From contig JAFXWI010000061.1 of the NCBI GenBank assembly GCA_017542915.1, positions 1 through 36,066 on the forward strand: 36,066 nt of DNA. The letters run 5' to 3'. Both the position numbers and the translations under genes were made by a program. Positions 1 through 36,066 of the stretch are shown piece by piece. The notes under the pieces were generated by a model. That model saw nothing but the letters and a program-made list of their open reading frames with translations. It did no database searches and was not told where the DNA came from. Position 1 is the first letter of the stretch, and every line of letters starts with the position of its first letter. Origin of the DNA: Paludibacteraceae bacterium. Its GTDB lineage: Bacteria; Bacteroidota; Bacteroidia; Bacteroidales; Paludibacteraceae.

Positions 1-1
1 A

Positions 2-148
2 GCCGCACGTGCGGTCGACCTCTCGAAGATGTCCGCTGACCAGCAGGCTTTCGCAGCCCAGAAGGATCAGCCGGACGGCAAAAAGACCATGCGTGCCTTC
101 CTCTGGAAGCTGGAGAAAGAGGCGTATGACGCCGAGCACAACGGCTAA
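2..148 (+). CDS. C-terminal end of an unidentified protein (5' truncated)
   Basis: An open frame enters from the left edge and runs 48 codons to a TAA at 146-148. The visible tail is hydrophilic and helical, rich in Lys, Asp, Glu and Gln, and ends in EHNG. It has the base composition of a real Bacteroidota gene and is followed by a strong intrinsic terminator, which supports it being the true 3' end of a gene. I do not recognise the family from this fragment. It probably belongs to a separate transcription unit from the secretion operon, because terminator and promoter elements lie between them. Confidence 0.5.
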   Translation, partial: AARAVDLSKMSADQQAFAAQKDQPDGKKTMRAFLWKLEKEAYDAEHNG

Positions 149-156
149 AAGCCGAT

Positions 157-335
157 GTACTAATGTACGATGTACAAATGTAAGATGTACGAAGGATGTA
201 TGATTTACCGCTTCGCGGGATTTCCGATTTACGCGGCGGACAATCGTCCATTCAAGAACAAGCGCACCCGTGAGGATGCGCTTTTTCTTCCTTCTTACAT
301 AAATTTTACATCTTACATTGTTCCTTCGTACATTT
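157..335. repeat. GTAC/TTAC-rich repeat tracts in inverted orientation
   Basis: Between 157 and 200 there are several near copies of ATGTACGA and ATGTAAG. Between 293 and 335 the same words appear on the opposite strand (CTTACAT, TACATCTTACAT, TTCGTACAT), so the two tracts form an imperfect long inverted repeat around the terminator at 254-289. A closely similar tract recurs at 26212-26246. No protein is convincingly encoded here; the short open frames are composed of the repeat. Confidence 0.55.
254..289 (+). terminator. Intrinsic terminator after the truncated gene
   Basis: AAGAACAAGCGCA at 254-266 pairs with TGCGCTTTTTCTT at 277-289, 12 of 13 positions complementary, around a 10-base loop. 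The T run at 282-286 gives the classic stem plus U-tract form. It probably ends transcription of the gene entering from the left. Confidence 0.75.
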
Positions 336-344
336 TTTTTGGGC

Positions 345-401
345 GATTTTTCTAAAAAATCCGGAGTAGTACTTCAGATTTTCGCGAAAAATCCGGAGTA
401 G
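345..401 (+). promoter_or_regulatory. Tandem 25-bp repeat upstream of the T6SS promoter (possible operator)
   Basis: Two copies of a 25-base unit lie at 345-369 and 377-401, 32 bases apart, differing at about four positions. Both end in the identical 15-mer AAAAATCCGGAGTAG. The first half of each copy is itself a near palindrome (GATTTT, spacer, AAAAATC). The spacing of about three helical turns and the position 100-160 bases upstream of the -7 box would suit binding by a regulator, but that role is inference. A GCGCG-AGAA-CGCGC hairpin follows at 442-455. Confidence 0.4.
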
Positions 402-502
402 CGCGTGGGAAGTTTCAGCATGGTTTTGGAGAGGTATTTGTGCGCGAGAACGCGCGAATGTGCGTAAAAAAGAAGAAAAATAGCATTTTTTTCCTCAAAA
501 AC

Positions 503-533
503 TTGTGTATATTGTTTATTTTTATTATCTTTG
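503..533 (+). promoter_or_regulatory. Bacteroidota primary-sigma promoter for the T6SS operon
   Basis: TTG at 503-505, a 20-base spacer and TATCTTTG at 526-533 fit the Bacteroidota consensus (-33 TTG, -7 TAnnTTTG). The predicted start of transcription is near 540, giving an AT-rich leader of about 47 bases before the ATG at 588. It is the only convincing promoter I see ahead of the secretion genes, so they are probably one operon or a few overlapping units. Confidence 0.65.
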
Positions 534-587
534 CGCAATTTTTGATAGTTGTATCGTATAATCTGATACTAAAATATATATTTATTT

Positions 588-2822
588 ATGGATTGCACAA
601 AGAATGAACAACTGAAGGTGATCGCCAATTCCTATGCAGAGGAGTTTCACAGCGACGCTATCTACCCGGCTCATCTTTTCAAAGCTATTCTCCACAAGGA
701 GATGGGACTTGTGCGCTTTTTAGAGAGCGATTTGGACAAGGATTACTACTACCTCTTGGACTGGGCGGATGTTCAGATCCAGTTGGCACCGCGTGCCGTT
801 CGTCCGATGCGCGATTTGGCGTACAGCGATGAGAGCGAGGAGGTGCTGCGTGAGGCGGAGAACTACAAGCTGAAATTTAACTTGGAGGAGACGGAGCCGG
901 TCTGCGTCTTGGCTGCCTTGGTGACCCCGGGTGTCGGCTTCAGTTTTGACCAACTCAAGACCCTTCCTTTGACCCCCTCGGACATCAGTGCGAAGATGGG
1001 CGGTGGAGCGAATGTAGAGGCTCCGTACATGGAGGGTGCCGAGTTGCAGAAGAGCAGCCCTGCCAAAGGGAAGGGCGCGTTGGCTAAGTACTGCACGAAC
1101 CTGACAGCAGTCGCTCAAGCCGGTAACTTGGACAATGTAGTTGGTTTTGAGAAAGAGATCTCTATCATCTATGAGATATTAGGCCGTAAGACCAAAGCGA
1201 ACCTCCTCATCACCGGTGAGGCAGGAGTCGGTAAGACCTCGCTCGTACACGGTTTCGTTCGTGAGTTGGCGGCAGGCAAAGTGCCGGGATTCCTCGACGG
1301 AGCCGTAGCGTATGAGTTGGAGACCGCTGCTTTGGGCGGTGATGCGCAGTACAAAGGTGAGGTGGAAGACCGCTTCAAGAGCATCATCAACGAGGTGGAG
1401 GAGCAGCCGAATGCCGTGCTGATCATCGAGAAGATCGACAAGCTCTTTGACAAACAAGGCACGCTCTACGGATGTTCCACGCTGCTCAAGAACGAGCTCT
1501 CGAAAGGTCGTTTGCAGCTCATCTGCACATCCAGCATTGACGGTTATACCAAGAATATCGAGACCGACAAAGAGATGGTCTCTAACTTAGAGCGCATCAT
1601 GATCGAGGAGCCCACCGCCGATCTGACAATGGAGATCCTCAAAGGTATCATGCCTTCGTACGAGGAGTACCACGGTCTGAAGGTGAGCGAAGAGGTGATG
1701 ACGGAGTCTATCCGCCTTGCCAAACGCTACCTGACCGAGAAATGTCTGCCTGCGTCCGCGATCGACCTGCTCGACCGTACGATGGCGCATGTGAAGGTAG
1801 AGAACGACCTTGGTGACGAGGCAAAGAAACATACAGACCTGACCTCCGAGGATATGACCGCCGTCGTAGCTAAACAGACGGGTATTCCGTTGGGTAAGGT
1901 ACAGACTCAGGAGCGTGACCGTCTGTTAGGCGGTGAAGAGGAGCTCAAGAAACGTGTGGTAGGACAAGACCATGCGGTCAAGAAAGTGCTGGACGCTGTG
2001 TTCGAGGCTCGTTCGGGTCTGAACAAGAAAGGTCAGCCGATGGGTTCGTTCTTCTTCCTCGGTCCGACGGGTACCGGTAAGACGGAGCTGTCGAAAGCCT
2101 TGGCGGAGTTCCTCTTCGGCGACGAGAGTGCGTTGCTGCGATTCGATATGTCGGAGTTCAAGGAGGAGCACTCGGTGGCTCTGCTGTACGGAGCGCCTCC
2201 GGGATACGTAGGTTACGAAGAGGGTGGTCTCTTGGTCAATAAGATCCGCCAGACACCGTACTCGGTAGTGCTGTTCGATGAGATAGAGAAAGCCCACAAG
2301 TCGGTCTTCGACCTGTTCTTGCAGATCCTCGACGAAGGTAAGCTGCATGACCGTCTGGGTCGAGTAGGTGATTTCTCGAACGCCCTGATCCTCTTTACTT
2401 CGAACATCGGCGCACAGCAGATCGTGGAGAAATTCAACAGCGGTGTCATCCCTGAGAACAACGAGCTGATGGACATCATGCAGAGTTATTTCCGTCCCGA
2501 GTTCCTTGCTCGTCTGACGGAGATCGTACCGTTCTCACCGATCACGGAGCAGACGGTAACGAAGATCTTCGATATCCACATGAAGGGTCTGCTCAAGCTG
2601 CTTGATGAACAGAACATCACCTTGGAGCTGACCGACGAGGCACGTAAGACGATTGCTCTGCGCGGCTTCAACCAGCAGTACGGTGCCCGTCCGATCTTAG
2701 GTATCATCCGCAAGGAGCTGCGTCATCCGATCTCGAAGATGATCATCTCCGGCAAGATCAAATCCGGCGACCACGTGACCGTCTCCGTGGACAAGGAAGG
2801 GAATGTTAAATTTGATATTTGA
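588..2822 (+). CDS. tssH: ClpV-type AAA+ ATPase (TssH) with degenerate first ATPase domain
   Basis: Cytosolic hexameric unfoldase that, in the family, disassembles the contracted TssB-TssC sheath so it can be reused. The 744-residue protein has a Clp-N-like domain (about 1-75) and two AAA+ domains. D1 has Walker A GEAGVGKT (210-217), but the Walker B position reads LIIEKID (278-284), with Glu-Lys where Asp-Glu is expected, and the usual arginine-finger region reads VSNLERI. D2 looks intact: GPTGTGKT (492-499), VLFDE (Asp564, Glu565) and a typical ClpB/ClpV C-terminal segment. D1 may therefore bind but not hydrolyse ATP (inference). It is shorter than most ClpV proteins (850-900). First gene of the operon; ATG at 588 follows an AT-rich leader. 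ClpB or ClpC is the alternative, but the neighbours favour ClpV. Confidence 0.88.
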   Translation: MDCTKNEQLKVIANSYAEEFHSDAIYPAHLFKAILHKEMGLVRFLESDLDKDYYYLLDWADVQIQLAPRAVRPMRDLAYSDESEEVLREAENYKLKFNLEETEPVCVLAALVTPGVGFSFDQLKTLPLTPSDISAKMGGGANVEAPYMEGAELQKSSPAKGKGALAKYCTNLTAVAQAGNLDNVVGFEKEISIIYEILGRKTKANLLITGEAGVGKTSLVHGFVRELAAGKVPGFLDGAVAYELETAALGGDAQYKGEVEDRFKSIINEVEEQPNAVLIIEKIDKLFDKQGTLYGCSTLLKNELSKGRLQLICTSSIDGYTKNIETDKEMVSNLERIMIEEPTADLTMEILKGIMPSYEEYHGLKVSEEVMTESIRLAKRYLTEKCLPASAIDLLDRTMAHVKVENDLGDEAKKHTDLTSEDMTAVVAKQTGIPLGKVQTQERDRLLGGEEELKKRVVGQDHAVKKVLDAVFEARSGLNKKGQPMGSFFFLGPTGTGKTELSKALAEFLFGDESALLRFDMSEFKEEHSVALLYGAPPGYVGYEEGGLLVNKIRQTPYSVVLFDEIEKAHKSVFDLFLQILDEGKLHDRLGRVGDFSNALILFTSNIGAQQIVEKFNSGVIPENNELMDIMQSYFRPEFLARLTEIVPFSPITEQTVTKIFDIHMKGLLKLLDEQNITLELTDEARKTIALRGFNQQYGARPILGIIRKELRHPISKMIISGKIKSGDHVTVSVDKEGNVKFDI

Positions 2823-2926
2823 CAATGGACAATGGACAATGGACAAAGGACAAAAATGATCCGACCGATAGTAACAAGTCTTTTGTCTTTCAGCGAAGCG
2901 GTCCTTTGTCCTTTAGCGAAGCGGTC
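2822..2926 (+). repeat. Dispersed intergenic element, copy 1, with GGACAAT tandem repeats
   Basis: The gap after tssH opens with three to five copies of a 7-base unit (GGACAAT/GGACAAA) at 2822-2855. An element follows that recurs at 5344-5443: it shares CAAAAATGATCCGAC, CGACCGATAGTAACAAGTC and two copies of AGCGAAGCGGTC (here at 2892-2903 and 2915-2926). It carries no convincing gene. Its presence in three successive gaps around tssB, tssC and hcp suggests a repeat family that may act on the message. Confidence 0.65.
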
Positions 2927-2963
2927 TAAAAAAGAAAATTAACTTAACAAAAATAGTACAACT

Positions 2964-3431
2964 ATGGCAATGAAAGAAAATTTTATTTCGATGGCTCCCG
3001 ATGAGCAGAGCAATGCGAAAGTCAGTTTGATCGACCAGAACAAAACCCTGATGATCGACCAGTACACCTCGGATGTAGAGCCGGGCAACCCTGAGTTTGT
3101 GGAGGACATCCACAATATCGAGGATGCTTTTGAGCACTTCAAACCGAAAGTAGATGTTACCTTCACGGACGAGAACGGCGGTGCCGTGGAAGAGACCCTG
3201 CATTTCGGTGAGATCCGCGATTTCGAAGCTAACGGCGGTAAGGGTCGTCTCGTGGAGAATAGCCAGTACCTCTCCGGCGTGAAGATGCAGATCGAGACGA
3301 ACCAGAAGATCCGCAAGTCTATCGAGCAGAACCGCAAACTGCGCGAGATTCTCAAAGACGCTGAGAGCCGCGATGAGCTGAAAGCAATGCTGCAATCGAT
3401 GCTCAACGAACTCAACGAAGCAGATAAATAA
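2964..3431 (+). CDS. tssB: T6SS sheath small subunit TssB
   Basis: Small sheath protein that pairs with TssC to form the contractile outer sheath in the cytosol. The 155-residue length is normal for the family. The centre (about 45-100) has the TssB pattern of an acidic beta-rich stretch with FKPKVDVTF and the phrase HFGEIRDFEANG, followed by a helical charged C-terminal third (KIRKSIEQNRKLREIL) that interacts with TssC in known structures. It is placed directly before tssC, as in most T6SS loci. The start at 2964 is the first of two in-frame ATGs (2964 and 2970), so the exact start could be two codons later. Confidence 0.88.
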   Translation: MAMKENFISMAPDEQSNAKVSLIDQNKTLMIDQYTSDVEPGNPEFVEDIHNIEDAFEHFKPKVDVTFTDENGGAVEETLHFGEIRDFEANGGKGRLVENSQYLSGVKMQIETNQKIRKSIEQNRKLREILKDAESRDELKAMLQSMLNELNEADK

Positions 3432-3451
3432 ATTGATAATTGATAATTGAT

Positions 3452-4822
3452 ATGGCTGAAGTTGAAATGAAAAAGGCCCCGGTAGCAGAGCAAACCGGAG
3501 CTCAATTACAAGAAAAAGCTCAAGCTCAAGATGTATCGAAGATGTTAGCTGCTTATGGCGGTTTCAACGCTATCCGTGGTTTCATGCCCGATGCAGACAA
3601 TATGAACCCTGCCCGCAAGGCACAGAAAGATGTGTTCCTCAAGGACAAGCGCTTCAAAGACAAACGTGCTTCTTTAGCTCGTGAGTTGGAGCGTTGGATC
3701 GAACTGCTCGATCAGGCAGACATCGACACCGCTACTGCTTATGCTGACGCATGCAAGCAGGAGGAGGAGAAATACACTGAGCTGCTCAAACAAGGCGTTA
3801 CCGACGCGCTCTATGCTACTCAGAACTTAGAGCGTTCGTACCGCGAGTTGGATTCGTTCTTCAAGACCTGCGGTTCCGACAAGGTCAAGAACCTGCGTAT
3901 TATCAACGTAGTGAAAGAAGATATAGCTGATCCGGATTCGGGCTTTGCACAGGAGGTGGAGAACATCCTGCGTGATGGTTTCGACCGTCTGAGCCTCAAG
4001 GATGCCTACAGTCTCGTTTGTATCCCGGGTGCCGTACTGAACGACAAGGTGGATCTGCTCCAATGGGCGAAGATGGCGTACAAATACAAAGTGATGCTGA
4101 TTACCGACCATGCGGACGAGTATTCGTTTGATGACCTGCAGGCTAACACCGAGGGTTATCGTGACAGCGATGCGGAGCTCATGAACGTGATCATGACCGC
4201 TAACTGGATCGTAGGTCGTGAGGCAGAGAAACTGTCGGCAGACGAAGAGGATGCAAAGGCATTCTATATCGCTCCTTCGGCAGCCCTCTGCGGTAAGCTC
4301 TATAACGAAACCGCGAACATGGCACAAGGTGCAGGCGGTAAGAAATACGGTACGCTGGACGGCGTGAAGGGTGTGAAGAGCGACCTGCTCAAATCCGAGA
4401 TCGCTTCCCTTATGGACAACCAAGTAGTGCCGATGGTGTATAGCGAAGGACGCGTGATGGCATTCAACAACACCACCCTCTACAACGGTGACCTCGATGC
4501 AATGAAAGAGTATCCTATCGTTCGCGTGTTCGACTGGGTGAAGAAAGTGCTGATGAACTACGTTCATGAGGTAGCCCTCGAGAACTGGGATCCGTACAAC
4601 AGCCCGAAGAACCTGAAGATGAAGATCCAAGAGTTCCTTAACCAATACAAGGGCTTCGGAAACCTCTTCCAGAACTACGAGATCGGCGAGCCGCGCATGG
4701 ATCCGGTGACCAAACAGATCACCTGCGACATCACCCTCACTCCGTTCTACGCAGCGAAGAACTTCGTCATCAAGGTAGCAGCTGACAAGAAAGAGAAAGA
4801 GGCTACCGTATCGAATGCGTAA
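3452..4822 (+). CDS. tssC: T6SS sheath large subunit TssC
   Basis: Large sheath subunit; with TssB it forms the contractile tube that drives the Hcp-VgrG spike. The 456-residue protein has the expected TssC arrangement: an N-terminal helical region, a central alpha/beta section, and a C-terminal part with EFLNQYKGFGNLFQNYEIGEP and CDITLTPFYAAKNFVIKV, the conserved fold next to the tube. I place the start at ATG 3452; an upstream in-frame TTG at 3440 lies inside a TTGATAA tandem repeat (3433-3450) that forms the 20-base gap after tssB. The short gap supports co-translation with tssB. Known relatives in Bacteroidota have similar length. Confidence 0.9.
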   Translation: MAEVEMKKAPVAEQTGAQLQEKAQAQDVSKMLAAYGGFNAIRGFMPDADNMNPARKAQKDVFLKDKRFKDKRASLARELERWIELLDQADIDTATAYADACKQEEEKYTELLKQGVTDALYATQNLERSYRELDSFFKTCGSDKVKNLRIINVVKEDIADPDSGFAQEVENILRDGFDRLSLKDAYSLVCIPGAVLNDKVDLLQWAKMAYKYKVMLITDHADEYSFDDLQANTEGYRDSDAELMNVIMTANWIVGREAEKLSADEEDAKAFYIAPSAALCGKLYNETANMAQGAGGKKYGTLDGVKGVKSDLLKSEIASLMDNQVVPMVYSEGRVMAFNNTTLYNGDLDAMKEYPIVRVFDWVKKVLMNYVHEVALENWDPYNSPKNLKMKIQEFLNQYKGFGNLFQNYEIGEPRMDPVTKQITCDITLTPFYAAKNFVIKVAADKKEKEATVSNA

Positions 4823-4831
4823 GGAAATGAT

Positions 4832-4870
4832 TAAGGACCGCAGATCTTTACTCCTTTAGCGAAGCGGTCC
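4832..4870 (+). repeat. Hairpin element between tssC and the first hcp
   Basis: GGACCGC at 4835-4841 is the inverse complement of GCGGTCC at 4864-4870, giving a 7-bp stem with a loop of about 22 bases. The right half (CCTTTAGCGAAGCGGTCC) is the same word as in the elements at 2848-2926 and 5344-5443, so this is a shortened member of the family. It is followed by an AT-rich run. It could slow polymerase or protect the 3' end of the upstream message, but there is no strong U-tract right at the stem. Confidence 0.5.
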
Positions 4871-4899
4871 AAACAATAATTTTTTAAAATTATAAAACT

Positions 4900-5292
4900 A
4901 TGGCAAAAACACCTGTGTCGATGAAGATCGATGGTTACAAGGACAGAGAGGTCCTGATGGTAACTTATGAGTTTGGTCAAGCTACCGATGTAGAAGGTCA
5001 GATGGCCGGAATCCCCCGTGGCGGTAAGATCCAAGTACGTGTGAAAGCACTGAACGACGGTACTCCGGATCTGTTGGCTTGGATGCTGGAACGTAACCTG
5101 CCCAAAAACGGACAGATTGAGTTCTTGGAGACCAAGACCGGCAAGGCGATGAAGACGATCGAGTTCAAGAACGGCTACTGTGTCAATTTCGAGGAGAAAT
5201 GGGAAGACAAAGTAGGTCATTTTGAGGAGATTGTTATCACCTGCAAGGAGCTCGGAATCGGTTCTGTTAAATACGAGAACGAGTGGGCGTAA
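4900..5292 (+). CDS. tssD: Hcp tube protein (TssD), copy 1
   Basis: Bacteroidota-type Hcp: hexameric rings stack to form the inner tube that is ejected. At 130 residues it has the family length and pattern: a beta-strand start, TYEFGQATDVEGQ, a GIPRGGKIQVRVKA strand, a central DLLAWML helix, then GYCVNFEEKWED and a C-terminal YENEW. It is about 55% identical by eye to the next protein (5485-5883), so the pair are paralogues or a tube made of two subunits. Gaps of 77 and 192 bases with repeat elements isolate it, unlike most genes in the operon, which are 1-30 bases apart. This might allow separate control of the tube protein, needed in large amounts. Confidence 0.88.
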   Translation: MAKTPVSMKIDGYKDREVLMVTYEFGQATDVEGQMAGIPRGGKIQVRVKALNDGTPDLLAWMLERNLPKNGQIEFLETKTGKAMKTIEFKNGYCVNFEEKWEDKVGHFEEIVITCKELGIGSVKYENEWA

Positions 5293-5301
5293 AGTAAAGG
5301 A

Positions 5302-5443
5302 ATAAGGACCGCAGGCTTTGCCTGCTAAAGGAATAAGGAATAAGGACAAAAATGATCCGACTCTGAGTTGTAAACGTCCGACCGATAGTAACAAGTCTAT
5401 TGTCTTTCAGCGAAGCGGTCTTTACTCTTTTAGCGAAGCGGTC
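5302..5443 (+). repeat. Dispersed intergenic element, copy 2, plus hairpin
   Basis: A perfect 6-bp hairpin (GCAGGC, TTT, GCCTGC; 5311-5325) is followed by an AAGGAATAAGGA repeat and then a second copy of the element at 2848-2926. Shared words are GGACAAAAATGATCCGAC, CGACCGATAGTAACAAGTC and two AGCGAAGCGGTC units. This copy has roughly 20 extra bases (CTCTGAGTTGTAAACGTC) inserted after GATCCGA, with CCGA on both sides of the insert. No promoter of the TAnnTTTG type is visible. Confidence 0.65.
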
Positions 5444-5484
5444 ATAAATTTTATTAAAATTTAAAAATTTAAAATTACACAATT

Positions 5485-5883
5485 ATGGCAGAGAACGTAA
5501 CACCGGTAACCCTTGAGGTGAAGGATTTCGAACCGCGTCAAGTCATGATGATTGACTATAAGTTTGATCAGGCAACCGACCGTGAAGGTCAAATAGCAGG
5601 TATTCCCCGTGGCGGTCGCGTGACTATCCGCGTGAAAGCAATGAACGACGGTAACAGCCAGATGCTGCAGTGGATGTTGGCTCCCAATGATCCCCGTGAT
5701 TTCAAAGTTACTTTCTTCAATACCGTAGATGGTTCGACGATGAAAGAGCTGCGCGGTACAGGATGCTACTGCGTGAACTACAAGGAGAAATGGGAAGATG
5801 GTCAGGAGCATTTCGAGGAGATGGAGATCGTATGCCAGAAACTCGAGAACGGTCCTGTATCGTTTGAGAACCCTTGGAAATAA
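5485..5883 (+). CDS. tssD: Hcp tube protein (TssD), copy 2
   Basis: Second Bacteroidota-type Hcp, 132 residues. It shares with copy 1 the motif FDQATDREGQIAGIPRGG, the central helix QMLQWML and the segment CYCVNYKEKWEDGQEHFEE, ending in FENPW. Divergence from copy 1 lies mainly in the loop after the helix (APNDPRDFKV). In T6SS loci with several Hcps, each may pair with its own spike or cargo, but both of these lie in one operon with a single VgrG, so a mixed tube or alternative tubes are both possible. The hairpin right after the stop could end or thin out transcription here. Confidence 0.87.
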   Translation: MAENVTPVTLEVKDFEPRQVMMIDYKFDQATDREGQIAGIPRGGRVTIRVKAMNDGNSQMLQWMLAPNDPRDFKVTFFNTVDGSTMKELRGTGCYCVNYKEKWEDGQEHFEEMEIVCQKLENGPVSFENPWK

Positions 5884-5889
5884 ATTTTA

Positions 5890-5950
5890 GATAACACGGA
5901 GCTGCTCTCTCTGTTTGTCGGAGGGTAGCTCCCTGTTGTTATCACCTTTT
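5890..5950 (+). terminator. Strong hairpin after hcp copy 2 (terminator or attenuator)
   Basis: GATAACA (5890-5896) pairs with TGTTATC (5937-5943) and GGAGCT (5898-5903) pairs with AGCTCC (5927-5932), forming a two-part stem with a small internal loop. A CCTTTT tail follows at 5945-5950. The weak U-tract suggests partial termination, which would leave more message for the upstream sheath and tube genes than for the downstream spike and baseplate genes. Confidence 0.55.
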
Positions 5951-5964
5951 ATACCCCAACGATC

Positions 5965-6363
5965 GTGGCACTATTAACTAAACTGAAGATACAGGACGTT
6001 TCGGATCCGTACTTGGTAGTAGGGTTCCGATGTCGTCATAGCCGTAAGCATAACGGCTTTCATCCGACTACAAGCCCTGCCTGTGAACAGATAGAGATAA
6101 CGGTTGTCGCTCCCTTGGATGATAATTTCTTGTTCTACGAGTGGTTTGTCAATCATAGCAAGCAGTCGGGATCGCTGTCCTATGAACTGCCTGTTTCACC
6201 GCAGAACGGAAACGGAGAGAAACGCGTGATTGAGTTCTCGGACGCAGGATGTTTGTCAGTTAGCGAGCATTATGATGTTCGTGACAATAACCGCAGGTTG
6301 ATCACCATCGTGATTGTACCCGACGAAGTGAAGATAGATGATATAGATGTCAAACATCTTTGA
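5965..6363 (+). CDS. Divergent Hcp-like protein (TssD family), GTG start
   Basis: A 132-residue protein that can be laid over the Hcp copies by eye: N-terminal strands (KLKIQDVSDPYLVVGFRC), a central strand EQIEITVVAP, a helix DNFLFYEWFV, then the strand pair around RVIEFSDAGCLSVSEHYDV and a last strand TIVIVPDEV. The GIPRGG loop of the true Hcps is replaced by a His- and Pro-rich segment (RKHNGFHPTTSPACE). Translation appears to start at GTG 5965. It may form an adaptor ring between the Hcp tube and VgrG, or cap the tube, much as phage tails use special end proteins; this is inference. The 12-base gap to the next gene suggests the two act together. Confidence 0.6.
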   Translation: MALLTKLKIQDVSDPYLVVGFRCRHSRKHNGFHPTTSPACEQIEITVVAPLDDNFLFYEWFVNHSKQSGSLSYELPVSPQNGNGEKRVIEFSDAGCLSVSEHYDVRDNNRRLITIVIVPDEVKIDDIDVKHL

Positions 6364-6375
6364 AACCTATAGCCC

Positions 6376-6852
6376 ATGAGAGAGATAAAAGTGATGATAT
6401 TCCGCGGCGACATCGCGAAGTTGTCCGAGAGCAACTTCCAAGACGTAGTGCAGCAAGATGCTTTCCGCCGCTCTAACGGTATGGCTGTACAGCAGTATCA
6501 ATATACCTGTGCTGTGCAGCGTGACCGCGTAGGTACCGTCTTCGGAGACCCCGAGAGCGTGACCTTCGATTTCTCCGTCTGCGTCATGAGAACCGGACAG
6601 AACCTGTTTTATGAAAAACTGCAAGACAACGGAACTGACCAGTACAGTTTCGTCTTCAACGCCATCTTTGATGACGACAAGCTGCAGTCGTTTGACCAAG
6701 CCATCATGGTAGATGGATACATCGTGGATGTAGAGGAGGCCGGGTCGAACGACAACGAGCAAGCTACCATACGGGTCAAACTGTTAGCAAGTCAGATGAC
6801 CTATATTCATAAGAATAACGACAAACTCACACTGAGTATAATTAGCCAATAA
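6376..6852 (+). CDS. Second divergent Hcp-like protein
   Basis: 158 residues, about 28 longer than Hcp, with the extra length mostly before the fold (residues 1-35). The core shows Hcp-like beta-helix-beta order: YQYTCAVQRD, SVTFDFSVCVM, the helix QNLFYEKL, YSFVFNAIF, and a final strand pair including ATIRVKLLASQMTYI. It ends one base before the VgrG start codon, so coupled translation with the spike protein is likely. Position and fold suggest an adaptor joining Hcp ring to VgrG, but a cargo or chaperone role cannot be excluded. I recognise no closer family. Confidence 0.5.
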   Translation: MREIKVMIFRGDIAKLSESNFQDVVQQDAFRRSNGMAVQQYQYTCAVQRDRVGTVFGDPESVTFDFSVCVMRTGQNLFYEKLQDNGTDQYSFVFNAIFDDDKLQSFDQAIMVDGYIVDVEEAGSNDNEQATIRVKLLASQMTYIHKNNDKLTLSIISQ

Positions 6853-6853
6853 T

Positions 6854-9800
6854 ATGACATTCCTACTCATACTCAAATCCGACACGGACTCGGCTGAAAT
6901 GGTATCCAAAAACCAGCATAAGGATATTAAGCTGAAAGATGTAGCCTGCGAACTATGGTTGCATGAACTCAGTTATCAGAAGAAGATCTTCCAGCCCGGT
7001 ATGGTACTCGCCAAACTGCAACTCAAACGCAAGGAGTACCCCGTGGACCAGAAAAACATAGGTATCCCGACCGAGGATATAATCAACCATTTTAAGGATA
7101 ATGTGCTGAAAGTAACCCGTGACGGCAAGGACGTTGCGACGGACTATTATATATATAAGGTGTTACCCGAATTTAGGAGGGACAGCGATGCGAACCAATA
7201 CGTGGAGCTGACCTGCTACTGTTATAGCCGAGATCATAAACTGACGCTTCACCCGTACAGCAAGATGTATGTGAATAAGAAACTGGTGGGCGATCTGTCC
7301 AAGAGCGGCAAGGACGGTATCATCCAAACGGAGATGGACGGCATTCTGCAGAAAGCCGGATTTGACGAAAAGACCATCGATTGCAGCTCTCTTCGGTTCC
7401 TCAAATATATCACCAAGCCGGAGAAGAAAGACGAGAAAGGCAATGTGGTACAGAAGGAGGAGCGCAAGGAGTTCATCCAGCCCTATCTGGTGCAATACAA
7501 TGAGAGTTTCTATGACTTCCTCGCCCGTACGGCTAACCGCTGCGGTGAGTTCATGTACCATGACCAAGGTATACTGCATATCGGTCTGCCGGTTACCCCG
7601 AGCGACAAAGTGCGTACCATAGACGAGCAGAAAGTCTATTCCTACCGCTATCAGAGTTACGGCGAGTCGATCATTGAGCCCTCTCCGGTCTATGTGGATA
7701 GTTTGGGTATGGGCGATTCGCAGAAAGGCAAAGGTCAGTTCGCTTCCGGTGACGGCTATTTCTACTACGACGAGTTGCCTATTGATGAGTATTTGGGACT
7801 CGTGCTGACCAAGGATAAGTTTGCTAATTTCACCGATGAGTTTTTCGGCAGAACCCGAACCCATATCGAGGCGTTCAGTAATTTCCTGACGCAGCCTACT
7901 TATGGTGCGGTTCTCGGAGCAATTGCCGGTGCTGAGGTTACGAATGCTGCCCTTTGCTATGCGGCCGTAGATAACAAGAACGCCGACGGAAACAAACTCT
8001 ATATCAAACCGGCTACCGATGAGCATAAAGACGGCGATACCGTCCGCGTGTATGGCTCGATGCTCAATAACGAGGTGCAGGGCTATAACTACGATCATGC
8101 GCAGAACCTCAATAGTAAGTTCTACCAGTTTGTCAATAAATGCAGTCATAATATCGCCAAGACGCTCATCGAGGTGGAGACAGGTGTCGATATGCCTGCC
8201 TATGGTTTGGGTGAAGAGGTGGTTTTCAATAACCAGAACTGCGTCGTCATCGGTGTGGAGGAAGCGCTGATGTCCGATCATACGGAGGAGGTAGCACGCG
8301 GTCAGCGTCTACTATTGGAGCCGCTGTACAGCGCACCGGTCAAAGGGTCGGATACCAAACTCTCGCTGTACTGTCCGCCTCCTACAGTACCTTTCGCACG
8401 CGAGGTAGGCGTTCAGCGTGCTTTCGTAGCCAAGAACGGCGATCCGCAGGGTCTGGGACGTGTCTGCATCCGCTATCCGTGGCAGCAGGCGGGTGACGAA
8501 CCCTCTCCGTGGGTACGTATGGCGATGCCCTTCGCACCGAATAACCCGCCCGTGGGAGGAGCAGGAATGTTCTTCGAACCGGAGGTAGGCGATGAGGTGG
8601 TCGTTGATTATGAGAACGGTAATATAGAGCACCCGATCATCACCGGTTCGCTCTATTCTCCTCGTAACGCGGCTCCGAGCACCACGCCAAGAGAGACGCG
8701 GAGTCTCAAAACAGGTCGTGAGCGCAGGATCTCGTCCGAAAAAGGACACTCGCTTATCTTCACGGATAGCGATATGGCATCGCATTTCGCGACCAGTTTC
8801 TGGCCCGGATACAAAACGCTGACGACTGTCGTAGGTATGCTTCCGGTAATAGGAACGGACATCCGCTTCGGCGAAAACGATCCCGTCTCCGGCGGTGTCA
8901 CCTTATGCGACGCATGGGGTCTGTACCGTATCAGTGCTTCTTCTACCGACCGTAATATCACGATCATGTCGCCCTTTGGCGATATAATGCTGAACGCCTA
9001 TACCGGCATCACCATCTCTGCACCGAACGGAGAAGTGAAGATAGCCGGAAAGAATGTGACCATCGAGGCAGGTAATGAGTTGAAACTGGTTTCGGGTAAG
9101 AATATCGACGATAAATGGGATGCCAGTTCCCTTGCTGAAAAAGCCGGCTATGCAGCCCTTGCGACTGTGGCAGATGGTATTATAGGCAGTTTAGTGGCTC
9201 CGATCTCCGATATATCTCTTGTCCGTACGGTATTTGAGACCTTCCTCAGACCGGTAGCCGGTACGATGACTGTTCACTCGGGTCGCTTCCTGCTCTTAAA
9301 TGCCGGCAGCACGCACGCTGAGATACCTAACAAGGGTCTGAACATCACGGGTCTGAAGAACAAAGAAGGCAACCATGCCCAAACAATCAAACTGAGGGAT
9401 ACTTTGGCATTCATCGATACAAGCGTGAACACTCTGGTCGAAGATTATGTCACGAACTATAACAAAGCAGCAGGTATCTTGAAAGCAGTTACGAGCGTTT
9501 CGTATTTTGCCAATGTAACAGAGCCTACTCGGGATGAGATCATTAACAAAGCTTTTGAAGGCAACAGGATAGAGCAAGCTAATTTCACATATACCGGAAA
9601 TTATCTTGAGGTTTATGATGATATTTTAAATAGTATCAATTCATTTATAGACCAGGTTAAAGAGTTGAGGAAGATTTGCGATAAATTCGTAGCAGGCGAG
9701 ACTCTTGGAAAAGCCAGTGAAGGACGTTCTTATTTCGCCAAGGAAATGAAATCCGTGTTAAAGGATGCGAAGTCAGACCTACCGGATTTTATTCAAGCAA

Positions 9801-10303
9801 TCCTTAATAAGACGGAGAAGTTCACCGTACTGGAGAAGATGGTGGGATCATTTGCAGAGGATTGTACATACCTTACCCGCTTTTTGGCGGTGAAACTGAT
9901 CGAAGAGACCAAATTATTGGATCGTGATCCGGTGGAGAAAATACAATCACCGAAGTTGTTCTTAACGGCTGATGATTATAAGAACAATGAGACATGGAAC
10001 AAGTACATCGATCAGTTGGTGCCGTATGACTATGAGTCTTATGCAGGTCTCACTTCTTGGGAATCGATTCAGAAATGGTTCTCCGCACTCTTCCCGAATA
10101 CAAAACGAGTTCTGCAGAATAACGTCTGGGATGGTAAATGGTATAGCGATCGTAATATCTGGGATTATTGCAAGAATGGTGAAATCCTCATGTCGGACAA
10201 GAATGGAAAAGAGACCATCAGCATCGTCAACGGCGCCCTCACCCGTACGCCTAATCAGGACGGATATATCGAACAAACCAAAGATATAATGCGAAGCTTG
10301 TAA
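6854..10303 (+). CDS. tssI: VgrG spike protein (TssI) with long C-terminal extension
   Basis: Trimeric spike at the tip of the Hcp tube. Of 1149 residues, about 1-500 correspond to the gp27-like base. Residues about 510-625 are the gp5-like OB domain, seen as GRVCIRYPWQQ, SPWVRMAMPF, FFEPEVGDEVVVDYENGN and HPIITGSLY. A needle-like segment with NGEVKIAGKNVTIEAGNEL follows at about 720-760. From about 770 to the end there are roughly 380 more residues: a hydrophobic stretch (AALATVADGIIGSLV), a short return to needle-like sequence, then a mostly helical Lys/Glu-rich region and an aromatic C-terminus. Classic VgrGs are 600-700 residues, so this tail may be a fused cargo domain or a docking platform. 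No catalytic motif is recognised in it. Confidence 0.85.
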   Translation: MTFLLILKSDTDSAEMVSKNQHKDIKLKDVACELWLHELSYQKKIFQPGMVLAKLQLKRKEYPVDQKNIGIPTEDIINHFKDNVLKVTRDGKDVATDYYIYKVLPEFRRDSDANQYVELTCYCYSRDHKLTLHPYSKMYVNKKLVGDLSKSGKDGIIQTEMDGILQKAGFDEKTIDCSSLRFLKYITKPEKKDEKGNVVQKEERKEFIQPYLVQYNESFYDFLARTANRCGEFMYHDQGILHIGLPVTPSDKVRTIDEQKVYSYRYQSYGESIIEPSPVYVDSLGMGDSQKGKGQFASGDGYFYYDELPIDEYLGLVLTKDKFANFTDEFFGRTRTHIEAFSNFLTQPTYGAVLGAIAGAEVTNAALCYAAVDNKNADGNKLYIKPATDEHKDGDTVRVYGSMLNNEVQGYNYDHAQNLNSKFYQFVNKCSHNIAKTLIEVETGVDMPAYGLGEEVVFNNQNCVVIGVEEALMSDHTEEVARGQRLLLEPLYSAPVKGSDTKLSLYCPPPTVPFAREVGVQRAFVAKNGDPQGLGRVCIRYPWQQAGDEPSPWVRMAMPFAPNNPPVGGAGMFFEPEVGDEVVVDYENGNIEHPIITGSLYSPRNAAPSTTPRETRSLKTGRERRISSEKGHSLIFTDSDMASHFATSFWPGYKTLTTVVGMLPVIGTDIRFGENDPVSGGVTLCDAWGLYRISASSTDRNITIMSPFGDIMLNAYTGITISAPNGEVKIAGKNVTIEAGNELKLVSGKNIDDKWDASSLAEKAGYAALATVADGIIGSLVAPISDISLVRTVFETFLRPVAGTMTVHSGRFLLLNAGSTHAEIPNKGLNITGLKNKEGNHAQTIKLRDTLAFIDTSVNTLVEDYVTNYNKAAGILKAVTSVSYFANVTEPTRDEIINKAFEGNRIEQANFTYTGNYLEVYDDILNSINSFIDQVKELRKICDKFVAGETLGKASEGRSYFAKEMKSVLKDAKSDLPDFIQAILNKTEKFTVLEKMVGSFAEDCTYLTRFLAVKLIEETKLLDRDPVEKIQSPKLFLTADDYKNNETWNKYIDQLVPYDYESYAGLTSWESIQKWFSALFPNTKRVLQNNVWDGKWYSDRNIWDYCKNGEILMSDKNGKETISIVNGALTRTPNQDGYIEQTKDIMRSL

Positions 10304-10317
10304 AAATTTTCATACTT

Positions 10318-12201
10318 ATGGCAGAAAAAACAATATTAGAAGAGTGGAAGGAATTGCTGTCCGATTTCAACAGTAATGTGGACAAGTCCTTGGATGAGAT
10401 CAGGCAATACAAGCGTGATATAGAGAAGATGAAGGTGGAGCTCTTGGACGAGTTTCGCGGCGGACAGTTTATACGTGATGAAGAATGTATCGTCATATCC
10501 GCTCCGCGCATCATCATCGGTAATGTAACTAAGGATGGTAACCTCAGGGAGGAATTAGGGGATGTCATCATCCGTGGTCATGCCTTGGAGATGGACGGTG
10601 TGGGCTATGGAGGAAGAGTGCGTATCAATGCGCCTGAGATTGCCCAAAGAGCAATGGACACCGGTTTGGACGGTAAGGAAACGGTGGTTTATCCGGTCTC
10701 CCGTATTTTTAACCAAGCGCGTAACGTGGTGATTGACAGCCAAGATCCGACCAGCGATGAGGATTACGAAGCCTCTTTTATGGGAGAGCCTGCTGCAAGC
10801 AAAGGTATATACCTTAATTCTGAGAGTGGAATATCCGTAGTGGCTGCGCCCTCTTGCAAGGAGAAAAAGAAGGATTTATCCACCGAAAAGGAAACTATTG
10901 GATCTTCGATAGACGACTTGAAGAATAGGGTATTACGCCAAAAGATAGATGTGGATGACTTGTTGGAGAAAATTTCGGATGCAATCTATCAGAGTGAGCA
11001 AAAAGGTTTGACGGATGATGATGATATGGTAAGGTCCAATGTCTTGGCGATTGACGAATTACGCTATACCGTGCAAAACTTTCTACCTTCTTTCTCAAAG
11101 GCAGTGAATGAGTATGCAGAGTCGTTGTCGGAGTTAGCAGAGTTGAACCGCAGGAAACAGTGCGTGGCAGCCGAAGAAAATGCGGTCAATTCCAAGGAAG
11201 AGAAATACAAACAGTCCACGGGAAGCAGCATCTATATGCAGTCAGAGCGCATTACAATGCATTCCAAAGACGGAGACAATACGTGGCGCACCAACGAAGG
11301 AGCAGGGGTGGAAATTCATGCCAACGACATCAAGCTGCATTCGACGCAGGAAGATCCGAACACGAAGGCAGAGGTACTCACTCCGGAAGAGGCCAAAGGC
11401 AAGGTTTCTATTCGGTCTCGAAATGTCAACATCTCCACCGCTGATTCGACTAATATGGAGCTTAAAGAGAATGACATCGCTACTGCTCAATACCCGCTCG
11501 TGGGTAATGTCACCATCCGATCGAAGATCATCGATTTGGAGTCGGTAGATCTGAAACAGACGGATGAATCCGGCTCACTCGTGGAGGAGAAACTGACCGA
11601 GGGCAGTCAGATCAACATGCGCGCTGAGAAAGTACGCGTCAAGACCATTGACCATGAGGGTAAGAGCGTTGGTAAGTTCTCTGTCAACAGTCAGAAAATA
11701 TCGATGAAATCCACCAATATTGAGGGCTATAAACCCGAGTTGGAGTTGGATAGTCAGGGCAACCGCAAGCATCCTCAGAAAATGAAATCGAAAGAGTTGG
11801 CGCAGGGCAGCGAGATGCTACTCCTCTCGGGAACCGTTAATATCGGTTATAAGAATGAGAAGATGATGAGTGAGAAAGTGGATGTATATGGAGACAATGA
11901 ACTCTCACTGGGTAGCCTGAAGGATACCTCGTTGTGGTCAGACGGCGCACACCTCGATTTGAAGCCCAAACAAGCAAAACTTGAATCCAGCGATACCGTG
12001 AATATATCCGGAAGTACCTTGGATGTATCTGCAGAGAGTTCCTTCAAGGGGAAGATCACCGGCGGTGATATTGTAACTGACAACCTGACTGCCAACAAAG
12101 CCATCAAGTCACCGAATATGGCGGATGGTGTACTGGTATCCAGTCCGGCAGGTCAGCCAAAGGAAGTAGAGAAAAAGAAAAGTCAGAATAGTGATTTATA
12201 A
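10318..12201 (+). CDS. Beta-helix-rich needle-like protein of the spike complex
   Basis: 627 residues, no recognised family. N-terminal residues 1-45 are a charged coiled coil. At 50-120 and again from about 300 to 610 there are many short alternating beta stretches (for example ECIVISAPRIIIGNV, GKVSIRSRNVNIST, GNVTIRSKIIDLES, GKFSVNSQKISMKS, SEMLLLSGTVNIGY, DTVNISGSTLDVSA), the pattern of trimeric beta-helical needles such as gp5/VgrG C-termini. Between them at about 190-290 lies a helical coiled-coil insert. It is located 14 bases after vgrG and 2 bases before the PAAR-like gene, so I infer a trimeric needle between VgrG and the tip, or a carrier for cargo. The tail ends in a Lys-rich disordered stretch. 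Confidence 0.55.
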   Translation: MAEKTILEEWKELLSDFNSNVDKSLDEIRQYKRDIEKMKVELLDEFRGGQFIRDEECIVISAPRIIIGNVTKDGNLREELGDVIIRGHALEMDGVGYGGRVRINAPEIAQRAMDTGLDGKETVVYPVSRIFNQARNVVIDSQDPTSDEDYEASFMGEPAASKGIYLNSESGISVVAAPSCKEKKKDLSTEKETIGSSIDDLKNRVLRQKIDVDDLLEKISDAIYQSEQKGLTDDDDMVRSNVLAIDELRYTVQNFLPSFSKAVNEYAESLSELAELNRRKQCVAAEENAVNSKEEKYKQSTGSSIYMQSERITMHSKDGDNTWRTNEGAGVEIHANDIKLHSTQEDPNTKAEVLTPEEAKGKVSIRSRNVNISTADSTNMELKENDIATAQYPLVGNVTIRSKIIDLESVDLKQTDESGSLVEEKLTEGSQINMRAEKVRVKTIDHEGKSVGKFSVNSQKISMKSTNIEGYKPELELDSQGNRKHPQKMKSKELAQGSEMLLLSGTVNIGYKNEKMMSEKVDVYGDNELSLGSLKDTSLWSDGAHLDLKPKQAKLESSDTVNISGSTLDVSAESSFKGKITGGDIVTDNLTANKAIKSPNMADGVLVSSPAGQPKEVEKKKSQNSDL

Positions 12202-12203
12202 CC

Positions 12204-12599
12204 ATGGGAAAGTTTGTATGTCAAGGAGCAATGATGCAGTGCAGCTTCGGTATGACACCGGCTCCCCTCGCAGTGATAGACCCGATGCGTCCGAAACTGA
12301 GTAGTTCGCTGCCCATAGCTAACATTATGGATTTTGTACCGATGACCAATATCCCATCTTTCGGAATGTGTCAATCGATGTCTAATCCTTCCGTAGCTTC
12401 AGCTACTGCTGCGGCTTTAGGAGTGCTCACTCCGATGCCTTGTATACCGGTGACAGCCTCACCATGGTCACCCGGAGGACAACTCAAAGTGTGCAATTTT
12501 CCGGTGCTGCTGGATAACTGCAAATGTATGTGTACTTGGGGAGGACAGATCTCCTTTACTTTCCCCGGTAACGCCCTGCCTACCACGGAGGCGAAATAA
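12204..12599 (+). CDS. DUF4280 PAAR-like spike tip protein
   Basis: 131 residues matching the DUF4280 PAAR-like family: N-terminal FVCQGAMMQCSFGM, a Pro- and Met-rich middle with conserved cysteines (FGMCQS, MPCIPVTASPW, GGQLKVCNFPVLL) and a C-terminal CMCTWGGQISFTFPG. Members sit at the sharp tip of T6SS or extracellular contractile injection spikes; the Cys and possibly other ligands could bind a metal, as in PAAR proteins. It starts 2 bases after the needle-like gene. No toxin domain is fused to it, so any effector would have to be delivered by another part or encoded elsewhere. Confidence 0.8.
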   Translation: MGKFVCQGAMMQCSFGMTPAPLAVIDPMRPKLSSSLPIANIMDFVPMTNIPSFGMCQSMSNPSVASATAAALGVLTPMPCIPVTASPWSPGGQLKVCNFPVLLDNCKCMCTWGGQISFTFPGNALPTTEAK

Positions 12600-12633
12600 T
12601 CAATACTAACCGAATAAACGAACGTAGAAAAAT

Positions 12634-13332
12634 ATGAAACTGGATGTCGAATTGCAAATCAAAGAGTACGACAGCGTACTGAGCGGATATACCGTGCTGC
12701 TTGTTTTCCGATTGATGAACCTCTGTGTCAAAGCAGAGCCTGCCTCCCTGTTACCGGTGGTGGTGTTGTTCAGAGGTGCCGAGAAGAAGATCGAAGAGGT
12801 TGCCAATGTAGGTATCATGGCGGATGATCAGCTGGATGTATATCCTTTCCATGACGAACTGTTGGTACCGATCGGCAAAGCCATCATGGATGTTCACCCC
12901 GAGTTCCGTCAGGAGCTGAAGAACGTGAAGATAGAGAACCAAGAGAAAGAGCTGAACTTCATCCGTCTTCACATGCCGGAGGTGAACGATGACCGCAAGA
13001 AAGTGCTGCTGGACGGCGTGGATAACTTCGGCAAAGCGACCAAGGAACAGTTGGATGCCGCGAAATCCAAATATAAGGTACGCGTGGATCAGAAACTGTA
13101 TAAATCCAGCAAGGACGAGATAGAAGAGGCTAAGAACCGTATGGACGAGCTGTACGACCAGTACTCCAAACGGGCGGATAAAGCTGTAGAGGATAAGAAG
13201 AAAGAGATCGAAGAGGCTTATCAGCTGTGGTTAGAGAAGAAAGCTCAGAAGCAGATGGAGATGCAGGAACAGCAGGCAGCTTCCGGTGATGACGTGAAGA
13301 GCTCGATGAAGATGCCGCAAGCTAACGGATAA
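12634..13332 (+). CDS. Unknown protein with C-terminal coiled coil, between spike tip and E1
   Basis: 232 residues. Residues 1-70 form a probable alpha/beta domain (MKLDVELQIKEYDSVL, YTVLLVFRLMNLCV, LLPVVVLFRGAEKKIEEV). The rest is strongly charged and helical: from about 110 on it is rich in Lys, Glu, Asp and Gln with heptad character (DEIEEAKNRMDELYDQYSKR and on), ending in a flexible tail MKMPQANG. No signal peptide or membrane segment. No family is recognised. Position suggests a chaperone or adaptor for the spike, or a substrate of the conjugation enzymes: the E1 gene starts 6 bases later, and the lysine-rich coil offers many acceptor sites. Both ideas are inference. Confidence 0.5.
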   Translation: MKLDVELQIKEYDSVLSGYTVLLVFRLMNLCVKAEPASLLPVVVLFRGAEKKIEEVANVGIMADDQLDVYPFHDELLVPIGKAIMDVHPEFRQELKNVKIENQEKELNFIRLHMPEVNDDRKKVLLDGVDNFGKATKEQLDAAKSKYKVRVDQKLYKSSKDEIEEAKNRMDELYDQYSKRADKAVEDKKKEIEEAYQLWLEKKAQKQMEMQEQQAASGDDVKSSMKMPQANG

Positions 13333-13338
13333 AAGAGA

Positions 13339-14487
13339 ATGCCCGAAGAGGTCTTTACACGGTTGTCATGGTTTCGGAGTGAGCGCGTATCGCAAGCCCG
13401 AGTGATGGTAGTGGGCTGCGGAGCCCTCGGTAACGAGGTGCTCAAGAACTTGGTTCTCTTTGGCGTACAGCATCTCGTGGTGGTCGATTTTGACCGCGTG
13501 GAGAGCTCTAACCTCAGTCGCTCTGTGCTCTTTACGCGCGAGGACGCTCAGCTCCACGCCCGTAAGATCGATGCGGTGAAAGCAAGCATCGAGCGCATCA
13601 ACCCCTCAGCGGAGGTGGTGACCCTCTTCGGAGATATAGCCTATGAGGTCGGTTTAGGGTGGTTTAGAGGGGTCGATGTAGTCATCGGATGTGTCGATAA
13701 CCGCTGGGCGCGGTATTGCATCAACCGTCTCTGTATGCGAGCCGGAAAACCTTGGGTGGACGGCGGTATAGATGGTTTGGAAGGCACCGTACGGGTCTTC
13801 ATCCCGGGTGAGAACTGCTACGCCTGTAACCTCGGTCCGGAGGGACTCAAAGACCTCAAGCGACGAATGCCCTGCTCGGGTATCATCCGTCGCAACGAAG
13901 CCGCCGGAAGGGCTGCAACGACTCCCGTCATCGCTTCCGTCATCGGGGCGGTGCAGGTACAGGAAGCCCTGAAACTGATCCATCGCGAGCAGCTGGAGAG
14001 CGGAGAACTGACGAGTTTATGCGGACGGATGTTTTGCTACGAAGGACAGCACCTGACCACCCGTACGGTGGACTTCAAGGCCTACGATGACGACTGTCCT
14101 GTCCATGAGCGATGGGAACCTGTCACGGACTCTGACCTCACGATCAAGCATACGGTGAGACAGTGTCTGGACGAGCTGCGACGATTGACCGGAGAGGCGC
14201 ATCCGGAGGTGGTGCTCAACGACTGTTTTGTGGACTATGTGGAGTCGCGCCGAACGGGCGAACAAGTACCGGTGATGTGTCCGGGAAGGGAGGTAGAAAG
14301 CCGCGTAGAGCAGGACTCGCCTTTGAGGGGCAGCCTCCTCGGCGAACTGTACCAACACGAATACCGGAAACTGGACGACGCCTTCCCTTATCCGGAGATG
14401 AGCTTGGAGCAGGTCGGTGTTCCTGCAAGAGACGTTCTTTGGGTGCATACATCGGACAAAGACCATTATATAGCCTTAAACGGCTAA
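13339..14487 (+). CDS. E1-like ubiquitin-activating enzyme (ThiF/MoeB/UBA fold)
   Basis: Adenylates the C-terminal glycine of a ubiquitin-like protein. The 382-residue protein has the nucleotide motif GCGALG (26-31), the VVDFD/SNLSRS signature (Asp50, Asp52; 57-62), the conserved Asp120 in GCVDN, a zinc knuckle CYAC (160-163) whose partner pair is CPVH (253-256, a His in place of the usual second Cys), and MPCSG with Cys179, the position of catalytic Cys in E1s that form thioesters. TTPVIASVIGAVQVQEALKL (194-213) is the typical helix. The last 120 residues are an extra domain not found in ThiF or MoeB; by analogy with eukaryotic E1s it might present the E2. Placed between spike and baseplate genes, with no thiamine or molybdopterin genes near. 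A MoeB-like enzyme is the alternative, but the nearby E2 argues against it. Confidence 0.85.
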   Translation: MPEEVFTRLSWFRSERVSQARVMVVGCGALGNEVLKNLVLFGVQHLVVVDFDRVESSNLSRSVLFTREDAQLHARKIDAVKASIERINPSAEVVTLFGDIAYEVGLGWFRGVDVVIGCVDNRWARYCINRLCMRAGKPWVDGGIDGLEGTVRVFIPGENCYACNLGPEGLKDLKRRMPCSGIIRRNEAAGRAATTPVIASVIGAVQVQEALKLIHREQLESGELTSLCGRMFCYEGQHLTTRTVDFKAYDDDCPVHERWEPVTDSDLTIKHTVRQCLDELRRLTGEAHPEVVLNDCFVDYVESRRTGEQVPVMCPGREVESRVEQDSPLRGSLLGELYQHEYRKLDDAFPYPEMSLEQVGVPARDVLWVHTSDKDHYIALNG

Positions 14488-14508
14488 GAACCGAAAAATA
14501 AATAGTAC

Positions 14509-15285
14509 ATGCTAAAGGAGCAAATAGATATTAACCTGTCGGAGATCAGCGCGGAGATGCTGGTGAACTACCTCTATCCCGATTTGTCTGACCGCTGGAT
14601 AGTGCAGGCGGAAGGTACCTTCTACCGCAACTATAACAGCGATCTTCTGGCGTATGATGACGAGGCAGCGGTAGTGCAACTCTCGCGGGACAGCTTCTGT
14701 CAATTATTACCGCAGGGATTGCTCTATCGGGCAGCAGAGAGAGGCAAGGTGAACTCCGAGAAAATCATGGCGCGTAAACGCCTGTTGATGGACTTGTTTC
14801 AGCCCTTCGACACCTTCGCTTTCCGTTGTCGCCTCAATCTCGAGAGAGAGGTCTCCTCGCTCTTAGAGACTCGGTTACAGGAGATCCTCTCCCGCTATTT
14901 CGGATTCGATCTGGCGTCGGAACAGAACCATTATATCCGTGAGACGGCGGTACTTCTGCCTTTCGTGAGCCATCTGCGCGGAGACCTCTATTTCGTTCGC
15001 GATCTGCTCTCTTCGCTCTTTAAATGCGAGGTGCAGCTGACGATCGGACGATACAGCGAGACCGATAACACCCGTTCTTGGTTGCCCATGGCGCGATACG
15101 AGATGATCATGCCGGATCTCTCCGCAGAGGAGTATAACCGCTTGATGAAGGACGTCCGTCCCTTGAACGAGTTCGTATGCGAATGGTTTATGCCGATGGA
15201 GGCGAAGTGCTTCATCGACATCCGATGGAAGGACATCGACCTGCCTGAAGAACCTGTACTGAATTATAACACACATTTGAAATAA
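14509..15285 (+). CDS. tssG: T6SS baseplate wedge protein TssG
   Basis: 258-residue cytosolic protein that I assign to TssG. Family-like features are YRAAERGKVNSEKIMARKR, FDTFAFRCRLNLEREVSSLLE, a long central helix pair, and LPFVSHLRGDLYFVRDLLSSLF followed by the beta strand CEVQLTIG, which in TssG precede the barrel domain. TssG forms the baseplate wedge with TssF2 and TssE, and contacts TssK. It is shorter than most TssG proteins (about 300-330), with the C-terminal barrel apparently compact. It lies immediately before tssK, a common order. The match is from pattern only and weaker than for TssF or TssK. Confidence 0.7.
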   Translation: MLKEQIDINLSEISAEMLVNYLYPDLSDRWIVQAEGTFYRNYNSDLLAYDDEAAVVQLSRDSFCQLLPQGLLYRAAERGKVNSEKIMARKRLLMDLFQPFDTFAFRCRLNLEREVSSLLETRLQEILSRYFGFDLASEQNHYIRETAVLLPFVSHLRGDLYFVRDLLSSLFKCEVQLTIGRYSETDNTRSWLPMARYEMIMPDLSAEEYNRLMKDVRPLNEFVCEWFMPMEAKCFIDIRWKDIDLPEEPVLNYNTHLK

Positions 15286-15303
15286 ATATAAATCCTAAAT
15301 AAA

Positions 15304-16446
15304 ATGTTGGATCTTAACGCACGAATCAATTGGAGACCGGGAATGCAGCTCACAGCGCAGACTTTCCTCGAGATGGACAGCAACCTGAATTTCAGGCAGC
15401 AGACTGCCATCAGGGCTGCTCTCGGTGAACATTGTATTGGTTTGCTACCCGGACTGCCTTTCTCTGCCGAAGGGGTGTTCTACACCAATAAGTATGAGAT
15501 AGACCGTCTGCAGATGACTGCTATTCTTCCTTCCGGACGAATCATACAAGTGGACGAACCCGTCAGCATCGCTGTTCCGCTGCTCTACGGTACGACCTAT
15601 TATCTCACCGTCGGTTTCGGAGATGGCCAGACGCCGTTCGAGAAAGAAGGAGTGCCTTATATCCGTCCGCAGTACAGCTATGCGATCATGTCGAGCGAGG
15701 AGCTGAAGGAGGTGGATGTGATGCCGATCACGAGGTTTACCGTCAATAACGGCGATATATCGGTGGATAGCAGTTATATCCCCCCTTGTCTGCTCTTGTC
15801 CGCCAATAGTGCCTACGAAAGCTATCATCAGCGGCTGACGGATCTGCTGCGCACCCTCTCCGAGCATGCGCATCTCAGAGAAGGAGACGGTAAACGCTCC
15901 TTGATGCGCTATTTCTTCCTCATGAAGAGTTGCGACCTGCAGGGACGTGTGTCCGAGTATGTCCGTATGCTGCACGAAATAGCCCAAGCGGTCGATTATT
16001 TCATCATGGCGCCTTATGCCGAGCTGCCTGCTGAGATCTTACGTCCCGATCAGGTGGATATTGCCCAATGGCTGGATTGGTTACTGACCTATCTCACCGG
16101 CGCTAACACCGTGCTGGACGGACTCGTCTTGGAGGATGATACGATCGATTATGAGGCGCTGCTTGCGCAGGCTAAACAGGAGTTGTACGACCGGCTGAAC
16201 CCCGAGTTGTACGAGAAACTGCTGCTCCAGATCAAGGACGAACTGCGCGAGGAGATCAGCAAGACGCTCACCGAGACCCTCACGGCGTATATGAACGAGA
16301 CCCTCAAACCCGAGCTGGAGAAACTCATCTCCGACAACCTGTACGAGCGGATGTACGACAAACTCTACAACGACCTGTACGAGCGTCTCTATAATGCCCT
16401 CCATGTGCCTGATCCCGAAGAGATCAAGTTTATACCATCTATTTAA
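15304..16446 (+). CDS. tssK: T6SS baseplate-membrane adaptor TssK
   Basis: TssK connects the baseplate wedges to the membrane complex; in phages its relative is a receptor-binding protein. The 380-residue protein begins with the TssK pattern INWRPGMQLTAQTFLEMD and has the conserved centre YIPPCLLLSAN (159-169), followed by a helical bundle. From about 290 to 370 it has an unusual Tyr/Leu/Glu-rich run of short repeats (ELYDRLNPELYEKL, LYERMYDKLYNDLYERLYN), probably a long coiled coil at the place where TssK usually has a small globular C-terminal domain that docks to the membrane complex. If so, docking may differ here, in keeping with the unusual membrane genes downstream. It ends 6 bases before tssE. 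Confidence 0.8.
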   Translation: MLDLNARINWRPGMQLTAQTFLEMDSNLNFRQQTAIRAALGEHCIGLLPGLPFSAEGVFYTNKYEIDRLQMTAILPSGRIIQVDEPVSIAVPLLYGTTYYLTVGFGDGQTPFEKEGVPYIRPQYSYAIMSSEELKEVDVMPITRFTVNNGDISVDSSYIPPCLLLSANSAYESYHQRLTDLLRTLSEHAHLREGDGKRSLMRYFFLMKSCDLQGRVSEYVRMLHEIAQAVDYFIMAPYAELPAEILRPDQVDIAQWLDWLLTYLTGANTVLDGLVLEDDTIDYEALLAQAKQELYDRLNPELYEKLLLQIKDELREEISKTLTETLTAYMNETLKPELEKLISDNLYERMYDKLYNDLYERLYNALHVPDPEEIKFIPSI

Positions 16447-16452
16447 CGGATT

Positions 16453-16905
16453 ATGATCGGATTGATTGCACCATTATATGTGACGAAGACCGGCTTGCAG
16501 CAGGCTACCACCATCAAGGAGTCCATCGACTCGTTCTTGGCACTGCTCCTCTCTACGGTTTGTGGAGAGACCTGCATCGACAAGCGATTCGGTTTTGTGT
16601 TCAATAACGTGCGGTTTGAGATATTTAATGAGCAGCAGGGTGTGGTCTATAACTCGGCACCCGATGATGCTACCAATGATGCGAGCCTTTATACCAAGAA
16701 GATCTCCGGTAACTCACGAAATCTCAATACCTTCGCAGCGGAACTCAAAGCGGCAGTGGAGCGTTATGAACAGCGTCTGGAAGATGTCAACGCGACGATG
16801 TCCTATGTGCGTAACGAACGGAAGATATATGTGACTATCACCGGCATCATTGCCGAAACGAAAGAGAAATATACATACGAAACGACCCTCAAAATCTGGA
16901 ATTAA
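16453..16905 (+). CDS. tssE: T6SS baseplate protein TssE (gp25-like)
   Basis: 150-residue gp25-family protein. The signature is the helix IKESIDSFLALLLSTVCGE followed by the strand region DKRFGFVFNN (about 24-51), and a later strand YVRNERKIYVTITGIIAE (about 114-131). TssE joins the wedge to the first sheath ring and triggers sheath assembly. The N-terminus MIGLIAPLYVTKTGLQ is slightly unusual. Located 6 bases after tssK and 3 bases before tssF, in the usual baseplate cluster. Length is normal. Confidence 0.82.
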   Translation: MIGLIAPLYVTKTGLQQATTIKESIDSFLALLLSTVCGETCIDKRFGFVFNNVRFEIFNEQQGVVYNSAPDDATNDASLYTKKISGNSRNLNTFAAELKAAVERYEQRLEDVNATMSYVRNERKIYVTITGIIAETKEKYTYETTLKIWN

Positions 16906-16908
16906 TTC

Positions 16909-18597
16909 ATGAAAGAGGATATTTATAGTACCCGTCAACGAGCTACTGATCTGCTCAACGAGACCCTTTCTATCTGGCAGAAAGGCGATCATATTGACCA
17001 ATTGGAAGGATTAGCGAAAGACCCTGTCTTCTCGCTTCTGATGACTGCGTTAGCGTACCGCGCCAACGAGATGGACGGTGAGATCGAGCGTCTGCGTCAG
17101 GATGTACTCGAAGAGTTTGCGCGTATGATGATGCCGTACGAGGCGGGTCATGCTATTCCGGCTACTACGATCGTAGGGATGGAGCTGCAGAGCGATGTAC
17201 CTGAGTTGATGCTGGACGAGACCGGTACGTTTGCGATGCAGGAAGGCGGTTATCCCTTCATGCCGTTGCTCCGTTCGCGGCTGGTCAACGCCGACATCAG
17301 TTCGGTAACCCGTCTGGACGGACGCCGATGGAAAGTGGTGCTGTCCTTCCAAAACCCCGTCTCTGACCTCTCCGGTATCACGTTCGCTATCCGCGACGCG
17401 CGGTTTAAGGATGTCAAGATCACGGTGAACGGACATCAGCTGCTGCCCCTCGTCAAACCTTGGCATTATGCCAACATGCCGCTGCAGACCTGTTTCTCGC
17501 TCTCGTCAATGTTATATAATCATGCCCAGATGTTTCAGGCTTCGCTGATACCTCTGGAGCTTTATGCGCGGCAGAACGTAGCGCTGTTCAGCATCGGTCG
17601 TAACGGTACGGCGCATCTCTTGCCCGTGGAGTCCGACAGGGTAGAGCTGACCTTTGATTTTACGGGTATTCCCTCTGACTACGCTTTTAACAAGAGTAAT
17701 ATCGTGCTCAATGCAGTGCTGCTGGTTAACGCGCGGCTCTCTACCGCTACGCTGACCGCTACGAAACCCTTGGTACGTGTGTCCGGAGACCAACTGATGT
17801 ACCTCCTGCCCCCTGCCTCCGAGCAGCTCTTCGGCAAGACACCCGTCACCGTACGGCGTGTGGCAGCAGACCGGTTTAACAAAGGTGCCCTGCGCCGTTT
17901 GGTGAACTGCCTCTCCGCGAAACTCGACAGCGACTACTACGCCTTCCTCAGCATCGATGATGTCAACGTCAAGAATACCCTCAATCGTATTCACGAAGGC
18001 TTGTCGCAACTCGCCAAATCCGTGAGCAGCGATACCTATTCCCTCTATTCGGGAGTATATCTGATGTTGGAGCGTAGTGCGTTGGCAAATCATGCGGTCA
18101 GTCTGGATATTAACTATCTGACAACCTCCGGTGCTGCTATCAACGACGCTCTCAATCAGGAGAGTACGTTCACCGCACCGGCAGGAATCAAATCGTCCTC
18201 GGTGACGCAGATTGCCAACCCCGTATTTGGTGTGGACGAGACCACCAATGCCGAGAACTCACAGGCTCTCCTGCGCTATTTCCTCGTTACCGGTGATAGG
18301 ATAGTGACCCCTGCGGACATCAAACTGTTCTGCTACACGCAGCTCATGAATATCTATTCCATCGGTCCTGATCTGGTCAATGGGATAGAGGTCAAGAGCC
18401 ATCAACGGGTAGATCAGCAGGAGAGCGGGTATTGCATCCGAGTCAGTATCTACCTGCAGGACAATAGTTTTATTCGCCGCAGTTTTGAGGACAGGATACC
18501 TCAGGCGGAAATGTTGCTGCAGACCATGATGGAGGTGCGCAGCTCACAGATTTATCCTATTTACGTAGCTATTCATATTAAGGAAGAACAAATATAA
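16909..18597 (+). CDS. tssF: T6SS baseplate wedge protein TssF
   Basis: 562-residue core baseplate protein, gp6-like, which dimerises in the wedge with TssG and TssE. Recognition rests on the N-terminal LEGLAKDPVFSLLMTALAYR, followed by EIERLRQDVLEEFARMMMPY and the AIPATTIVGM segment, matching the TssF pattern where the residues after a conserved acidic helix read P-x-P-(S/A). The middle has typical beta-rich sandwich sequence (RWKVVLSFQNPVSDLSGI) and the C-terminal half contains TSGAAINDALNQESTF and a gp6-like domain around RYFLVTGDRIVTPADIKLFC. Coupled closely with tssE (3-base gap) and with the downstream ubiquitin-like gene (5-base gap). Confidence 0.85.
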   Translation: MKEDIYSTRQRATDLLNETLSIWQKGDHIDQLEGLAKDPVFSLLMTALAYRANEMDGEIERLRQDVLEEFARMMMPYEAGHAIPATTIVGMELQSDVPELMLDETGTFAMQEGGYPFMPLLRSRLVNADISSVTRLDGRRWKVVLSFQNPVSDLSGITFAIRDARFKDVKITVNGHQLLPLVKPWHYANMPLQTCFSLSSMLYNHAQMFQASLIPLELYARQNVALFSIGRNGTAHLLPVESDRVELTFDFTGIPSDYAFNKSNIVLNAVLLVNARLSTATLTATKPLVRVSGDQLMYLLPPASEQLFGKTPVTVRRVAADRFNKGALRRLVNCLSAKLDSDYYAFLSIDDVNVKNTLNRIHEGLSQLAKSVSSDTYSLYSGVYLMLERSALANHAVSLDINYLTTSGAAINDALNQESTFTAPAGIKSSSVTQIANPVFGVDETTNAENSQALLRYFLVTGDRIVTPADIKLFCYTQLMNIYSIGPDLVNGIEVKSHQRVDQQESGYCIRVSIYLQDNSFIRRSFEDRIPQAEMLLQTMMEVRSSQIYPIYVAIHIKEEQI

Positions 18598-18602
18598 CGC
18601 AT

Positions 18603-18926
18603 ATGGAAGAAAAAGATTTCTTGTTAGACATCGTCTATAAGAACAAAACGGTTCGATTCAAGGTGGTCAACCCCGAGGCACCCCTATCGACCCTCATGAC
18701 GAATCTGCGTCACGCAATCGGTCAGGACGGTAAACTCATCTTTGACTACCCGTCCATCGATGCTACCGGTGCGCCGCTGGACTATTTCTTCGGCAAGGAA
18801 GATCCGGAGGTACACGAGATCCGTGTATTGAGACCGCGAATTGGTAAAACCGACCAGACTTTGGCGGATTATAACATACAAAATGGAGACACCGTGTTCC
18901 TTATCCCCGACCCGTTTCCGGGATAA
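18603..18926 (+). CDS. Ubiquitin-like protein (Ubl)
   Basis: 107-residue beta-grasp protein, the likely modifier of the conjugation system. The N-terminal hairpin LLDIVYKNKTVRFKVVNPEA, the helix LSTLMTNLRHAIG, and the C-terminal TLADYNIQNGDTVFLI (about 86-101) can be laid directly on ubiquitin, whose matching segment reads TLSDYNIQKESTLHLV. A central insert (IDATGAPLDYFFGKEDPEV) makes it longer than ubiquitin. It ends in PDPFPG: one terminal glycine immediately before the stop, so no processing protease is needed. Most conjugated Ubls end in Gly-Gly. YukD/EsaB-like proteins of type VII secretion are a related possibility, but here the neighbours are E1, E2 and RING. The gene lies 5 bases after tssF and overlaps the E2 gene. 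Confidence 0.85.
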   Translation: MEEKDFLLDIVYKNKTVRFKVVNPEAPLSTLMTNLRHAIGQDGKLIFDYPSIDATGAPLDYFFGKEDPEVHEIRVLRPRIGKTDQTLADYNIQNGDTVFLIPDPFPG

Positions 18927-19467
18927 ACCGCTCAGTGGACGCAACCGACGTTTGCTCTACGAATGGGAAAAGATAGCAGAGGGCTTGTCCGCCCGTTCCG
19001 ACATCCGCTGGAGGGTCAAACGGACGAATGCCGAAGGGCTGCCGGTAAGTTATCTCGTGGACTATCAGATCCGCAGTATATGCAGCGTGACGGACGTAGA
19101 GAGACTCGGACAGAAAGGGGTAGAGAACAAGCCCCTGTATGCCGATCATTTTCGGATGATCATCGAGCTGCCGGATGCGTTCCCCTGCGTTGATGGAGCA
19201 CCGGTGTACCGGTTCCTGACCGAAGATGAAGAGGGCAACCCTCTGCCGCATCCGTGGCACCCGAATATACGCTTCTTCGGATCGATGGCAGGGCGCGTAT
19301 GTCTCAATAGGACGGATACGTTTACCGACCTCGTCTGGGGCATCAAACGTGTAGCTACGTACCTCACCTATGAGCGATACCACGCCCTCTCGGAACCGCC
19401 CTATCCCGAGGACTTACAGGTTGCCTCATGGGTCATCCGGCAAGCCGAACCACAAGGTTGGATTTGA
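18883..19467 (+). CDS. E2-like ubiquitin-conjugating enzyme
   Basis: 194 residues from ATG 18883, which is the first ATG in frame and overlaps the Ubl gene by 44 bases; a TTG at 18841 is possible but less likely. The UBC fold is clear: DHFRMIIELPDAFP (strands), APVYRFLTED, then PWHPNIRFF with HPN at 126-128, and GRVCLN with the candidate active-site Cys140, followed by Trp152 (DLVWGIKRVATYLTYE helix). The C-terminal PPYPEDLQVASWVIRQ corresponds to the region of the usual PLN motif, without that Asn. HPN plus Cys in this arrangement is the pattern of eukaryotic E2 enzymes and of many bacterial E2s, so I judge it catalytically competent. Cytosolic. Partners: E1 at 13339-14487 and the RING protein at 21508-23871. 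Confidence 0.85.
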   Translation: METPCSLSPTRFRDKPLSGRNRRLLYEWEKIAEGLSARSDIRWRVKRTNAEGLPVSYLVDYQIRSICSVTDVERLGQKGVENKPLYADHFRMIIELPDAFPCVDGAPVYRFLTEDEEGNPLPHPWHPNIRFFGSMAGRVCLNRTDTFTDLVWGIKRVATYLTYERYHALSEPPYPEDLQVASWVIRQAEPQGWI

Positions 19468-19469
19468 GA

Positions 19470-19518
19470 AATGTAAAATGTCAAATATCAAATATCAAAT
19501 ATCAAATGTCAAATCTAA
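19470..19518 (+). repeat. TCAAATA short tandem repeat containing a start codon
   Basis: The gap after the E2 gene is made of a 7-base unit (TCAAATA/TCAAATG/TCAAATC) repeated five or six times. The ATG at 19506, the best start for the next gene, lies in the last units, so the first residues (MSNLK) are written by repeat sequence. Similar short-period tracts occur at 2822-2855, 3433-3450 and 24951-25017. Confidence 0.65.
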
Positions 19519-20645
19519 AATATAAAATATTTTTCGTATTCCTGTGTCTGACGACGCTGACGATGGTTGCGCAGACCACCAAACCGGTGACGCTGAGCGA
19601 CAAGACTCCTTTTAGCGAGGAACTGACAATCCCGCAGCCGAAAGGGGACGGAGTCAAAGTGACCGCTTCCCTGCAGTTCGACGAAACGGCGAACACCGTC
19701 TCCGTCACCATGAAGTCGGAGCGTAAGCTGTTTGTCTTCTGGGAGGAGATCAGTTACCGCAAGGCGTTTAAGAACAAACGTCTCTGCACCGAGAAGCTGT
19801 CGTATAATATGACCGGAAACACCGCCGATCAGTTCCATCGAATCCCCTATTTCTACAAGGCGCTGCCGAAGCCCCATCGTAAGAAATATACCTTTCATCC
19901 TTGGACAGAGACCGAGGGCCTGAAACCGCAGGGTGCTACGAGGCAGATCATCAATGACTCCCTCACCCGGACTTTTGCGGTCTCCGACACCGCCGAGCTC
20001 TTCTCGCTTCGTTTGCGAGACATCCTCTTTATCGACGAGGTGAAGCAGAAAGGAACGGCCCGTTATTATGCCATCTCGTATGGTATGGATGTCAATACCG
20101 AATACCGCATCACGCTCCAACGCAACCCCTGTTTCGGACTCGATCCGCAGATCGTAGCGGCGCAGAATGCACGGGATGCTGTCGTCCGTAGCTATGATGC
20201 ATTCAAATCTATCTATACCGATGGAGTGGTCAATAGCGAAGAAGGAGAGAAACTCTTCCATCAGCTGCAGGATGCTCTCCAGATCCAGTTCCCGGTCAGC
20301 GAGGACAGCAGTGCTTGTGCGGATCTGCAAGATGCGCATACGCAGTATAACCAGTATATCGATTCCATCAAAGCGCTTTCCGTCACCCTTCAACTACCGG
20401 CTGACGAGCGCTCCCTGAACATCAAAATCATCCTCGCTAACTCGCGTACGATTGATAATAATGTCACACGTTGGCTCTCTACCAAGGATTATTTCGAGCG
20501 TTCGGATCTCGCGGAGCAATGCCGTGATATTATCTCCGATACGAAGAATATGATCTTACAGAACGGGGCACGTACCCAAGAAGAGAAAGACGCCGTTGCA
20601 GTGTTCAAAAAGGCAGAACAGTATTTTGACCGCACATGTCGCTGA
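19506..20645 (+). CDS. Secreted protein of the T6SS envelope module (unknown family)
   Basis: 379 residues from ATG 19506; an upstream ATG at 19428 lies inside the E2 gene and would ruin the signal peptide. The N-terminus MSNLKYKIFFVFLCLTTLTMVAQ looks like a signal peptide cut after Ala-Gln, so the mature protein is periplasmic or on the outer membrane. The first half is beta-rich (VKVTASLQFDETANTVSVTM) and the second half, from about 200, is helical with many charged residues and coiled-coil tendency (PQIVAAQNARDAVVRSY and later). No transmembrane segment after the signal. It overlaps the next gene by 10 bases. I do not recognise it; by position it may replace one of the periplasmic TssO, TssP or TssQ proteins of Bacteroidota T6SS. 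That is inference. Confidence 0.55.
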   Translation: MSNLKYKIFFVFLCLTTLTMVAQTTKPVTLSDKTPFSEELTIPQPKGDGVKVTASLQFDETANTVSVTMKSERKLFVFWEEISYRKAFKNKRLCTEKLSYNMTGNTADQFHRIPYFYKALPKPHRKKYTFHPWTETEGLKPQGATRQIINDSLTRTFAVSDTAELFSLRLRDILFIDEVKQKGTARYYAISYGMDVNTEYRITLQRNPCFGLDPQIVAAQNARDAVVRSYDAFKSIYTDGVVNSEEGEKLFHQLQDALQIQFPVSEDSSACADLQDAHTQYNQYIDSIKALSVTLQLPADERSLNIKIILANSRTIDNNVTRWLSTKDYFERSDLAEQCRDIISDTKNMILQNGARTQEEKDAVAVFKKAEQYFDRTCR

Positions 20646-21511
20646 TAAAGAGATACATACTCCTCCTTCTCCTCTGCTTATCCATCCCTTTGGCAGCGGA
20701 GGAAGCGAATGAAGAACAGCAATATTCATTGCAGTTCCAGACTGAGATGCGCGCTCAACTCGACAAACTGACGGCGGAGTTAGACCTGTTAGCGGAGGAT
20801 ACGAAAAAACAAACGACCATCACCGACAAGGATCTGAAGACCGCCTATTCCGTTCGGACGCTCGAAGCCAAAGCCCAGAGACTCAACCATCGGATGCAGT
20901 CTCTCAATGTCAAATGGGATGCCTTCAACGCCTCCTATCTCGGTTTCATCTCGGAGAACGATACCCTCATGGAGCTCATGGCGAAAGCACAACTGCTCAA
21001 GCAGTCGCTCTCCGACACCATTACTGCGCAGCAAACGAAATGTCAGGCAATCCGCGATTTCCTCGCTGCCGAGCAGATCGTCTTGACCCAAGATAGTATG
21101 TACAACCGGATTTACAAACAGGCCTTCCGGCTGTCTTTCATCCAGAAACTGACGCCCCAATTGGAGAAACTCAAGGCGAAAGAACAAGCGCATTTCACCC
21201 CTATTCAGGAGGCGTACGACAAAGCCAAAGCAGCTGCTTCCTCTGTCCCGCAACTCAAGGAAAGAGCCGAGCTTCTCAGTGAGAGTTTCTTTACCATCAA
21301 ATCGCGATCCGAGAAAATACAACAAATGCAATATATGCCCCTGATGCAGCGGTTTAAAGATTACCTGATAGGCTTTGCCTGCTTTGCAGTCATCTTTATG
21401 CTGTTTAATAATCTGACTACCAAATGGCAGGCTGCCAAACAAAAAAAAGAAGCCCTTAAGAAACAAGCCGAAATGCTTAGAAAGCAACAAAACGATTATC
21501 CCACCATATGA
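20636..21511 (+). CDS. Periplasmic coiled-coil protein with C-terminal membrane anchor
   Basis: 291 residues. MSLIKRYILLLLLCLSIPLAAEE is a signal peptide. Residues 30-235 are an almost continuous helical coiled coil (QTEMRAQLDKLTAELDLLAEDT; LEAKAQRLNHRMQSL; LTPQLEKLKAKEQAH). A single membrane segment (FKDYLIGFACFAVIFMLFNNL, about 240-260) is followed by a Lys-rich, Gln-rich cytosolic tail (AAKQKKEALKKQAEMLRKQQ). It therefore reaches from the periplasm across the inner membrane. Translation is coupled on both sides: 10-base overlap upstream and an ATGA overlap with the RING gene downstream. I infer a structural part of a membrane complex that spans the inner membrane. No family recognised. Confidence 0.55.
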   Translation: MSLIKRYILLLLLCLSIPLAAEEANEEQQYSLQFQTEMRAQLDKLTAELDLLAEDTKKQTTITDKDLKTAYSVRTLEAKAQRLNHRMQSLNVKWDAFNASYLGFISENDTLMELMAKAQLLKQSLSDTITAQQTKCQAIRDFLAAEQIVLTQDSMYNRIYKQAFRLSFIQKLTPQLEKLKAKEQAHFTPIQEAYDKAKAAASSVPQLKERAELLSESFFTIKSRSEKIQQMQYMPLMQRFKDYLIGFACFAVIFMLFNNLTTKWQAAKQKKEALKKQAEMLRKQQNDYPTI

Positions 21512-23871
21512 TAACTATCTCATCACATATGTCAAAACTCAAATACTTTGGTCTCGCGTGCATCGCGATGATCCTGTCGTCCTGCGAGGATCTCATCAAG
21601 AAATATATGGACACCGCGGACTTAGGAGATCTGGAAATGCTGGACTCGTATATCGGAGCCCCTAAATCCGATATGGAAGTGACTGATGTCACTTTCTCGC
21701 CCGACTACAAGACCTTCACCGTCTCTACCCGCCTTACCGATGGTGGTCCCGGGTTCTCCATCTCCGACACGACCATGGTGCGCACCGAGGTCGTGGAACT
21801 CATCGAGGGATTCCGAAGAACAGTGAGAGCCACACCGCGATTAGTGCAGATGAAGAATGTGGAGAGCGAGGAGGTGCAGCATTACGATCTGCGTATGCTC
21901 GTGCTGGTGGACAGAACATTGCCACAGGAACAACTCGAGAAGGTACAGCATTACTTACGCGAGATAAAGACGGTCTTTGATACGAACAATCTCTTTATCG
22001 TTTTCATGGACGGCGATAAGATCTCCAAACCTTATCCTGCTACCGACTATATCGTGGAGACCTATTTCAAGCGTGTGGATCAGCCCTATATCTATCTCTA
22101 TCGCGCGATGCAGGAGTGTCGCGAGAAAATAGTCAATAGAGAGGGCGTTTGGAAAGATGCCAAACGGTGCGTCATGCTCACTTTTGCAGCGGAGCGTACC
22201 TATGACGACAACTCCGACACGCCTTTCGACCCCGATCATTATGCCTATAAGGAGAAACTCGTCAGACGTCCGGCGAAAGACTCTACCTTCGTCGCTTATT
22301 ATATCAACATGGATAACCAGATGGCAGAGGAAGAGGGCGCTTCTCTCAGCGTGCCCTATATATTCTGCAATCTCAACGGAGGAGAGTATATCGTTGATTA
22401 CAACTGGATTGATCTGAAGCGGAAGATTTATGATATTTTCCAATTCGATTTTCCCGATAACCGCTTCACGTTTATCAACCCGGATTATAAGGTGTATCGA
22501 GGGGACCACAAGCAACTCACGCTTAATATCTATGACCGGAAGACGGACAAGTTAGTGGCTTCGTTCACGACCACCGTCTCGCTCGGAAATATCTTCAAAC
22601 CGATCATCGTCAACGGGCATAACGTTGCTTATGTCATCGCCCAAGGTGTACTGCTCGGACTTTTTATCCTGCTCTTCGTCTATTTCATGATGCAGATAGT
22701 CATTCCGGTCATCCGCTATATTATCTTCCGTCGGAAATATCTCCTCGTTTATACGGGACCGAACATGAGCGTTCATAATCATTCCGTGGGAGATACCTGC
22801 TATCTGTGCAAGGCGCCTTTCAAACCCGGGGATAAGATCGTTGCCAAATGTGAGCATACGATGCACGAAGAGTGCTGGGAGGAAAACGGCTATCATTGTC
22901 CCGAGTACAGCGACCGCTGCAAACATGGATCGCATTATTTCAACCATTACAACCTCTTTGACTCTCAGAACGCCTCCTTCTATATGCGGTGGATTATCAT
23001 GGCGATAGGAGCCTCTATCGTTTCTTGGCTCGGACTGACGCTCTATGTGCAGTTTGAGGTAGGACGGCGAATCTTACCGGCTTGGTTGATTCAGAATATG
23101 GGTCAGGTGCCTTTCTTGGGCTTGGTGATGAGTTTCTTCCTTGCCTTCGTTCTCTCTATCTTGGCGGTCGGCCCGCGTAGCTTGAGAGCGTGGGGGAATG
23201 TGCTGCTTCGTACCCTGATCGCATCCGCAATCAGTTATCTGTCCTTCCTGCTGATGGGACTTTTCATCTCCGTCTTGAAGATTACCGTCTTCCGTTCGTT
23301 CTTGGATGCGATACCTTGGATCATATCAAGCTTCGTGATCGTGATCGCTACTACGAAATATACCCGCGTTGTGTATAGCACTCGTGTAGTGGTCATCAGT
23401 GTGGTCATCGGACTCCTCTCTATGCTTGTATGGAATCTCTTCTATACTTTGTGCGAATTGGATTTCCGGGTTCTCCTGCTCTTCAGTTTCCTCTTCTATT
23501 ACCTGAGTATGACGATTAGTGTGGCTTCCGCTACACCTCGTTCCGAACGCTATTTCCTCAAGGTTGAAGGAGCGGTGAAGACCATGGATGTAGCGCTCTA
23601 TAAATGGCTGCGCGCAGCGCCGGACAAACCCGTCACCATCGGTAAATCCGTCGATTGCTCGCTCCAACTCTCGTGGGATCTGCAGTCCGACATAGCCCCT
23701 GTACAGGCGGAGATCCGCCTCCGTCGTAAGGTGCCTTACCTCATCCCGAAGCATACTGGAGTCTTCATGAGGAAACTGCCCTTGAAACCGAATCTGAGAA
23801 TCCGACTCGTTCACGGCAGGTCGTTCACTATCGGTAAAACGACCTTTACCTATGTCGAGAAAGACCGTTAA
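21508..23871 (+). CDS. Polytopic membrane protein with RING-H2-like and FHA-like domains (candidate E3)
   Basis: 787 residues from ATG 21508 (ATGA overlap); ATG 21529 gives a neater lipoprotein signal. Order: signal with lipobox LSSC; periplasmic domain (30-370) that is vWA-like at MLVLVDRT (130-137), weak evidence; TM1 (372-405); cytosolic cysteine cluster C431-x2-C434-x13-C448-x-H450-x2-H453-x2-C456-x7-C464-x6-C471, RING-H2-like with a wider last pair than the usual x2; six more TMs (491-675); C-terminal FHA-like domain (about 700-785) with VTIGKSVDCSLQLSW and FTIGKTTFTYV. The topology puts RING and FHA on the cytosolic side, where E2 is. FHA domains often read phosphothreonine; here the usual SxxH loop reads APVQAE, so binding may be lost. 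Inference: membrane platform and E3. No T6SS family recognised. Confidence 0.75.
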   Translation: MITISSHMSKLKYFGLACIAMILSSCEDLIKKYMDTADLGDLEMLDSYIGAPKSDMEVTDVTFSPDYKTFTVSTRLTDGGPGFSISDTTMVRTEVVELIEGFRRTVRATPRLVQMKNVESEEVQHYDLRMLVLVDRTLPQEQLEKVQHYLREIKTVFDTNNLFIVFMDGDKISKPYPATDYIVETYFKRVDQPYIYLYRAMQECREKIVNREGVWKDAKRCVMLTFAAERTYDDNSDTPFDPDHYAYKEKLVRRPAKDSTFVAYYINMDNQMAEEEGASLSVPYIFCNLNGGEYIVDYNWIDLKRKIYDIFQFDFPDNRFTFINPDYKVYRGDHKQLTLNIYDRKTDKLVASFTTTVSLGNIFKPIIVNGHNVAYVIAQGVLLGLFILLFVYFMMQIVIPVIRYIIFRRKYLLVYTGPNMSVHNHSVGDTCYLCKAPFKPGDKIVAKCEHTMHEECWEENGYHCPEYSDRCKHGSHYFNHYNLFDSQNASFYMRWIIMAIGASIVSWLGLTLYVQFEVGRRILPAWLIQNMGQVPFLGLVMSFFLAFVLSILAVGPRSLRAWGNVLLRTLIASAISYLSFLLMGLFISVLKITVFRSFLDAIPWIISSFVIVIATTKYTRVVYSTRVVVISVVIGLLSMLVWNLFYTLCELDFRVLLLFSFLFYYLSMTISVASATPRSERYFLKVEGAVKTMDVALYKWLRAAPDKPVTIGKSVDCSLQLSWDLQSDIAPVQAEIRLRRKVPYLIPKHTGVFMRKLPLKPNLRIRLVHGRSFTIGKTTFTYVEKDR

Positions 23872-23913
23872 ACGCGCAAGATTGCTTGATTTTGGCAAAA
23901 ATTGAAAAATTTA

Positions 23914-23945
23914 TTTGCATATATAAAAAAAAAGCAGTAATTTTG
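23914..23945 (+). promoter_or_regulatory. Bacteroidota promoter for mdh
   Basis: TTTG at 23914-23917, a 20-base spacer and TAATTTTG at 23938-23945 match the primary-sigma consensus. The upstream region TTTGCATATATAAA resembles the TTGCATATATGCAA palindrome at other promoters in the window. It starts a new unit after the secretion operon; no clear terminator is seen in between (23872-23910). Confidence 0.75.
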
Positions 23946-24008
23946 CACGCTTTTACAATATTTGTAAAAAATAAAGTTTGATTATTATAAATTTAAAAAT
24001 ACAAAATT

Positions 24009-24950
24009 ATGTCTAAAGTAACTGTTGTAGGCGCAGGAAACGTTGGTGCAACCTGCGCAAATGTATTGGCTGTTAACGAAGTAGCCAATGAAGTATGTCT
24101 GATTGATATCAAAGAGGGCTTTGCTGAGGGTAAAGCCATGGACATCATGCAAACGGCTCAGCTCATGGGCTTTGATACCGTAGTTGAGGGTGTAACTAAT
24201 GATTACAGCAAGACTGCCGGCTCGGATGTAGTGATCATCACTTCCGGTCTGCCCCGTAAACCGGGTATGACCCGTGAGGAGCTCATCGGTGTGAACGCAG
24301 GTATCGTGAAATCGGTTTGCGACCAAGTGCTGAAGTACAGCCCGAATGCGATCCTCGTTGTTGTTTCCAACCCGATGGATACGATGGCTTATCTGACCCT
24401 CCATGCACTCAAACTGCCGCGTAACCGCGTCATCGGTATGGGCGGTGCTCTCGATAGCGCACGTCTCAAATACTTCCTCAGCCAAGCCCTCAAGTGCAAC
24501 GCTAACGATGTGGACGGTTTCGTTATCGGTGGTCACGGTGATACCACGATGATCCCTCTGACCAGCTACACTACCTACAAAGGTATCAATGTATCCGAGT
24601 TCCTGTCGAAAGAGGAGTTGGAGAATGTCGTTAAGAGCACGATGGTAGGCGGTGCTACCCTGACCGGTCTGCTCGGTACCTCTGCTTGGATGGCTCCGGG
24701 TGCTGCGGCGGCTTCCGTTGCTGAGGCTATCATCAAGGACCAGAAGAAGATGATCCCTTGCTCCGCTGCCCTCGAAGGTGAGTACGGCATGAAGGACATC
24801 ACCATCGGTGTACCTTGTATCATCGGTAAGAACGGTATTGAGAAGATTCTGGAGTTGAACATCAGCGAAGAGGAGCGCGCTAAACTGCACGAGTCCGAGG
24901 CTGCTGTCCGCAAAACCACCGCGATCTTAAAAGACCTCAACGTTCTTTAA
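24009..24950 (+). CDS. mdh: Malate dehydrogenase (LDH-like type)
   Basis: NAD-dependent interconversion of malate and oxaloacetate in the cytosol, part of the TCA or succinate-forming fermentative route. The 313-residue protein has the nucleotide motif VVGAGNVGAT (5-14), the substrate loop LPRKPGMTREEL with Arg residues, VVSNPMDTMAY, and the catalytic His176 in IGGHGDT. Length and motifs fit the LDH-like malate dehydrogenases found across Bacteroidota. Lactate dehydrogenase is unlikely because the 100-position loop carries Arg rather than Gln (pattern judgement). It has its own promoter and marks the return to housekeeping genes. Confidence 0.92.
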   Translation: MSKVTVVGAGNVGATCANVLAVNEVANEVCLIDIKEGFAEGKAMDIMQTAQLMGFDTVVEGVTNDYSKTAGSDVVIITSGLPRKPGMTREELIGVNAGIVKSVCDQVLKYSPNAILVVVSNPMDTMAYLTLHALKLPRNRVIGMGGALDSARLKYFLSQALKCNANDVDGFVIGGHGDTTMIPLTSYTTYKGINVSEFLSKEELENVVKSTMVGGATLTGLLGTSAWMAPGAAAASVAEAIIKDQKKMIPCSAALEGEYGMKDITIGVPCIIGKNGIEKILELNISEEERAKLHESEAAVRKTTAILKDLNVL

Positions 24951-25017
24951 TAAGTTGAATGTTGAAAGTTGAGAGTTGAGAGAAACTTCTCTAAACTCTA
25001 AACTCTACACTCTAAAC
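24951..25017 (+). repeat. GTTGAA / CTCTAAA tandem repeats forming a hairpin
   Basis: The gap between mdh and the next gene consists of repeated GTTGAAA/GTTGAGA units followed by CTCTAAA/CTCTACA units. AGAGTTGAGAG and CTCTAAACTCT are complementary with one mismatch, so the message could fold into a hairpin without a U-tract. No promoter is visible, so the two genes are probably co-transcribed. Confidence 0.6.
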
Positions 25018-25026
25018 TATCAATCA

Positions 25027-26211
25027 ATGGATTTATTTGATAAATGTGACCATTTTGAGACCCTCAAACAGGTCCGCAAATTGGGTATCTACCCGTATTT
25101 CCACGAGTTGGAGAGCCGTCAAGCACCTGTCGTGCAGATGGAGAACCACCGTGTGATCATGTTGGGTTCCAATAACTACCTCGGCCTCACGGAGAACGAG
25201 GCAGTTATTGCAGCCGGACATGCGGCGTTGGATAAATACGGTACAGGTGTGAGCGGTAGCCGTTTCCTGAACGGCACCCTCGATCTGCACCTTCAGTTGG
25301 AGCGCGAGATAGCAGCGTTCACGGGTTACGAGGAGGCGATGACCGTCTCTACCGGTTTCCAAACGAACCTCGCTATCATCTCCGCGATCTGCGGCAAGGA
25401 TGATTATATCCTCAATGACCGCGAGAACCACGCCTCTATCTACGATGCTTGCCGTCTGAGTTACGCCAAGGTACTGCGTTACCGTCACTCGGATATGACG
25501 GATCTGGAGCGTCAGCTCAAGTCCATTCCCGAGGAGGCAGGTAAGCTCATCATCACCGATGGTGTCTTCTCCATGCGCGGAGACATCTGCAAACTGCCTG
25601 AGATATGCGCGTTAGCCGAGAAATACGGAGCACGCGTGATGGTGGACGATGCGCATGGATTTGGTGTCCTTGGCCCCGGAGGTAGAGGTACCGCTGCGCA
25701 TTTCGGCTTGACCGACAAGGTGGACATCACTATGCTCACTTTCTCCAAGTCCTTGGCGTCCATCGGTGGATGTATGCTGACCTCTCACCGCGTAGCCGAT
25801 TGGTTGCGTCATGTGAGCCGTCCCTTCATCTTCTCCGCCTCGATCACTCCCTGCTCGGCAGCTACTGCGCTCGAAGCACTCCATCAGTTGATCTTGGATC
25901 CCCAGCGACCCGAGCGACTGATGAATATCGCCCGCTATTTCCAGAAACAACTGCTCGCCAACGGCGTGAAGATCATCGAGGCTCCGACGCCTATCGTGCC
26001 TATCTTCACCTATAAGACGCTCGACACCCTTTATTTCGGTAAGAAGATGTTCGAGGAAGGCGTGTATGTCAATCCGGTTATCGCGCCGGCATGTGTCGAA
26101 GGCGAATGTCTGCTTCGTACCACCCTTATGGCTACGCATACCGAGCCCGTCATTGACGAAGCAGTGGACATCATCGCTCGCGTCCTGCGCGAAGGTGCCC
26201 CGCAGATGTAA
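25027..26211 (+). CDS. spt: Serine palmitoyltransferase-type alpha-oxoamine synthase
   Basis: 394-residue PLP enzyme of the KBL/BioF/SPT family. ATG 25027 is chosen because the upstream part of the frame consists of the repeat tract. Seen: GSNNYLGLT, the substrate region SGSRFLNGTLDLHLQLE, MVDDAHGFGVLGPGGRG, the PLP lysine Lys241 in TFSKSLASIGG, and FIFSASITPCSAATALEALH. The text closely follows the serine palmitoyltransferase of gut Bacteroides as I remember it (YPYF near the start; GTFSKSLASIGG; NPVIPPACA region). The enzyme condenses serine with acyl-CoA in sphingolipid synthesis, typical of Bacteroidales. 2-amino-3-ketobutyrate CoA ligase and BioF are alternatives with the same fold. Confidence 0.8.
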   Translation: MDLFDKCDHFETLKQVRKLGIYPYFHELESRQAPVVQMENHRVIMLGSNNYLGLTENEAVIAAGHAALDKYGTGVSGSRFLNGTLDLHLQLEREIAAFTGYEEAMTVSTGFQTNLAIISAICGKDDYILNDRENHASIYDACRLSYAKVLRYRHSDMTDLERQLKSIPEEAGKLIITDGVFSMRGDICKLPEICALAEKYGARVMVDDAHGFGVLGPGGRGTAAHFGLTDKVDITMLTFSKSLASIGGCMLTSHRVADWLRHVSRPFIFSASITPCSAATALEALHQLILDPQRPERLMNIARYFQKQLLANGVKIIEAPTPIVPIFTYKTLDTLYFGKKMFEEGVYVNPVIAPACVEGECLLRTTLMATHTEPVIDEAVDIIARVLREGAPQM

Positions 26212-26246
26212 ATCGTACATCTTACATCTTTACTTCGTACATTGTA
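26212..26246 (+). repeat. TACATCTTACAT repeat tract between spt and the peptidase gene
   Basis: The gap holds CGTACATCTTACATCT...TTCGTACATTG, a near copy of the tract at 301-333 near the left end of the window. The TTG used as start of the next gene (26242) falls inside it. Same repeat family as at 157-335. Confidence 0.55.
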
Positions 26247-27123
26247 TCACATTCGTCTCATATCTCCCTCGGGTGTCATAGATCCCCTGTATATCGAAGG
26301 CGCGGCAACGCGTCTTCGCTCTTGGGGATATGAGGTGAGTGAAGGAAAGCATGCACGCGACCAATGGGGACGGTTTGCGGGTACGGATCAGGATCGTTTG
26401 GCGGATCTCATCGAGGCACTGCGGGATCCTTCCGTGGACTTCATCCTTTGTTCCCGTGGCGGCTACGGGCTACAACGCATCATCGACCAAGTGCCGCCTA
26501 TTCATAAACCGATCATCGGCTTCAGCGACATCACCGCCCTTCATCAGGCATCGGCTTACAGCGACCAGTTCTCTATACATGGTATCATGTGCAAACATAT
26601 CGCTACGCTGCCCGAAGACAGCGAGCCCATACGCGCGCTGCGCAGCCTCTTGGCGGATGAGCGCATGGATTATTTCTGGCCTGCGCACCCGCTGAACCAT
26701 TACGGTACGGCGTGCGCACCTATCGTGGGCGGAAACCTCTCCGTCTTGTACGGCTTGCAAGGCACGCGTTACGGACTGCGTGACCAGCTCTTTCGCAAGC
26801 AGTTCCCGATTCTCCTTATTGAAGATATATGTGAGCGGCATTACCATATCGACCGCATGATCCGTAACCTCAAGATGAGCGGTGTCCTCGCGCACCTCAG
26901 CGGACTGATAGTAGGGCAGTTCACCGATTGTGAGGACGATCCTTCGATGGGTTGTACCGTCTATGAGACTATAAAAGAGGTAGTCGCAGAATACGACTAC
27001 CCCGTTCTTTTCAATGCTCCCGTAGGTCACGTGGAGCAAAACTTACCTCTCCGTCTTCACTCCACCATCCGTATGGACATCACCCCCGATGGCGCTCACA
27101 TCACCGGAAAAGGTATTTTCTAA
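26242..27123 (+). CDS. LD-carboxypeptidase (peptidase family S66), TTG start
   Basis: Cytosolic serine peptidase that removes the terminal D-alanine of tetrapeptides in murein recycling. 293 residues with family marks: IRLISPSGVI at the start, SRGGYGLQRIID (about 75-86), the nucleophile motif GFSDITALHQ, the Glu segment LLIEDI, and FNAPVGHVEQNLPLRLHS with the His of the Ser-His-Glu triad. No in-frame ATG exists upstream and the conserved N-terminal strand begins right after TTG 26242, so a TTG start is the best choice. It lies 30 bases after spt, probably the same transcript as mdh and spt. Confidence 0.85.
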   Translation: MYHIRLISPSGVIDPLYIEGAATRLRSWGYEVSEGKHARDQWGRFAGTDQDRLADLIEALRDPSVDFILCSRGGYGLQRIIDQVPPIHKPIIGFSDITALHQASAYSDQFSIHGIMCKHIATLPEDSEPIRALRSLLADERMDYFWPAHPLNHYGTACAPIVGGNLSVLYGLQGTRYGLRDQLFRKQFPILLIEDICERHYHIDRMIRNLKMSGVLAHLSGLIVGQFTDCEDDPSMGCTVYETIKEVVAEYDYPVLFNAPVGHVEQNLPLRLHSTIRMDITPDGAHITGKGIF

Positions 27124-27131
27124 AAGCTGTT

Positions 27132-27150
27132 GGACTAACGACTATCGACA
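27132..27150. repeat. GACTAACGAC repeat, inverted partner of 27988-28009
   Basis: TGGACTAACGACTATCGAC here is inversely related to GTCGTTAGTCGTTAGTCGAT at the end of the next gene (27988-28007). The pair flanks the promoter and lipoprotein gene in between. Confidence 0.45.
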
Positions 27151-27192
27151 GCCCTTGCATGGACAAAAAATTTTTATTTTTTCGCTTTTTTC

Positions 27193-27223
27193 TTGCATAT
27201 ATGCAAAAAAAGCAGTACCTTTG
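27193..27223 (+). promoter_or_regulatory. Promoter with TTGCATATATGCAA palindrome
   Basis: The -33 TTG (27193-27195) is the left end of a perfect 14-bp palindrome TTGCATATATGCAA (27193-27206); after a 20-base spacer comes TACCTTTG (27216-27223). The same combination precedes the AraC-type gene (28626-28656). Transcription should start near 27230, which places the true start codon of the next gene at 27247. Confidence 0.75.
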
Positions 27224-27246
27224 CACCCGGACAAAATGATTATACC

Positions 27247-28002
27247 ATGCGAAAGAGTTTTTTCTTATTTTTCTTATTCATCGTGTTGTGCTCGTGCGGG
27301 CATAAACAGATACAAGTGACGGACTGTACGACGGAAGCGATCAAGGTGGATACTTCTTGCGACGGTCTGCAGGATCAATCGTATTTGGAGCAGTTGGCTC
27401 CCATCAAAGCCGATATGGAGCGTGAGATGAACGTGCAGATCGGTTATGCGCCGGAGGAGCTGTGGGTGAACGGTCCGGAGTGCCCGATGCTGAACTGGGC
27501 AACGGATGCCTTATGGGAGGCTGCCAAACGTGCGTACGACGGACGGGTAGATATAGCCATCGTGAATATGGGCGGGATGCGTTGCAGCTGGCCTGCCGGT
27601 CCTATCACCATTGGAAACGTGTTTGAGTTGATGCCGTTCGATAACCGTTTGGTGGTACTGACGCTCAAAGGCGAAGATGTGATGTCGCTTTGCGAGTCCT
27701 TCGCGCAGTACGGCGGTCAAGGCGTAGCGGGAATGAGAGTAGAAGAATGTACGATGGACAATGTACAAAGTACAAAGGTAAAGGTCACGGTGGACGGTAA
27801 GCCGCTGAAAAACGAAGCGTTATACACCGTAGCTACCAGCGATTATTTGGCAGGAGGAACAGACCACATGGATGCCCTGACACGCTATGTGGAGCGATGG
27901 GATAGCGATCTGCTGATTAGGGATCTGTACATAGAGGCAGTCCTTGAGCAAGACACCATCCGCGCTGCCGTGGACGGAAGAATGAGGGTCGTTAGTCGTT
28001 AG
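27247..28002 (+). CDS. Lipoprotein with 5'-nucleotidase C-terminal domain only
   Basis: 251 residues. MRKSFFLFFLFIVLCSCGHK is a lipoprotein signal with LCSC. The rest is the 5'-nucleotidase C-terminal domain, which binds the nucleoside part of the substrate: MLNWATDALWEAA, VDIAIVNMGGMR, GPITIGNVFELMPFDNRLVVLTLKG, YTVATSDYLAGGTDHM. The catalytic metallophosphatase half is missing, and no gene for it is adjacent; in many Bacteroidales the two halves are neighbouring genes. Two oddities: residues about 168-178 (TMDNVQSTKVK) are encoded by sequence like the intergenic repeats, and the final residues VVSR and the stop lie in a GTCGTTA tandem repeat. It may be a binding protein or work with a half encoded elsewhere. 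Confidence 0.75.
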   Translation: MRKSFFLFFLFIVLCSCGHKQIQVTDCTTEAIKVDTSCDGLQDQSYLEQLAPIKADMEREMNVQIGYAPEELWVNGPECPMLNWATDALWEAAKRAYDGRVDIAIVNMGGMRCSWPAGPITIGNVFELMPFDNRLVVLTLKGEDVMSLCESFAQYGGQGVAGMRVEECTMDNVQSTKVKVTVDGKPLKNEALYTVATSDYLAGGTDHMDALTRYVERWDSDLLIRDLYIEAVLEQDTIRAAVDGRMRVVSR

Positions 28003-28009
28003 TCGATGG
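27988..28009. repeat. GTCGTTA tandem repeat spanning the stop codon
   Basis: GTCGTTAGTCGTTAGTCGAT covers the last codons and stop of the lipoprotein gene. It is the inverted partner of the sequence at 27132-27150. From here to 28112 (about 100 bases) I see no gene or clear signal. Confidence 0.5.
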
Positions 28010-28112
28010 TTATAAATCTCCGGACCAGCCGTGACCTAAGTCCCTTTTTATTCTATGTTCGTACTTTTTCCTCGTAGTGGGGACTACTCGGGTACTTCAC
28101 TCGAAATGCAGT

Positions 28113-28547
28113 TCATTGCATTTCTTCATCATACCGGAATTCAAAATACGGCAGAGCAAAATATTTCTCTATCAATTCGGTCAATTCCTCCTCCTTGTCC
28201 TTTGCCCATTGACCGACCAAAACAATAAACTTATCAATATTCCAAGCCACTCGACCACGAGGCACTTGTGTATAATCACCGCTGAATTTAGTCGGTTCAT
28301 GCTTTGCCAACGCACGGAAATATTGTTTCTGCCATACCTGTCGATGTAAGGTTTGGTAGTTAATAAATGGCAAGCCTTTTTCTGCTGCATCTTCAACCAT
28401 TTTGGGCGTTAGTTCCTTCTTGTACACACCGAAAAAATCGTGCTCTTCCGGATCATACCAAAATATCCCTACAGCAGGCATGGGCTCGTCGAAGGATTTC
28501 ATATCCTTCATAATACTTTCCTTTTCGCTATGTGATAAAGTCGTCAT
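28113..28547 (-). CDS. Small conserved-looking cytosolic protein of unknown function
   Basis: 144 residues on the minus strand. I start it at the ATG ending at 28547, 18 bases after the -7 box; a second ATG three codons upstream would leave almost no leader. The protein is rich in Glu, Lys and aromatic residues (VGIFWYDPEEHDFFGVYKKEL, LPFINYQTLHRQVWQKQYFRAL, DYTQVPRGRVAWNIDKFIVLVG, YFEFRYDEEMQ) and looks like a compact alpha/beta domain. No signal peptide or membrane segment. It resembles small hypothetical proteins common in Bacteroidales, but I can name no family. It has its own promoter and is divergent from the AraC-type gene. Confidence 0.7.
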   Translation of the reverse strand: MTTLSHSEKESIMKDMKSFDEPMPAVGIFWYDPEEHDFFGVYKKELTPKMVEDAAEKGLPFINYQTLHRQVWQKQYFRALAKHEPTKFSGDYTQVPRGRVAWNIDKFIVLVGQWAKDKEEELTELIEKYFALPYFEFRYDEEMQ

Positions 28548-28565
28548 ATTTTTCATTTTGCGCTG

Positions 28566-28597
28566 CAAAGGTACTACAAATTTTGCACATACGCAAA
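28566..28597 (-). promoter_or_regulatory. Minus-strand promoter for the small unknown gene
   Basis: Read on the minus strand: TTTG (28597-28594), 20-base spacer and TACCTTTG (28573-28566). The -33 region again sits in a TTTGCGTATGTGCAAA near palindrome. It is back to back with the promoter at 28626-28656, about 30 bases apart, so one regulator could affect both genes. Confidence 0.7.
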
Positions 28598-28625
28598 TAA
28601 AAGAGCCATTTTTATTTCTTTTTTC

Positions 28626-28656
28626 TTGCATATATGCAAAAAAAATTGTACCTTTG
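28626..28656 (+). promoter_or_regulatory. Promoter with TTGCATATATGCAA palindrome for the AraC-type gene
   Basis: TTGCATATATGCAA at 28626-28639 followed, 20 bases after the first TTG, by TACCTTTG at 28649-28656. Predicted transcription start is near 28663, which makes ATG 28689 the start codon of the next gene and rules out longer frames. Confidence 0.75.
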
Positions 28657-28688
28657 CAGCTGATTTGTGGAAAAATTGGCAGTTTAGA

Positions 28689-29888
28689 ATGAAATTCAAT
28701 CTTTTTAATACCCGTTCGATTCGGGATTTGTGGTATGACTACAGATCTGAATTCGTTTTTGGAGCGGTGTTATTGCTGATGATGGTGCTGAGTTTTTTTG
28801 TGGGAACATTGTTCTCCGAGCAACTGATGGATGCCATCATCAATCCGCTTGAATATATTGGCACGTTAGCTGTTTGTTTCTTCGGTGCTTTTCTTTTGTT
28901 CCGCCATCAGGAGGATAACACCATACGCCGCTCATGGGCCATCGTGCTGTTGGTGTGGGGATGTATCCAGTTCGTGTTATTGTATTTGAGATATATCTTG
29001 GGCATCAAGGCTGTAGGCGGCACTCCCGACGATCCGTTTTTTAATGCCTCGGTGACGGTAGGAAATATCTTGGCTTTTCTGCTTTATATCTATCCTACTC
29101 AAGTCTTGCGACCCGGGTGGTTGAACTGGTGGCGATCGGTGTTGCTGCTCCTTCCGATGATCGTGCTCGGTGTGGTGGATTATTTCGTGGAAGCGGATCT
29201 GTTGAAGCTGATCATGATCTATCCGGCTGTGATATTTCTGTTGCTCTGCCGCCATGTGCGCAAGTACCGTCAGTGGTGCGAGGATAACTTCTCCACGATG
29301 GACGATATAGATGTACAATGGATAGTGAGGTATTTGACGATGCTTTTTATCGTCGGTGCTTCGTTCTATTTCATCGTCTTTTGTTTCGTGCCGAATCGCA
29401 TCTTCACCCAGCAATGGATTCTCCTTTTTATCCTTTCCTATACGACAGAGCGCGTCCTTTTCCGTCCGGATCCGTGGAGTAAGATACGGCAGGATGTGCT
29501 CCCGGATGCTAAGGAATTGGACGATAAGACAACTGACTTCACGGAGGTGGATCAAGCCCATGTAGAGGTGATCGATAAGTGGATCAAGCGGAAGAAGCCC
29601 TTTCTTAATCCCGAGTTTCAGTTGATGGATCTGCGTCAGGTCTTACCGATGAACAGAACCTATCTGAGTCAGCTGATCAATAATGCCTACGGATGTAGTT
29701 TCTATCAGTGGGTGAACACCTTGCGCGTGGAGGAGGCGAAGCGGCTGATGACGACGAAGCCGGATCTCAAGATGCAGGACATCGCCAACAAGTGCGGTTT
29801 CTCGTCCCGACAAGCTTTACACCGCGCTTTCCTGCGCGAAACAGGCATCACGCCCCGTGATTTCCTTGCTCAGCCGAATAATGAGTGA
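28689..29888 (+). CDS. Membrane-anchored AraC-family regulator
   Basis: 399 residues. The first 245 residues hold about six to eight hydrophobic membrane segments (for example FVFGAVLLLMMVLSFFVGTLF, AVCFFGAFLLFR, WAIVLLVWGCIQFVLLYL). The C-terminal third is an AraC DNA-binding domain with two helix-turn-helix units: LRQVLPMNRTYLSQLINNAYGC... and LKMQDIANKCGFSSRQALHRAF, ending FLRETGITPRDF. Such 7TM-like plus AraC proteins occur in Bacteroidota; the signal is unknown. Its 4-base gap to the MATE pump gene suggests the two are co-transcribed, and the regulator might control the pump. Start chosen from the promoter. Confidence 0.83.
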   Translation: MKFNLFNTRSIRDLWYDYRSEFVFGAVLLLMMVLSFFVGTLFSEQLMDAIINPLEYIGTLAVCFFGAFLLFRHQEDNTIRRSWAIVLLVWGCIQFVLLYLRYILGIKAVGGTPDDPFFNASVTVGNILAFLLYIYPTQVLRPGWLNWWRSVLLLLPMIVLGVVDYFVEADLLKLIMIYPAVIFLLLCRHVRKYRQWCEDNFSTMDDIDVQWIVRYLTMLFIVGASFYFIVFCFVPNRIFTQQWILLFILSYTTERVLFRPDPWSKIRQDVLPDAKELDDKTTDFTEVDQAHVEVIDKWIKRKKPFLNPEFQLMDLRQVLPMNRTYLSQLINNAYGCSFYQWVNTLRVEEAKRLMTTKPDLKMQDIANKCGFSSRQALHRAFLRETGITPRDFLAQPNNE

Positions 29889-29892
29889 TTGA

Positions 29893-31341
29893 ATGAATAC
29901 TTTCTCCGCATATCTGCCGTATTACAAACGCAACCTGAAGGTGGCGTTTCCGGTGATGCTGACCCAGTTAGGAGCTGCCATGGTGGCGTTCTTCGATTCG
30001 GTCATGGTCGGTCATTACGGCACTGCCGATCTTGCTGCGGTCAGTTTCTCGAATGCGATCTTTTTTACCGTGATGGTGTTCGCGATGGGCGCGGTGATGG
30101 GTATCACGCCTTTAGTCGGGCATGTTCACGGCAGATTGGAGAAAATCATGGAGAGGACGAAGGAGGAAGGTGAAAGGACGAAGGACTGCCCGCTGCCGGT
30201 CAATACCGAGGAGGAGATTGCCCATAAGCACGAGCAGATCACCTCGTATCTGGTGAACGGACTCGTCTATACGGCGCTGCTCTGTGTCGCTTCGCTGGCA
30301 CTGTTGGCCCCTTGTATCCCGTACTTGGACGCTTTCGGTCAGGAACCCGAAGTCGTCTCCTGCGCGCGTACGTACTATATATTGATAGTTATATCGATCG
30401 TGCCCTTCCTGCTTTTCTGCTTCTCGCGGCAGTTCCTCGAAGGGCTCGGAAACACCTTTGTGGCGATGATGATCACGATCGGCTGCAACCTGCTCAATAT
30501 AGGTCTTAACTGGGTGTTCATCTTCGGTCATTGGGGCTTTGAGCCGATGGGTGCAGAGGGGGCAGGTTTGGCTACGCTGATCTCGCGATGTCTGATGCCC
30601 GTCTGTTTCTTCATAGCGATGGGCTGCAAGGCGGAATGGAGAAGGTACCTGACAGGTATGAAGCGAAGGCTTATCACCCGTCGTGAGGTGGAGCATCTGC
30701 TGACCATCGGCGTACCGATCGGCATGCAGTCGTTTGCGGAGGCTTTTCTGTTCACGGCTTCGTTCGTCATCATAGGTTGGATTAACAAAGAGGCGTTAGC
30801 GGCTCACCATATAGCGAACCAGATGTGCGATCTGACGTTCATGCTTGCTATGGGTATCGGTGCGGCTACTACGATCCGCGTCTCGCACCAGATGGGTAAG
30901 GGCGACCTGCATGCAGTCAAGATGGCGAGTCATGCGTCCGTGCACCTCTGCCTGCTGATGAACACGATCGGCGCAGCGGTCATGATCTTGGGGCGGCACA
31001 GCCTGCCGTACTTGTTCACGGAGGATCCGGAGGTGATCCCGACGGCTTCGACGCTGCTGCTCATAGGCGGACTGTTCCAATACGCAGACGGCTTGCAGTG
31101 TATCGGTGCTGCGATGCTGAGAGGTATTCAGGATGTCCGCGCTCCGATGCGTATTGCCCTGTTCTCGTATATAGCGATCGGCCTGCCTTTGGGACTGACC
31201 CTCGCGTTCCCCGTAGGACTCGGAGCCGAAGGAATGTGGTTAGCGTTCATCGTCGCTTTGGCGATACCCGCAATCCTCTATCATATACGTTTTAATCGAC
31301 AACTCAAACAATTGAAATATGAAAACGAAGAGAGTATTTGA
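29893..31341 (+). CDS. MATE-family efflux transporter
   Basis: 482-residue inner-membrane antiporter with about twelve membrane segments in two six-helix halves. Family marks are FPVMLTQLGAAMVAFFDSVMVGHYG at the start and, in the second half, IGVPIGMQSFAEAFLFTASFVIIGW with AAHHIANQM. These pumps export cationic drugs or metabolites using sodium or proton gradients. Residues about 87-98 (ERTKEEGERTKD) form a hydrophilic loop encoded by short direct repeats (GGACGAAGGA and GGACGAAGGAC), which may be an in-frame insertion of repeat DNA. It overlaps the next gene by 23 bases. Confidence 0.9.
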   Translation: MNTFSAYLPYYKRNLKVAFPVMLTQLGAAMVAFFDSVMVGHYGTADLAAVSFSNAIFFTVMVFAMGAVMGITPLVGHVHGRLEKIMERTKEEGERTKDCPLPVNTEEEIAHKHEQITSYLVNGLVYTALLCVASLALLAPCIPYLDAFGQEPEVVSCARTYYILIVISIVPFLLFCFSRQFLEGLGNTFVAMMITIGCNLLNIGLNWVFIFGHWGFEPMGAEGAGLATLISRCLMPVCFFIAMGCKAEWRRYLTGMKRRLITRREVEHLLTIGVPIGMQSFAEAFLFTASFVIIGWINKEALAAHHIANQMCDLTFMLAMGIGAATTIRVSHQMGKGDLHAVKMASHASVHLCLLMNTIGAAVMILGRHSLPYLFTEDPEVIPTASTLLLIGGLFQYADGLQCIGAAMLRGIQDVRAPMRIALFSYIAIGLPLGLTLAFPVGLGAEGMWLAFIVALAIPAILYHIRFNRQLKQLKYENEESI

Positions 31342-32782
31342 CATCTTTGCAGAGATCTGCAAGGTGCCGCGCCCCTCTAAACACGAGGAGCAGATCAGTC
31401 AATGGTTGCAGTCTTTTGCAGCGGAGCACGGTATCGAGTGCGTAGCCGATGAGGCGATGAACGTCATCATGCGCGTACCTGCTACCCCGGGTTACGAAGA
31501 CCACGAAGGCGTCATCCTGCAAGCCCACATGGACATGGTAGCCGAGAAAGACGGTAACGTAGAGCACGATTTTCTCAAAGACCCCATTGAGACCTATATA
31601 GACGGAGATTGGTTAAAAGCGAAGGGAACGACCCTCGGTGCCGATGACGGTATCGGTATCTCCATGGCTTTGGCGATCATCACCGATCCCGAGCTGCAGC
31701 ACCCTGCTATCGAGTGCCTCTTCACCGTGGACGAAGAGACCGGTCTGACCGGCGCGATGAAGCTCCAAGACGGTATGCTTCGTTCCAAACGACTCATTAA
31801 CATCGACTCTGAGGACGACGGACAGATCTTCATCGGCTGCGCCGGAGGTATCGACACCCTCGCGAAGATGCACTATAAAGCCGAAAGCTTAGAGACGAAA
31901 GACGAAAGCTTAGCTATCCGCTTATCCGTAAGCGGACTCATGGGCGGTCACTCGGGCGATGATATTAACAAAGGTCGCGCGAATGCAAACCAACTGCTCG
32001 TTTGGTTCTTGGCGCGTATCTGGCCGCAGACGGAGATCCGGTTAGCCTCTATCCAAGGCGGTAACCTCCGCAACGCTCTCGCTCGTGAGGCGGAAGCGGT
32101 TCTCGTCATTCCGTTTGCCTACAAAGAGCAGATCCGTGTGGAATGGAACCGTTACGTGGCGCAGATGGAGAATGTGTTTGGAGAAGTAGAGAAAGAGATG
32201 CGTCTGGAGTTAGAGACCACCGATATGCCTAAGACGTTTATCCCTGCCGAGAAAGCATGCCGGCTCATCATGGCGCTCTGCGAATGTCCGCACGGCATGA
32301 TCGCAATGAGCAGCGAGATGCCGGGACTCGTGGAGACATCGACGAACCTCGCTTCTATCAAGATGAAACAATCGTGCCTCGAAGGGGCTAAGAAAGAGGG
32401 CTATATTGAGATCAATACCTCGCAGCGTTCGTCCAAAGAGACCTCGAAGCATCACCTCAAATGGGTCGTTGAGCAGGCTCTCTCCATGGCTTGCGACGAA
32501 GTGACGCACGGAGACGGCTACCCGGGTTGGAATCCGAATCCTCATTCGGCGCTGTTGAAGGTGGTGAAAAAAGCATACGTGGATCTGTTCAAGACCGAGC
32601 CGAAAGTGTTGGCTATCCATGCCGGTCTGGAGTGCGGTCTGTTCTTGGAGAAATACCCGTACTTGGATATGGTGTCGGTAGGTCCGCAGATGTACGGCGT
32701 ACACAGCCCACAAGAGAGGCTCTCCATCTCTTCGACGGAGCGCTGCTACCAGTGGCTTTGCCAAACGCTTAGCGCTTTATAG
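31319..32782 (+). CDS. pepD: Aminoacyl-histidine dipeptidase (PepD, M20 family)
   Basis: 487-residue cytosolic zinc dipeptidase that cleaves X-His dipeptides such as carnosine. Metal and catalytic motifs: LQAHMDMVAEKD (about 68-79), KGTTLGADDGIGISMALAI (about 103-121), FTVDEETGLTGAMKL and the segment MGGHSGDDINKGRANAN, with a C-terminal HAGLECGLF. Length is normal for PepD. Residues about 188-199 (ESLETKDESLAI) are encoded by repeats of GACGAAAGCTTA type, again suggesting an in-frame repeat insertion in a surface loop. The start overlaps the MATE gene; the end overlaps the convergent methyltransferase gene by 6 bases. Confidence 0.92.
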   Translation: MKTKRVFDIFAEICKVPRPSKHEEQISQWLQSFAAEHGIECVADEAMNVIMRVPATPGYEDHEGVILQAHMDMVAEKDGNVEHDFLKDPIETYIDGDWLKAKGTTLGADDGIGISMALAIITDPELQHPAIECLFTVDEETGLTGAMKLQDGMLRSKRLINIDSEDDGQIFIGCAGGIDTLAKMHYKAESLETKDESLAIRLSVSGLMGGHSGDDINKGRANANQLLVWFLARIWPQTEIRLASIQGGNLRNALAREAEAVLVIPFAYKEQIRVEWNRYVAQMENVFGEVEKEMRLELETTDMPKTFIPAEKACRLIMALCECPHGMIAMSSEMPGLVETSTNLASIKMKQSCLEGAKKEGYIEINTSQRSSKETSKHHLKWVVEQALSMACDEVTHGDGYPGWNPNPHSALLKVVKKAYVDLFKTEPKVLAIHAGLECGLFLEKYPYLDMVSVGPQMYGVHSPQERLSISSTERCYQWLCQTLSAL

Positions 32783-34117
32783 TTTGCGGATTCTCCATTC
32801 GTTGGGGTAGAGGTTGTTGAGGCGGTTACCCACGTTCTTGGCAAAACCGATAGGCACGCCTTCGTAGGTCAAGAGTACCAAACCAAGCGGTACACCGCCC
32901 AACGCCAACGCCTCGGTACGGAGATAAGAAAGTGCCTGCTCGCGATTCAGCGGCACGTTAGGGAAGGCCTCCTTACGGAGGTCTTTCAGCATACTTAAGC
33001 TATGCTGCGGAGCGATACCTTTACCGCGCTCTTCGCCCAAACCGAAGCCCGTTGAGATACAGGTCAGTTGTGTGGAAAGGAAATCGACGATCTCTTTGTA
33101 TTTGAGGGGATACGCCGTAGCAAACCGGTCGGAGTAACGGATGGCCCAGTTATCCGGATTCTGCAACCAACTGCGCATCACCGGCATATACTCCGGATGC
33201 GGCATGTTCGGCTCTTTCTTCAGGGGCTTGATCTTCACCTGCTGAAGGGGCTCGTCGTTCTTGCGCAGGACGCATATATAGAAGCCTTCGCCTTTGGTCT
33301 TGTGCGGGTAGAAATGGTATCCCAAGCTGCCTTCCGTAATACCCCAGTTCGGATCATAGTCCAACGGCAGCACTTCGGCTCCGAGACTGTCCGCAATCCA
33401 TTCAGCGTTCTTCTCGTTCTCCTCTTCGTTGAAGGTACAAGTGGAGTAGATGAGGATACCGCCGGGTTTGAGTGCATCCCATACATCCATGAGGATACTA
33501 CGCTGCCTCTCGGCACACTGACGCACTGCCTGCAGACTCCATTCGGTACGAGCTTGCTCGTCCTTGCGGAACATACCTTCGCCCGAACAAGGAGCGTCCA
33601 CCAATACGCAGTCGAACAGATGTTTGCACCGCTCTCCGTATTCGGCAGCGGAGTTGTGAGTGACGACGGTGTTACCGTTACCCCATTTCTGTATGTTCTC
33701 GCTGAGCACGAACACACGCTGACGCACTACTTCGTTGCTCAGCAGCAGTCCGTCCATACCTAAATACTCGCTGATGAGGGTACTCTTACCTCCGGGCGCT
33801 GCGCAGAGATCCAGTACGATAGAAGAGGAATCCACGTACTGCTCCAGAGCCTGCTGGATGAACATGGACGAAGCCTCTTGCACATAATAGCAACCGGCGT
33901 GAAAAAGGGGATCGAGGGTGAACTGAGGACGCTCACTCAGATAGTACCCGTCCACATGCCAAGGCACCTCGTCTGTGTCACACTCAAAAGTGAGCACATC
34001 CAGCTTGGTGTTCAGACGGATAGACGTAACAGGCTCCGTCTCCAGCGCCCGTACCAACAACTCCGCCTCATGACCCATTTGTTGGTGCATACTCTCTATG
34101 AAATCGACAGGTAACAT
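32777..34117 (-). CDS. RNA cytosine-C5 methyltransferase (RsmF/NOL1-NOP2-Sun family)
   Basis: 446 residues from the ATG ending at 34117; the longer frame would run through the promoter. SAM-dependent m5C methylation of rRNA or tRNA. Motifs: VLDLCAAPGGKSTLISEYL (motif I), DCVLVDAPCSGEGMFRKD (motif IV with the PC cysteine), and ILIYSTCTFNEEENE (motif VI with the TC catalytic cysteine). The C-terminal part (about 300-446) resembles the PUA-like and RsmF-specific domains (HPEYMPVMRSW; PLNREQALSYLR; GVPIGFAKNVGNRLNNLYP), so RsmF-type 16S rRNA methylation is likely. It converges on pepD with overlapping ends. Confidence 0.87.
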   Translation of the reverse strand: MLPVDFIESMHQQMGHEAELLVRALETEPVTSIRLNTKLDVLTFECDTDEVPWHVDGYYLSERPQFTLDPLFHAGCYYVQEASSMFIQQALEQYVDSSSIVLDLCAAPGGKSTLISEYLGMDGLLLSNEVVRQRVFVLSENIQKWGNGNTVVTHNSAAEYGERCKHLFDCVLVDAPCSGEGMFRKDEQARTEWSLQAVRQCAERQRSILMDVWDALKPGGILIYSTCTFNEEENEKNAEWIADSLGAEVLPLDYDPNWGITEGSLGYHFYPHKTKGEGFYICVLRKNDEPLQQVKIKPLKKEPNMPHPEYMPVMRSWLQNPDNWAIRYSDRFATAYPLKYKEIVDFLSTQLTCISTGFGLGEERGKGIAPQHSLSMLKDLRKEAFPNVPLNREQALSYLRTEALALGGVPLGLVLLTYEGVPIGFAKNVGNRLNNLYPNEWRIRKL

Positions 34118-34140
34118 CGTCACTTTTTGAAAATTTTGCG

Positions 34141-34188
34141 CAAAGGTACAAAAAAATTTGCAAATGTGCAAAAAAAAATGTACCTTTG
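34141..34188. promoter_or_regulatory. Divergent promoter pair sharing one -33 region
   Basis: Plus strand: TTTG (34157-34160), 20 bases, TACCTTTG (34181-34188) for the helicase. Minus strand: TTTG (34172-34169), 20 bases, TACCTTTG (34148-34141) for the methyltransferase. Both -33 boxes lie in TTTGCAAATGTGCAAA (34157-34172), so the two promoters overlap and polymerase may bind only one at a time. Confidence 0.75.
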
Positions 34189-34204
34189 CACGCTTTTTTA
34201 TGAA

Positions 34205-36066
34205 ATGATGAACTTTTTAGACCAATTAAATAGTGTGCAGCGTGCCGCAGCGGAGTGTACCGAGGGTCCTTCGCTCATTGTAGCGGCTGCCGGTTCGGGT
34301 AAGACGCGCGTACTTACCTATAAGATCGCGTACGTGATGCAGCAGGGCGTTCCGGCGTCGGCTATCATGGCGCTCACGTTTACCAACAAAGCGGCTCGGG
34401 AGATGAAGGAGCGCATTCAGAAACTCGTCGGTACCGACGCGCGCTATCTGATGATGGGTACCTTCCATAGTGTGTGCTGCAAACTGCTTCGTCCCGAGGC
34501 GGATAAGTTAGGCTACACCAAGGATTTTACCATCTACGACACCTCCGACAGCCGTTCGCTCCTTAAAGCGATCTGCAAGGAGCGGGGCTTGGATGACAAG
34601 ATCTACAAACCCGCTGCCGTGCTTGCCCGGATCTCGATGCTCAAGAACAACCTCATTTCTCCCGATGAATACGGGAAGAATCAGCAGTTGTTGCGGCAGG
34701 ACAGAGAGGCGCGCATGTACGAGTTATACGATGTCTATCGTCTCTATCAGCTTCGCCTGAAAGCAAGCAATGCGATGGATTTTGATGATATTCTGTTGGA
34801 GATGCTGCGACTGATGCAGCTCTTCCCCGAGGTGCGCGATAAATACCAACAAGCGTTTAGGTATATCTTCGTGGATGAGTACCAAGACACCAATTATGTG
34901 CAGTACCTCTTGGTGAAAGTGCTCGCTGCGCCGCAGAATAATATCACCGTGGTGGGCGATGATGCACAGTCTATCTATTCCTTCCGAGGGGCTGACATCC
35001 GTAATATCCTCAATTTCCAGCAGACCTACAGCGGTGCTCATCTCTTTAAGTTGGAGCGTAACTACCGCTCGACCCAGAATATCGTCAACGCTGCCAATTC
35101 GCTTATTCATAAGAACGAACACCAGATCTTCAAGCAGGTCTATTCCGAGAAAGAGGAAGGACAGCTCCTTTTCCTGCAGCCGTATATGGACGACCGTGCG
35201 GAAGCGGAAGGGGTAGTGCGCGAGATCGAGCGGATGAAGTTTCCTTACGATGAGATAGCGGTGCTCTATCGTACCAACGCGCAGAGCCGTTCTTTTGAGG
35301 GCGAGCTGCGCAAACATAATATCCCGTATCGCATCTACGGAGGTACCTCTTTCTATCAGCGCAAGGAGATCAAGGATGCTATCGGCTATTTTCGTTTGGC
35401 GGTCAACGGACGGGATAACGAAGCCCTGCTGCGTATCGTTGGTTTTCCTGGCAGAGGTATCGGCGAGACGACGATGAAGAAGGTGTCTCAGAACGCGATT
35501 GAGCATCATCGTGCGTATCTGGATGTCATGCGTGCCCCTGAAGCGACAGGACTCGAAGTGTCGGCAGGAACGGTGAAGAAAATGAAGACTTTTGCCGATT
35601 TGATAGGACGTCTGAGCCTCCTGAGCGAGACGACCGACGCCTATTCGTTTGCCGAAGAGACGCTCAAGACTACGGGTGTGCTCACCGCTTTGGCACTCGA
35701 CACCACACCCGAGGGTATCGACCGTGCGCAGAACGTACAGGAGTTGCTCAATGCCATACAGGAGTTCGTGCGCCGACGTGCGGAAGAAGGGATTGACTTC
35801 ACACCCATCAGCGATTTCCTCAGTGAGGTCTCGCTGCTTACCGATCAAGACGAGAACCTCTCGGATACCACGGAACGCGTGACCCTCATGACCGTACATG
35901 CTGCCAAAGGCTTGGAGTTCAGAGCTGTGTTCGTCGTCGGTTTGGAAGAGAACCTCTTCCCCTCTCAGTTCTGCGTCAAGCCGTCCGAGATAGAGGAAGA
36001 ACGCCGTCTGCTCTATGTGGCTATCACGCGTGCTATGGAGCGTTGTTACCTCTCTTTTGCCCGCCA
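34205..36066 (+). CDS. UvrD/PcrA-type DNA helicase (3' truncated by window edge)
   Basis: Superfamily 1A 3'-5' helicase; 620 codons are visible and the frame is still open at the right edge. Seen: Q-motif region SVQRAAAEC, Walker A AAAGSGKT (27-34), ALTFTNKAAREMKERI (motif Ia), MGTFHSVCCKLL, the DEYQDTN box (Walker B), VVGDDAQSIYSFRGAD (motif III), LERNYRST (motif IV), and near the end VTLMTVHAAKGLEF and EERRLLYVAITRAM (motifs V and VI). It serves repair, replication restart or removal of RecA. Two adjacent in-frame ATGs (34205 and 34208) are possible starts. About 100-150 residues are probably missing. Confidence 0.92.
   Translation, partial: MMNFLDQLNSVQRAAAECTEGPSLIVAAAGSGKTRVLTYKIAYVMQQGVPASAIMALTFTNKAAREMKERIQKLVGTDARYLMMGTFHSVCCKLLRPEADKLGYTKDFTIYDTSDSRSLLKAICKERGLDDKIYKPAAVLARISMLKNNLISPDEYGKNQQLLRQDREARMYELYDVYRLYQLRLKASNAMDFDDILLEMLRLMQLFPEVRDKYQQAFRYIFVDEYQDTNYVQYLLVKVLAAPQNNITVVGDDAQSIYSFRGADIRNILNFQQTYSGAHLFKLERNYRSTQNIVNAANSLIHKNEHQIFKQVYSEKEEGQLLFLQPYMDDRAEAEGVVREIERMKFPYDEIAVLYRTNAQSRSFEGELRKHNIPYRIYGGTSFYQRKEIKDAIGYFRLAVNGRDNEALLRIVGFPGRGIGETTMKKVSQNAIEHHRAYLDVMRAPEATGLEVSAGTVKKMKTFADLIGRLSLLSETTDAYSFAEETLKTTGVLTALALDTTPEGIDRAQNVQELLNAIQEFVRRRAEEGIDFTPISDFLSEVSLLTDQDENLSDTTERVTLMTVHAAKGLEFRAVFVVGLEENLFPSQFCVKPSEIEEERRLLYVAITRAMERCYLSFAR

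What the first reader, a model, noticed from the sequence alone, without database searches (positions are those of the whole stretch)
13339..23871. A full ubiquitin-like conjugation pathway (E1, Ubl, E2, RING) built into a type VI secretion operon
Seen: within one co-directional run with 3-30 base gaps or overlaps, an E1-like enzyme (13339), a ubiquitin-like protein with TLADYNIQNGDTVFLI (18603), an E2 with HPN plus cysteine (18883) and a membrane RING-H2-like protein (21508) are interleaved with tssG, tssK, tssE and tssF. Known: bacterial E1-E2-Ubl sets, some with RING proteins or JAB peptidases, have been predicted by comparative genomics, and some act in antiphage defence. I do not know of one physically mixed with T6SS baseplate genes. 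Inference: conjugation of the Ubl controls assembly, anchoring, firing or recycling of the T6SS, or tags a spike or cargo protein. The tight interleaving argues against a chance neighbour.
Basis: partly seen in the sequence, partly recalled or inferred. Interest (0 to 1): 0.96.

Follow-up and report, generated by a model that had tools for sequence, protein, structure and literature searches.

The report
Ubiquitin-like tagging pathway inside bacterial harpoon
Dozens of gut and rumen Bacteroidales carry, inside the operon for a harpoon-like weapon, genes resembling a complete ubiquitin-like tagging pathway, which suggests that attaching a small protein tag is part of how this weapon is built or controlled.

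Summary
An E1 (13339-14487), a 107-aa Ubl ending in Gly (18603-18926), an E2 with HPN and Cys140 (18883-19467) and a membrane protein with RING-H2 and FHA domains (21508-23871) are interleaved with tssG/K/E/F on one strand. A genome scan gave 77 further loci, all with the order E1-tssG-tssK-tssE-tssF-Ubl-E2-p19428-p20636-RING/FHA; every gap is a contig end or a p20636-RING fusion. Candidate catalytic residues, RING ligands and terminal Gly are invariant in the sequences compared. Models show E2 and ubiquitin-like folds. Distant cassettes add a JAB peptidase; two lie in T6SS operons, two lineages lie in genomes with an eCIS-like system, one of them 20-44 kb from it. Most sampled Bacteroidota T6SSs lack the cassette; TssN, their reported baseplate-membrane connector, was not found in the three cassette genomes searched. 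Reading: a genuine conjugation pathway integral to a T6SS subtype, most likely acting at the baseplate-membrane junction. Conjugation, substrate and effect are inferred. Similar E1/E2/Ubl/RING sets were predicted before (recalled, not readable here), so this is a new variant.

The parts
13339..14487 (+). E1-like activating enzyme, 382 aa; ThiF domain, likely Zn site (C160, C163, C253, H256), candidate thioester Cys179; C-terminal ~130 aa of unresolved fold
   Evidence: PF00899 2.3e-52; best PDB sequence relative SUMO E1 UBA2 1.3e-22 over residues 14-167; Cys118, 160, 163, 179, 253 and His256 in 72 of 72; Cys179 chosen by position, its match to the UBA2 active Cys is recalled; UFD not detected
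14509..15285 (+). TssG-like baseplate protein, 258 aa
   Evidence: no Pfam hit; its family profile matches Pfam-named TssG of L102, 54.5 bits
15304..16446 (+). TssK-like baseplate protein
   Evidence: PF05936 1.9e-7
16453..16905 (+). TssE-like (gp25)
   Evidence: PF04965 6.2e-6, 26.4 bits against a cut-off of 27.2
16909..18597 (+). TssF-like baseplate protein
   Evidence: no Pfam hit; its family profile matches Pfam-named TssF of L102, 86.7 bits
18603..18926 (+). ubiquitin-like protein, 107 aa, ends PDPFPG with Gly as last residue
   Evidence: beta-grasp model; terminal Gly in 78 of 78 loci and in 119 of the 120 listed of 575 database relatives
18883..19467 (+). E2-like conjugating enzyme, 194 aa, WHPN (125-128) and Cys140; ATG start overlaps the end of the Ubl gene by 44 nt
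   Evidence: UBC fold; profile hits 46 PDB sequences, 45 named E2 or ubiquitin carrier and one PEROXIN-4, best 1.1e-4, Cys aligned with the E2-25K Cys; HPN and Cys in 78 of 78
19428..20645 (+). p19428: 405-aa protein with N-terminal hydrophobic segment, likely exported or anchored
   Evidence: present in 76 of 77 loci, the miss at a contig end; no Pfam hit
20636..21511 (+). p20636: N-terminal hydrophobic segment and a second one at 244-262
   Evidence: separate gene in 68 of 77 loci, fused to the RING/FHA protein in 5, contig ends in 4
21508..23871 (+). candidate membrane E3: lipobox-like N-terminus, N-terminal region with vWA in relatives, hydrophobic segment 381-399, RING-H2 431-471, hydrophobic segments to 673, FHA 709-776
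   Evidence: eight RING ligands in 69 of 69, motif in 74 of 74
588..2822 (+). ClpV-like ATPase, 744 aa
   Evidence: AAA_2 1.7e-58 and ClpB_D2-small; lacks an insertion present in L088 ClpV
2964..3431 (+). TssB-like
   Evidence: its family profile matches L102:5916-6359 (171.5 bits), which Pfam names VipA 2.9e-5; no TssB hit in the window itself
3440..4822 (+). TssC (sheath)
   Evidence: PF17541 1.4e-100
4900..6363 (+). three Hcp (TssD) genes: 4900-5292, 5485-5883, 5965-6363
   Evidence: PF17642
6854..10303 (+). VgrG, 1149 aa
   Evidence: PF04717 1.2e-16
12204..12599 (+). DUF4280, PAAR-like spike tip candidate
   Evidence: PF14107 3.7e-30; the PAAR-like reading is recalled

Best explanation
This is a dedicated ubiquitin-like conjugation pathway that forms part of a distinct T6SS of Bacteroidales. 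The E1 adenylates the terminal Gly107 of the Ubl and takes it as a thioester (candidate Cys179); the E2 receives it on Cys140; the membrane vWA-RING-FHA protein acts as E3 through its cytosolic RING and directs the Ubl to a T6SS component where the baseplate docks on the envelope complex. It stands where many Bacteroidota T6SSs have TssN, an inner-membrane protein whose cytosolic ubiquitin-like domain is reported to connect baseplate TssK to the membrane complex. I propose that Ubl ligation supplies or licenses this connection. Shown: gene set, order, folds or family matches, invariant residues. Inferred: thioesters, membrane topology, ligation, substrate, effect.
For: Order kept in all 77 loci as far as contigs reach. 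Candidate catalytic Cys, HPN, RING ligands and terminal Gly invariant. E2 and Ubl folds. The E1 is nearer in PDB sequence to SUMO and ubiquitin-type E1s (UBA2 1.3e-22) than to MoeB and ThiF (1.9e-17, 4e-17). On the same locus pairs the Ubl averages 78% identity against 46-52% for TssG/K/E/F and 38-41% for the three membrane proteins. Pairwise identities of cassette and baseplate genes co-vary, r 0.67-0.87. p20636 is fused to the RING protein in 5 loci. Hydropathy and flanking charge suggest RING and FHA in the cytosol. TssN in 0 of 3 cassette genomes and 5 of 8 other TssC genomes; RING/FHA in 3 of 3 and 0 of 8. Five distant cassettes of four lineages carry JAB, a peptidase class that releases Ubls. 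TssN role: PMC10781749 (section 11 and part 1 of section 12 read).
Against: No biochemistry. Profile comparison of the Ubl with TssN C-terminal domains gave no support (0.18-0.25% probability; 12 control profiles 0.09-4.7%); the link is only a shared fold class and missing TssN. In three TssC genomes without the cassette (G223, G217, G233) TssN was not found either, and the window's own genome is not held. Most sampled Bacteroidota T6SSs lack the cassette. No single lysine stands out as acceptor. Relatives in eCIS-like genomes show that the cassette is not tied to T6SS alone; in two of them the RING ligands are lost. The window clade has no JAB. RING support is sub-threshold by Pfam and E 0.4 in PDB. 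The Ubl is less conserved than TssC.
Confidence: 0.45

Rival explanations
1. The Ubl is a structural subunit used without covalent attachment, like EccD or YukD in type VII secretion or the TssN domain; E1 and E2 serve only to hold or position it.
Against: Invariant E1 Cys, E2 Cys and HPN, Ubl terminal Gly; RING ligands in 69 of 69; JAB in distant cassettes.
Confidence: 0.15
2. Conjugation marks the spike, Hcp or effectors before loading (cargo or quality tag).
For: The E1 lies next to spike-tip and cargo-like genes (12204-13332); a bacterial ISG15-like system attaches ubiquitin-like proteins to a phage central tail fibre (seen only as a passage in PMC11364771).
Against: Gene content upstream of the E1 varies between loci while the cassette and baseplate block does not.
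Confidence: 0.15
3. Conjugation marks contracted sheath or spent baseplate for ClpV-driven recycling.
For: The window ClpV lacks an insertion between its two AAA modules that ordinary L088 ClpV has, so its recruitment may differ.
Against: ClpV of the distant cassette loci L082 and L093 is of ordinary length (856, 845 aa).
Confidence: 0.1
4. A defence pathway (Bil- or CBASS-like) that merely lives in the operon and tags phage tails or incoming weapons.
For: E1 matches PADLOC E1-E2 models (1e-17).
Against: Fixed order between baseplate genes in 77 loci; co-variation with T6SS genes; no PADLOC hit for Ubl, E2, RING protein, p19428 or p20636; no E2 match in the phage or plasmid records.
Confidence: 0.07
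5. Sulfur transfer or cofactor synthesis (MoeB/ThiF-like).
For: ThiF-superfamily E1.
Against: An E2 and a RING protein have no use there (recalled); no rhodanese or cofactor genes among the Pfam hits of the 29 window ORFs scanned (25 of 48 families shown for ClpV).
Confidence: 0.02

Closest known systems
Prokaryotic RING-containing E1-E2-Ubl(-JAB) systems of Burroughs and colleagues 2011 (recalled; paper not held)
   Same: E1, E2 with HPN, YukD-like Ubl and RING; JAB in the distant cassettes
   Different: Here built into T6SS core operons. I could not read whether that paper mentions this context, so priority for the context is open.
Bil (BilA Ubl, BilB E2, BilC JAB, BilD E1)
   Same: E1, E2, Ubl; tail-like machine as possible target
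   Different: BilA has two Ubl domains and Bil has a JAB (passages of PMC11354881); the window has one Ubl domain, no JAB, and a RING membrane protein inside a T6SS operon
T6SSiii of Bacteroidota with TssNQOPR (PMC10781749, sections read in part)
   Same: TssB, C, D, E, F, G, H, I, K
   Different: TssN and TssO not detected; three other membrane or exported proteins plus the Ubl cassette instead
EccD / YukD of type VII secretion
   Same: ubiquitin-like domain serving a secretion machine
   Different: no E1, E2 or RING known there (recalled)
Phage tail assembly Ubl (TAPI) with JAB (TAPK) (PMC1779556, passages)
   Same: Ubl with terminal Gly near a tail-building module; JAB
   Different: no E2 or RING described in the passages seen

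Membership tests
E1-E2-Ubl conjugation pathway | E1 adenylation domain with candidate thioester Cys | tested here: met
   ThiF 2.3e-52, Cys179 in 72 of 72; activity not tested, role of Cys179 by position and recall
E1-E2-Ubl conjugation pathway | E2 fold with active Cys and HPN | tested here: met
   78 of 78
E1-E2-Ubl conjugation pathway | beta-grasp Ubl with exposed C-terminal Gly | tested here: met
   78 of 78
E1-E2-Ubl conjugation pathway | thioesters and isopeptide adducts | not testable with these tools
   needs biochemistry
RING-type prokaryotic Ub system (Prok-RING_1 PF14446) | RING zinc ligands | tested here: met
   eight ligands in 69 of 69, motif in 74 of 74
RING-type prokaryotic Ub system (Prok-RING_1 PF14446) | match to PF14446 over its cut-off | tested here: inconclusive
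   0.0032, 17.8 bits against 29.1
RING-type prokaryotic Ub system (Prok-RING_1 PF14446) | JAB peptidase in the set (recalled) | tested here: not met
   no strict JAMM motif in the window or the 77 loci as fetched; a loose pattern gave 3 unrelated-looking matches; present in five distant cassettes of four lineages
Bil | tandem-Ubl BilA | tested here: not met
   107 aa, one domain
Bil | JAB BilC | tested here: not met
Type II CBASS | fused E2-E1 (Cap2) with CD-NTase (recalled) | tested here: not met
   E1 and E2 are separate genes; no CD-NTase among Pfam hits shown for the 29 window ORFs scanned
Bub | Bub operon gene set | not tested
   only a weak E1 match to BubCD, 2.7e-5
T6SS | sheath, tube, spike, baseplate, ClpV | tested here: met
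   TssF, TssG and TssB through profiles
T6SSiii membrane complex | TssN | tested here: not met
   no hit in the window or window-type loci as fetched; PF17555 absent from genomes G001, G159, G042, found in 5 of 8 other TssC genomes; the window's own genome is not held
T6SSiii membrane complex | TssO | tested here: inconclusive
   no PF17561 hit among 29 window ORFs; not searched genome-wide
T6SSiii membrane complex | TssP, TssQ, TssR | tested here: inconclusive
   no named hit; vWA in RING-protein relatives recalls the vWA reported for TssR, untested by fold

The most novel reading that the evidence does not exclude
Ubiquitin-like ligation is a building step of a bacterial contractile weapon: the free Ubl takes the place of TssN's built-in ubiquitin-like domain and is covalently attached by the membrane RING protein to staple or license the baseplate on the envelope complex. 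The same E1-Ubl-E2-(JAB)-RING module serves more than one kind of contractile injection system (T6SS and eCIS-like).
Probability: 0.22. Interest if true: 0.97.

Novelty: new variant of a known kind. Interest (0 to 1): 0.86.

Why it matters
The bacterial E1-E2-Ubl systems with a tested role that I know of act in anti-phage defence (recalled; CBASS Cap2 seen in a listing, an ISG15-like system in a passage); for Bub no such protection has been shown (passage of PMC13373217). Here the genes for one are a fixed part of the core operon of a secretion machine, which makes a native substrate likely and easy to look for. It would add protein tagging to the ways in which T6SSs are assembled or controlled, offer a small ubiquitin-like cascade with a membrane RING from gut and rumen commensals, and make testable whether ubiquitin-like ligation also serves to build protein machines.

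Tried and rejected
Ubl as a detached TssN domain by sequence: by eye the ends look alike, but hhalign gave 0.18-0.25% probability against TssN C-terminal domains (0.09-0.21% full length), no better than 12 control profiles (0.09-4.7%); kept only as a fold-level idea. UFD in the E1 C-terminus: no E1 among the 5 PDB hits up to E 10; left open. Single origin of the cassette on the TssC tree: 14 cassette and 14 other rows need 2 changes; 13 of the 14 form a clade (100/100), L082 falls apart from it with weak support, and long branches are flagged, so neither one gain nor two is shown. Ubl against PDB by profile: 30 sequences up to E 1; the best E-values (2e-8) come from repeats in polyubiquitin whose single domains are not significant, the best single-domain hit is a ubiquitin variant at 0.0039. 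Acceptor lysines: only TssE K83 and TssK K197 are invariant among the four baseplate proteins, too weak to name a substrate. Plasmid and phage records: no E2 match at E up to 1e-3. PHROGs: no hits for 7 proteins. Family of G159: only 6 genomes, no use as a wide sample. eCIS link: 3 of 3 cassette genomes without TssC have a sheath hit (2 of 3 over cut-off), but two are one genus and the background is 44 of 198, so the statistical case is weak; the physical case rests on G314 (sheath about 20 kb, tubes about 22-24 kb, AAA gene about 38 kb from the E1; a PAAR gene about 2 kb away) and, more loosely, G408 (sheath about 43 kb). Absence from print: searches listed no paper on such a pathway in a T6SS, judged from titles, abstract starts and term counts, in a library of CC-licensed PMC papers only; several lists were capped (20 of 38; 15 of 25,215, too broad to inform).
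Full report
WHAT IS THERE. The window holds one co-directional run from ClpV (588) to the RING/FHA protein (23871). Pfam names ClpV, TssC, three Hcp, VgrG, DUF4280, TssK and, just under its cut-off, TssE. TssF, TssG and TssB have no such hit in the window; profiles built from their families match proteins of L102 (86.7, 54.5 and 171.5 bits) that Pfam names TssF, TssG and VipA. Between and after these lie the E1 (13339), the Ubl (18603), the E2 (18883), two envelope-type proteins (19428, 20636) and the RING/FHA protein (21508). Gaps from E1 on are 3-21 bases or overlaps of 4-44 bases.

HOW WIDELY, HOW TIGHTLY. One scan of genome contigs (84,980 species) with the Ubl alignment matched 169 stretches, of which 77 encode a relative, in 76 assemblies by accession prefix (L071 and L072 share one). 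Titles name Prevotella and kin, Bacteroidaceae, Alistipes, Parabacteroides, Muribaculaceae, Paludibacteraceae and unnamed Bacteroidales or Bacteroidia, mostly gut and rumen MAGs, with isolates such as Xylanibacter ruminicola D31d, Prevotella ne3005, Mediterranea massiliensis, Millionella massiliensis and Caecibacteroides pullorum. In the 77 loci the order E1-TssG-TssK-TssE-TssF-Ubl-E2-p19428-p20636-RING/FHA is the same throughout: TssF 77, E2 77, TssE 76, p19428 76, TssK 75, TssG 74, E1 73, RING/FHA 73, p20636 68 of 77. Every miss is at a contig end except five p20636 misses, where p20636 is fused to the RING/FHA protein (L017, L026, L041, L054, L056). The Ubl count is 77 by construction. Invariant in near-full-length sets (window included): E1 Cys118, Cys160, Cys163, Cys179, Cys253, His256 in 72 of 72; E2 HPN and Cys in 78 of 78; the eight RING ligands in 69 of 69, and the RING motif in 74 of 74 proteins over 450 aa.

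CONSERVATION PROFILE. On identical locus pairs the Ubl averages 78% identity, TssG/K/E/F 46-52%, E1 58%, E2 59%, the three membrane proteins 38-41%; the Ubl is the more conserved in 99.9-100% of pairs for each of these. DUF4280 (68%; Ubl higher in 91% of pairs) and Hcp2 (64%; 83%) come nearer. Against this, TssC is more conserved (86% against 79%, 66 pairs) and TssB about equal (80% against 76%, 21 pairs), in the few loci that reach them. A near-frozen small protein among faster partners fits a modifier with many contacts, but also a structural protein. Pairwise identities co-vary between cassette genes (E1, Ubl, E2, RING/FHA) and TssG/K/E/F (r 0.67-0.87) and less with DUF4280 (0.47-0.63 over all genes), without correction for shared ancestry.

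RELATION TO OTHER T6SS. In an even sample of 247 Bacteroidales genomes 12 have TssC (PF17541; G236 a fragment), 4 the E2 and 3 the Ubl; the 3 Ubl genomes have TssC and E2, and G014 has the E2 without TssC. In 345 genomes of the phylum 23 have TssC and 3 an E2 (G001, and G314 and G408 without TssC). So most sampled Bacteroidota T6SSs lack the cassette. Bongiovanni 2024 (PMC10781749; section 11 and part 1 of section 12 read, passages found) reports that T6SSiii anchors through TssNQOPR, that tssN sits between tssK and tssG, and that TssN binds TssK and has a ubiquitin-like cytosolic domain; the words ThiF, RING and FHA do not occur in its main text. A TssN profile finds nothing in window-type loci as fetched. 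Genome-wide, PF17555 is absent in the 3 cassette genomes tested and present in 5 of 8 other TssC genomes; the RING/FHA protein shows the reverse, 3 of 3 and 0 of 8; three genomes have neither (11 of the 12 TssC genomes, the fragment left out). On a TssC tree 13 of 14 cassette rows form one clade (100/100) with cassette-free G223 beside it (85/92), and L082 stands apart on weak support; long branches are flagged. G223 has a T6SS whose TssF and TssG resemble these and, by my reading of the sequences (no Pfam run), kinase and FHA genes instead.

DISTANT CASSETTES. G159 has ClpV-TssB-TssC-Hcp-VgrG-DUF4280-...-Ubl-E2-p19428-(p20636-like)-JAB-RING/FHA-E1-TssG-K-E-F on one strand; G042 is similar, with E1 and baseplate genes after the RING/FHA protein. 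Both have a JAB protein (Pfam 7.7e-5, just over cut-off; 0.0048, below) with a full JAMM motif. G014 has E1-Ubl-E2-JAB-RING/FHA without TssC; its Ubl has four residues after the Gly, as expected if JAB matures it (inference). G314 and G408 have E1-Ubl-E2-JAB-vWA-(degenerate RING)-FHA. In G314 an eCIS-like set lies on the other strand: sheath about 20 kb from the E1, gp19-type tube about 22-24 kb, VgrG-like spike about 25 kb, gp25 about 27 kb, AAA about 38 kb, and a PAAR gene about 2 kb away (Pfam). In G408 the sheath is about 43 kb away. G014 has an eCIS-like set on another contig (only the sheath by Pfam). In 198 phylum genomes 44 have a sheath hit, so co-presence alone is weak. JAB is absent from window-type loci as fetched.

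MECHANISM. Most likely: E1 activates Ubl Gly107, hands it to E2 Cys140, and the membrane RING protein directs it. That protein is predicted to place a lipobox-like N-terminus (loose pattern, 60 of 69) and a vWA-like region outside, and RING and FHA in the cytosol (simple hydropathy; vWA seen by Pfam in relatives only). A cytosolic E3 fixed in the membrane, encoded beside the baseplate genes and in a T6SS without detected TssN, points to the baseplate-membrane junction. I put about 0.85 on a genuine conjugation pathway belonging to the T6SS, and about 0.45 on the fuller statement with the junction as site. The idea that the Ubl stands in for the TssN domain has no sequence support and rests on fold class, missing TssN and gene context.

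KNOWN OR NEW. Prokaryotic E1-E2-Ubl-JAB sets and RING-containing ones have been predicted before (Iyer 2006, passages; Burroughs 2011, recalled, not held). A bacterial ISG15-like system attaches ubiquitin-like proteins to a phage central tail fibre (passage in PMC11364771), an interesting parallel since T6SS spikes are tail-like. The three published architectures of human gut Bacteroidales T6SS are said to all encode five proteins including TssN (Coyne 2016, passages), which the window does not show; that paper also lists a T6SS of Prevotella stercorea and two loci outside the three architectures, which could be of this type. My nine literature searches (named under Tried and rejected) listed no description of a conjugation pathway in a T6SS; the library is limited to CC-licensed papers. 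I class it as a new variant of a known kind: known parts and pathway class, new and fixed integration into a secretion machine.

HOST. The window's genome is not held. Nearest is G001, E1 92% identical. G001 contig C41 and the named contig of L004 (MAG RUG454, uncultured Bacteroidales) share length and Ubl position, so they are probably the same genome.

Noticed in passing
588-2822: The window ClpV (744 aa) lacks the roughly 90-aa insertion between the two AAA modules that ClpV of the ordinary locus L088 has; L086 (744) and L009 (742) are equally short, L082 and L093 of ordinary length; a 910-aa ClpV-like hit in L080 was not examined.
   Followed up: partly
12634-13332: Protein with a ribosome-recycling-factor-like domain (PF01765 2e-16) beside the DUF4280 gene; relatives in 51 of the 89 sequences in hand (window included), on the opposite strand in some.
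   Followed up: no
10318-12201: 627-aa protein without a Pfam or PHROGs hit between VgrG and DUF4280; candidate cargo or adaptor.
   Followed up: no
L083, L096, L121 (G014): Run of proteins sharing an 'FAEP'-like motif, a tandem-Ubl-like protein and, by eye, a second JAMM motif (L096:6940-7794), downstream of a cassette without T6SS; looks like another Ubl-linked system.
   Followed up: partly
L100:12347-14728 and L101:12325-14673: The RING position of these relatives has lost the zinc-ligand motif and by eye reads somewhat like a U-box.
   Followed up: no
L084, L091 (G223): Related T6SS without the Ubl cassette carries, by eye, serine/threonine kinase and FHA-like genes next to TssF.
   Followed up: partly
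L017, L026, L041, L054, L056: Natural fusion of p20636 to the RING/FHA protein.
   Followed up: yes
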